Assembly: GCA_003280025.1 (NCBI GenBank)
Contig: QCGD01000014.1
Coordinates: 1-39,216, forward strand
Source: Prochlorococcus sp. AG-363-P06
GTDB lineage: Bacteria > Cyanobacteriota > Cyanobacteriia > PCC-6307 > Cyanobiaceae
DNA: 39,216 bases
Direction of reading: 5' to 3'
The translations under genes and the position numbers were made by a program. The notes below the pieces were generated by a model, which saw nothing but the letters and a program-made list of their open reading frames with translations, did no database searches and was not told the DNA's origin. Positions 1 through 39,216 of the stretch are shown here, one piece after another; the first letter of the stretch is position 1; each line of letters begins with the position of its first letter.

Positions 1-122
1 TATAAAAAATATTTTTCCATTTCTGTAAGAAAATATTTATCAAACCTGCATATTAAGAATTGTTATGAGAGGAAATTGAATACTATTATATTTTGCAAAT
101 ATAAGTAGAAATAAGATTGAGG
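1..122 (-). pseudogene. chrA fragment (decayed duplicate)
   Basis: These bases repeat an internal piece of the intact chromate-transporter gene, at about 19288-19409, in the same orientation. By eye the copy differs by three substitutions and one single-base deletion near position 50, which breaks the frame. Similarity stops at about 122, just before a G-run. The copy starts at the window edge, so more of it may lie outside. The rest up to the first gene (123-256) holds no gene that I can support. Confidence 0.85.
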
Positions 123-256
123 GGGGGTCGAGTTTCGAGTCTCAGCGGATGAGTGATGATATCCTTCCTCTTTTCAGAAATGATTCCCTTCCCCTGTAGC
201 TATATAGTTACTGTAATCTCCCTAGTTATTTAAGCTATAATTAAAAATTATTTGAC

Positions 257-796
257 ATGAGCACTATTCAATTTCAAGTTGATGGATACCTTGAGGGTGG
301 TTTTCCCGTTGAAGAAGAAGATATCGAAACAATAATCGAACTGGAATACTATGAGGAACTAATAAAATTTATTGAAGATGGAAATGATAAAAAAGCTATA
401 AATTTAGTTAAACAAAATTTAGATGCTGAATTTATTATTGATAATATTTCCCCTTTTGAAGATGAGGGGTTTCAATTTTTAGAGGTAAAAAAAATCTCCG
501 CGAACTCTCCTTATATTGAAAAAATTGATGGAGTTAAAATACCTCTATTCAAATATATTTCAGCAAGTTTCATACTGGAAGGTCCAAAAGAAATAATAAG
601 CCATTGGATATATAAAGAAGGCGATGTTTATAGATTCAATGAGGAACTTTTTGAAGAATGGTTAGATGAGAATGGTGGAGATGGGCTCCAAGATGGCTGC
701 TCTTATAACTTAGACGGGGCTTGTTATGATCTAAGTGGGTTTGGTTCAAATGCTTGTTCCATTAATCATGAATCAATTGAAAAAGCTTTCAATTAA
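257..796 (+). CDS. hypothetical acidic protein, 179 aa
   Basis: Not recognised. It is a soluble, strongly acidic protein with no signal peptide or membrane segment. The first 40 residues are rich in Glu, followed by a helical stretch (about 35-60) and a beta-rich part with the pattern ISASFILEG near residue 100, resembling the hydrophobic-strand style of the N-terminal domains of the DUF4116 proteins in this window. The C-terminus is Gly/Cys-rich (four Cys after residue 150: DGCSYN, GACYD, NACSI), which could bind metal or form disulphides. It uses ATG after an AT-rich leader. The next gene starts 21 bp downstream on the same strand, so the two may be co-transcribed. Cargo of element T0. Confidence 0.65.
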   Translation: MSTIQFQVDGYLEGGFPVEEEDIETIIELEYYEELIKFIEDGNDKKAINLVKQNLDAEFIIDNISPFEDEGFQFLEVKKISANSPYIEKIDGVKIPLFKYISASFILEGPKEIISHWIYKEGDVYRFNEELFEEWLDENGGDGLQDGCSYNLDGACYDLSGFGSNACSINHESIEKAFN

Positions 797-817
797 GTAT
801 AGAAATTTGTTATCAAA

Positions 818-1318
818 GTGTTTAATTTAAAAGCTTATTACTTATTAATATTATCTATAAATCTTTTACAACCATTATTTGCATTAGATAATACAACACA
901 AAACAACTCAACAACTTGCGAATTTAAAAGCGAATTAGTACCAGAGGCAACTCTTAGACATCTTCCAAAACTGGACAATTTAGGTGCTTCAACCAGTAGA
1001 TACAATCTTATTTATAAAGGCAAGCAAATCAAGAATTTCTCTTTCACTCAATTCCAAGGTTATGGAACAAATATGTGGTGGCATGGACATGCTATTGGCA
1101 ATAATAAGAAAGGAGGAGAACGAATTTTTTTTCAAGGGAATTACCCTGTAAGAGGTGCTACAGAGAAAAAACAATTAAAAGGGGAATATAAAATGTTGTT
1201 AGTAGGATTAGGTTCTGATCTTTATTACACTGGTTTCAGAGAGAAGCATAAGGAACTTATAACGGCAGCTAATGGTTTTTGGTTAGTTCCAAGTCATTGC
1301 CTATCTCGTTATCCGTAA
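818..1318 (+). CDS. exported hypothetical protein, 166 aa
   Basis: Family not recognised. The gene starts with GTG; residues 1-23 form a signal peptide (Lys, then a Leu/Ile core, cleavage probably after LFA). The mature part is aromatic and Gly-rich, with a central segment around residues 85-110 containing the run MWWHGHAIG, and an end with the motif GFWLVP followed by a single Cys. Two Cys in the mature protein (CEF near 34, HCL near 161) could pair in the periplasm. It lies 21 bp behind the 257-796 gene and probably shares its transcript. The GTG start is chosen because it places the signal peptide at the N-terminus. Confidence 0.6.
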   Translation: MFNLKAYYLLILSINLLQPLFALDNTTQNNSTTCEFKSELVPEATLRHLPKLDNLGASTSRYNLIYKGKQIKNFSFTQFQGYGTNMWWHGHAIGNNKKGGERIFFQGNYPVRGATEKKQLKGEYKMLLVGLGSDLYYTGFREKHKELITAANGFWLVPSHCLSRYP

Positions 1319-1401
1319 CCAAATGCAGAATACAAAAAGTAATTCAGAAATATTATTGGGAAATAAATGAGATATTATCTTAAAAGTAATTATTTAAAAA
1401 A

Positions 1402-1587
1402 ATGCTTGATATAAAAACAAAAAAAAATGATCTTGGATTATGGGAAGCAGAAGCAACACTGAATCTACCTGAAGTAAAAGTAACCCTTATGAAAGCTGAT
1501 AAAGATAATTTAAAATATGAATTACAAAGAGCTTTCTCAGATATCGTTAATGATTATGTTGAGAAACATGCCAAGGATGAAATGTAA
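1402..1587 (+). CDS. small hypothetical protein, 61 aa
   Basis: Small charged protein that I do not recognise. The first half reads as a beta hairpin (GLWEAEATLNLPEVKVTLMKAD) and the second as an amphipathic helix ending in KHAKDEM. There is no signal peptide or membrane segment. It starts with ATG and is followed six bases after the stop by a conserved 19-bp motif plus terminator hairpin (1593-1633), which marks the end of a transcription unit and supports the ORF being expressed. Confidence 0.55.
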   Translation: MLDIKTKKNDLGLWEAEATLNLPEVKVTLMKADKDNLKYELQRAFSDIVNDYVEKHAKDEM

Positions 1588-1592
1588 GTGCG

Positions 1593-1633
1593 TTGACAGT
1601 CGATCTAACATAGAGGGGTAAACCCTCTTTTTT
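1593..1633 (+). terminator. terminator with conserved TTGACAGTCGATC prefix
   Basis: A 6-bp stem (AGAGGG / CCCTCT, 1612-1617 with 1623-1628) is followed by a T-run. Just upstream is the 19-mer TTGACAGTCGATCTAACAT, which recurs before a nearly identical hairpin at 32166 and, on the other strand, at about 4291-4339. A degenerate copy without hairpin is at 9416. Confidence 0.75.
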
Positions 1634-1664
1634 AATGCGTAAATTATTAATACCTTTATTAGCC

Positions 1665-1709
1665 GCAAAGTGCAGGAAGGTATTTCAACTGATCGCCCAG
1701 AGATCACCC
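1665..1709 (+). repeat. T0 right-end arm sites
   Basis: Two copies of GATCGCCC/GATCACCC 11 bp apart (1691 and 1702) lie 31 bp before the partial tRNA copy. Upstream is a 10-bp-period block beginning at 1665, 1675 and 1685 (GCAAAG, GGAAGG, TCAACT). The same arrangement and the same repeat word are found at both ends of T4. Inferred to be recombinase arm-type sites; the matching left end of T0 lies outside the window. Confidence 0.6.
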
Positions 1710-1739
1710 TGAGGATAATTGAGAAAGCTGAGAAGTCAA

Positions 1740-1784
1740 TCGGGGCTATAGGATTCGAACCTGCGAGCTAGTGCTCCCAAAGCA
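1740..1784 (-). repeat. partial tRNA-Pro copy, att site T0/T1
   Basis: About 44 nt match the 3' part of tRNA-Pro (discriminator base, acceptor strand, T arm, variable loop, anticodon arm up to GTGCTTTG on the minus strand). Three substitutions separate it from the intact gene, which makes it the most diverged of the six copies, as expected of the oldest insertion. It shares the flank GAGAAGTCAAT with the copy at 28762. Confidence 0.85.
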
Positions 1785-1841
1785 CCATGAAATGTGAAAA
1801 TCCTAAGATAGGGTATATTATTTCGCATTAAGTAAGTAATT

Positions 1842-2459
1842 ATGTATTTGAAAATGTCTAGAAAGTTTTTTTTGTTTGCACTATTAATTTTTCCGCAATA
1901 TTTAACTTCAGTTCAATCATCTGCTTTTAATGAATCTCAATTAAATAAAATTCCAGATGAATTATTAATTTCTGGTTGGAAACCATTATCAGATAAAAAT
2001 ATTAAAGATAAAAAAGCTAGTGATAAGACAATAAAGGCATTAAAAAAGTTTAAAAACATATCCTCTTTGAAACCCTACTTTAAAAAAGCTAGAGGTTACG
2101 CTGTTTTCCCAAATGTAGGAAAAGGAGGCATTGGAATTGGAGGTGCTAGAGGTAGTGGTGAGGTATTTGAAAAAGGGAATGTTATTGGAAAAACAACATT
2201 AACTCAAGTATCAATCGGTTTTCAATTAGGTGGACAAGCATTTAGCCAAATTATTTTTTTCAAAGATAAGAAATCCCTTGAGAGATTTACTGAAGGTAAT
2301 TTTGAATTTGGGGCATCAGCTAGTGCAGCATTAATTTCAGAGGGAGCTAATGCATCCGCTGATTACAGTGATGGAGTTGCAGTACTTACATATTCAAAAG
2401 GAGGCCTTATGTATGAAGCAAGCATAGGAGGGCAAAAGTTTAGCTATGAAGAATACTAA
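1842..2459 (+). CDS. exported SYLF-domain (Ysc84-like) protein
   Basis: 205 aa. Residues 1-27 form a signal peptide (the start may be the second Met at 1854, which leaves a tidier signal). From about residue 60 to the end it matches the SYLF/Ysc84 lipid-binding fold: YAVFPNVGKGGIGIGGARGSG, then GFQLGGQAFSQIIFF, then a Gly/Ala-rich stretch (FGASASAALISEGANAS) and the closing GGLMYEASIGGQKF. Members of this family bind phosphoinositides in eukaryotes; bacterial ones are periplasmic or membrane-associated with unclear roles. It is the first cargo gene of T1, 57 bp from the att remnant. Family assignment is firm; function in this organism is not known. Confidence 0.85.
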   Translation: MYLKMSRKFFLFALLIFPQYLTSVQSSAFNESQLNKIPDELLISGWKPLSDKNIKDKKASDKTIKALKKFKNISSLKPYFKKARGYAVFPNVGKGGIGIGGARGSGEVFEKGNVIGKTTLTQVSIGFQLGGQAFSQIIFFKDKKSLERFTEGNFEFGASASAALISEGANASADYSDGVAVLTYSKGGLMYEASIGGQKFSYEEY

Positions 2460-2479
2460 AATTTAAAAAATATTTTAAT

Positions 2480-2602
2480 TTAATTATTAAAACAAGCCTC
2501 TAATACAATTTCTTTATCATTTTTAAGATTTTCATTAGCAAACTGAAGCGCATCACCATTTTCCTTAACTGCTTCTAGCACTTTCCATTTGGTTCCTTTT
2601 AC
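2480..2602 (-). pseudogene. DUF4116 repeat remnant
   Basis: Read on the minus strand, this stretch encodes one and a half DUF4116 repeats: VLEAVKENGDALQFANENLKN then DKEIVLEA, ending in a stop at 2480. An in-frame TAG stands directly upstream (2603-2605) and there is no start codon. It is therefore the stranded 3' end of a fourth DUF4116 gene, antisense to the intact genes nearby. Confidence 0.8.
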
Positions 2603-2953
2603 CTAAATCAATAAGTTAAAAAGCAGTAATAAAATACAGATCCAGAATTTGTCATTGCTATATGTTTGATTCCTTTGCTTGGAAGAATAAGCCTGAGACC
2701 TAGGGGGAAGTAATTTGGTTTATACTTCTCAATGAGGAGGGGAGGATCGAGTGATGATAACTTGGTTGGTTTACAAATCTCCTCCTCATAGAACGGTCGC
2801 TCGCTCAAAGCTAGGGGATAGCAGTAGTCCAGATCAGAGGTCAAAAGCAGAAATGGCTTTTAGAGATCATCAGAGAGTTGGAAATTAAGAATAATTAATT
2901 TAAAAGATATGAAGATATTCATCGTGAGATATTAATACAACTTTCCTTTTGTA
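2603..2953. other. non-coding stretch with inverted repeat
   Basis: No credible gene. It holds an inverted repeat (ATGAGGAGG at about 2732 with CCTCCTCAT at about 2781) and a lone CTCGCTCAAAGC at about 2800 that matches the word used in the 9341 and 10329 arm pairs. It may be a decayed element end. The string GAGTGATGAT occurs here and also near 150. Confidence 0.35.
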
Positions 2954-4228
2954 ATGCCAAAGTATATTTTAAGATTCCCCTTAACGGCAATAGGTGATGA
3001 TGGTGGGGAACTCTCTTACTCAGATTTCAATGAAAATGAAAAAAAAGATCTTTCAAGTTGCATGTCTTTAAATCTTTGTTTTGATCCTGAAATTAATGGA
3101 TGGGATGAAGATGAAGTTCAAATCACTAAAATTGAAGTTCACTACAATGGGATTAATAAAATACCCGGCGAAGATTTTGGTTATGAATTAACTTCCGAAG
3201 GTCTTGAAGGATATCCTGCTCCAATTGTTAGTTTTGAACTTAATAAAGATGTAGATGCAGAAGAATTTAGAACCACAATTTTTGAATCTTCTTTTTTTGT
3301 TATTACTAAAAAAATGAAAGAAGAAGATATGGAGCCTTTTATTGCTGAAGATCATAATGGCTACGTTACTTTAATATCTGAAGCAGAATTGGAAGATTGG
3401 AAAAAAACATTAGGTAATGCAGCTTTGATACCTCCTAAAGTATTTTCATTTGAAGATGGAATGCCTCAATATGGTCATTTCATTCCATTAAAAAGTCTTA
3501 AAAAAATATCTAATGAATTTCAAAATGAAATTGATCAGGTTATGAATGAAAAAGAAAAAGAGGAAATACCTAAAACTTTAGAAAACTTGCGGAATGTAAT
3601 CTTAGAAGATGTTAGAAAAAATGGATGGTTGCTTAAGGATGTTGATAAAAAGTTCAAGTCTGATCGAGAAATTGTCTTGGCTGCAGTTAGTCAATATGGC
3701 TCGACTCTTAGATATGCCTCAGAAGAATTAAGAGCTGATCGGGAAATTGTCTTGGCTGCAGTTAGTCAAGATGGATCAGCTCTTGAGTATGCCTCAGAAG
3801 AATTAAGAGCTGATCGGGAAATTGTCCTTACGGCTGTTAAGGAAGATGGTTGGGCACTTGATTATGCTGATAAAGAATTTAAGTCTGATCGGGAAATTGT
3901 CTTGGCTGCAGTTAGTCAAGATGGAAAAGGATCAGCTCTTGAGTATGCCTGTAAGGAATCTAAGTGTGATCGGGAAATTGTTTTGGCTGCAGTTAGTCAA
4001 GATGGATTAGCTCTTGAGTTTGCCTGTAAGGAATTTAAGTCTGATCGGGAAATTGTTTTGAGAGCCGTTAACACACTTGGAGCGGCTCTTAGATATGCCT
4101 CAGAAGAATTAAGAGCTGATCGTGAAGTCGTTCTTACGGCTCTTAAGAAGGATTTTAATGGTGATTTAATTAAGTTTGCTAATAAGATTTTGAAAGAAGA
4201 ATTAGAAAAAGAAGGACTTCTAAACTAA
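2954..4228 (+). CDS. DUF4116-repeat protein with N-terminal domain, 424 aa
   Basis: Residues 1-190 form a domain shared with the 7679-9265 protein (KYILRF, SLNLCFDPE, YPAPIVSFELNKDVDAEEFR, AALIPPK). After a charged helical linker, residues 215-410 are seven DUF4116 repeats of 25-30 residues built on the pattern K-S-DREIVLAAVSQ-DG-AL-YA. The C-terminus ends in FANKILKEELEKEG. The family has no assigned function; the helical repeats suggest a solenoid for protein binding. Several repeats are nearly identical in DNA, indicating recent tandem amplification. The last codons and about 40 bp beyond the stop are conserved with the 11039-12094 gene, so the two arose by duplication. No export signal. 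Confidence 0.85.
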   Translation: MPKYILRFPLTAIGDDGGELSYSDFNENEKKDLSSCMSLNLCFDPEINGWDEDEVQITKIEVHYNGINKIPGEDFGYELTSEGLEGYPAPIVSFELNKDVDAEEFRTTIFESSFFVITKKMKEEDMEPFIAEDHNGYVTLISEAELEDWKKTLGNAALIPPKVFSFEDGMPQYGHFIPLKSLKKISNEFQNEIDQVMNEKEKEEIPKTLENLRNVILEDVRKNGWLLKDVDKKFKSDREIVLAAVSQYGSTLRYASEELRADREIVLAAVSQDGSALEYASEELRADREIVLTAVKEDGWALDYADKEFKSDREIVLAAVSQDGKGSALEYACKESKCDREIVLAAVSQDGLALEFACKEFKSDREIVLRAVNTLGAALRYASEELRADREVVLTALKKDFNGDLIKFANKILKEELEKEGLLN

Positions 4229-4290
4229 TAAATCAAACCTGTAATAATGATTCAATTTTTTTAGAACTAGTTATACGTTGGAGGAAGTAT

Positions 4291-4339
4291 TAAAAAAGAG
4301 GGTTTTACCCCTCTAAGTTTAGATCGACTGTCAATCAAT
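4291..4339 (-). terminator. terminator, TTGACAGTCGATC family, minus strand
   Basis: On the minus strand the motif TTGACAGTCGATCTAA is followed by a stem AGAGGG / CCCTCT and a run of T. It is the reverse-orientation member of the family seen at 1593 and 32166. The hairpin has A-runs on one side and can only serve minus-strand transcripts efficiently, yet no convincing minus-strand gene ends just upstream, so it is probably a leftover. Confidence 0.65.
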
Positions 4340-4408
4340 TCAATTATGCGACTATTTTTGATAAGCCCCTCTAAATAATTTATTTAGAGTATTTCTTGAG
4401 AATTTTTA

Positions 4409-4654
4409 TTGGTCTTTTTTTATAGGCAATATATTTTTGTTATCAATCATATTTTCGAATCTAAATTGACTCAACTTATTCTTTGCGACGATTATCGTGT
4501 AAGTCTTGAAAAACAAATAGAAATTGAAGATGAAGATGGAAACTTTGACGAAGAGTGTGAGGAAATTTCCGAGTCTGGTTCTTCATTAGAAGAAATAGAG
4601 GAAATAATTGAATATTATTTGGAAGAAGGAGGTACGGAAGAAAGTATTTGTTAA
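4409..4654 (+). CDS. acidic hypothetical protein or remnant, up to 81 aa
   Basis: The open frame starts at a TTG and has no ATG, so the N-terminus is doubtful; a second TTG is at 4466. The C-terminal 50 residues are extremely acidic (IEIEDEDGNFDEECEEISE, then EEIEEIIEYYLEEGG). Amino-acid composition resembles the 257-796 protein. It could be a small gene with a non-ATG start or the 3' end of a larger gene cut by recombination. No homologue recognised. Confidence 0.35.
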   Translation: MVFFYRQYIFVINHIFESKLTQLILCDDYRVSLEKQIEIEDEDGNFDEECEEISESGSSLEEIEEIIEYYLEEGGTEESIC

Positions 4655-4698
4655 CTTGAAATGATTGAGAAAAAATTTAAAAATATCCGTCAAGTTTC

Positions 4699-5244
4699 TT
4701 AGATTTTTGATATTTGTTGGCTATTTGTTGGCTGTGACGCTATGCGTTTTTCTGTCATTTTTTGACTATATTCATTTCTTGGAAAGATAAAACTAGATTC
4801 GTCATTTTGATAATTTTTAAAGTTATGACCAGTAATAAATCCTATACCACCAAAAATAATCGCAATACATCCGATAATTAAAGCTTTCTTATCATTAGAA
4901 GGAGTTTGTTCTTCCTTTGGCTTGTCAAGGTATTTGCTAAGATCAAAGCCACTAACTTTTTCAGCGACCCAAGTTGATCCAGCCCCGGCTCCTAGCATTA
5001 AGACCCAGTCAGCATAAAATAGAAATAATGCTAGGCCTCCTAGCAATAATAATCCTTCAATAGAGACTTCACTTGAATTTGAAGACCCATCGGAAGAAAT
5101 CTCTCTAAGATTAACTACTTGTTCTGCACCATATATATTTACAAGTTGTTCTTTAGCTCCATTCACCGTTGAGGCATTGACTTGAATATCGACATACCCT
5201 GATTTACTCCCCATCCAACACTTAGCTGTCCACCTTTTAGTCAT
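4699..5244 (-). CDS. membrane hypothetical protein, 181 aa
   Basis: Residues 1-48 form a small soluble domain (RWTAKCWMGSKSGYVDIQV, then GAKEQLVNIYGAEQVVNLREI), resembling short N-terminal domains common in marine cyanobacterial hypothetical proteins. Two hydrophobic segments follow at about 60-88 and 118-142, the second preceded by a Lys/Asp-rich loop. The C-terminal 40 residues are hydrophilic. It begins with ATG and is the only clear minus-strand gene between 2.6 and 5.2 kb apart from the DUF4116 remnant. Function unknown. Confidence 0.6.
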   Translation of the reverse strand: MTKRWTAKCWMGSKSGYVDIQVNASTVNGAKEQLVNIYGAEQVVNLREISSDGSSNSSEVSIEGLLLLGGLALFLFYADWVLMLGAGAGSTWVAEKVSGFDLSKYLDKPKEEQTPSNDKKALIIGCIAIIFGGIGFITGHNFKNYQNDESSFIFPRNEYSQKMTEKRIASQPTNSQQISKI

Positions 5245-5330
5245 AAATCACTTTATATTTAAATTAAAATAATATCATTGAACTTATGACTAAAGCTTGC
5301 TGGTTGAAAAGCTAATTAGTGGAGCGAAGA

Positions 5331-5390
5331 ATTTCTATATATAAGGAGTAAATTTAAGCACCTTTTTGGAATGTTTAAACATTTTAGCTA
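5331..5390 (+). promoter_or_regulatory. orphan leader with ATGTTTAAACAT palindrome
   Basis: About 60 bp are nearly identical to the reverse complement of 10907-10970, the upstream region of a 50-residue protein. Shared parts are a TATATATAAGGAG block, TTTAAGCACCTTTTTG and the palindrome AATGTTTAAACATT. Here the similarity ends at TTTTAGCT, exactly where the small gene's start codon would follow, and the sequence switches to the 3' end of pstS. The leader has lost its gene. Confidence 0.65.
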
Positions 5391-5395
5391 CCCCT

Positions 5396-6361
5396 CTAGC
5401 TACCTATTCTTCCAACAGCATCAATTGATTTTTTGAGGATTTCCCCTTTCAAAGGAACGAAACCTAGCGCAGGAGCTTTGGATTGATATTCATCGCTGAG
5501 CAATGTATAGAATGTATTTTTAATTGCCTCAGTATTCCTCCCATTACCTGTTTCATAAGCAAGTATCCAAGTTAAGGTTGCTATTGGATAAGCTCCTTTA
5601 GCTTTAGGGTTAGGATTTATACCAGCTAAGTTCTCATCAAGCCTAATGCCGTTTAAAGCTATTGCACCAGATTCTGAACTTGGGACAATGAACTGACCTG
5701 AACGATTTTGTAAAGCTGCTGCTCTAACATTTCCTTTTATATATGATTGATTAACATAACCAATTGCTCCAGGAGTATTTTGTATAACACCCGCTACCCC
5801 AGAATTACCTTTTGCTCCAACTCCCGAAGGCCATTTAACAGATTTACCAGTACCTAAATTCCAAGTTTTAGAAAAAGCCTCCATAGAATTGGTAAAAGCT
5901 TTAGTGGTACCTGAACCGTCGGAACGATGTGCCCAAGTTAATTTACCTGACTTACATCCTAATTCCTTCCAATTTTTAATCATTCCCATTGCAACTCGAA
6001 CAGCCTGCTCTTGAGTTAATTTCAGATCGCAATCATAGTTATATCCAAAAGCAATAGTTCCACCCACCATAGGTATTTGAACAAGTCCTCTAGCAACTTT
6101 TTTTATATCAGAATCTTTCATGGGATCATCTGAAGCTCCAAAATTTACAGTTTCATCAATAAAAGCCTTTCTTCCAGAACCTGACCCTACTGCCTGATAA
6201 TTAACTTTTGTCCCTCCAGATTTGGCATAATCAGAAAACCATCTTGTATAGACTTTTGAAGGAAATGAGGCTCCTGCACCACTTAATCTAACGGCGGGTG
6301 AACCACAAGCTGTTAAAGCAAACAGAGAAGATCCAATGAGAACTTTCTTAAAAATGCTCAT
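5396..6361 (-). CDS. pstS: phosphate-binding lipoprotein PstS (first copy)
   Basis: 321 aa. It captures phosphate in the periplasm for the PstCAB ABC transporter, whose genes are not in this window. A lipoprotein signal ends in LTAC with the lipid-bearing Cys at residue 19. Phosphate-site motifs are present: GAGASFP, GSGSGRKAF, FGASDDPM and RSDGSGTT. Most of the mature sequence is the same as the second copy at 17596-18570. Unlike that copy it has no visible Pho box and no Pho regulator beside it. Its 3' end abuts an orphan leader (5331-5390), which suggests that it was inserted there by recombination. Confidence 0.95.
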   Translation of the reverse strand: MSIFKKVLIGSSLFALTACGSPAVRLSGAGASFPSKVYTRWFSDYAKSGGTKVNYQAVGSGSGRKAFIDETVNFGASDDPMKDSDIKKVARGLVQIPMVGGTIAFGYNYDCDLKLTQEQAVRVAMGMIKNWKELGCKSGKLTWAHRSDGSGTTKAFTNSMEAFSKTWNLGTGKSVKWPSGVGAKGNSGVAGVIQNTPGAIGYVNQSYIKGNVRAAALQNRSGQFIVPSSESGAIALNGIRLDENLAGINPNPKAKGAYPIATLTWILAYETGNGRNTEAIKNTFYTLLSDEYQSKAPALGFVPLKGEILKKSIDAVGRIGS

Positions 6362-6679
6362 GAAGTAAGTAGGAATAGATATATCATTTATATCATCTAA
6401 CTAAGTAAGGAAAATAAAGAATAAAAAAATATCAAGTTATTTTCTTTAGTCAAAAACTTTTGATATCTATACCCTAATCACTCAATTGAGATGCTTATAC
6501 TCGAACCTATAAGAAGGTGAAAACTCTGGAATTATTGATATTTAGATTATTTCATCTCTATCTATTGGAGAAAAGTAAGGCACAAGTATATACAAAGTAC
6601 ATAACCCTAGCTTACCAAAATTAATTGCACTTGCTATGGTCTTGCTACTTGTAGGAAGCACATTTGTTGGTGGAATTAT
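6362..6679. other. intergenic region upstream of pstS
   Basis: AT-rich, no convincing ORF. I looked for Pho boxes (CTTAAC-type 8-mers 11 bp apart) and saw none. The segment ACAAGTATAT-ACAAAGTAC near 6583 resembles the 10-bp-period CAAAGTA block before the arm sites at 30683 and may be an eroded element end. Confidence 0.3.
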
Positions 6680-6778
6680 TTACTTTATTGGATAGACGCC
6701 TAGATATATTATTATCAGCAGCATAAGTACGTTTATTGCAACAGCTATTATTCTTAAAAACCTTTGATCAGTTTCCAT
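6680..6778 (-). CDS. small single-helix membrane peptide, 32 aa
   Basis: The ORF reads METDQRFLRIIAVAINVLML followed by LIIIYLGVYPIK. It has a charged N-terminus, one hydrophobic helix of about 20 residues and a short basic end, typical of the small membrane peptides of picocyanobacteria. No strong ribosome site is visible. A competing 19-residue plus-strand frame overlaps it but has a weaker composition. Supported by composition only. Confidence 0.4.
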   Translation of the reverse strand: METDQRFLRIIAVAINVLMLLIIIYLGVYPIK

Positions 6779-6871
6779 TTGATCTTCCAAGTTCTTAATT
6801 AAGTTTTATCTGTTTTACTATTAGCTAACTGCAACTAGCGATACTTTTTTTTAACTGCCTATATGCAATTA

Positions 6872-7246
6872 ATGAAACGCTTACTTTTAATACCAATTCT
6901 GTTACTAACAAGTTGTTCTTTTTTAAAAGAAGATCCGATCTATTACGTTCATAAAAGACCTCCTTCTTCTTACTCAGGAACAATAGGTGAAGATGGTTTT
7001 TTCTACTATTTCACTAACTCGGCTGTAAGTGCATCTAAAGACGGATGTGATATGCGAATTGATGGTGCTTGTTTTATAAAAACTGATGTTCCTGCGAAAA
7101 TAATTAAAAAAGGAATAATGAAAACTACAAATATGTATTGGTGTTCAGAAGCAGTTATTAAGGAAGCTCGAAAGACTCAAACATTGTCTCCAAGAAATTA
7201 TAGTGGCTATGGAATTTGTACTGAAAAAGGATGGGTATTTGAATGA
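6872..7246 (+). CDS. small lipoprotein, 124 aa
   Basis: The N-terminus MKRLLLIPILLLTSC is a lipoprotein signal with the lipobox Cys at residue 15. The mature part has four more Cys (GCDMR, ACFIK, WCSEA, ICTEK), perhaps two disulphides, and is rich in Tyr. Family not recognised. An ATG three codons earlier (6863) is possible, but the 6872 start is chosen because the same ATGAAACGCTTACT sequence recurs behind other genes here. The stop codon TGA overlaps a second ATGAAACGC start at 7243. Confidence 0.6.
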   Translation: MKRLLLIPILLLTSCSFLKEDPIYYVHKRPPSSYSGTIGEDGFFYYFTNSAVSASKDGCDMRIDGACFIKTDVPAKIIKKGIMKTTNMYWCSEAVIKEARKTQTLSPRNYSGYGICTEKGWVFE

Positions 7247-7281
7247 AACGCTTACTACTCCCACTACTAGCAGGAGTTTGA
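7243..7281 (+). pseudogene. truncated signal-peptide start (MKRLLLPLLAGV)
   Basis: ATGAAACGCTTACTACTCCC encodes a 12-residue secretion-signal beginning and then a stop. Its ATG overlaps the TGA of the preceding gene. The same seam is found at 32688, 33393 and, reversed, 10743. It appears to be the stranded 5' end of a lipoprotein or exported-protein gene whose body has been replaced. Confidence 0.6.
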
Positions 7282-7466
7282 GTCTAGCTATAGCATATTG
7301 TTTAAACATCTTTTAGTATGTTTATATAATCTAGCGCCCCCCTTAGCGCCCCCCTTAGCGCCCCCCTCTACGACCTAGTGCCTAGTGTTAATTAGGTCGG
7401 TTAATTGATGTTTTTTTAGGAAAGTAGATTTAAAATTTGAGGGATAAAAACCTCTTTTTTTGTGCA
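7282..7466. repeat. orphan left-arm structure inside T1
   Basis: Three copies of TAGCGCCCCCC at 12-bp period (7332, 7344, 7356) are followed by CGACCTAGTGC (7371-7381), an 11-bp match to the tRNA-Pro variable loop and anticodon stem, and by an inverted repeat CGACCTA / TAGGTCG. Upstream is TGTTTAAACATCTTTTAG, a degenerate copy of the 5331 palindrome. This is the layout of an element left end but with no partial tRNA copy before it and no matching right end. Confidence 0.6.
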
Positions 7467-7676
7467 ATGAATGATAGTTTTAAAAAATTTGTATCCATAG
7501 GGATAGCTCCTAGAGGAGTGATTGCTATTGGACTCGTTCCAATGGGCTTTATTGCTATAGGAGGAGTATCAATGGGGATCATCACAGTAGGTGCTGTGGG
7601 AATGGGTTTGATTAACGCTTGCTTGGTTGGCTGTGGTTTGCTCGTATATGGGATAAAGGTAATGGGGCTTACTTAG
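7467..7676 (+). CDS. small glycine-periodic membrane protein, 69 aa
   Basis: The protein is built from imperfect six- to seven-residue units of the type PxGxIAIG (APRGVIAIG, VPMGFIAIG, VSMGIITVG, VGMGLI). Almost every residue after 10 is small or hydrophobic, so it is membrane-inserted or forms a tight glycine-rich bundle. Similar small cyanobacterial proteins exist but have no known role. ATG at 7467 is chosen over an in-frame TTG 30 bp upstream, which would overlap a weak hairpin with a T-run (7439-7461). The stop is 2 bp before the next start, implying translational coupling to the DUF4116 gene. Confidence 0.55.
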   Translation: MNDSFKKFVSIGIAPRGVIAIGLVPMGFIAIGGVSMGIITVGAVGMGLINACLVGCGLLVYGIKVMGLT

Positions 7677-7678
7677 AA

Positions 7679-9265
7679 ATGACTTCAGAAATAAACAAAT
7701 ATATCGTTCACTTTGAATTGAGTAGTGTTGATGGTGATCTACTAACTAATGCTGATTTTAATAATTTAGAAAGGAAAGATTTAAGAAATTGTTCCTCATT
7801 AAATATCTGTTTTGAACCAGAGGAAATCAGTATTTCTGATGTCAAAATAACAAAGATGCTCATTCATTATGATGGGTTAACTGATAGTCCACAAGATTAC
7901 TTTGGTTTTGAATATGAACATGATTTAGATAAGGGATTTAAAGGTTCACCTAGTCCTATTGTTACTTTTGAACTCAATAAGGAAGTTGATCCAGATGAAT
8001 TTAGAAAGTCAATTTGGATGTCTTCAATTTGTATCTTCCCTGAAAAAGTGCGAGAACGAAATGGAGAAGCTGCTTTTCAGCAGGATAATAATGGTTATAC
8101 TTCCATAATTGATGGAGATAGTCTTGATGAGTATATTTCACAATTAGCTGGTGCAGCAATCGTACCCCCCAAAGAAATCTCTTTCCCTGATGGACTAGAC
8201 GGGTATTTCGAATTTGAACTTAAAGAACTAATTAGACTTAATAAACCTTCTCAAAATAAACCTTCTCAAAATAAACCTTCTCAAAATAAACCTTCTCAAA
8301 GAAAATCTAAAAAGACTACTGAGCAACTTCTACGTGAATTAGAAAAATATCCTGGAAGTTTCGGCGACTTTGGTTTCCTAAAGAGAGAGGCCGATAAAAG
8401 TCTTAAGTCTGATCGAGAATTTATTTTGGCGGCAATTAAGATAAGCGCTGATTCCTTTATGTTTGCGAGTCAAAACCTGAGATCTGATCGAGAAATAGCC
8501 TTAGCAGCAGTCTCCAGGTGGGGCCCTTCCCTTGAGTATGCAGATAAAGAATTAAAGTCTGATCGAGAAATTGTTTTGGCTGCAGTTAGTCAAGATGGAT
8601 TAGCTCTTGAGTTTGCCTGCCAGAAATTTCAGTATGATCGGGAAATTGTATTGGCTGCAGTAAGTCAAAGAGGAGATGCTCTTCAGTATGCTTATAAACC
8701 ATTTAAGTCTGATCGAGAAATTGTATTGGCTGCATTTATAAATAGGCATTACCTACAATTATCTCCCATGTATTTACCCGCCAATCTTAAGTCTGATCGC
8801 GATTTTTTCTTTGCTGCAGTTAGGCAAAATGGGAAAATTATTAGCTGTGTCAGTAAAGAGTTGAAGTCTGACCGCGAATTTGTATTGGCTGCAGTTATGA
8901 ATGACCATGATACCCCTAATGATTCTTATTATGATGGTATAGCTCTTAAGTATGCTGATAAAAAATTTAAGTCTGATAGAGAACTTGTATTGGCTGCAGT
9001 CAGTCAACTTGGATCTGCTCTTAAGTATGCTGATAAAAAATTTAAGTCTGATCGAGAAATTGTATTGGCTGCAGTCAATCAACTTGGATCTGCTCTTCAG
9101 TTTGCTGATAAAGAATTAAAGTCTGATCGGGAAATTGTCTTGGCTGCAGTTAGTCAAGATGGATCAGCTCTTCAGTTTGCCTGTAAGAAATTTAATTCTG
9201 ATCGAGAAATTGTGTTGGCTGCAGTTAGTCAAAATGGATCAGCTCAAGCAATGGCTAACTTATGA
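7679..9265 (+). CDS. DUF4116-repeat protein with N-terminal domain, 528 aa
   Basis: Residues 1-190 share the N-terminal domain of the 2954-4228 protein (KYIVHFEL, SLNICFEPE, PSPIVTFELNKEVDPDEFR, AAIVPPK). A linker follows with four exact copies of NKPSQ, encoded by a 15-bp tandem repeat at 8240-8299. From about residue 240 there are eleven DUF4116 repeats on the pattern FKSDREIVLAAVSQ-DG-AL-YAD; the fifth and sixth are irregular. The open frame extends upstream to 7619, but the ATG at 7679 fits the start of the sister protein and follows the preceding stop by 2 bp. Function unknown; a binding solenoid is likely. No secretion signal. Confidence 0.85.
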   Translation: MTSEINKYIVHFELSSVDGDLLTNADFNNLERKDLRNCSSLNICFEPEEISISDVKITKMLIHYDGLTDSPQDYFGFEYEHDLDKGFKGSPSPIVTFELNKEVDPDEFRKSIWMSSICIFPEKVRERNGEAAFQQDNNGYTSIIDGDSLDEYISQLAGAAIVPPKEISFPDGLDGYFEFELKELIRLNKPSQNKPSQNKPSQNKPSQRKSKKTTEQLLRELEKYPGSFGDFGFLKREADKSLKSDREFILAAIKISADSFMFASQNLRSDREIALAAVSRWGPSLEYADKELKSDREIVLAAVSQDGLALEFACQKFQYDREIVLAAVSQRGDALQYAYKPFKSDREIVLAAFINRHYLQLSPMYLPANLKSDRDFFFAAVRQNGKIISCVSKELKSDREFVLAAVMNDHDTPNDSYYDGIALKYADKKFKSDRELVLAAVSQLGSALKYADKKFKSDREIVLAAVNQLGSALQFADKELKSDREIVLAAVSQDGSALQFACKKFNSDREIVLAAVSQNGSAQAMANL

Positions 9266-9313
9266 GTTGCTATTAAAAGAAAATTGATGAGTCTTAAAAA
9301 GTAGAACGATATA

Positions 9314-9388
9314 GCAAGGGTGTGCATAAATAAGCAAAATCTCGCTCAAATCTCGCTCACAAACAACCTAGTGCCCTATGAGCACTAG
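9314..9388 (+). repeat. left arm sites of nested 9.3-10.4 kb element
   Basis: GCAAGG-like words start at 9314, 9324 and 9334 (exact 10-bp period), followed by CTCGCTCA at 9341 and 9352 (11-bp period). Then comes CAACCTAGTGC (9364-9374), matching the tRNA core, inside a perfect hairpin CTAGTGC-7-GCACTAG with a 7-nt loop, the geometry of a tRNA anticodon arm. The same word CTCGCTCA is paired at 10329, so the two sites bracket the 9471-10244 gene. Confidence 0.7.
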
Positions 9389-9415
9389 ATCGTAGATTTC
9401 TGATATATATGTTGA

Positions 9416-9435
9416 TTGACAGTCGTTCTACAATA
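9416..9435 (+). repeat. degenerate TTGACAGTCG motif
   Basis: TTGACAGTCGTTCTACAAT matches the 19-mer seen before the terminators at 1593 and 32166 with three differences, but no hairpin follows. It lies 35 bp upstream of the 9471 start codon and could contribute to its promoter; no well-spaced -10 box is evident. Confidence 0.4.
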
Positions 9436-9470
9436 GTGTTACTTAGTTCTTATTGAAGCCTTTTATATAG

Positions 9471-10244
9471 ATGAAAAAGAATATTGATTATGAATATTTA
9501 TGGTCATACTTACAAAATGGTGGGGAGATTTGGGCTCCCAATGAGGAAGCTTATCTTGGTACCTGGTACGAGGGAAAGGATCAATTAGTTGTAGAGGTAA
9601 ATGGTCCTAAAGAATTTGGAATTGGATTCTGCAGAGATATTGAAGATCTTCCACGAATTGTTAATGACTTTATAGGAGTTGGTGGAACAATCGAAGTTAT
9701 TAATAGAGAGTTAGAAAAAGAAAAATCATCAGTAAATGATGCTGAAGATGTTGACACTGATTCATTAATTGTTTGTGGAGTAGACCCTATTTCTGAATTG
9801 TTCTTTGTTGGAACTAAGTCAGTATTCAATAAAGATGAACCAAAGATAGCACACACTGAGAATGCAATAGACATGTACTATGGTCATTCTCTTGATCTAG
9901 CAGAGAAATTAAAATTATGTTTAAGATATTTTCCAGAGTTAGGTATCAAAGGTGTAATAGGAGGTGATTTTCTCTCCAAAAAATATGATGTAAAGACTGA
10001 AACTATAAACGAAGAGAAATTTTATAGTTTTGGCAACCAATCACTCAAATATGGCATACCAGTTGATCATCCAATAGGTAAAAAATTTAAGGAAGCCAAG
10101 GTTACGATAGTATTTCATACTCATTACACTGGAGATGATTTAGAAGAAATGCAGGCGAAACCTGGATTTTTTGAAAAACTTAATGATATAAAATCAGTAC
10201 TAGTTCTTACTAAAGAGGAAGCCGATAATTTTGTAATTACTTGA
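9471..10244 (+). CDS. hypothetical protein, 257 aa
   Basis: Not recognised. A soluble protein without signal peptide. The N-terminal third (WSYLQNGGEIWAPNEEAYLG, then DQLVVEVNGPKEFGIGF) looks like a small mixed domain; the centre begins DSLIVCGVDPISELFFVG; the last 120 residues form an alpha/beta region with a His-containing stretch FHTHYTG near residue 215, which could be a metal or substrate site. It is the only gene bracketed by the CTCGCTCA arm pairs at 9341 and 10329, so it is the sole cargo of a 1-kb nested element. Confidence 0.6.
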   Translation: MKKNIDYEYLWSYLQNGGEIWAPNEEAYLGTWYEGKDQLVVEVNGPKEFGIGFCRDIEDLPRIVNDFIGVGGTIEVINRELEKEKSSVNDAEDVDTDSLIVCGVDPISELFFVGTKSVFNKDEPKIAHTENAIDMYYGHSLDLAEKLKLCLRYFPELGIKGVIGGDFLSKKYDVKTETINEEKFYSFGNQSLKYGIPVDHPIGKKFKEAKVTIVFHTHYTGDDLEEMQAKPGFFEKLNDIKSVLVLTKEEADNFVIT

Positions 10245-10285
10245 ATATTAGCTACCCCTATACAACCTAGTTCCTTTGTTAAAAC

Positions 10286-10347
10286 TGAGCGACATCAGAC
10301 AGCAAGGTTATGCAAGGCTATGCAAATCCTCGCTCAAAGCTCGCTCA
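10286..10347 (+). repeat. right arm sites of nested element / T1
   Basis: An inverted site TGAGCGA (10286) is followed by GCAAGG words at 10302, 10312 and 10322 (exact 10-bp period) and CTCGCTCA at 10329 and 10340 (11-bp period). The set lies 76 bp before the partial tRNA at 10423. ACAACCTAGTTCC at about 10262 is a further echo of the tRNA core. Confidence 0.7.
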
Positions 10348-10378
10348 GTCTCATCTTTCTAAGTGTTGGCAATAAAAA

Positions 10379-10399
10379 AGAGAGTCTGGGAAACTCTCT
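10379..10399 (-). terminator. tRNA-type terminator at att site
   Basis: Read on the minus strand, a 7-bp stem AGAGAGT / ACTCTCT is followed by TTTTTT, about 24 nt downstream of the partial tRNA 3' end. Equivalent hairpins stand at 12293 and 30734 with a shared spacer (CCAAGTCATA). The element therefore carries a tRNA 3' half plus a terminator. Confidence 0.65.
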
Positions 10400-10422
10400 A
10401 GTATGACTTGGTTTTTATAGAG

Positions 10423-10465
10423 TCGGGGCGACAGGATTCGAACCTGCGACCTAGTGCTCCCAAAG
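10423..10465 (-). repeat. partial tRNA-Pro copy, att site T1/T2
   Basis: Exact match to the last 43 nt of tRNA-Pro (34593-34635), ending after CAAAG on the plus strand, three bases short of the other copies. Confidence 0.9.
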
Positions 10466-10594
10466 GACTCGATCTATCAAGTAAGATTTACTTAAAATCC
10501 TAGTTATAGTCTTAATTATTTGTAGAAGGTGGCACTAGGTTGAGACTCAATAAAGAGATATCTTCCAAGATTATATAAGGTCTTTATAGATTCT

Positions 10595-10629
10595 AGATCC
10601 CCCTACAGATCCCCCTTGCGACCGAGTGC
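10595..10629 (+). repeat. T2 left arm sites
   Basis: AGATCCCCC at 10595 and 10607 (12-bp period), then TGCGACCGAGTGC (10617-10629), one mismatch from the tRNA-Pro core region. A reversed core echo, GCACTAGGTTG, lies at about 10533. Confidence 0.7.
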
Positions 10630-10719
10630 CTACCAAACCAGGATTAAGCAGCTACCCAACGGGAGGCTGTATGAAAGGTACTCAAGAATTGACTCTAAAT
10701 AAAAGGATAAACAAGTTCT

Positions 10720-10743
10720 TTATTTAACGAGTAAGCGTTTCAT
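10720..10743 (-). pseudogene. truncated MKRLL start
   Basis: Minus-strand ATGAAACGCTTACTCG encodes MKRLLVK and a stop, 4 bp after the stop of the 50-residue gene. It is the fourth copy of the seam described at 7243. Confidence 0.5.
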
Positions 10744-10747
10744 TTAT

Positions 10748-10900
10748 TTAAAGGACTTCTTTTAAATTGCATACATATAAATCTTGCATTTGGTGAAGCC
10801 TATCAGCATAATCTCTTAAAATTTCTGCCATCTTTTGAGGTGGAATTTCTTCTTGATATTCTCTACATAAATCAAAAAAATTATTCAAGAAATCTTTCAT
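10748..10900 (-). CDS. small protein, 50 aa
   Basis: The frame starts MKDFLNNFFDLCREYQEEIP and ends in KMAEILRDYADRLHQMQDLY plus nine residues. It is an all-helical, amphipathic, acidic protein without export signal; the heptad-like spacing of Leu, Ile and Met in the second half suggests a coiled-coil or dimer. Its leader (10907-10970) is conserved elsewhere in the window (5331-5390), which supports real expression. No function recognised. It faces away from the DUF4116 gene at 11039. Confidence 0.6.
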   Translation of the reverse strand: MKDFLNNFFDLCREYQEEIPPQKMAEILRDYADRLHQMQDLYVCNLKEVL

Positions 10901-10906
10901 TGAAGC

Positions 10907-10970
10907 TAAAATGTTTAAACATCTCAAAAAGGTGCTTAAATTTTCTCCTTATATATATATAGAAGAATTT
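10907..10970 (-). promoter_or_regulatory. conserved leader with palindrome
   Basis: On the minus strand: TATATATATAAGGAG, then TTTAAGCACCTTTTTGAG, then ATGTTTAAACAT 12 bp before the start of the 50-residue gene. The second copy at 5331-5390 shows which positions are conserved. The palindrome is a candidate operator, and the AT block a candidate -10 region. Confidence 0.55.
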
Positions 10971-11038
10971 AACTGCTATCATCTTTATATCGCATAGCGA
11001 CTAATAATTCTGCCTCAACAAGTAAAAATTACATAGAG

Positions 11039-12094
11039 ATGCCATCACGAGATTTTCATTCTGATCAAGCAATTGTTTTAGAAGGTGTTCGAAAAGATGT
11101 TCTTGAAGTTGTTAAGAATGATGGAGATATGCTTAGATTCGCTGATGAAAAGCTTAAAGCTGATTATGAAATAGTTCTTGCAGCTGTTAAGTCCAAGGGG
11201 CATGCCCTTAGATATGTCGATGAGAAGCTTAAGTCTGATCGAGAAGTTGTGATAGAAGCAGTTAAGGAAAATGGTTATGCACTTCAGTTAGCCAATGAAA
11301 ATCTCAAAATTGATCAAGAAATTGTGTTGGCCGCAGTCAGTCAAGATGGATCTGCTCTTCAGTTTGCCGGTAAGAAGTCGAGGTTAAATCGAAAAATTGT
11401 ATTAGAGGCTATTCGGCAATATCCTTACTCACTTCAATATGCTGATGAGAAGCTGAAATCTGATCGGGAAGTTGTGCTTGAGGCCGTAAAATTAGATGGG
11501 TATGCTTTGTGCTATGTGGATAAGAAACTTATATCTGATCGGCAAGTTGTATTAGAGGCAGTTACATCGAGTGGCGCTTCACTTAAATTTGCAGATGAGA
11601 TATTTCTGTCTGATCGAGAAGTTATTTTGAAAGCTGTTCAGTCAGAACCCCATATCCTTAAATTTGCTGATAATAAATTTTCTTCTGATCGGGAAATTAT
11701 ATTAAAAGCTGTTATGCGTAATGGCTTATCTATTCAGTATGCCAAAGAGAATCTAAGAGCTGATCGAGAAATTGTTTTAGAAGCTGTTAGATCAAATGGT
11801 TATGCAATTAAGCATGTTGACCGCAAGTTTAAATCTGATCGAGAAATTGTTTTAGAAGCTGTTAAGTCAAAGGGGCAAGCCCTTGCAGATGTTTATAAGA
11901 AATTTAAATCGGATCGAGAAATTGTTTTAGAAGCTGTTAAGCAATCTGGAGATGCTCTTGAATATGCTTCAGAAGAATTAAGAGCAGATCGTGAAGTAGT
12001 TCTAGAAGCCCTTAAGACAGGTTCTGACTTAATTAGGTTTGCTAATAAGATTTTGAAAGAAGAACTAGAACAAGAAGGTCTTCTAAACAAATAA
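11039..12094 (+). CDS. DUF4116-repeat protein, 351 aa
   Basis: Almost the whole protein is DUF4116 repeats: about thirteen units of 25 residues (LKSDREVVLEAVK-NGYALQYAD), with no N-terminal domain, unlike the two other family members here. Some units carry changed key residues (NRKIVLEAI, DYEIVLAAV). The C-terminus (FANKILKEELEQEGLLNK) and about 40 bp after the stop match the 2954-4228 gene. It is the main cargo of T2. A superhelical binding protein is a reasonable guess, but no partner is visible. Starts with ATG; no secretion signal. Confidence 0.85.
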   Translation: MPSRDFHSDQAIVLEGVRKDVLEVVKNDGDMLRFADEKLKADYEIVLAAVKSKGHALRYVDEKLKSDREVVIEAVKENGYALQLANENLKIDQEIVLAAVSQDGSALQFAGKKSRLNRKIVLEAIRQYPYSLQYADEKLKSDREVVLEAVKLDGYALCYVDKKLISDRQVVLEAVTSSGASLKFADEIFLSDREVILKAVQSEPHILKFADNKFSSDREIILKAVMRNGLSIQYAKENLRADREIVLEAVRSNGYAIKHVDRKFKSDREIVLEAVKSKGQALADVYKKFKSDREIVLEAVKQSGDALEYASEELRADREVVLEALKTGSDLIRFANKILKEELEQEGLLNK

Positions 12095-12220
12095 ATCAAA
12101 CCTGCAATAATAATTGAATATTTTTTTAAGAACTTTTTGTCCTAGCTTTTATCTAAGCATTTCAACTATTATTTAAGGATACTTTTACTTCTTTATTCGA
12201 TGCTTTAATTAAGCACCTAT

Positions 12221-12259
12221 GGGGGATCTTCGAAGATTCTAGATCCCCCTACAGATCCC
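12221..12259 (+). repeat. T2 right arm sites
   Basis: An inverted GGGGGATCT (12221) is followed by AGATCCCCC (12241) and AGATCCC (12253) at 12-bp period. The block from AGATTCT onward is identical to that at the left end of T2 for about 26 bp. Confidence 0.7.
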
Positions 12260-12292
12260 TTTTGGATTATGAGACTGTATAGGCAATAAAAA

Positions 12293-12314
12293 AGACAGGT
12301 TGGGAAACCTGTCT
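12293..12314 (-). terminator. tRNA-type terminator at att site
   Basis: A 9-bp stem (AGACAGGTT / AACCTGTCT) followed on the minus strand by TTTTTTATTG, in the same position relative to the partial tRNA as at 10379 and 30734. Confidence 0.65.
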
Positions 12315-12333
12315 ATGACTTGGATTATTAGAG

Positions 12334-12379
12334 TCGGGGCGACAGGATTCGAACCTGCGACCTAGTGCTCCCAAAGCAC
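12334..12379 (-). repeat. partial tRNA-Pro copy, att site T2/T3
   Basis: Exact match to the last 46 nt of tRNA-Pro, from the discriminator base to GTGC of the anticodon stem. The following 40 bp resemble those after the copy at 30777 (AAGTGAGA-CT, ATCTCAG-CATAAC), the other element that carries a recombinase. Confidence 0.9.
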
Positions 12380-12430
12380 TAACACGCATTAAGTGAGACT
12401 CTGTTATCTCAGCTATAACTTCAATCATAA

Positions 12431-12501
12431 ACTGCACGAGACTGCACGAGACTGCATACTTTTGTCTGAGTAGGGTTATATTTCTACGGATTTGCGTAGA
12501 A
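12431..12501 (+). repeat. T3 left arm sites
   Basis: ACTGCACGAG is repeated at exactly 10 bp (12431, 12441, partly 12451). Further on, TTCTACG-6-CGTAGAA is a perfect inverted repeat (12482-12501) whose word recurs at the right end. GAGCACTCGG at 12509 is a reversed echo of the tRNA core just ahead of the recombinase start. Confidence 0.6.
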
Positions 12502-12526
12502 TAAAAGAGGAGCACTCGGACGCTTT

Positions 12527-13804
12527 GTGGCAGAAACTAACTCTTGGATAAAAGTATTTAGAAGAGCAATTAAAGTCTCTGTTGGAACTGGTTGGACTGT
12601 TCAACCTGATAGAGGAAATATTCGTGTTTTATATGGAAAAAAAGCATCAGGTTTTTTATCAATAAACCTTCCTTACAAATGGCAGGAAGATCAATGGGTT
12701 GAGGCTTTGAAGCTGATAGAAACTGCTTCTGATACTTATGAAAACTATAAATCCAATATTTCTTTAAAGGCTGCTTTTGACATTTCACAGAAATCATCTA
12801 CTAAATTTGAGCTGGAATGGGATATGGCTCTCGAAAATTATAGAAATTCTAATAGACACACTATTCAAGAAAATACCTGGAAAAGGAAGCATCTTCCTGT
12901 AATTAAAGCAATTTTCTTTTACGTAAAGAGATCAAAGGCAAGACCTCAAAATGGTAAAAGATTATGGAATAAAGTCAGTAATGAATATCAACATGGTAAA
13001 AATTTAGAAAAAAGAGGTTGGGCTAAAGGCACAACCATGCGAAGACATATGAGATTAGCTTTTAATAGATTCTTAAATTGGTGCGTAGAAAGAGAAGACT
13101 TTCCATCCTATTGGAGACCTCCAGTTTTTAATAAAGCTGAAGAAGAAGTAACTACAGAAAAGAGAGTGGGTTATCCATTAACAGATTCCCAAATTGGAAG
13201 ATTGGTTGATTCATTTGCAGATAATGAGCATGCAGCAAAATGGCAATTCGCAACTCAGCTTTGTGCAGTTTATGGATTAAGGCCTGAAGAACTTAGATAT
13301 TTAGTTCTAAAAAATAATAAAACAGAACTTTGGACTACTTATAAAAAATCGAATTCAAAGATAAATGGAAGAAGATTATTTCCTTTATTTGTTTTGGATA
13401 TAGATGGAAATCCTTTTGAATGGTGCCTTACTTTGCAGCAAAGGTTTGCTGCTGGAGAACTTCTTCCTCAAATATCGAAAGGACAAGGCGCAGATAGGTT
13501 AGGGAAACAGTTAAGAGATAGAAGTCCTAAGAATATTTGGTTGTCAATTTGCAAGGAAGCTGAAGTTGAGGGGCAAGAATGCACACCTTATTCTTTCCGG
13601 CATAGATACGCCTATGTTGCTCATAATAGGATCAATAAAAATGGAACTTATAGATCACCAAAACAAATAGCAGATGCAATGGGACATGATCTTGAAACTC
13701 ATTTAAAAAGTTATTCAAGATTTAATACAAAAGATTTAGAGAATGCATTTGATCCTATAGTCGACAAATTAAATAATACTGATAAGAAGTTAATAAAAAA
13801 CTAA
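12527..13804 (+). CDS. tyrosine recombinase (integrase) of T3
   Basis: 425 aa from a GTG start. Catalyses site-specific integration and excision, by inference at the tRNA-Pro anticodon arm. The N-terminal 100 residues are presumably an arm-binding domain, 95-190 the SAM-like core-binding domain, 215-405 the catalytic domain. Visible catalytic residues: R252 (YGLRPEEL), Lys in the 272-279 loop, R358 in PYSFRHRY, H387 (AMGH) and nucleophile Y396 (SYSRF). The first position of the HxxR box is Tyr (Y355), as in the T6 enzyme. It lies 150 bp inside the left att copy and reads into the element. No stop or frameshift, so probably active. Confidence 0.93.
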   Translation: MAETNSWIKVFRRAIKVSVGTGWTVQPDRGNIRVLYGKKASGFLSINLPYKWQEDQWVEALKLIETASDTYENYKSNISLKAAFDISQKSSTKFELEWDMALENYRNSNRHTIQENTWKRKHLPVIKAIFFYVKRSKARPQNGKRLWNKVSNEYQHGKNLEKRGWAKGTTMRRHMRLAFNRFLNWCVEREDFPSYWRPPVFNKAEEEVTTEKRVGYPLTDSQIGRLVDSFADNEHAAKWQFATQLCAVYGLRPEELRYLVLKNNKTELWTTYKKSNSKINGRRLFPLFVLDIDGNPFEWCLTLQQRFAAGELLPQISKGQGADRLGKQLRDRSPKNIWLSICKEAEVEGQECTPYSFRHRYAYVAHNRINKNGTYRSPKQIADAMGHDLETHLKSYSRFNTKDLENAFDPIVDKLNNTDKKLIKN

Positions 13805-13924
13805 TTTATTTTGAATAAGTCATGCAAATGATATTTGTTGACAACTATATATGAAGATGACGATTATTTTTACGCTTAGATGGGATATTAAATTACATGA
13901 TCTTCCTTAAAAGTAAATAAGTTT

Positions 13925-13968
13925 GCTTCTTTAATATGTTTGTGTGAGGAAAATTAAAGAAGCATTTT
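13925..13968 (+). terminator. rho-independent terminator
   Basis: A perfect 11-bp stem GCTTCTTTAAT / ATTAAAGAAGC with a 17-nt loop is followed by ATTTTTATA. It lies 120 bp behind the recombinase and before phoB. The loop contains TGTGTGAGGAAA, the same string that forms the ribosome site of the Som porins, so it may be built from a porin leader. Confidence 0.7.
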
Positions 13969-14108
13969 TATATTAAATAAACAGGTTTAAGGAAAAATTA
14001 AAAAGCTAATAAGATCGAATAAAAAAATAAGCATTGAATGTAAAGTAAATGTGAAATAATTGCATCAAATAAATTTGATTATATAAAATTAATTTGTTGG
14101 GTTTTCAA

Positions 14109-14837
14109 ATGGCTATTAAAGATCATAAAAGTTTGCAAGACTCAAAAATTCTTCTTGTAGAGGATGACAAGAGTATTAGGTTGACAGTAAGTGAGACATT
14201 GAATAGCGAAGGTTTTAGAGTATTAAGTTTCAAAGATGGTTTAACTGCATTAGATTTTATTACTAATGATTCTAAAAATGATGTTGACCTAATAATTCTC
14301 GATTTAATGTTGCCAGGGTTAAATGGATTAGAGTTATGCAGAAAAATAAGAAATGAAGAAAACTATACACCCATACTAATTTTGAGTGCTAAAGATAATG
14401 AATCAGACAGGGTTCTTGGTTTAGAGGTTGGTGCAGATGATTATTTAACAAAACCTTTTGGTTTAAATGAATTAATTGCTAGATCAAGAGCCTTAATAAG
14501 AAGATCTAAACGTAATAAAAAAAATATAGAAAACTCAAAAACCGTCATAGAGTTTAACCATATAAAAATGTTTTTGGAAGAATGTAGGGTAACTTCTTTC
14601 GATAGAGAAATAACATTATCTCCAAAAGAATTTAAATTATTAGAATTATTTATGAAAAATCCTAAAAGGGTATGGTCAAGAGATTTAATACTTGAAAAAA
14701 TATGGGAAATTGACTTTATCGGTGATACTAAAACTGTAGATGTTCATGTTAGGTGGCTCAGAGAGAAATTAGAAGAAGATCCCTCAGCTCCAAAGTTTCT
14801 TAAAACTGTTAGAGGCTTTGGATATAAGTTTGGATGA
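14109..14837 (+). CDS. phoB: phosphate response regulator PhoB
   Basis: 242 aa OmpR/PhoB-type regulator. Receiver domain 10-130 with the acidic pocket E18-D19-D20, phosphoacceptor D65 (ILDLMLPG) and K115 (LTKPFG); winged-helix DNA-binding domain from about 145 to the end with the usual TVDVHVRWLREKLE and RTVRGFGYKF motifs. It should activate phosphate-starvation genes through Pho boxes, two of which lie 3 kb downstream. ATG 14109 is preferred over a TTG 15 bp upstream. Its stop overlaps the phoR start (ATGA), so the two are co-translated. Confidence 0.93.
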   Translation: MAIKDHKSLQDSKILLVEDDKSIRLTVSETLNSEGFRVLSFKDGLTALDFITNDSKNDVDLIILDLMLPGLNGLELCRKIRNEENYTPILILSAKDNESDRVLGLEVGADDYLTKPFGLNELIARSRALIRRSKRNKKNIENSKTVIEFNHIKMFLEECRVTSFDREITLSPKEFKLLELFMKNPKRVWSRDLILEKIWEIDFIGDTKTVDVHVRWLREKLEEDPSAPKFLKTVRGFGYKFG

Positions 14838-15988
14838 AAATGAAAACGCTACAAGAGGTATTAACTTTCTTTTATGAGAAATGGAAAACCAAGGTTAAAG
14901 GACTTTCAAAAAATAATAAAAATATTGAATTAACTAAAAATAAGAACCAACAAATTTTTGATTTTCCATTTGATAAAGTTAAACCACAGCAACTTTTATC
15001 TTGGTTAGATTATTCATCTCAAGGATGGATGATTTTGTCATCTGATCTAACAATAAAATTTATCAATCAGAAAGGTTTATCTCTCATTAAGTTTATTAAA
15101 TATAAAGATGTTATTGGAAAAGCAATTAATGATATTAATGAGCTCGAAGTACTAAGAAATAAGATTTTATATTCAAGAAAAAAAGATTTCCCAATCAGCC
15201 TAGATTGCACTATTTCGGGGGAACCCATTTCTGTAAATATTGTTAGAGCAAGGAAAAAAAATTATTTAATATTGTTGGAGAGTAAATTATCAATTGAATC
15301 CATAAAAAAAAGACAGAATCAATTAATCAATGATGTGTCTCATGAACTGAAAACACCTCTTACATCTCTTATTTTGATAGGCGAAAGACTGGAATCAGTA
15401 GTATCAAAGAAAGATAGATATCTCGTTAAAAGACTTAAGAAAGAATCTAAAAGATTAAGAAAAATGGTCGAAGAAACTTTAGAACTTTCTAAGCTAGAAA
15501 GTAGCGAGGCTTTTAATAAAAATAAAAAAATATCTATTTCAGATTTGGTTATGGAATCTTGGCAAACCTTAAAACCGCTTGCAGAAAAAAAAGATATAAA
15601 AATAAATTTATTTATACCAACAAAATATTATATGTCTGGTGATGTTGAAAATTTACAGAGAGCATTTATAAATATTTTGGATAATGCTATTCGTTACTCC
15701 CCAACAAATGAGGAAATCCAAATTGAAATTTTTAAAAGAGATAGCTCTGTTGTTATAAGAGTTAGAGATAAAGGTATTGGATTAGAGGAAAATGAATCAA
15801 ATGATATTTTTTCTCGTTTTTATCGTGGTGATCCATCAAGGACTAAATTCAAGAAAAGTGGTAGTGGTTTAGGTCTTTCAATAGCAAAAAAAATAATCAA
15901 TAACAATAAAGGTTTTATAAAAGCTTTTAATCATAAGGATGGTGGGGCAATTATAGAAGTTGTCTTCCCATTGACGGCAGAATCTTGA
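14834..15988 (+). CDS. phoR: phosphate sensor histidine kinase PhoR
   Basis: 384 aa. Senses phosphate status and phosphorylates PhoB. There is a PAS-like region at about 50-150, a dimerisation helix with the H-box NDVSHELKTPL (H170), and an ATPase domain with N-box (ILDNAIRYSP), G1 (VRDKGIGLEE), F-box (FSRFYRGD) and G2 (SGSGLGLSIAKKI). No clear transmembrane helix is visible, so it is probably cytoplasmic or peripheral. The start overlaps the phoB stop by 4 bp. No ptrA regulator gene follows, although one is known beside phoBR in some relatives; the next gene is the convergent porin. Confidence 0.93.
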   Translation: MKMKTLQEVLTFFYEKWKTKVKGLSKNNKNIELTKNKNQQIFDFPFDKVKPQQLLSWLDYSSQGWMILSSDLTIKFINQKGLSLIKFIKYKDVIGKAINDINELEVLRNKILYSRKKDFPISLDCTISGEPISVNIVRARKKNYLILLESKLSIESIKKRQNQLINDVSHELKTPLTSLILIGERLESVVSKKDRYLVKRLKKESKRLRKMVEETLELSKLESSEAFNKNKKISISDLVMESWQTLKPLAEKKDIKINLFIPTKYYMSGDVENLQRAFINILDNAIRYSPTNEEIQIEIFKRDSSVVIRVRDKGIGLEENESNDIFSRFYRGDPSRTKFKKSGSGLGLSIAKKIINNNKGFIKAFNHKDGGAIIEVVFPLTAES

Positions 15989-16050
15989 GATTTATATAAA
16001 AACTATTTGATTGTTTTAATACATTCACAACCTTTTTTGATGAAATAAAA

Positions 16051-16074
16051 AAAGCCTGCAATTTTACAGGCTTT
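16051..16074. terminator. bidirectional terminator
   Basis: Stem AAAGCCTG / CAGGCTTT with an 8-nt loop, A-run on the left and T-rich on the right, between the convergent phoR and porin genes. Confidence 0.75.
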
Positions 16075-16108
16075 AGATATGCGTAGGATTTTAAGAACTT
16101 AGAGAAGA

Positions 16109-17239
16109 CTAGAACTTGAATTTTGTTACTACACCAATTCCAGAATCATTATCACCAGATTGCTCAACAACATAAGCAAATGGCTTAATAGACATTGAAT
16201 CGTTTATTGGATAAGAGTAACTAATGTCGTAAGCAAGTTGTTCTGTTTCAGCACTTGTGTAATGTTGTTTTGTTCCTAGTGTTGCTGCGATAGTACCTTC
16301 GCCAAGATCAGAAGAAGCACCCACTACGTATTGAGTGGTTTCATCACCTGAATCTGGGTTTCCGAATTCAATACCTCCACTAATAGTTGGAAAGTTATCT
16401 GAACTATAAGAAGCTGCAAAGCCATAGTATGAACCAGAATCGACATCTCCTAAAGCCGCAGATACTTCGAAATTATCTGCTGCGTAGCCGAGAGCAATAC
16501 CATAATAATCACTACCTTCTTTAGTAAAGATACCTTTTGAACTTGAACCATCTTTAGCAGAAAGACCTAAGCCTAAGGACCATCCCTCTCCTAATTCTCT
16601 ACCAGCACTAACTGAGACATCTCCACCTAATGCAAGAGATTTTTCAACCCCACATTTGTCTATTCCATCTACCACTGCCTCAACAGCACAGGCATTTGGG
16701 AATTGTTTGGAAGCATCCAATGAATCACCAACAGTAACTGTCCATTCTCCTACAGGGAAAGTGTAGTTAATATCTTCGATTCTTAATTGATCTGATGCGG
16801 GCTCTCCGAAATCGAGAACTTCATTAACTGTTTTGGTACCATTTTGGTTACCAGATGAAATTTCGACGTTTAATTTATCATCACCAGTAAAACTAGTATC
16901 CAAGTCAACTGACCAGTGATAGTTGAACATGACAGCTTCTTCAGCATCAGAACCACCATTACTAGCTGCACCGATCAAGAATTCAGCTACTCCTTTCATA
17001 GAAGTTGTTTCTGTAAAACCACCAGCTTCGAAGTTGTTGAATTTTGCTTCTATGCCATCTACACGGCTATTAGTAATAGCAAGTTCTTTTTTAGCATCAA
17101 ATTCGCTAATGTTCTTAACTTCTTCTGATGAAGAGTAACCAGATACATCAGCAATGTTAAGCTCATTAGCTGTTGCAGACATAGGAGCAAGAAGTCCTAA
17201 TGCAGCAGGTGCTATAAATAGCTTTTTAAATAGTTTCAT
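16109..17239 (-). CDS. Som-type outer-membrane porin, Pho-linked
   Basis: 376 aa. Signal peptide of 24 residues ending in SATANE, then a short helical linker (ELAITNSRVDGIEAKFNNFEAG) and a beta-barrel of alternating strands closing on a terminal Phe (GVVTKFKF). Forms an outer-membrane channel, here probably for phosphate or organic phosphate, since it is divergent from pstS across two Pho boxes. Relatives in the same position are phosphate-starvation induced. The first start, 36 bp upstream, is rejected because MKLFKK is preceded by GTTGAGGAAC, the porin ribosome site, and matches the two other porins. Confidence 0.88.
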   Translation of the reverse strand: MKLFKKLFIAPAALGLLAPMSATANELNIADVSGYSSSEEVKNISEFDAKKELAITNSRVDGIEAKFNNFEAGGFTETTSMKGVAEFLIGAASNGGSDAEEAVMFNYHWSVDLDTSFTGDDKLNVEISSGNQNGTKTVNEVLDFGEPASDQLRIEDINYTFPVGEWTVTVGDSLDASKQFPNACAVEAVVDGIDKCGVEKSLALGGDVSVSAGRELGEGWSLGLGLSAKDGSSSKGIFTKEGSDYYGIALGYAADNFEVSAALGDVDSGSYYGFAASYSSDNFPTISGGIEFGNPDSGDETTQYVVGASSDLGEGTIAATLGTKQHYTSAETEQLAYDISYSYPINDSMSIKPFAYVVEQSGDNDSGIGVVTKFKF

Positions 17240-17344
17240 GTTCCTCAACACGTTAAATAATGGATTAATATCCAATATTCATTTCAACGGTTGTAGGTTA
17301 AGAAATTAATAAGGATCATAAGGAAATAGAAAATTTAAAGAGAA

Positions 17345-17363
17345 CTTAAACTTCCCTTAAATT
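17345..17363 (+). promoter_or_regulatory. Pho box 1
   Basis: CTTAAACT-3-CTTAAATT: two 8-mers 11 bp apart, the geometry of cyanobacterial PhoB (SphR) sites (consensus CTTAACCT). It lies 106 bp upstream of the porin start and 233 bp upstream of pstS. Confidence 0.6.
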
Positions 17364-17471
17364 AAATAAAAAAATGTATATATATTTCGAGAATTTTTTT
17401 TATAAAAGTTAAAAAATAAACACATATTTATTTTTATATATTTTCAAAACCAAACGATAAAAGCTTTAATC

Positions 17472-17497
17472 AAGATTTAGTTTAAGAGAGGGTTAAG
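17472..17497 (-). promoter_or_regulatory. Pho box 2
   Basis: On the minus strand CTTAACCC-3-CTTAAACT-3-TCTTGATT: three 8-mers at 11-bp period, the first two close to consensus. About 100 bp upstream of pstS. It points opposite to box 1, so the pair is arranged symmetrically between the divergent genes. Confidence 0.65.
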
Positions 17498-17595
17498 AAC
17501 TAATTAATTAAAAGATAAACTTTAAATTAAAAAGTATTTGGGTTCAAATTAAGTGCTATAAAAGATGGAGTCTTCCTATTTCTAAAAAGACAATT

Positions 17596-18570
17596 ATGCG
17601 CTTTCCTAAAAAAGCTCTTTTATTAGCTTCTACAATGACTTTGATCGCTTCTTGCGGAACCTCAACTTCTTCAGTGAGGTTAAGTGGAGCTGGAGCATCT
17701 TTCCCTGCCAAAATTTATACTAGATGGTTCAAGGATTTATCAAATGAAGGTGGTCCAAAAGTAAATTATCAAGCTGTTGGTTCTGGATCAGGACGTAAGG
17801 CATTCATTGACGAAACAGTTAACTTTGGTGCTTCTGATGATCCCATGAAAGATAAGGATATAGCAAAAGTTACTAGAGGATTAGTTCAGATACCTATGGT
17901 TGGAGGTACTATTGCTTTTGGATATAACTACGACTGTGATTTGAAACTTTCCCAAGAGAAAGCAGTAAAAGTTGCTATGGGAATGATTAAAGATTGGAAA
18001 GAATTAGGCTGTAAATCAGGTAAGTTAACTTGGACACATCGTTCTGATGGATCAGGTACAACTAAAGCCTTTACAAACTCTATGGAAGCTTTTTCAAGAA
18101 ACTGGACTTTAGGGACAGGAAAATCAGTTAAATGGCCTGCAGGTGTTGGTGCTAAAGGTAATTCTGGTGTTGCTGGTGTTATCCAAAATACTCCTGGTGC
18201 AATTGGTTATGTTAATCAATCGTATATAAAAGGAAATGTTAAAGCTGCTGCACTTCAGAATCGTTCTGGAGAGTATGTAAAGCCTACAGTTGAGGCAGGA
18301 GCAAAAGCTCTTAATGGTATTACTCTAGATGAAAATCTTGCTGGTAAGAATCCTAATCCAAGAGCGAAAGGAGCTTATCCGATAGCATCCTTAACTTGGA
18401 TTCTTGCTTATGAAGAAGGCAATGGTAAAAATACTAAAGCTATCCAAGAAGCTTTAAGTACACTTTTAAGCGATGAGTATCAAGATAAAGCTCCATCACT
18501 AGGATTTGTTCCTTTGAAAGGAGATATTCTTGAGAAGTCAAGGGCTGCTGTAAATAGAATCGGTAAATAA
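17596..18570 (+). CDS. pstS: phosphate-binding lipoprotein PstS (second copy)
   Basis: 324 aa periplasmic phosphate-binding protein of the Pst transporter. Lipobox LIASC with Cys20; binding motifs GAGASFP, GSGSGRKAF, FGASDDPM, RSDGSGTT. It is the copy in the expected context, beside phoBR and the porin and behind Pho box 2, so it should be strongly induced by phosphate starvation. It differs from the 5396-6361 copy mainly in the signal peptide and scattered surface positions. A terminator follows the stop. Confidence 0.95.
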   Translation: MRFPKKALLLASTMTLIASCGTSTSSVRLSGAGASFPAKIYTRWFKDLSNEGGPKVNYQAVGSGSGRKAFIDETVNFGASDDPMKDKDIAKVTRGLVQIPMVGGTIAFGYNYDCDLKLSQEKAVKVAMGMIKDWKELGCKSGKLTWTHRSDGSGTTKAFTNSMEAFSRNWTLGTGKSVKWPAGVGAKGNSGVAGVIQNTPGAIGYVNQSYIKGNVKAAALQNRSGEYVKPTVEAGAKALNGITLDENLAGKNPNPRAKGAYPIASLTWILAYEEGNGKNTKAIQEALSTLLSDEYQDKAPSLGFVPLKGDILEKSRAAVNRIGK

Positions 18571-18592
18571 ATCGTAAGACAAACATTTAAAT

Positions 18593-18618
18593 GGGGGAAT
18601 TTATTTCCTCCTTTTTTT
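18593..18618 (+). terminator. terminator of pstS
   Basis: Stem GGGGGAA / TTTCCTCC with a small loop and a run of seven T, ending at the 3' end of the convergent chrA gene. Confidence 0.7.
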
Positions 18619-19843
18619 ATGCGAACAAATATTTTGATAAACCTAATATTAAAGAAAAAAGAATAAGTATGTAGGTTGGAACTATTTTAAAAAAAGATAA
18701 TAGTGTGGAGATTAAAACTATAAAAATAGAGCTAATTAAAAAGAATTTTGATGAATAACTATCTTCAATTAAATTAAAGCCAGAGAAAATAACTGCTCCT
18801 GGAATTGTATTGATTACTCCTTCGATAAAGTAATTAATCGATTTAATTCTGTTTTTTATGAAGCCTTTTCCAAAAACAAAAATCAATAAAAAACTTGGTA
18901 AAAAAATTGCAAAAGTTGATATAAATGAATACTTTAAAGCTCCATTTATTCCTCCGATCGAAAACCCAGCTTTGTATCCAATAAAACTTGTAGTTAATAA
19001 GACAGGACCAGGTGTTATTTGGCCAATCATTATCCCATCTATAAATTCATTATTTGTTAACCATCCTTGTGAGACAACATAATCACTCATTAGGGGAATG
19101 ATTACTAATCCACCTCCAAAAATAAAAAGTCCTGATTTGAAAAAGAAAAAAAATAGATTAAGATAATCTATTAAAAACTTTGAGTTTGTAGAGTCCTTAA
19201 AAAAATTATAAAACTTGGCAATATCCAAAAAGATTGAGCTAGTTAAAAATGAGGTTGTTGAAAATATAGATAAAGGAACAAAACTATAAAAAATATTTTT
19301 CCATTTCTGTAAGAAAATATTTATCAAACCTGCAATAGTAAGAATTGTTATTAGAGGAAATTGAATACTATTATATTTGGCAAATATAAGTAGAAATAAG
19401 ATTGAGCTAGAGAATAATACTCGATCTAACTTTAATCTTTTTTTTAATAGAACTAATGAAAATGAAAAAATTATTCCTGCAATAATAGGAGGATTAAAAT
19501 AAATTAAATCACTTAGAAATTTTGATCCAGAATAAATTTGCCAAAAAAAGCTAAGAACTAATACCGAAATGAATCCTGGGATAATGAAACATGTACCGGA
19601 TATCAATCCACCAAGATAACCATTAATTTTAAGACCTATATATATTGCTAATTGAGTGGATATTGGCCCTGGAAGCAATTGACATAAACCAATACCTTTT
19701 TCAAAAGATTGGGTTGAGATCAATTTTTTATTATTTATAAGTTCATCTTCGAATAAAGAAATATGAGCATATGGTCCTCCAAAGCTGAAAATACCAATTT
19801 TTAGAAAAATTTTTGCAAGTTCAATTAAGGATATTTTTGCCAT
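18617..19843 (-). CDS. chrA: chromate-transporter family protein ChrA
   Basis: 408 aa inner-membrane protein of the long (two-domain) CHR family. Both halves show the family signatures: [16 protein letters not shown] and [10 protein letters not shown] in the first, [12 protein letters not shown] and [10 protein letters not shown] in the second, with about ten hydrophobic helices. Family members expel chromate or related oxyanions. It lies 30 bp behind arsJ and would be the last gene of a gap-arsJ-chrA operon controlled by ArsR, so the natural substrate could be an arsenic or other oxyanion rather than chromate; that is inference. A decayed piece of it is at the left window edge. Confidence 0.88.
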
Positions 19844-19873
19844 CTAAATATTCTAATTTCTAAAAATTAGCTT

Positions 19874-21133
19874 TTATGGTGATGATAAGCTTTGTTTGAT
19901 TGATGGTAATTTAAGACTCGAAATCCAAGATAATAATATTAGAAGTGATGAAAAATAAAGACAATATTGAAGACCAATACTTGGATTTCTCCCAATCATA
20001 AATAGTAAGCCAGATAGTAATGTTCCAACTAGTCTTCCAGCAGCATTTGCCATGTAATAGAAGCCAACATTTAAGCTGACTTTTTCATTATCAGAGTAGG
20101 CCAAAATCATATAAGAATGTGTAGAGGAATTCATTGCAAAAACAAATCCAAAAATAGTAAGTCCTAAAATTATTGCTATCGATGGAGAACTTTCTCTCCA
20201 TAATGCGACTCCTATCAAAGATGGTATGACCATTAATACGGCACTCCAAAATTGGATAGCTTTACGATCTGGACTTTCTTTCTGGCCCCACATCTTTCTA
20301 ATTGCTGGAGCCGAAGCCTGAACAATTCCATAACCTATTACCCAGGCCCCAAGAAATAATCCTATTTCCATGTAGTCCCAACCAAATGCCATATCTAGGA
20401 ATACTGGGAGAGCTACAACAAACCAAACATCTCTTGCTCCAAAAAGAAAGAATCTTGCTGCTGAAAGAATATTTATTGCATTTGATTTTGAAAAAAGATC
20501 ATTAAAAGCTGGTTTGGTTTTCATCTTGCCAATTTCTCCAGGCAAAATTAATGTCAATAAAAAGGCTAAGCAGAGTCCAAAACCCATAATTCCTACAGCA
20601 TTATTGAATCCAAATAACTTATATAAAAGTCCACCCAAGAAAAAGCCAACTCCCTTAAGAGCATTTTTAGATCCAGTTAAAATAGCAACCCATTTAAAAA
20701 GTTGTTTTTGGCCAGTATCATTGCCATCATTTGTCTCTGGAACTACTGTCTTAACAGCACTTTTAGCACTCATTTTGTTTAAATCTTTTGCTATCCCGCT
20801 AACTGCTTGAGCAACCATAACGTATGCCACACTAAAAATTACTGGCCAATCTTCCTTAACTGGAATAAGCATAAAAAGAGCGATGATTTGCAGGATAGTC
20901 CCAATCCATAAAGTAAGCCTTAAACCATATCTTGCTCCTATCCAACCACCATAAAGATTAGTAATTATTCCAAAAAACTCATAAAAAAGGAAAAGTAAAG
21001 CAATTTGTAGAGTTGTGTAACCTAGCTCATGAAAGTGACCAACAACTAATAATCTTAATGCGCCGTCAGTAAGCGTGAACGCCCAATAGTTTGCTGTTAC
21101 AACACTATATTGTTGAATATTAGATAACTTCAT
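19874..21133 (-). CDS. arsJ: organoarsenical efflux transporter ArsJ
   Basis: 419 aa major-facilitator protein with about 12 hydrophobic segments. The N-terminus NYWAFTLTDGALRLLVVGHF, then LFLFYEFFGIITNLYGGWIG and ARYGLRLT, is characteristic of ArsJ. ArsJ exports 1-arseno-3-phosphoglycerate, which GAPDH forms when arsenate replaces phosphate. The GAPDH gene directly upstream (11 bp gap) is the known partner. Together they remove arsenate taken up through phosphate transporters, which fits the phosphate-scavenging genes alongside. Confidence 0.93.
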   Translation of the reverse strand: MKLSNIQQYSVVTANYWAFTLTDGALRLLVVGHFHELGYTTLQIALLFLFYEFFGIITNLYGGWIGARYGLRLTLWIGTILQIIALFMLIPVKEDWPVIFSVAYVMVAQAVSGIAKDLNKMSAKSAVKTVVPETNDGNDTGQKQLFKWVAILTGSKNALKGVGFFLGGLLYKLFGFNNAVGIMGFGLCLAFLLTLILPGEIGKMKTKPAFNDLFSKSNAINILSAARFFLFGARDVWFVVALPVFLDMAFGWDYMEIGLFLGAWVIGYGIVQASAPAIRKMWGQKESPDRKAIQFWSAVLMVIPSLIGVALWRESSPSIAIILGLTIFGFVFAMNSSTHSYMILAYSDNEKVSLNVGFYYMANAAGRLVGTLLSGLLFMIGRNPSIGLQYCLYFSSLLILLSWISSLKLPSIKQSLSSP

Positions 21134-21144
21134 AAAGACATAAA

Positions 21145-22167
21145 TTAAATCTCTTTGTTGATTACATATTCAGTTAGATCTGCAAGTCTGCAGCTGTAAC
21201 CCCACTCGTTGTCATACCAAGCGTATATCTTTAATAAATTTGAATTAACAACCATCGTCGATAAACTATCAACTATTGAACTTCTAGAGTCATTTACATA
21301 ATCTGCAGAAACTAAAGGTCTTTCCTCGTAGCCAAGAATTCCTTTTAAATAAGTTTCTGAAGCTTCCTTAAGTGCCAAATTTACTTGTTCAGTTGTCACT
21401 TCTTTATTTAATTCAAAAACTGCATCAGTTAAAGAACCATTAAGTAGAGGAACTCTCACTGCATGTCCATTTAATTTTCCTTTTAATTCTGGAAAGATCT
21501 CAGCGATAGCTTTAGCAGATCCAGTGGTAGTCGGTATTAAACTTTGCATACATCCCCTTGCTCTCCTTAAATCACTTTTATAAAAATCTACAGGAACTTG
21601 AGTGTTCGTGACATCGTGAATAGTTGTAATAGCACCGTGTTTAATTGAAAAATTTTCATTAATTACCTTTACTATCGGAGCTAAACAATTTGTAGTGCAG
21701 GATGCTGCAGTTACTAATTTATGTTTGGAAGGGTCATAAAGACTTTGATTTATGCCATAAACAACATTAAGTGATTCAGCTTCTGCAACAATTCCCTTTA
21801 CTGGACAAGCTACTATTACTCTTTTCATCCCTAGAGAATCAAAGTAGGGATTTAGTTTGTCTGGCTTTTTATTGTTTCCTGTACATTCCAAAATAATATC
21901 TACAGAAGATTTTTCCCAAGGAACATCAAGGTAATTTTTTAAAGAGGTGTAAGCTAATTTCTTTCCATCAATTATTATTTCTTTTCCTTTAACCTTTATA
22001 TCTTTCAACCATCTACCATGGACTGAATCAAATTCGAGTAGATGTGCAGCAGCATTCGAATCTCCTGCTATCTCATTTATATGAGTTATTTCTATATCAG
22101 CTCTATCCCATAATGCTCTGAAAACTAATCTGCCAATTCTTCCAAAACCATTAATTCCAATTTTCAT
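21145..22167 (-). CDS. ArsJ-associated glyceraldehyde-3-phosphate dehydrogenase
   Basis: 340 aa. Rossmann motif INGFGRIGR at the N-terminus, catalytic Cys157 in [10 protein letters not shown], His in the later HDVTNTQ segment, and the C-terminal [11 protein letters not shown]. In arsenate-resistance operons this enzyme uses arsenate to make the unstable 1-arseno-3-phosphoglycerate for export by ArsJ. First gene of the minus-strand operon; its start is 26 bp from the ArsR operator-like palindrome. The housekeeping GAPDH of photosynthetic metabolism would be elsewhere. Confidence 0.92.
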
Positions 22168-22192
22168 AACTTTGAAATTTTCTATTGAAATT

Positions 22193-22216
22193 ATACATCA
22201 AAATATTTTGATGTAT
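22193..22216. promoter_or_regulatory. ArsR operator-like palindrome
   Basis: A perfect 24-bp palindrome with half-site ATACATCAAAAT lies between the divergent gap and arsR genes. The inner ATCAAAATATTTTGAT has the form of ArsR/SmtB operators (ATCAA-n-TTGAT). It should let ArsR repress both directions until arsenite binds. Confidence 0.75.
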
Positions 22217-22284
22217 CAAGATGTTTTTATTAATGAAATCTTTTTTATTTAAGCTATATTTAGGAAAATTTAATTACTTTAAAA

Positions 22285-22605
22285 TTGTTAAAAGATATTA
22301 GCAAAGTAAAAAAAGAAAATATATCTAAGTTGATGGTTTCATTTTCTGATCCTTTTAGGCTAGAAATAATTGACCTAATGATGGATGGAGAAGTTTGTGT
22401 TTGCGATATTATGAAATTAACAAAGTTATCTCAATCAAGAATTTCATATCACATAAAAATTTTGAAGGAAGCTAGTCTTATCTCAGACAGACAAGAAGGT
22501 AGATGGGTGTATTACAGCCTAAATAAAGAAGCTCTCTTTTTGATCAAGGAATGGATAACTTCTTTGACAGATTATTCTTCAAATAAAAAACGTTGCTGCG
22601 AATAA
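22285..22605 (+). CDS. arsR: arsenic-responsive repressor ArsR
   Basis: 106 aa winged-helix repressor. LMVSFSDPFRLEIIDLM opens the ArsR fold, the metal-site motif EVCVCDI gives Cys38 and Cys40, the recognition helix is LSQSRISYHIKILK, and a C-terminal CysCys pair (104-105) may complete an As(III) site. No ATG precedes the first helix, so TTG 22285 is used; an ATG at 22333 would cut into the domain. Divergent from gap-arsJ-chrA across the palindrome. Confidence 0.88.
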   Translation: MLKDISKVKKENISKLMVSFSDPFRLEIIDLMMDGEVCVCDIMKLTKLSQSRISYHIKILKEASLISDRQEGRWVYYSLNKEALFLIKEWITSLTDYSSNKKRCCE

Positions 22606-22623
22606 ATTATATTTTAGATTTTA

Positions 22624-22830
22624 TTAATTAACTTCTGATTCCCTGTCATAAGTCATTCCTGATTGTTCCATCCACTCAGCTTTAGTTTTGCAATTTTGTT
22701 TGTGATTAAAGATGTGAAAACCTTCAATAATAATCATTATGGATAAAAGCAAAACAGGAATAAAATATACAGGTGAAGATATTACTTCTTTATATTTGAT
22801 TTGAGCAATGAATTCCCTGTATTTAAACAT
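22624..22830 (-). CDS. small membrane protein, 68 aa
   Basis: A charged N-terminus (MFKYREFIAQIKYKEV), one hydrophobic helix at about 20-42 (VYFIPVLLLSIMIIIEGFHIF) and a hydrophilic tail with one Cys and acidic residues. Not recognised. It is convergent with arsR, 18 bp away. The ATG at 22830 is preferred to a GTG two codons earlier. It may belong to the arsenic/phosphate block or to the element backbone. Confidence 0.5.
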   Translation of the reverse strand: MFKYREFIAQIKYKEVISSPVYFIPVLLLSIMIIIEGFHIFNHKQNCKTKAEWMEQSGMTYDRESEVN

Positions 22831-22953
22831 CCCCACAATTTCTATTTAATAAATAATATTCACCTATGGTTAAGTAAAGTTAAAGAAAAATTTTTTTTGA
22901 AAAAATTAAGTTTAAGGATGTTTACTTAAAAAAAAGAAAAAAATAAAACCTTT

Positions 22954-23199
22954 CTAATTGAACCTTTTGATAATATTATTTCTTCTTATTTGAATATTTG
23001 CTTTTATCTTTTCCGCTAAAGTTAGAAGATTTGGTGGCTCCAGCATAAGATAAACTCTTCCTGATTTTTCATAAAAAATATAATCTTCTAATACATCTTT
23101 ATTAAGCAATCTGTAGAGTGTTTTGGTGCTTTTGTAACCTAGTTTCCTTGATGTTTCTGAGATCGTAAAGGCTTCGAAATGAAATAATTTTGGTTTCAT
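22954..23199 (-). CDS. small HTH protein, excisionase-like
   Basis: 81 aa. FEAFTISETSRKLGYKSTKTLYRLLNK is a MerR/excisionase-type helix-turn-helix of the kind that reads a short DNA site; the rest has a small beta-wing (YIFYEKSGRVYLML) and a basic helix ending in IQIRRNNIIKRF. In integrative elements such proteins often steer excision or control replication genes. Here it stands between the cargo and the replication module of T3. Role inferred from fold and position only. Confidence 0.6.
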   Translation of the reverse strand: MKPKLFHFEAFTISETSRKLGYKSTKTLYRLLNKDVLEDYIFYEKSGRVYLMLEPPNLLTLAEKIKANIQIRRNNIIKRFN

Positions 23200-23489
23200 C
23201 TTACATTATTTACATTAGATAAGATTAACTGCTATGAGATCATTCTAGTCCATTTTATTGATCAAGCATTTGTAAAACTGTGTCTAACTATGCAGCCTTT
23301 TCCCTAGTAGGATTTTGGGGTCCGAAATCACCCATCCACTTACTCTAGAAAGGACCCAAAAGATAATAATATCGTTTTCTATTTTCATAAATAATTTCGA
23401 AAGTTTTTTATTAAAGGTGCCTAATGTGTCTATGCATCCTAAGTATCTGAAGTGTCCAATGTCTTGTAAGGATCAGACTGTTTAGTCAC
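23200..23489. other. non-coding stretch beside replication module
   Basis: No gene seen. Behind the helicase gene lie loosely repeated AATGTGTC/AAGTGTCC/AATGTCTT words (about 23421-23465) and the inverted pair AGTCAGTTAAGACTG nearby. These could be origin iterons, but the match is too loose to claim. Confidence 0.25.
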
Positions 23490-24887
23490 CTAAGACATAT
23501 AGTCAGTTAAGACTGTTGTTGGTGATATTTTAAAAACTACGCATCTACCTTTATCAGTTCTTCTGGTTTCGCTTATTAATAAACCCTTTCGTTCTAATGC
23601 TCTTAATGATCTAAGAGCAGATCTATCACCAATATTTAAAACATTTTTAATGTCACCAGCAGTTGCTTCTTGAGGTCTCCTATCTCTTACCTCTGCAAAT
23701 ACCTCAGCTTGGCTGTCTTGCAATTTTGCAATTTTCTCTTTTTCTTTTTGCCTTTCAATAACATCAGTCGCATTTCCTTCAGATTCAAATCCATATTTAG
23801 ACTGTAAAATAATTGCCTCAAAAGACATCCCTCTGCCTTCAGTTTCAAGAAGTATTCTTTTATCCTGACGATTTTCGTCTCTATTAAACCATTTTAAATT
23901 TATAACTTGAGATACCGCAGCGGGAAGAGCCGTTGAACCCCTTGAAGCCATCACAGCACCAGATCCTAAACTTTGTTTGCCACTGTGGTGAATGACAATT
24001 GTAGTTACTCCAAAAGGCGCGACAACCTCTTGAAGATCTCCAATGGGTCCAGCAAAACTTGCGTCAGCTTCTTTAACGCCTAGAGGTGCAACAACTTTCG
24101 AGTAACTATCTATTAACAATAAACATCCTTCATGATTGCTAACCAATTCTCCAATACGAGATAATCCAGAGTCATCAAGATGCAATGATTCATTTTGAGT
24201 AAATAAGCCAACTATTGGGTTTAATAACTTCCATTTATCTTTGCCTATCCGTTCGGCTAGCCCAAATCTATTTAGAAGTGGTAACCACCTTGACCTAGGC
24301 ATGTCAGTCCCCACAATAAAAACTGGAGGACACTTTCCAACGAACTTTTTATCCAAATATGAATCTTCAATGCTGCGACTCCATTTGCCAATCAAGTCAA
24401 TAATTAGAGTAGTTTTACCAACTTTTGGAGAGGCAATAAGAAGGTTAGTGTCTGATTTCATTATTAGATCCTCTACTAACCAAACCTCCTGTGGTGCATC
24501 TATTTCCATATCTGGAACGAGCATTGTCACAAGTCCTTTTGAACGTTTACGAGCCTCCCAAATCTTTGCTCTGATTTCACTATCTCTAAGATTCAAACCA
24601 AGATTTTTTGCTTTATCCCTTAAGTAAACTATTCTGTCCTTTGGTTGGATTGCACAATTATCTTTAAAAAAGGTATCTACTTCATCGTCAAATGAATTTA
24701 ACCTCTCAGTAATTGTTTTTGCTTGAGATTTTATTAAACGTTTTAATTCTTGCTCAAGTTGTTTTTCTGATACGGCATAATTACTTTGCAACTCGGATTT
24801 CCAAGCGAGCTCATCTTTTTTGTCTCCAGCCTCTATGGCAAGTGCGATCTCACTAAGCAGTTCATCATAGGGTTTAGGTTTTGTCAT
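23490..24887 (-). CDS. RepA-like replicative helicase / AAA ATPase
   Basis: 465 aa. A helical N-terminus (to about 130) precedes a RecA-fold ATPase of the plasmid RepA/AAA_25 type: Walker A ASPKVGKTTL near 150, FIVGTDMP, Walker B CLLLIDSYSK, IVIHHSGK, and the arginine-bearing ASRGSTALPAAVSQ. The C-terminal 80 residues form a winged helix (EVRDRRPQEATAGDIKNVL, SALRSLRALERKGLL). Such proteins unwind plasmid or satellite DNA, so T3 probably replicates when excised. The start at 24887 overlaps the upstream small gene by 14 bp; an earlier ATG at 24956 would overlap more. Confidence 0.82.
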   Translation of the reverse strand: MTKPKPYDELLSEIALAIEAGDKKDELAWKSELQSNYAVSEKQLEQELKRLIKSQAKTITERLNSFDDEVDTFFKDNCAIQPKDRIVYLRDKAKNLGLNLRDSEIRAKIWEARKRSKGLVTMLVPDMEIDAPQEVWLVEDLIMKSDTNLLIASPKVGKTTLIIDLIGKWSRSIEDSYLDKKFVGKCPPVFIVGTDMPRSRWLPLLNRFGLAERIGKDKWKLLNPIVGLFTQNESLHLDDSGLSRIGELVSNHEGCLLLIDSYSKVVAPLGVKEADASFAGPIGDLQEVVAPFGVTTIVIHHSGKQSLGSGAVMASRGSTALPAAVSQVINLKWFNRDENRQDKRILLETEGRGMSFEAIILQSKYGFESEGNATDVIERQKEKEKIAKLQDSQAEVFAEVRDRRPQEATAGDIKNVLNIGDRSALRSLRALERKGLLISETRRTDKGRCVVFKISPTTVLTDYMS

Positions 24888-25098
24888 TATTACCCTCTTT
24901 CTGATAACGAGTTGTCGGTTTCTTGTATCTACTTTTAGGTTTATGATCCTTATCATTTTTTATTTCCTCTACATCACCTGTTATGTTCGTACGATCAGAA
25001 TTTAGTTTTGGCATTTTTCCTGTTCTTAGCCAGAACATAAGCTCATTAGCTTCCATTTCTCGCATAATGCCAGGTTCTTTATTATTTTTATTTTCCAT
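24874..25098 (-). CDS. small basic/acidic protein, 74 aa
   Basis: Hydrophilic protein in the replication module. The N-terminal MREMEANELMFWLRTGKMPK is a likely helix, followed by a Lys/Arg-rich tail (KPKSRYKKPTTRYQK) that could bind DNA or RNA. It overlaps the helicase start by 14 bp and follows the HTH gene by 2 bp, so the three are one operon. No family recognised. Confidence 0.55.
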   Translation of the reverse strand: MENKNNKEPGIMREMEANELMFWLRTGKMPKLNSDRTNITGDVEEIKNDKDHKPKSRYKKPTTRYQKEGNNDKT

Positions 25099-25100
25099 TT

Positions 25101-25370
25101 TTAAAGTCCTCTACTTGAGAATTCTTTCAATAGTTTTTTCTTATATCTAGCTCCCTTTATCTTCTTATCTTCTAATGAATGTTTTAAAAGGGCTTGCCTA
25201 CATTCCTCTAAACCATAAATACATTTACCTTTTTGCTTCCCTTCTCCAACTCTATAGAAATGTTCTCCAGCTACAAATACTTGATTTTTCTTATGTTTAT
25301 AAATCGTACGTTCTGAAAGATATAGAAGCCTAACTAATTCTTGAAGCTCTATCCAATTTTGAGTAATCAT
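25101..25370 (-). CDS. HTH protein of replication module, 89 aa
   Basis: WIELQELVRLLYLSERTIYKHKK is a helix-turn-helix of the excisionase/HTH_17 type, with a wing (FVAGEHFYRVGEGKQKGKCIYG) and a basic C-terminus. It is likely a regulator of the helicase operon or a replication-origin or directionality factor. The gene overlaps the upstream one by 41 bp. Confidence 0.62.
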   Translation of the reverse strand: MITQNWIELQELVRLLYLSERTIYKHKKNQVFVAGEHFYRVGEGKQKGKCIYGLEECRQALLKHSLEDKKIKGARYKKKLLKEFSSRGL

Positions 25371-25575
25371 TGACCTTTGAAGGATTATTCTTCAACTCGC
25401 TATAAGCATTGAAAACAGTTGGTTCTAGATTTTCTGGAATACCATTAAACTTCACACCTAATTTTTCAAAGTTAATTAAATCAATAGCAATTCCAACTGA
25501 ATCATTGCGATTAAAGTAGATAGCTTCTAAAGACTTACCTTTGAATCCTTTTGGTGGTCGGTTGCGTGTTCTCAA
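25330..25575 (-). CDS. hypothetical protein, 81 aa
   Basis: First gene of the replication operon by position. It starts with TTG and a basic N-terminus (RTRNRPPKGFKGKS), followed by an alpha/beta segment (GIAIDLINFEKLGVKFNGIP). No recognised family. Its 3' end overlaps the next gene by 41 bp, so one of the two starts could be wrong. A TATATATAG block just upstream may be its promoter. Confidence 0.45.
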   Translation of the reverse strand: MRTRNRPPKGFKGKSLEAIYFNRNDSVGIAIDLINFEKLGVKFNGIPENLEPTVFNAYSELKNNPSKVNDYSKLDRASRIS

Positions 25576-25626
25576 TATATATAGAGTTGTTTTTTATAAT
25601 CCCCGCAGCTTTCGAAGGCTGCATAG

Positions 25627-25761
25627 ATGAAGAATCGTTGTCACTACTGTGGGTTGTTTAAAGGGCGCAGTCATCTATTACTTTTATTATTGCCGAAATC
25701 AGAACTAATTCAACCTGAAATTGCACACAAGCCCGCCAACTTCCGTAGAAGTTTTTGTTAA
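25627..25761 (+). CDS. possible 44-aa Cys-containing peptide
   Basis: ATG frame beginning MKNRCHYCGLFKGRSHLLLL and ending FRRSFC. The CHYC pair recalls a zinc ribbon, and the peptide is basic. It runs into the right-arm repeats of T3. No ribosome site or homologue recognised, so it may be chance. Confidence 0.3.
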   Translation: MKNRCHYCGLFKGRSHLLLLLLPKSELIQPEIAHKPANFRRSFC

Positions 25762-25793
25762 ATTTCATAAATATCTACGGAATTTTCTACGGA
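25741..25793 (+). repeat. T3 right arm sites
   Basis: Inverted TTCCGTAGAA (25741) and direct TCTACGGA at 25774 and 25786 (12-bp period), 49 bp before the tRNA copy. The same word forms the inverted repeat at 12482-12501 near the left end of T3. Confidence 0.7.
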
Positions 25794-25841
25794 TTTTTGA
25801 GACTCACTTTATGGTATTGCTGAGATCTATTGATATAACTA

Positions 25842-25887
25842 TCGGGGCGACAGGATTCGAACCTGCGACCTAGTGCTCCCAAAGCAC
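25842..25887 (-). repeat. partial tRNA-Pro copy, att site T3/T4
   Basis: Exact 46-nt match to the 3' part of tRNA-Pro. No terminator hairpin on its downstream (lower-coordinate) side. Confidence 0.9.
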
Positions 25888-25991
25888 TCGATCAGCAAAT
25901 TGCGACAGTACCCATGAGAACGAAGTGAGGCTATGACTTTAGATTGAAATATTTGTTATCAATATGAGTCTCAAGCATTGTCCTATATGCA

Positions 25992-26051
25992 GCAAAGTGT
26001 TGCAAAGTTAAGCATTTGATCGCCCGAGGATCGCCCGCTTGCGACCTAGTG
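25992..26051 (+). repeat. T4 left arm sites
   Basis: GCAAAG, GCAAAG, GCATTT at 25992, 26002 and 26012 (10-bp period), GATCGCCC at 26018 and 26029 (11-bp period), then TGCGACCTAGTG (26040-26051), a 12-bp match to tRNA-Pro. The next gene ends 15 bp further. Confidence 0.72.
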
Positions 26052-26065
26052 TCTTTTAAAAGTAT

Positions 26066-26788
26066 TTATAAATGTAATCCAAATCCATTTTTTTTCTTTT
26101 CTAATTGATATCCAGCTTGTACGAATTGAGTATTATCAGTCCCTACATCATAGAGAGTATAGTTTTTACCTGCTCCAACACCTATTACAGCTTTTTGAGG
26201 AACCTTCTGCTCTTTCTTATGATTTCCGGCTAAATCCTGTACTTCCGAATGAACAATCCCTTCTGTTAATTCCAAATGAAATTGTTGTGTACTTCTCGCA
26301 GTAAATAATCTGTTTACTTGAAGACGTGTAAGTCTATCAAGGAGTGTTAAAGGCGGGGTATCTAATGTTAAATCGTCGCCAACATCTTTCGAGCTCCCGT
26401 GAATTAAACCACAGTCAAGTTCAACAAATCCAAATTGAAGTGATGCTATCCAATCAAGAAATGATTTATCAACAGCATTTATTAGAGATTTGACTACTTC
26501 TTCACCTTTATTTATTCTCAAGGCTTCAGCTCTTTGATTGCCACGGTAACCACTTTCTAAGAGAATTTGTTCTTCCCACCAACCATATATACACCATGGT
26601 TGTAAATCATTACTTTTTGGATTAATTAATCTATGTAGAAGCTTATTACAGTTTTTTTCAGGGCCTATCATATCCCCTAAAACAAAAAGGGTTATGTTCC
26701 CAGGAGTTTTTTTTAAATCTTTTTGAATAAGTTCATAGGTATCTAAATCCCCTTTTAGCCCACTTATAAGTGCCCAGCGTTCTATCAT
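26066..26788 (-). CDS. metallophosphoesterase-like protein, degenerate site
   Basis: 240 aa with the outline of the calcineurin-like phosphoesterase fold, as in its neighbour, but most metal ligands are altered: SGLKGD where DxH is expected, LGDMIGP kept (D39), YGWWEEQ in place of GNHD (about 68-74), GLIHGS kept, and no GHTH (RSTQQFH instead). It is probably not a standard phosphatase and may be a binding or regulatory partner of the upstream protein, with which it overlaps by 4 bp (ATGA). The C-terminal part (AVIGVGAGKNYTLYDVG) is beta-rich. Confidence 0.65.
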   Translation of the reverse strand: MIERWALISGLKGDLDTYELIQKDLKKTPGNITLFVLGDMIGPEKNCNKLLHRLINPKSNDLQPWCIYGWWEEQILLESGYRGNQRAEALRINKGEEVVKSLINAVDKSFLDWIASLQFGFVELDCGLIHGSSKDVGDDLTLDTPPLTLLDRLTRLQVNRLFTARSTQQFHLELTEGIVHSEVQDLAGNHKKEQKVPQKAVIGVGAGKNYTLYDVGTDNTQFVQAGYQLEKKKNGFGLHL

Positions 26789-27600
26789 CTTTCACAAACA
26801 TGAGAAGCATCTTCAGCTCTTTCAGCAAATTCAAATCCGTTTTTTAAACGCCATGCAAAAATCGGGGGAAGACCAGCATTTATTATTGCTTTGCAGGTAA
26901 GTTCGATATCGTATTCAACTTCTCTAATTTTTACGTCATTAGTGATGTCGTTATAAACCACATAAGTAGCTTTAGTTCCTCCATGCCGTGGTTCTCCCAC
27001 TGAACCTGCATTTACTATTCTTCGCATCGGCAAATTCATTTCTTTCTTTTGAATATCTTTAGAACCACTGTTTTTGACCTTTACGGCAATTGAACCATTT
27101 GCTAGTTCACGTATATAAGGTTGATGAGTATGTCCACAAAATAGAATCTCAGCTTTGGCATTTTCAACTCTCTCAAGAGCTGCGAATGCATCCATATCGG
27201 GCAGCAGATATTCATGTTGACTATTAGGACTACCATGAACAAAAAGACATTTATCTTTACGAATTGAGTAGGGTAAATTAGCTAAAAAATCCTTATTTTC
27301 TTTTGTCAATTTTTCCGTAGTCCATTGATGAGCGAAATGACCTCTCTTTTCAGCAATCTGAGAAGGGTAACTACAATCGCAGGCATCTAATCCATCAACT
27401 ACATCTTCGTCCCAACAACCCTGACAAGTGGCAATTTTTTTATCTTTGATTAACTCAATAACCTCATTAGGTTGAGGACCATAACCTACTAAATCTCCAA
27501 GGCAGGTAATATTCGTAATCCCTTGTAATTCAATATCTTTTAATACGGCTTCTACCGCAGGTAGATTTGCATGTAAACATGAAATAACAGCTTGATTCAT
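26785..27600 (-). CDS. metallophosphoesterase family protein
   Basis: 271 aa calcineurin-like phosphoesterase. The family motifs stand in order: ISCLHANLPAVEAVL (SDxH with Asp replaced by Cys8), LGDLVGYGPQP (D36), GCWDED at 61 in place of GNHD, VHGSP (121-125), GHTH (156-159), and the late NAGSVGEPRHGG. Two ligands are changed, so metal preference or activity may differ. Members cleave phosphoesters or act on protein phosphates. It is the middle gene of the T4 operon, 6 bp after the CobW-like gene and overlapping the next. Confidence 0.78.
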   Translation of the reverse strand: MNQAVISCLHANLPAVEAVLKDIELQGITNITCLGDLVGYGPQPNEVIELIKDKKIATCQGCWDEDVVDGLDACDCSYPSQIAEKRGHFAHQWTTEKLTKENKDFLANLPYSIRKDKCLFVHGSPNSQHEYLLPDMDAFAALERVENAKAEILFCGHTHQPYIRELANGSIAVKVKNSGSKDIQKKEMNLPMRRIVNAGSVGEPRHGGTKATYVVYNDITNDVKIREVEYDIELTCKAIINAGLPPIFAWRLKNGFEFAERAEDASHVCER

Positions 27601-27606
27601 TTTTAG

Positions 27607-28389
27607 TTAATTTCGAGAAGTTTGTAATTGTGAATTTCTAAGTGTGGCTTGATGATGATCTAAAACAGCATCACTAAGAAGGCAATTATTGATAGTAGAT
27701 TTTATTAATTGGAAGTTTAAGTTTTTTCCCTGTATGACAATTTCAGAGTGTCTTTCTGGTCTTCCATTAAGAGGAGCAACTTGATTTAATGTTTGATATT
27801 GAGATCCTTTCTGAGTCACTATCCAGTTAAACAAGATATAACGACCATCTGGTAAGTTCATTAATGCTTTTGCTCTATATACGTCTCCATAAGCACCGTT
27901 CACTAATTCAAACCAAAAAGTATTTAAGCTTGCAGGATCCCAAATATTTTTATTGAGGTCAATACTACATGATTCAATTGCTTTAAAATCTAAAGTATCC
28001 TTAATTGGTAATTCTAGATCTCTGCCAAAATGCAAATATTTATTTGGTTGAAGATTATAAATTTCAAGCTCTTTTATCACTCTCAGATCAATTCCACTAA
28101 TACCCTGAAATTTAGGTATGAAAAATTGAGGAAATTCAATAATAATTAAAATGTTCTCTTTCTCCACCTCTAAGAGCGATTTTGAACTTGATAAATCTAA
28201 TAAATTAGGAATTTGATCTTTCAAAAAAGCAAAATCAATTTTTGAATTTATTGCTTGCTCTAAATTAATTTCTGAATATCCGCCAAAACGTACATAACCA
28301 CAATTTCCAGAGTGATTCTTAAAAGTATTCAGTATCCAACTTGTCTTGCCGCATCCAGGAGGCCCTGATATTATCCAAGTCTGACTCAT
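27607..28389 (-). CDS. CobW-like P-loop protein
   Basis: 260 aa. Walker A GPPGCGKT at residues 9-16, a Walker B-like LIIIEFP near 100, and a C-terminal domain (about 165-240) with VYRAKALMNLPDGRYILFNW that fits the CobW C-terminal domain. The CxCC metal motif of typical COG0523 metallochaperones is missing and the switch regions diverge. COG0523 GTPases deliver zinc or other metals to enzymes, often under Zur control; here a Fur/Zur-like palindrome lies 37 bp upstream. First gene of the T4 operon. Family moderately sure, metal role inferred. Confidence 0.68.
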   Translation of the reverse strand: MSQTWIISGPPGCGKTSWILNTFKNHSGNCGYVRFGGYSEINLEQAINSKIDFAFLKDQIPNLLDLSSSKSLLEVEKENILIIIEFPQFFIPKFQGISGIDLRVIKELEIYNLQPNKYLHFGRDLELPIKDTLDFKAIESCSIDLNKNIWDPASLNTFWFELVNGAYGDVYRAKALMNLPDGRYILFNWIVTQKGSQYQTLNQVAPLNGRPERHSEIVIQGKNLNFQLIKSTINNCLLSDAVLDHHQATLRNSQLQTSRN

Positions 28390-28425
28390 AAAAAACTGCC
28401 TGATGTATAAAATTTACACCAAAAT

Positions 28426-28444
28426 GAAAATGAAAATCATTTTT
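28426..28444. promoter_or_regulatory. Fur/Zur-like box
   Basis: GAAAATGAAAATCATTTTT agrees with the classical 19-bp Fur box at 15 positions and contains a perfect 7-3-7 palindrome (AAAATGA-AAA-TCATTTT). Sited 37 bp upstream of the CobW-like start. Iron and zinc versions cannot be told apart by sequence alone. Confidence 0.55.
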
Positions 28445-28672
28445 GTTTTTATTTTTAGATATTTCTTCTGACAGGAAATAAAAAATTATAACTAGAAATT
28501 TTTGGTCTTCCTTGAAACGATTTAAGTTTTGATATTTATGCTAAATCTGAAGAATAAATTAATTCTATATATAGGCTATATTTGAAATTGAAAATTAAAT
28601 CTCAGGGTTGGAGTTTAATCTTTAGTGTTGGAGCAATGGTCTGTTTAATATTGCTTATTTAGTTTTTTTAGC
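28445..28672. other. AT-rich spacer upstream of T4 operon
   Basis: No gene or RNA recognised. It probably holds the promoter of the CobW-like operon; the TATATATAGGCTATATTT region near 28565 is the most promoter-like part. Confidence 0.3.
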
Positions 28673-28731
28673 GGGCGATGCACCATGAAAAGCTATGCAA
28701 GGTATTGCAAATGATCGCCCAGAGATCGCCC
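28673..28731 (+). repeat. T4 right arm sites
   Basis: Inverted GGGCGAT (28673), then GAAAAG, GCAAGG, GCAAAT at 28687, 28697 and 28707 (10-bp period), then GATCGCCC at 28713 and 28724 (11-bp period). It mirrors the left end of T4, with the same spacing between triplet and pair. Confidence 0.75.
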
Positions 28732-28761
28732 AGGGAGTATTTAAGAATCGTGAGAAGTCAA

Positions 28762-28807
28762 TCGGGGCGACAGGATTCGAACCTGCGACCTAGTGCTCCC
28801 AAAGCAC
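28762..28807 (-). repeat. partial tRNA-Pro copy, att site T4/T5
   Basis: Exact 46-nt match to the tRNA-Pro 3' part. The flank GAGAAGTCAAT is the same as at 1740. Confidence 0.9.
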
Positions 28808-28934
28808 TCCTTTGATCATTTGAGAATATCCAATAAATTCAAGCTATAACTAGGATATAAGTAAGTTAGTGGAACGTATTTGAGACTGCATAATGCACAA
28901 AGTAAGTACTTGTATATAGTTAATACGTAACCTT

Positions 28935-28972
28935 AGCGCTCCCCGTAGCGCTCCCCACTACGACATAGTGCC
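28935..28972 (+). repeat. T5 left arm sites
   Basis: TAGCGCTCCCC at 28935 and 28947 (12-bp period), then ACGACATAGTGC (28961-28972), close to the tRNA core, within an imperfect inverted repeat that closes at TAGGTCGT (about 28984). Confidence 0.7.
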
Positions 28973-29020
28973 CATCTCTTAATAGGTCGTACATAAATAA
29001 AAATTATTTAAAGATCAATA

Positions 29021-29770
29021 TTATTCTTTATCTCTAGAATTTCTCTCAATAGCTAATACAGCAGACGATATAGATGCAGAAGCAATAACAGCTAAGCCAT
29101 ACCCCATTACAAATGGCGAGACAATTGCTCTACCTATTTTTAATGAATTTCTACTATCGACTTTATCAAGATACTGATTATATCTTGATTGTTGTTGCTT
29201 TTTTTGAAAACTTAAATTCTTTTGTTCTTTAATAAAAGGTTCTTTATAGACTTCATAACCTTCATATTCTTGAGATGCCTTTTCTAAGAAATCTTCTTTA
29301 TAAACCTGATAATCGCCATATTGATTTGAACCAACTCCTCTTATAAATCCTTCTTGATATTTGAGATACTGGTTTTTTAGAGATTTATATTCTCGACTTG
29401 ATTTGTCTGGCATAGAAATTTCTTTATCAATTAGCCATTCGACAAAAGAGAGTAAGGTTTCAGGACCATCTTCATTTTCTTTTATCCATTCATCAAAAGA
29501 TAATAATTCTTTTTTTTCCTTGCCTTTTTGATCTTTCCATTCTTCATAAGTAAGCATATCTGTTGTTACATTAGATATTTTTTCAGAAGTAATTAATTTC
29601 TTTTTTCCAATAAATCTCTCTTTACTTTTAGCATTCTCTGGGGTGTTACCTTCAACGAATAATATAATCCCAGTCAATAAGGCTATAAAACCACTAACGC
29701 CGACTATATTCCAGAAATGCCTTCCTACTCTAAATAAGAATTTCCTTTCAAAAATATTTGCTAATTTCAT
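29021..29770 (-). CDS. two-helix membrane protein with long soluble middle, 249 aa
   Basis: Not recognised. Hydrophobic helices at about 22-42 (VGVSGFIALLTGIILFVEG) and near 215-240 (VSPFVMGYGLAVIASASISS) flank a charged, largely helical middle. That middle has repeated motifs: LTYEEW, LSFDEW, LSFVEW near 80-120 and YQVYKEDF, YEVYKEPF near 160-190. These suggest short internal duplications. Start taken at 29770 (MKLANIF); an in-frame ATG at 29803 adds 11 residues. Its start faces the next gene, so promoters are divergent. Confidence 0.6.
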   Translation of the reverse strand: MKLANIFERKFLFRVGRHFWNIVGVSGFIALLTGIILFVEGNTPENAKSKERFIGKKKLITSEKISNVTTDMLTYEEWKDQKGKEKKELLSFDEWIKENEDGPETLLSFVEWLIDKEISMPDKSSREYKSLKNQYLKYQEGFIRGVGSNQYGDYQVYKEDFLEKASQEYEGYEVYKEPFIKEQKNLSFQKKQQQSRYNQYLDKVDSRNSLKIGRAIVSPFVMGYGLAVIASASISSAVLAIERNSRDKE

Positions 29771-29855
29771 TTTTAAATTCGAATTATAAGAATTGTCGCA
29801 CAAACTTTATTTTTTAGAACCTTAGATTTAACTTGGTTATAATAACAGGATTCTT

Positions 29856-30650
29856 TTGAAGATAAAATTAATACAATTTTTATTAATAGGATTCTTATCT
29901 GCTTTTATAGGCGAAATTAAAGCTGAAGAAATTTGTTATTACTCAAACCCAAAAGAATACAAAAAATGTTTCAATAAAAAGTCCTCTTTAAAAAGGCAAG
30001 CAAAGTATCCTTTGACTACTTTTAGCGATGGTTGGGATATTAAGTGGATAAGTGGTAATGGAGCTAATGGTCCTCATGCAACTCCAGGTGCAATTTTTAA
30101 GATTATTGAGTTAAATGCCCCTAATAGTAAACAATTAAATATTACTATCGGTGATAAAAGAACTAACCTCATTGGCATAACAAGAAAAGCTCCATTTATT
30201 TCGGCCAAAAAAGATATTCAAATTAATTCAGAAGATATTTTGTCTTGGAGTACAACACAACCTGAATATAAGGTATTCAGTAAACTTTCATATTTAGATA
30301 ATTATGGTGATCAGAAAGATTTAAATTTTCGTAATTTTAGCTTCAGTCCAAAGAGAAGAAGAATAGAATTTATGAATCAGTTTTTCATCAATTTATCAGG
30401 TCTAAGAAAAGGAGAAAATAGAGAGATTGATTCTGTAATCCTCAATAAATTAAATAGACACATAAAAGAACTCGAAATAATTCGTTCAATAATTAAAATC
30501 GCATCAAAAGAAAAAGATTGTTTTATTGCAAAGCAAAGTAAATTCCCAGAACTTACAGAAAAATATAAAAAAGTTTATAGGACAATCAATCCCTTAAGAG
30601 CAAAATTAGATTTATCCCCTTCATCTGATTTAAAACCTATTTGTGATTAA
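29856..30650 (+). CDS. exported hypothetical protein, 264 aa
   Basis: TTG start followed by a 23-residue signal peptide (KIKLIQFLLIGFLSAFIGEIKA). The mature part is basic, with a beta-rich centre (GWDIKWISGNGANGPHATPG, then IFKIIELN) and a helical last third. Four Cys (EEICYY, KKCFN, DCFIA, PICD) could form two disulphides. No family recognised. The TTG start is chosen because no ATG gives a signal peptide. Cargo of T5. Confidence 0.6.
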   Translation: MKIKLIQFLLIGFLSAFIGEIKAEEICYYSNPKEYKKCFNKKSSLKRQAKYPLTTFSDGWDIKWISGNGANGPHATPGAIFKIIELNAPNSKQLNITIGDKRTNLIGITRKAPFISAKKDIQINSEDILSWSTTQPEYKVFSKLSYLDNYGDQKDLNFRNFSFSPKRRRIEFMNQFFINLSGLRKGENREIDSVILNKLNRHIKELEIIRSIIKIASKEKDCFIAKQSKFPELTEKYKKVYRTINPLRAKLDLSPSSDLKPICD

Positions 30651-30664
30651 ATAAGCACAAAGTA

Positions 30665-30703
30665 GATCAAAGTATATCTATATAGCGCTCCTTTTAGCGC
30701 TCC
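30665..30703 (+). repeat. T5 right arm sites
   Basis: CAAAGTA at about 30659 and 30669 (10 bp apart) precedes TAGCGCTCC at 30683 and 30695 (12-bp period), 74 bp before the tRNA copy. Same word as at 28935. Confidence 0.7.
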
Positions 30704-30733
30704 TTTCTCAACTTGAGACATAAACATAAAAAA

Positions 30734-30754
30734 AGAGAGTTTGGGTAACTCTCT
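30734..30754 (-). terminator. tRNA-type terminator at att site
   Basis: Stem AGAGAGTT / AACTCTCT, T-run on the minus strand, spaced from the tRNA copy as at 10379 and 12293. Confidence 0.65.
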
Positions 30755-30776
30755 AGTATGACTTGGTTTTTAAGAG

Positions 30777-30822
30777 TCGGGGCGACAGGATTCGAACCTG
30801 CGACCTAGTGCTCCCAAAGCAC
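30777..30822 (-). repeat. partial tRNA-Pro copy, att site T5/T6
   Basis: Exact 46-nt match to the tRNA-Pro 3' part. The following bases (AAGTGAGAATCT, ATCTCAGTCATAAC) resemble those after the 12334 copy. Confidence 0.9.
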
Positions 30823-30924
30823 TAACCCAAAACAAGTGAGAATCTAGGATCTCAGTCATAACAATAGATATAGCTTATTTTCTCTGTCTATAGATGTCCA
30901 GTATCGTTTACATTAGATTGACTC

Positions 30925-30971
30925 TTTCGCTCACCTTTCGCACAATATAGGTATAGAAAGACCTAGTGCTC
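30925..30971 (+). repeat. T6 left arm sites
   Basis: TTTCGCTCACC at 30925 and TTTCGCACA at 30936 (11-bp period), then GACCTAGTGCTC (30960-30971), an exact 12-bp piece of tRNA-Pro that directly abuts the ATG of the recombinase. Confidence 0.7.
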
Positions 30972-32156
30972 ATGCCTAAAAAAGTTTATACAGAAGATTG
31001 GGTAAAGTCTGCCAGAGATATGTTTAGGGCTGAAATGGCTGCTGATGCTAAGTGGTATATATCTAATCAAAGAGGTTATGTAAAACTTGAAGTTAGAGAT
31101 AATGGACAATATCAATCAATAATGTTGAATTATGAATGGTCAAAGAATGAACTATTTAAAGCAGCTAGAAGAATAATAAAAATATATGAGAACTTTTATT
31201 CAGATATAGGAAAAGGATCTTTAAAGAAATCTTGTACTGTTGTTGAAACTATAAGTAGTAAAGGGAAAATAGATTTTGACGAAATATTCAAAGAATTTAG
31301 AAGGTTTTGCGTGACCGCCTCGGATAAAACATGGAATAAATCCTACGTCCCAGTACTCCATAAATGCCAAGAGCTATTAGAAAGATCGAAAGGGAAACCA
31401 TCAGGCGGTGAAGAATTAATGATATCTTGCCTTGAACAATGGGAGGAGGGAAGTAGGTCGAGACAAATTGCAAAAAGAGTTATTTATAAATTTCTTGAGT
31501 GGGCAGTTCTTAGGGCAAAGATTTCTAATATGTATGCACCTGTAAAACTAAGAGAAACTTTAAAAGTAAAAAGGGTTGGTTATGCCTTAGAAGATGAGCA
31601 AGTTCTCCAATTAATAGCTTCAGAGAAGAATCAATCTTGGCAGTTTGCTTATCAATTATTAGCTGTTTATGGATTACGTCCAGAGGAACTTAGACACCTT
31701 GTTATTAAAAAAGGAATAAACGGAAAAGAATTATGGTGCATTTATAGAAAATCTATGGGAGGAACTAAAGGACAAAAGACAGAACCTAGACAACTTGCTC
31801 CTTTATTAATTAAAGATGGAAAAGGTTTTATTGATTGGAAACTACAAGAAAGAATAGAGAAAGGAGAAGAACTTCCTTCATTGGGAGATAGTGCAGCTAA
31901 TGGATTGAGAAAACATTTAGAAAGAAATAAAAACTGGATAAGATTTAAAAAACAAGCAAAAATACAAGGCGAGTCCTTAGTTCCTTATGCCTTCCGTCAT
32001 AGATATGCAAAAGAATCACACGCATCTGGATTCCCTATAAATAATATTGCTGAGGCTATGGGTCACACTCAAGAAGTGCATCTACAAAACTATGGAAGAT
32101 TTAAACCTAGTGGAACAACTGATTTATATAGCAATAGGAATATGCAAACAGCATAA
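30972..32156 (+). CDS. tyrosine recombinase (integrase) of T6
   Basis: 394 aa, a diverged relative of the T3 enzyme with the same architecture. Catalytic residues: R236 (YGLRPEEL), Lys in the 260-269 loop, R342 in PYAFRHRY, H365 (AMGHTQ), nucleophile Y374 (QNYGRF). The first position of the HxxR box is Tyr339. The N-terminal 90 residues, expected to bind arm sites, share little with the T3 enzyme, which agrees with the different arm words of the two elements. ATG 30972 is chosen; a GTG at 30966 lies inside the core echo. A terminator of the TTGACAGTCG family follows. Confidence 0.93.
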   Translation: MPKKVYTEDWVKSARDMFRAEMAADAKWYISNQRGYVKLEVRDNGQYQSIMLNYEWSKNELFKAARRIIKIYENFYSDIGKGSLKKSCTVVETISSKGKIDFDEIFKEFRRFCVTASDKTWNKSYVPVLHKCQELLERSKGKPSGGEELMISCLEQWEEGSRSRQIAKRVIYKFLEWAVLRAKISNMYAPVKLRETLKVKRVGYALEDEQVLQLIASEKNQSWQFAYQLLAVYGLRPEELRHLVIKKGINGKELWCIYRKSMGGTKGQKTEPRQLAPLLIKDGKGFIDWKLQERIEKGEELPSLGDSAANGLRKHLERNKNWIRFKKQAKIQGESLVPYAFRHRYAKESHASGFPINNIAEAMGHTQEVHLQNYGRFKPSGTTDLYSNRNMQTA

Positions 32157-32165
32157 TTGTATTGA

Positions 32166-32208
32166 TTGACAGTCGATCTAACATGGAGGGATAAAACCCT
32201 CTTTTTTT
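32166..32208 (+). terminator. terminator, TTGACAGTCGATC family
   Basis: TTGACAGTCGATCTAACAT, then GAGGG-ATAAAA-CCCTC and nine T. Ten bp after the recombinase stop. The next gene starts inside the end of the T-run. Confidence 0.75.
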
Positions 32209-32691
32209 TTGAAAAATATAGAAAATAAATTCAGACTTATTGCTTTTGTTCCAATTGGATATATAGCTAATTTGTCTGTAATTATGCTTTTAATTTTAAT
32301 ACCTGGCTTTGTCTTCTTTGGATGGCTCGATCCTTACATCATTGATCCAGAACTCCCTGTTGAACAGCTGTTCAACATTAGTATAGAACCCCCTGTTGAA
32401 CTCCCTATATCTCAAGAAAAACTTTTCAATATTGTTTTGATATTAGAAGTGCCTTGTTCTGTTTTAGGTTATAAAGTTTCCCATCTTATTAAACCCGCCA
32501 ACTTAACAAATAAGAATTTTATAAAAATACACTTCTTAATTATTGGACTTAGTTTTGCATATCATATCGGTTTGATTGGCGGTTCAATTTCAAATTTAAA
32601 TCCTTTTATCTCTTTTCTTATCGAAGTTGGTGTTTTTACTTTAATGATTAAAGATCGTAGATTTAATTTATTTAATATGGGTGATAAATGA
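32209..32691 (+). CDS. membrane protein, 160 aa
   Basis: TTG start at the end of the terminator T-run. Three to four hydrophobic segments (about 10-35, 62-80, 100-120, 130-145). No family recognised. A segment near 45-70 contains a duplicated ELPVEQLFNIS / ELPISQEKLFNI. Because the start lies directly after a terminator, expression must come from read-through or a promoter within the hairpin region. The stop TGA overlaps an ATGAAACGC seam. Confidence 0.5.
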   Translation: MKNIENKFRLIAFVPIGYIANLSVIMLLILIPGFVFFGWLDPYIIDPELPVEQLFNISIEPPVELPISQEKLFNIVLILEVPCSVLGYKVSHLIKPANLTNKNFIKIHFLIIGLSFAYHIGLIGGSISNLNPFISFLIEVGVFTLMIKDRRFNLFNMGDK

Positions 32692-32723
32692 AACGCTTAC
32701 TACTCCCACTAATAGTTTATTGA
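32688..32723 (+). pseudogene. truncated signal-peptide start (MKRLLLPLIVY)
   Basis: Third copy of the ATGAAACGCTTACTACTCCC seam, ATG overlapping the previous TGA, closed by a stop after 11 residues and 1 bp before the next start. Confidence 0.6.
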
Positions 32724-32724
32724 A

Positions 32725-33396
32725 ATGCTCGGAATTTTAATTTTTATTCTTATTGTATATTTGTTTTCTTTTCTTTTTTTTCCGATTATTGAGTTTATAA
32801 GTAAACAAGAAATGATTGAGGAAGATAGATTTAGGGATTTTGATAATAAAAACGAAAGAGAACTAGGAGATCGTTTTTCTGAATTTTTGAGAAAATCTTG
32901 CTTTTTAAAGGAGTTTTGGGGGAGATCCTTTGACTTTACTGGAAAAACAAGTAGAAGAAGATTTTGGCTAACTGTTTTACAAGTTTCTATTGTTTATATT
33001 TTTCTTATTGGGATACCAATTTTTATCTATGTTTTTGCTTCTATAAATAATTCCTCCTTAAATGTATATGAAATTGAATCATTAACTAGCAATATTTCTT
33101 TCATATCTTGGTTTGGTGCAATAATAAATTTCGTTCCTGGCATTTCTCTTCAGATTCGTCGTTTAAATGATATTGGTAAAGAGCCTGCTTGGGTTTTATT
33201 ATCTTTTGTACCCTTTCTCTCTCTAATATTAATATTCTGGTATGCAAAACCTTCTTTAAAAAACGTAGTAGATAAAAAATTAGATAAAAATTTATCGAAT
33301 GCAGATGAACTTAAAAAATATGCTGATCTAAGAGATCAAGGCATAATAACTGAAGAAGAATTTCAAGCTAAAAAGAAAAAGTTATTGGACTTATGA
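32725..33396 (+). CDS. DUF805 membrane protein with C-terminal SHOCT motif
   Basis: 223 aa. One N-terminal helix (1-22), then the DUF805 signature FTGKTSRRRFWLTVL with three further helices, ISLQIRRLNDIGKEPAWVLL, and WYAKPS. The C-terminal 30 residues (ELKKYADLRDQGIITEEEF, then KKKKLLDL) are a SHOCT motif, a short helical oligomerisation or recruitment element. DUF805 proteins are inner-membrane proteins of unknown function. Stop TGA overlaps another ATGAAACGC seam at 33393. Confidence 0.8.
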   Translation: MLGILIFILIVYLFSFLFFPIIEFISKQEMIEEDRFRDFDNKNERELGDRFSEFLRKSCFLKEFWGRSFDFTGKTSRRRFWLTVLQVSIVYIFLIGIPIFIYVFASINNSSLNVYEIESLTSNISFISWFGAIINFVPGISLQIRRLNDIGKEPAWVLLSFVPFLSLILIFWYAKPSLKNVVDKKLDKNLSNADELKKYADLRDQGIITEEEFQAKKKKLLDL

Positions 33397-33509
33397 AACG
33401 CTTACTACTTGCACCGCTTTTATTATGTTTAATACCTTCAGCTTTAATTTTTTGTGATATAAGTTTTTACTCTTTTTTCAAATTGTTCTTCAGTAAATTC
33501 ATCTTGTAG
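33393..33509 (+). pseudogene. stranded signal peptide (MKRLLLAPLLLCLIPSA)
   Basis: ATGAAACGCTTACTACTTGC opens a credible lipoprotein-like signal, but after about 17 codons the frame runs into the antisense 3' end of the 33444-34238 gene and stops at 33509. It is the longest of the orphan MKRLL starts. Confidence 0.55.
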
Positions 33510-34238
33510 ATTATTCAATTCGGATAAAGCCTCTCTTAAACCCTCAATATTTGCCTTAAAGGTACCCATTTCAGAATATCCATCATTATCTTTCATTGTT
33601 AAATCTATGCTTGTTGGATTGTATTTCATCCAAGCAGTGGCAAAACCCTCGACTAAATCCTCTTTCTCTGCAACCTCTGATTCGAAAAATAATTGTTCAT
33701 CATTCTTATCTTCCTTAATAAGTTCTAGAAGTATAGAAAGTTCTTCATTAGAAATATTTGGCAAATCCATTTTTTGATTATCAAGATTATATTTAGATTC
33801 CAAGAATTCCATAGTTTCATTAGTCATAACTTCCAATATGGCTTTATAAGACTCATTAATGGTGAAATTAATTTCCTCGTCACTACTTTTGATCCCAACT
33901 TCTACACTTATTGGTATCTTTTTCTCTAAAGCTCTACATAAGAATTCTTTTACACGATTGGTACTAAAACTATTTGAGAAATCTAGAACCAACCAAGCAT
34001 ATAGACTATAATTATCAAAAATACCAACAGACTCCCAAGATACATTTACTAGGTTTAATTCTTCATCAGTAGGTATAAATATATAATCATTGCCATCATC
34101 CTTCATACATAGTTTTTTCACATATGTTTCGCATTCAGAAGGAGAAACCTTTTCGGAATTGATTTCTACGCACCCATCATTAAGATCGAAATCAATCAAA
34201 TATTTGTTTGCTACTATTTCGTTTTCATTCAAGTTCAT
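33444..34238 (-). CDS. acidic hypothetical protein, 264 aa
   Basis: Soluble, strongly acidic, no export signal. The opening NKYLIDFDLNDG and the strand-rich part around 75-115 (YSLYAWLVLDFSNSFSTNRV, then IPISVEVG) recall the N-terminal domain of the DUF4116 proteins, but the similarity is weak. The middle is helical (about 140-205) and the C-terminus returns to strands and a helix (GLREALSELNNLQDEFTEEQ). Cargo of T6, transcribed toward the recombinase. Confidence 0.6.
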   Translation of the reverse strand: MNLNENEIVANKYLIDFDLNDGCVEINSEKVSPSECETYVKKLCMKDDGNDYIFIPTDEELNLVNVSWESVGIFDNYSLYAWLVLDFSNSFSTNRVKEFLCRALEKKIPISVEVGIKSSDEEINFTINESYKAILEVMTNETMEFLESKYNLDNQKMDLPNISNEELSILLELIKEDKNDEQLFFESEVAEKEDLVEGFATAWMKYNPTSIDLTMKDNDGYSEMGTFKANIEGLREALSELNNLQDEFTEEQFEKRVKTYITKN

Positions 34239-34493
34239 GTTATCTAATTGATATTGTCCTTAAATCTAACAGAAATTAATTGTTCTCTGATGACCTCTAA
34301 GAGATAGACATAGGTTCTTTGTAGGCAATTCAATGTGGGTCGTCCGAAGGCTCGTAAAAAATCTAGCGTGGGGCAATAATCAATACTACCTTTTTTATAC
34401 TTGAGAGGTCGAAAATGTACTTCTAAGAAATCGACTTAGTTGCTATCAGTATATAGTCAACTTCTTTGGACTTCAATAGATTCTTCTAAACTT

Positions 34494-34562
34494 GAGCGAA
34501 AACAAGCCCTTATTAGACTTTCTGTCCATTTGAGTGATTTTTCTTTCGCTCCCCTTTCGCTC
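34494..34562 (+). repeat. T6 right arm sites
   Basis: Inverted GAGCGAAA (34494) and direct TTTCGCTC at 34544 and 34555 (11-bp period), 31 bp from the 3' end of the intact tRNA. Same word as at 30925. Confidence 0.72.
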
Positions 34563-34592
34563 TGTAATATTTCTCATTCGCTAAAAAACCAG

Positions 34593-34666
34593 TCGGGGCG
34601 ACAGGATTCGAACCTGCGACCTAGTGCTCCCAAAGCACCCGCGCTACCAAGCTGCGCCACGCCCCG
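34593..34666 (-). tRNA. tRNA-Pro(TGG)
   Basis: 74 nt, CCA not encoded. Acceptor stem CGGGGCG / CGCCCCG, discriminator A; D arm GCGC-AGCTTGGTA-GCGC; anticodon arm GGTGC-TTTGGGA-GCACT with anticodon TGG; variable loop AGGTC; T arm GCAGG-TTCGAAT-CCTGT. All stems pair. It is the integration target of the whole island; only the 3' half beyond the anticodon is duplicated in the elements. A T-run directly downstream can serve as its terminator. Confidence 0.97.
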
Positions 34667-34980
34667 CTTATAAGATCTTAGTTCATAAAAGACATCTATA
34701 AAAGACCAAATTGATAAATATTTTATAAAAAATCACTTTTTTTCTAGAAAATGATTTTTGTCACTATTTTTTCAAAATTAAAAAAGTAATTTTTTGCAAT
34801 TAGTCTAGCTTGAAAAAAAAATACATAGCTCCAGTGACTGTAAGAATGGAAGAATTCCCCATACTTTTTAGTCATGACATACAATTGTATTAATTTACTC
34901 TTTTTTATTAATTTTTTGATATCTATTAATTAGTAGTATTATTGAAAAAATAATTTATCAAAAATTAAGAGATTTATGAA
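34667..34980. other. spacer right of tRNA-Pro
   Basis: AT-rich with no gene. It must hold the tRNA promoter (minus strand) and that of the 34981 gene (plus strand). No box stands out with confidence. Confidence 0.3.
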
Positions 34981-36666
34981 ATGAAGTTTGCATTTTATTT
35001 TTTCATAATTGCGCAAATTTTAAACTTTCTGGGTGTATCTGCGGAAAAAGTTACAAAAGATTCTTCTGAATTTAATCCAATTAATTGGGAAAAGGTACGC
35101 GAAAATGAGGAAAAACCTTTTAAAAAGATTTTTAGGAAATCGTACAAGGACGATAAAAGTTATTTTGAAAAAACAAATTTAATAAATAAATCAAAGAAGA
35201 ATCATTATAAATCTCAAGAGCAGCCTTCAACTTGGCGAAATCGCACCTTAAGGTTTTCCTTTGAGGAAATTGATATGCCAGATGCTGGCGAACAGATGGG
35301 TTTGTACAGTATAGGGGCTTACGATCAACTAAACCCTTGGCTTTACGGCGGTATTACTCTTTACGGTGCCGCGACCGGCGCCCGGGGAGGGTTCTTTACT
35401 GGTGGCTATACCTTGGGCGTGGAACGTCAGTTATTCGATAACTTGATTTTCGATGCAGGAGGCTATGTGGGTGCCGGGGGCGGGGGTGCCGCGGCGCAAG
35501 GAGGAGGTTTGATGATCCGCCCCCATGTAGGTCTCAAGTACGACTTTAGCTGGAGCGAACTGGGTCTGAAATATACCTACGTAGACTTCCCAAACGGAGA
35601 TATTTCAAGCGATGCAATTGCGCTTTCACTAGATATTCCCTTCAGTTCATTGACACTCAATTTGGAAGATGATGGACTGACTGCGGCTGATTACTTTGGA
35701 GTTGATTGGCGCAATGTCAGCCGCCACCGATCACACCTAGCCGCCCGCGTTCGTGCGTATTCACCGGCCAGCGACAGCAAAACCACCTCCGGTGGCTCGC
35801 TTAATAATTCTTTGGGGCTGATCGGCGTAGAGTACTCTTACTTTCTCGATGAAAACTGGTTCGCCACCTTTGAGACTGCTGGTGCCATATCAGGTGGTGT
35901 AGGAGGATATGCCGAACTTTTAGCCGGGATAGGCTATCGCTTCCCTCTAACCAAAGACGATCGTCTGGGCCTACTACCTTCTCTAACCATCGGCGGCGCA
36001 GGTGGCGGGGCGGTCGAAACCGGCGGAGGATTTGTAGCCCGAGCAAATCTAGGTTTGGAATACAGACTTTCTCCTGATCTAAGTCTAATTATGGACAGCG
36101 GTTATCTTGCCGCTCCAGATGGCAATTTTGAAACTCCATATGTAGGCTTCAATTTGGCATACGTAATGGAAACCTTTGCTCAGGATCAAAAAGGAGATCC
36201 TTTAACGGAATCAGAACTTATACAAACTAACAAATGGCGATTTCGCCCATCGCACCAATGGTATTTTGATGCGCAGCGGAGGAGAAGCTCTTCACGCGAT
36301 ATGCAACTTATGGGAGGCAAAATTGACTGGATGGGAGGAGATTGGTGGTACCTTACAGGACAAGGATTAAGCGCGTATGCAGGAGGAGCCGGTGGCTATT
36401 CAGAGGGACACTGGGGAGTTGGTGTTATTGGCCCAAGATGGAAGAACTGGACACTCTATGGTGAAATGCTCATAGGTGCCGGAGGGGGAGGAGGTGTTGA
36501 TAGCGGGAGCGCCTTATTGTACAAACCAAGTGTTGGGTTAGAGTACAACCTCAATAAGGAATTTAGCCTTCAAACTGGCATAGGGAAAGTGATTTCTAAA
36601 GAAGGGAATCTTGATTCCAATACCTTGGATGTAAGTCTGGTTTGGCGTTTTGGGACCCCAAAATAA
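34981..36666 (+). CDS. glycine-rich outer-membrane beta-barrel protein, GC-rich
   Basis: 561 aa. Signal peptide of about 21 residues (ILNFLGVSA) and an AT-rich, Lys-rich linker to about residue 90, then a beta-strand protein with at least three related blocks: GGITLYGAATGARGGFFTGG and GGYVGAGGGGAAAQGGG; TAGAISGGVGGYAELLAGIG and GGAGGGAVETGGG; GLSAYAGGAGGYSEG and GAGGGGGVDSGS. The last residue pattern (VSLVWRFGTPK) fits a barrel end. The DNA from about 35250 to 36200 is far more GC-rich than anything else here (43 of 60 bases G or C at 35461-35520), pointing to transfer of the barrel part. Function unknown. Confidence 0.75.
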   Translation: MKFAFYFFIIAQILNFLGVSAEKVTKDSSEFNPINWEKVRENEEKPFKKIFRKSYKDDKSYFEKTNLINKSKKNHYKSQEQPSTWRNRTLRFSFEEIDMPDAGEQMGLYSIGAYDQLNPWLYGGITLYGAATGARGGFFTGGYTLGVERQLFDNLIFDAGGYVGAGGGGAAAQGGGLMIRPHVGLKYDFSWSELGLKYTYVDFPNGDISSDAIALSLDIPFSSLTLNLEDDGLTAADYFGVDWRNVSRHRSHLAARVRAYSPASDSKTTSGGSLNNSLGLIGVEYSYFLDENWFATFETAGAISGGVGGYAELLAGIGYRFPLTKDDRLGLLPSLTIGGAGGGAVETGGGFVARANLGLEYRLSPDLSLIMDSGYLAAPDGNFETPYVGFNLAYVMETFAQDQKGDPLTESELIQTNKWRFRPSHQWYFDAQRRRSSSRDMQLMGGKIDWMGGDWWYLTGQGLSAYAGGAGGYSEGHWGVGVIGPRWKNWTLYGEMLIGAGGGGGVDSGSALLYKPSVGLEYNLNKEFSLQTGIGKVISKEGNLDSNTLDVSLVWRFGTPK

Positions 36667-37056
36667 AGTTCCAAACTTTGAGTTAGCTTTGAAATAAAGT
36701 TGGAACAATATAGCCAACGTAGCTCGATTAGTTTTCTTATAATTAAGTATTCCTTCGCACACGCGCTACTAAACTTTGTCGCTTTTTCTGGCTTTATAGC
36801 TTGTCATAAAAGTAAGAAAACTAGTTATTGAAATCAGCCTTTCTTGTAAAAAGGGATGCTCCAAAGCAAACGTGTTACCAAGCTCTTAGCTGACTAAAGA
36901 CCTTAAAAAGACTTAATCACAAAATGTCTAAAAGATTTTAATGAGTTTTAAATTAGATCAATAAAATATATACATTTGGAATTAAATAATTTCTCGAACA
37001 TTTAATGTGGAATTTTGAGTATTTTTTAACATATTTTTTGAATTAACCAGTTTTGA
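36667..37056. other. non-coding stretch with tRNA-like remnants
   Basis: ATGCTCCAAAGCA-ACGTGTTACCAAGCT at about 36849-36877 resembles the 5' half of tRNA-Pro on the minus strand (anticodon loop to D arm), with one deletion and several changes. CACGCGCTACTAAAC at about 36760 resembles the D arm again. These would be remains of a second tRNA copy. No other gene in the stretch. Confidence 0.4.
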
Positions 37057-37161
37057 TTAGATCAATCCTATATATCCAAAAGTAAATCCTACGAATAAAA
37101 AAAATGTAAACTCTAGTAAATCCCTTGGTAAAGAATTCACTATTAAATTGAATTGAGTCAT
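37057..37161 (-). CDS. small membrane peptide, 34 aa
   Basis: MTQFNLIVNSLPRDLLEFTF followed by FLFVGFTFGYIGLI. One hydrophobic segment after a short polar N-terminus. The upstream sequence CTGAGGAGCACAAGGTAAA offers a strong ribosome site (GAGGAG, AAGG), which supports translation. Family not recognised. Confidence 0.5.
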   Translation of the reverse strand: MTQFNLIVNSLPRDLLEFTFFLFVGFTFGYIGLI

Positions 37162-37378
37162 TTTACCTTGTGCTCCTCAGGTTAATTAATTTCAGAAGAA
37201 TATAACTAATAATTTTTTTTGTTGAGGTTAAAACTTGCTTTTTTTTCTTTTTTCTAAAGAATTGAAGAAAATCTAAAATTTAAGATTAATTTCTATAAAA
37301 TTATTAATTATAAATATATTGAGTTGATTTTTTTTAATGCTATATTCCTGTAAAGGGTTTTCATACTAAGAAATACAA

Positions 37379-37546
37379 ATGGACTATAAAAAGAAATCTC
37401 TGAAAAAATTGAATCGTAATGAAAGTTACGAAGAAATTGATACTAGATTAGCTTCTGGATGGTATGTGGACACTTTAGGAGGTAATAAGCGAAAGAAATA
37501 TAAGACTAAGGAGGTATCCTTCAAAATTGCTAAAAAGGTAGATTGA
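37379..37546 (+). CDS. small basic protein, 55 aa
   Basis: MDYKKKSLKKLNRNESYEEI then DTRLASGWYVDTLGGNKRKK and a Lys-rich end (KTKEVSFKIAKKVD). Very basic (Lys/Arg over a quarter of residues), so nucleic-acid or membrane-surface binding is possible. ATG start, plausible codon use, no overlapping gene. Not recognised. Confidence 0.55.
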   Translation: MDYKKKSLKKLNRNESYEEIDTRLASGWYVDTLGGNKRKKYKTKEVSFKIAKKVD

Positions 37547-37721
37547 TCTTTTTAAAAATTTTAAAATGAAAACTAATTTATAAATTAATTAAATTAGAAA
37601 ATTTAATTGTACAGGTTAAAAAACTGGTACAAGAAGCATAAATGTATCAATCAATACTTGATTTTTTATCAATTAATACATTATATTTAATGTGTACTTA
37701 AAATTTCGTGTGAGGAAATTT

Positions 37722-38882
37722 ATGAAGCTTTTCAAAAGCTTGCTTGTAGCTCCTGCTGCATTAGGACTTCTTGCTCCTATGTCTGCAACAGCTAATGAGC
37801 TTAACCTTGCTGATTTTACTGACTATTCTTCATCAAAAGAAGTCAAGAACATTAGCGAATTTAATTCTAAACAGCTTGCTGTTACCAATAGCCGTGTAGA
37901 TGGCCTTGAAACAAGAATCAATAACTTCGAAGCTGGTTCTTTCTCAGAAACAACAACAGCATCTTTCTCTGCTGATTTCGTAATCGGTTCTGTTGATGGT
38001 ATCGCCGGCCAAGAGCAGGTTTCAACTGGATATAGTTTCCAAATTGATCTAAACACAAGCTTTACTGGTGAAGATTCATTTGATGTATCTATCGATGCTG
38101 GTAATGCTGGTAGTCCAAATGATGATAATACATTTAGGACATTTGATGAGCTAGATCTTAATGATAATGGAGACGGACTCACTGTCGACGGAATTTCTTA
38201 TACTTTCCCTGTTGGTGACAAGACAACTGTTTTCGTTGGTGACAGCGTAGATGGTAGTTCTCTTTACAATACAGCTTGTGTTTACGCCTCTCCTACAGAT
38301 ACAATGGATGACTGCTCATTGAGTGGTTCCGGTATAGAAGATGGCGCTGGAACTGCTGCTGGTGCAAGCTTTGAACTCGGTAATGGATTTACTGCTGCTG
38401 TTGGTTATACAGGAGACGGGTCTACTGCTAACGGTTTAATGACTCGCGAAGGAAATGATTCTATCGGTGCTCAACTTACATATACCGATGAGTCTTACGG
38501 TGCATCTTTAACTTATGCAAACGTTGAAGGTAATGATGACACTACATTCTGGGGACTTAACGCTTACTGGACTCCAGAAGCAACTGGTTCTGCACCTTCA
38601 ATAAGTGTTGGTTATGAATGGGGTGATCCAACGACTGCTGATGATTCAACACAATATTTTGTTGGTCTTCAGTGGGATGAAGTTGGTCCAGGATCACTTG
38701 GTGTTGCATTAGGTAACACAGGTTCTATTACAGATGGAGCAGAAGAAACCACTATGTATGAAGTTTTCTACAACTACCCTGTAAACGATGGTATGACAAT
38801 TACTCCTGTCCTATACAACAGAGAAGTTGCTGCAGCCGAAGATCAAACAGGTATCTTAGTTAAGACTTCATTCAGCTTCTAA
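37722..38882 (+). CDS. Som-type outer-membrane porin
   Basis: 386 aa. Signal peptide (MKLFKSLLVAPAALGLLAPM, cleavage after SATANE region), helical linker LAVTNSRVDGLETRINNFEAG, then a Gly/Asp/Thr-rich beta-barrel that ends in TSFSF with terminal Phe. Sister of the Pho-linked porin at 16109-17239. Passive diffusion channel of the outer membrane. The start at 37722 follows GTGTGAGGAAATTT, the ribosome site shared by all three porins; a GTG 30 bp upstream is rejected. Terminator follows, then another porin. Confidence 0.9.
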   Translation: MKLFKSLLVAPAALGLLAPMSATANELNLADFTDYSSSKEVKNISEFNSKQLAVTNSRVDGLETRINNFEAGSFSETTTASFSADFVIGSVDGIAGQEQVSTGYSFQIDLNTSFTGEDSFDVSIDAGNAGSPNDDNTFRTFDELDLNDNGDGLTVDGISYTFPVGDKTTVFVGDSVDGSSLYNTACVYASPTDTMDDCSLSGSGIEDGAGTAAGASFELGNGFTAAVGYTGDGSTANGLMTREGNDSIGAQLTYTDESYGASLTYANVEGNDDTTFWGLNAYWTPEATGSAPSISVGYEWGDPTTADDSTQYFVGLQWDEVGPGSLGVALGNTGSITDGAEETTMYEVFYNYPVNDGMTITPVLYNREVAAAEDQTGILVKTSFSF

Positions 38883-38919
38883 ACTTAATAATTTAATTTA
38901 GAAATCTTACACACATTAA

Positions 38920-38952
38920 AAAGACCTACCTATAGGTAGGTCTTTTTTTTTT
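38920..38952 (+). terminator. strong rho-independent terminator
   Basis: Stem AAAGACCTACC / GGTAGGTCTTT with a TATA loop and at least ten T. It ends the first tandem porin gene. Confidence 0.9.
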
Positions 38953-39048
38953 GTTGAAATTGTGCCTATATGTAATTTGTCCAGTTAAATCTTATTTTTT
39001 CAAGATTATTTGTTATTATTAATATGAATATTCTGTGTGAGGAATTTT

Positions 39049-39216
39049 ATGAAGCTTTTTAAAAGCTTGCTTGTAGCCCCTGCTACATTAGGCTTGTTAG
39101 CACCTTTAGCTGCTAACGCAACTGAGATAAATCTCAATGACGTTTCAAACTACTCTGATGTAGATAGTATTGAATTTGCTAATTCTTTTGATAATGAAAA
39201 ATTAAATGAAGGAACT
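39049..39216 (+). CDS. Som-type porin, 5' part (cut by window end)
   Basis: The first 56 codons are present: MKLFKSLLVAPATLGLLAPL, signal end AANATE, then INLNDVSNYSDVDSIEFANS. Signal peptide and spacer match the two other porins, with the ribosome site TGTGTGAGGAATTTT. It lies behind its own intergenic region after the strong terminator, so it is a separate transcription unit from the previous porin. Confidence 0.88.
   Translation, partial: MKLFKSLLVAPATLGLLAPLAANATEINLNDVSNYSDVDSIEFANSFDNEKLNEGT

Follow-up and report, generated by a model that had tools for sequence, protein, structure and literature searches.

How does a single gene come to carry a GC-rich coding region behind an AT-rich start? 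The window that we analysed is the whole 39,216-nucleotide stretch of contig QCGD01000014.1 of Prochlorococcus sp. AG-363-P06, and the gene in question lies at 34981-36666 on its plus strand, an open reading frame with a translation of 561 residues. The sequence-only reading had taken it for a glycine-rich barrel of foreign origin, joined in frame to a secretion leader of the host. Our answer, which rests on sequence comparison, is that the gene probably (about 0.8) encodes a chimeric outer-membrane protein composed of a resident leader and an imported barrel.

The gene begins with a signal peptide at 34981-35043 (residues 1-21, plus strand, cleavage site placed by eye), a portion of the leader that is common to the barA genes described below. 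It is followed by a Lys-rich linker at 35044-35232 (residues 22-84, plus strand), presumably periplasmic, whose conserved columns are W36, I50-K53, Y55 and F62 of A5. The rest of the protein, W85-K561 (35233-36663, plus strand), is the putatively imported barrel module, barB, delimited by the junction alignment, by synonymous GC and by its relatives in other phyla.

A sharp rise in GC after an AT-rich start and a codon choice unlike that of all neighbours had both been claimed from the letters, and both are borne out. By gene segment, GC lies at 0.23-0.30 in codons 1-80 and climbs to 0.41-0.60 over codons 81-560. Third-position GC (GC3) goes up from 0.25 to a mean of 0.44, compared with 0.18-0.26 in the 27 other window ORFs of at least 120 amino acids. 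A synonymous-codon test, corrected for amino-acid make-up and referred to the codon usage of the 27 other window genes, counted 211 GC-ending codons against 108.6 expected in codons 81-561 (z 12.3) and 20 against 17.6 in codons 1-80 (z 0.7), while the 27 other genes gave z from -1.45 to 2.6. The step after about codon 80 is thus one of codon choice and not of Gly/Ala content, a composition artefact is ruled out by this test, and the AT-rich first part is, as had been described, a signal peptide and Lys-rich linker with local codon usage. The proposed borders of the GC-rich block needed correction. Its end had been set near 36300, where GC does fall in part, yet the codon excess, weaker toward the end of the gene, lasts to the stop (z 2.3 in codons 401-480 and 4.6 in codons 481-560). 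Its start had been set at 35230, close to the point at which the homology common to all five N-terminal contexts of the junction alignment begins, W85 (35233). Up to about 16 residues before W85 are common to L055 and to L042 and L072, in part also to L009, L019 and L060, so the first joint between leader and barrel may have lain further upstream, the linker having changed later.

To trace the two parts of the gene across the genus we searched 200 genomes, the window's own included, and scored the loci of the 74 matching genomes with marker proteins. The leader heads an unrelated AT-rich barrel, barA (full or shortened), in 42 of the 74; barA adjoins cobQ in 41 of these 42 pieces, and the remaining contig (L106) ends before cobQ. 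The barB module occurs in 29 of the 74, nearly full-length in 28, two of them with an internal stop (G180, G008), and cut by the contig end in G065. One strain with barB behind the leader is Prochlorococcus MIT 9302 (L039). The leader is followed by the third repeat of barB alone in two genomes, and in one by a third barrel type, barC, which adjoins a barB relic. In G187 (L028) the leader markers found no leader, though the query match began at residue 4 or 16. We considered barA as a distant relative of barB and rejected it: hhalign gave a probability of 0.3%, so barA and barB are different barrels under one leader. In the search of the family, barA turned up in 20 of 59 genera (50 of 241 genomes), the leader in 1 of 59 (8 of 241 genomes).

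The positions of the genes also differ. Ten of the 29 barB genes stand at the cobQ site, nine have an intact tRNA-Pro inside the fetched 1.5 kb flank, and ten have neither cobQ nor tRNA-Pro within that flank. In 20 genomes with barB elsewhere, among them G004, which carries only the third repeat of barB, the leader gene was not found at the cobQ site (5 to 13 kb each). G198 retains the final 31 codons of barA at this site, and the family search did not detect barA in six of the 20, the window's genome among them. These comparisons support residues 1 to about 84 being a resident Prochlorococcus leader, which elsewhere heads a native barA gene beside cobQ. The fusion is not confined to the window's genome and predates it.

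Where, then, did the barrel come from? The suggested protein search for non-cyanobacterial relatives gave two matches to window residues 77/78-559/561, one in the gammaproteobacterial genome L064 (502 kb contig, locus GC 0.56) with 71% aligned barrel identity and one in the verrucomicrobial genome L065 (96 kb contig, GC 0.49) with 69%. Both are metagenome-assembled genomes, both barrels stand under other N-termini, and the genomes sampled held no closer gammaproteobacterial sequence. A wider barB family, about 26-39% identical to the window barrel, has members in 15 of 219 L064-class genomes (one match short and weak) and in 9 of 246 from the order of L064. For L065 the corresponding numbers are 3 of 245 in the order and 2 of 230 in the phylum (one match again short and weak). 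L064 or L065 itself is part of each count. Of 300 genomes searched in the window's own family, 9 hold barB, one as a fragment; they belong to 2 of the 59 genera. The same GC profile in full-length orthologues throughout Prochlorococcus, with no closer relatives outside, would speak for a native gene. Nearly full-length orthologues were indeed found in 28 of the 200 genus genomes, with the GC step in those that were read, but outside relatives do exist.

A barrel tree of 36 rows placed the 14 chosen Prochlorococcus rows in one clade (99/98), which lies inside a 100/100 clade with L064 and L065 amid gammaproteobacterial and verrucomicrobial rows, several of them long-branched. These results support an imported barrel module at residues 85-561, from a family that is mostly gammaproteobacterial among the genomes sampled. 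The foreign barrel on a resident leader thus finds support from two sides, the leader standing elsewhere on native AT-rich barA and the barrel standing elsewhere without the leader. A phage or plasmid source was considered and rejected: the barrel had no match in 50,697 phage records or in 72,556 plasmid records (E 1e-5), a pattern scan of viral contigs, sensitive to close relatives alone, returned a single stretch but no relative, and PHROGs gave nothing for two proteins.

The module has also moved among picocyanobacteria. In a second genus the barB of L055 and of L059 are 88% and 86% identical to that of the window and have different N-termini, the leader of L059 being found in its own genome only among 14 searched, which lends no support to the capture of a resident leader there. 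Against the genus-g1 query, the cobQ of L055 reaches just 57% identity, compared with 80-89% in 20 of 20 g1 genomes, and no cobQ match was found in the L059 genome at the same cut-off. This contrast between barB and cobQ indicates that barB moved between the two genera. The dS values agree: 0.33 for window-L055 against 0.53, 0.50 and 0.48 for window-L002, window-L003 and window-L073 of its own genus.

Have leader and barrel shared one history within Prochlorococcus? In the barrel tree 11 of the 12 distinct barB rows from the cobQ site form one clade (100/97), and the twelfth, L027, groups with L012 (94/87). The leader tree was built from 82 rows and 66 columns, with 41 of its 79 inner branches open. 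Here L027, a barB leader, is sister to the barA leader L121 (95/93); L014 and L049 stand together (98/86), near another barA leader (93/73, not starred); and nine barB leaders from cobQ join L025 and L026 (100/95). Leaders of barB genes at the tRNA-Pro site belong to a set of 27 rows that also holds barC and other barB leaders (93/92, not starred). By its starred branches, the tree requires three changes among the barB leaders at cobQ, or alternatively one gain and two losses. This conflict between the trees supports different histories for leader and barrel, with barB under leaders of several lineages, also at cobQ, and we read it as barB having joined more than one leader lineage, sometimes in place at cobQ. 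The most economical order would be that leader-barA stood at cobQ first, that barB then replaced barA in place, and that leader-barB was then carried to tRNA-Pro. The fusion had originally been placed beside the tRNA; the window gene does adjoin tRNA-Pro, but the fusion may have arisen at the cobQ locus instead.

A tRNA search of the window placed the tRNA beside the gene, an intact tRNA-Pro(TGG), at 34592-34666 on the minus strand. Past the gene, at 36857-36884 on the minus strand, lies a 5′-half remnant of tRNA-Pro with a score of 35 (reached by none of 2000 Markov shuffles of 36667-37690, maximum 28), which we take as the far border of the cassette with the chimeric gene. Alignment detected six 3′-part fragments of tRNA-Pro on the 3′ side, the nearest at 30776-30822 (minus strand) and the other five at 1740-1786, 10422-10481, 12333-12379, 25842-25907 and 28762-28807. 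All six cover the tRNA 3′-ward from about position 29, two of the alignments extending with mismatches. Between the 3′ and 5′ fragments there is an overlap of about 14 bases at the anticodon, where the crossover core would be expected. Recombinase-related ORFs lie within 150 bases of two 3′ fragments: a tyrosine recombinase (PF00589) at 30966-32156 on the plus strand, just past the nearest fragment, and its 32% relative at 12527-13804, the former alone being confirmed by Pfam. No tyrosine recombinase was found among the ORFs of the gene-bearing cassette at 34667-36884; the one at 30966-32156 is in the neighbouring segment.

Related loci show the same borders. A 5′-half remnant lies past the gene in nine of the 13 loci with intact tRNA-Pro; among these nine, L030/L139 hold a single-repeat form, the remnant of L066 is 2.4 kb past the gene, and that of L035 is a perfect 42-base copy of the tRNA-Pro 5′ half. 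Three of these other remnants score 36-39, the remnant shuffles having been run on the window. The remnant was not found in L034, L037, L042 and L045. In six of eight comparisons the remnant is followed by a second copy of the flank upstream of the tRNA (L032, L033, L035, L041, the second L139 remnant and L066; 0 of 1000 shuffles in each); at the first L139 remnant duplication is not clear (29 of 1000 shuffles reach its score), and in the window, whose own remnant is short, it is absent (score 22, reached by 712 of 1000). In L096 the gene has the opposite orientation within the same tRNA borders, which suggests a separate insertion, and in L053 and L036 a 3′ tRNA fragment directly follows the gene, so that other arrangements exist. 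The sequence supports a position of the fused gene between tRNA-Pro and a 5′-half remnant, on the border of a series of tRNA-Pro-bounded segments. The duplicated flank of the relatives is as expected of a site-specific cassette, and the anatomy of the locus is that of an element apparently inserted 5′ of the tRNA, bringing its own tRNA 5′ half and upstream flank. A tRNA-Pro-specific recombinase would move such cassettes, each with the fused gene, the tRNA 5′ half and its upstream flank.

What protein does the fused gene encode? The AlphaFold2 model from a 25-row alignment (pLDDT 82.7, pTM 0.71; pLDDT 65.4 in an earlier 10-row model) has 24 strands grouped as three sets of eight. They correspond to three repeats, all on the plus strand, at 35233-35643, 35728-36171 and 36226-36660, which align pairwise at 26-29% identity with scores of 82, 99 and 141 against shuffle maxima of 48, 44 and 47. 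The three Gly-rich blocks seen in the letters are real and hold the same position in each repeat, the loop between strands 5 and 6, at 35482-35508, 36004-36030 and 36487-36513 (plus strand). In VIA-align, repeat 2 matched best the N-terminal barrel of OprF (Z 17.6, rmsd 2.0, 125 residues), OmpW (Z 17.4) and OmpA (Z 16.2), and repeat 3 matched PagL (Z 14.3) and CarO (Z 14.1). Repeat 1 gave weak matches to non-membrane barrels (Z up to 9.3) and to the porin KdgM (7.7), from a list that barely tests this repeat. Each repeat is predicted, repeat 1 less securely, to form its own 8-stranded barrel of the OmpA/OmpW type, its closure being deduced from the fold matches of single repeats; natural forms with repeat 3 alone behind the leader (L030/L139, L075/L100) fit independent units. 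The barrel product proposed earlier is in agreement with the model, and would most likely be three barrels rather than one.

With a periplasmic N-terminus assumed, the outward-facing loops are 1-2, 3-4, 5-6 and 7-8. In a set of 13 divergent rows, identity is highest in the Gly loops (0.68) and stands at 0.50 in the outward loops, 0.35 for the strands and 0.22 for the turns; the links between repeats, at 0.13, are the most variable part. Within Prochlorococcus the loops (0.84) are no more conserved than the strands (0.83). Surface loops are usually the variable part of outer-membrane proteins. Their conservation across phyla here suggests that the outward loops of the model probably carry a shared function.

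Pfam and NCBIfam gave no family for the window protein at E up to 1, a PDB sequence search with the 10-row profile was empty, and OMP_b-brl (PF13505) is absent from the window protein, its relative L065 reaching 28.5 bits against a gathering cut-off of 28.7. Among the open-access papers listed by our searches we found no description of such a barrel swap or protein. Multi-barrel outer-membrane proteins were reportedly described by Solan in 2021 (PNAS). The window protein resembles that set in being predicted to hold more than one membrane barrel per chain, but consists of three homologous 8-strand units with Gly-rich loops, lacks a Pfam or NCBIfam match and has an in-frame leader from another lineage. 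At least two complete barrels are predicted in its chain (repeats 2 and 3), repeat 1 being unconfirmed. Chains predicted with more than one membrane barrel are a known class, in which GfcD/YjbH (DUF940), the best studied multi-barrel family that we came across, are two-barrel proteins linked to exopolysaccharide export, GfcD having 12- and 13-strand barrels with a domain between them (PMC8592465, PMC11494523). The window protein shares the multi-barrel build, and glycan genes stand beside some barB relatives (see below), but its units are 8-stranded and match neither DUF940 nor another Pfam family. It shares with OprF, OmpW and OmpA the predicted fold of repeat 2, with only 12-13% sequence identity in the aligned rows, and has three such units in tandem.

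The site has a known counterpart as well. Tycheposons, reportedly described by Hackl et al. in 2023, are tRNA-bordered integrative elements of Prochlorococcus (PMC10872708). Like them, the window has tRNA-bounded tandem segments with tyrosine recombinases, and its six 3′-part fragments, intact tRNA-Pro and 5′-half remnant are borders of this kind; unlike them, the fused gene lies 5′ of the tRNA in a cassette without its own recombinase. The native barA protein beside cobQ has the same leader and, in other strains, the same locus, but an unrelated barrel. The gene thus combines known kinds, a multi-barrel outer-membrane protein and the cargo of a tRNA-site island, and is set apart by the exchange of unrelated barrels under a constant leader.

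The substitution pattern supports purifying selection on the barrel sequence: dN/dS is 0.12-0.21 in all eight within-genus pairs, 0.18 for window-L055 and 0.32 for L055-L059, synonymous sites being saturated between the window and L064. As to its activity, genes for glycan synthesis or export adjoin barB relatives in four of 12 outside loci (L065, L183, L184, L190), where a Pfam scan matched nine of ten neighbours chosen by eye; the other eight loci, some of them short pieces, were judged by eye alone. The L065 protein has a weak LptD_N match ahead of its barrel (E 0.047, below cut-off). At the tRNA-Pro site, by contrast, the Prochlorococcus copies have porins rather than glycan genes nearby. 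The activity that we put first, though with low confidence, is that of a multi-barrel scaffold at the surface, or a conduit, serving an envelope glycan or a lipid-linked polymer; solute uptake and a surface-receptor role are left open as alternatives.

Can the origin be explained otherwise? A native Gly/Ala-rich gene could show a GC step as an amino-acid effect, and the neighbouring porin gene at 37722-38882 is slightly GC-rich too (z 2.24). This explanation is left with almost no credibility by the synonymous excess that survives correction and by the mean GC3 of native barA under the same leader, 0.19 (41 rows), against 0.40 for leader-borne barB (73 rows, duplicate loci included). Transfer in the reverse direction, from picocyanobacteria to a gammaproteobacterium and a verrucomicrobium, would suit the facts that L064 and L065 each stand for one genome, closest to the Prochlorococcus barrels, and that the sampled genomes offer no closer gammaproteobacterial sequence. 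We consider it unlikely: GC3 declines from 0.66 in L064 and 0.52 in L065 to 0.49-0.51 in the other picocyanobacterial genus and 0.35-0.48 in the window's genus, as for an import losing its donor bias, the outer barB family is mainly gammaproteobacterial in our sample, and barB is rare in the window's family. The fused gene could also be debris of a decaying island, and some relatives do have stops, a frameshift or single-repeat forms (L004, L009, L061, L030, L075); with an intact window copy, the low dN/dS and nearly full-length genes in 28 of 200 genus genomes, this is very improbable.

The predicted product and the cause of its exchange admit other readings too. All 24 strands belong to one chain and could close as a single barrel with a large pore, and the top Foldseek rows are indeed large barrels (OpdQ, PfeA; E 5.8e-9 and weaker). 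Those alignments fit poorly, with TM (query) 0.13-0.30 and rmsd 15-29 among the 50 rows listed; single repeats match 8-strand barrels well, one-repeat forms occur naturally, and the links between repeats are the most variable part. One large barrel is therefore disfavoured by the modelling and seems rather unlikely, and three barrels remain our preferred reading. A further view is that phages or grazers drive the exchange, the protein being a surface receptor and each new barrel a new face. The unrelated barA and barB and the further barC under one leader, the deletion forms and the mobile-array position beside porins are what it would lead one to expect. It remains doubtful, with predicted surface loops that are the most conserved part of barB across phyla, a low gene-wide dN/dS within the genus, and a barrel without a match in phage records or a relative in the viral-contig scan.

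If the gene is a resident leader with an imported barrel, its native signal peptide and promoter would export the barrel through Sec, the linker would span the periplasm, BAM would insert three barrels side by side, and the conserved activity would reside in the short surface loops, chiefly the three rich in Gly. Imports into the outer membrane need the export and folding systems of the host, so that transfer across phyla should be limited. Here the barrier has apparently been overcome by exchanging the membrane part alone, behind the native signal and linker. Several junction histories are present in sequenced strains and open to comparison, and the natural series of three repeats, one repeat and different barrels under one leader suits a test of independent repeat folding. 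The gene also ties the exchange of surface proteins in an abundant phototroph to recombination at tRNA sites. More tentatively, the locus may belong to a system in which a constant expression and export leader receives interchangeable barrels (native barA, imported triple barB, barC), the loaded genes being spread among strains by tRNA-Pro recombination that acts 5′ of the tRNA and takes along a tRNA 5′ half with its upstream flank. If such a system exists, a whole outer-membrane activity would be replaceable with its regulation unchanged.

The window carries, between positions 1740 and 34666, six 3'-part tRNA-Pro fragments in tandem, followed by the intact tRNA. Two recombinase-like ORFs (12527-13804 and 30966-32156) are related to each other, and each lies no more than 150 bases past a tRNA-Pro fragment. 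The array also encodes three short-repeat proteins with similar repeats (KSDREIVLAAVSQDG type), at 2954-4228, 7619-9265 and 11039-12094. Judged by eye, the island cargo at 14094-22605, flanked by the tRNA-Pro fragments at 12333 and 25842, resembles the Prochlorococcus phosphate-acquisition set. Its genes, named from reading alone, are a response regulator, a histidine kinase, a porin, a phosphate-binding protein, transporters, GAPDH and ArsR. A second phosphate-binding-like gene, named in the same manner, lies at 5396-6361.

Elsewhere in this genome, on contig 6 (locus L181, 5409-9496), the cobQ ORF is shortened to 358 codons. It is adjoined by two ORFs which on inspection look serine-recombinase-like and GIY-YIG-like.

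The Prochlorococcus leader (signal peptide and Lys-rich linker) together with the imported three-repeat barrel, barB, was also detected in a contig filed under Crocinitomicaceae (PBXW01000144.1, locus L060), which has probably been misplaced in that bin. In the second picocyanobacterial genus, a single genome (G383, source of locus L059) holds both barB and a shortened form of barA, the native AT-rich barrel.

The W-E-K part of the leader's linker appears by eye to be tandemly duplicated in L017, L062 and L063. In loci L067 and L101, which represent one place taken from two collections, the leader is joined to a third AT-rich C-terminal part (barC), giving a protein of 313 residues; adjacent to it, in inverted orientation, lies a remnant of the third barB repeat (44% identity). 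In eight further loci (L092, L108, L123, L124 and L126-L129) the final 220-245 residues of barA stand in frame behind the leader, an internal deletion of the same kind as in barB.
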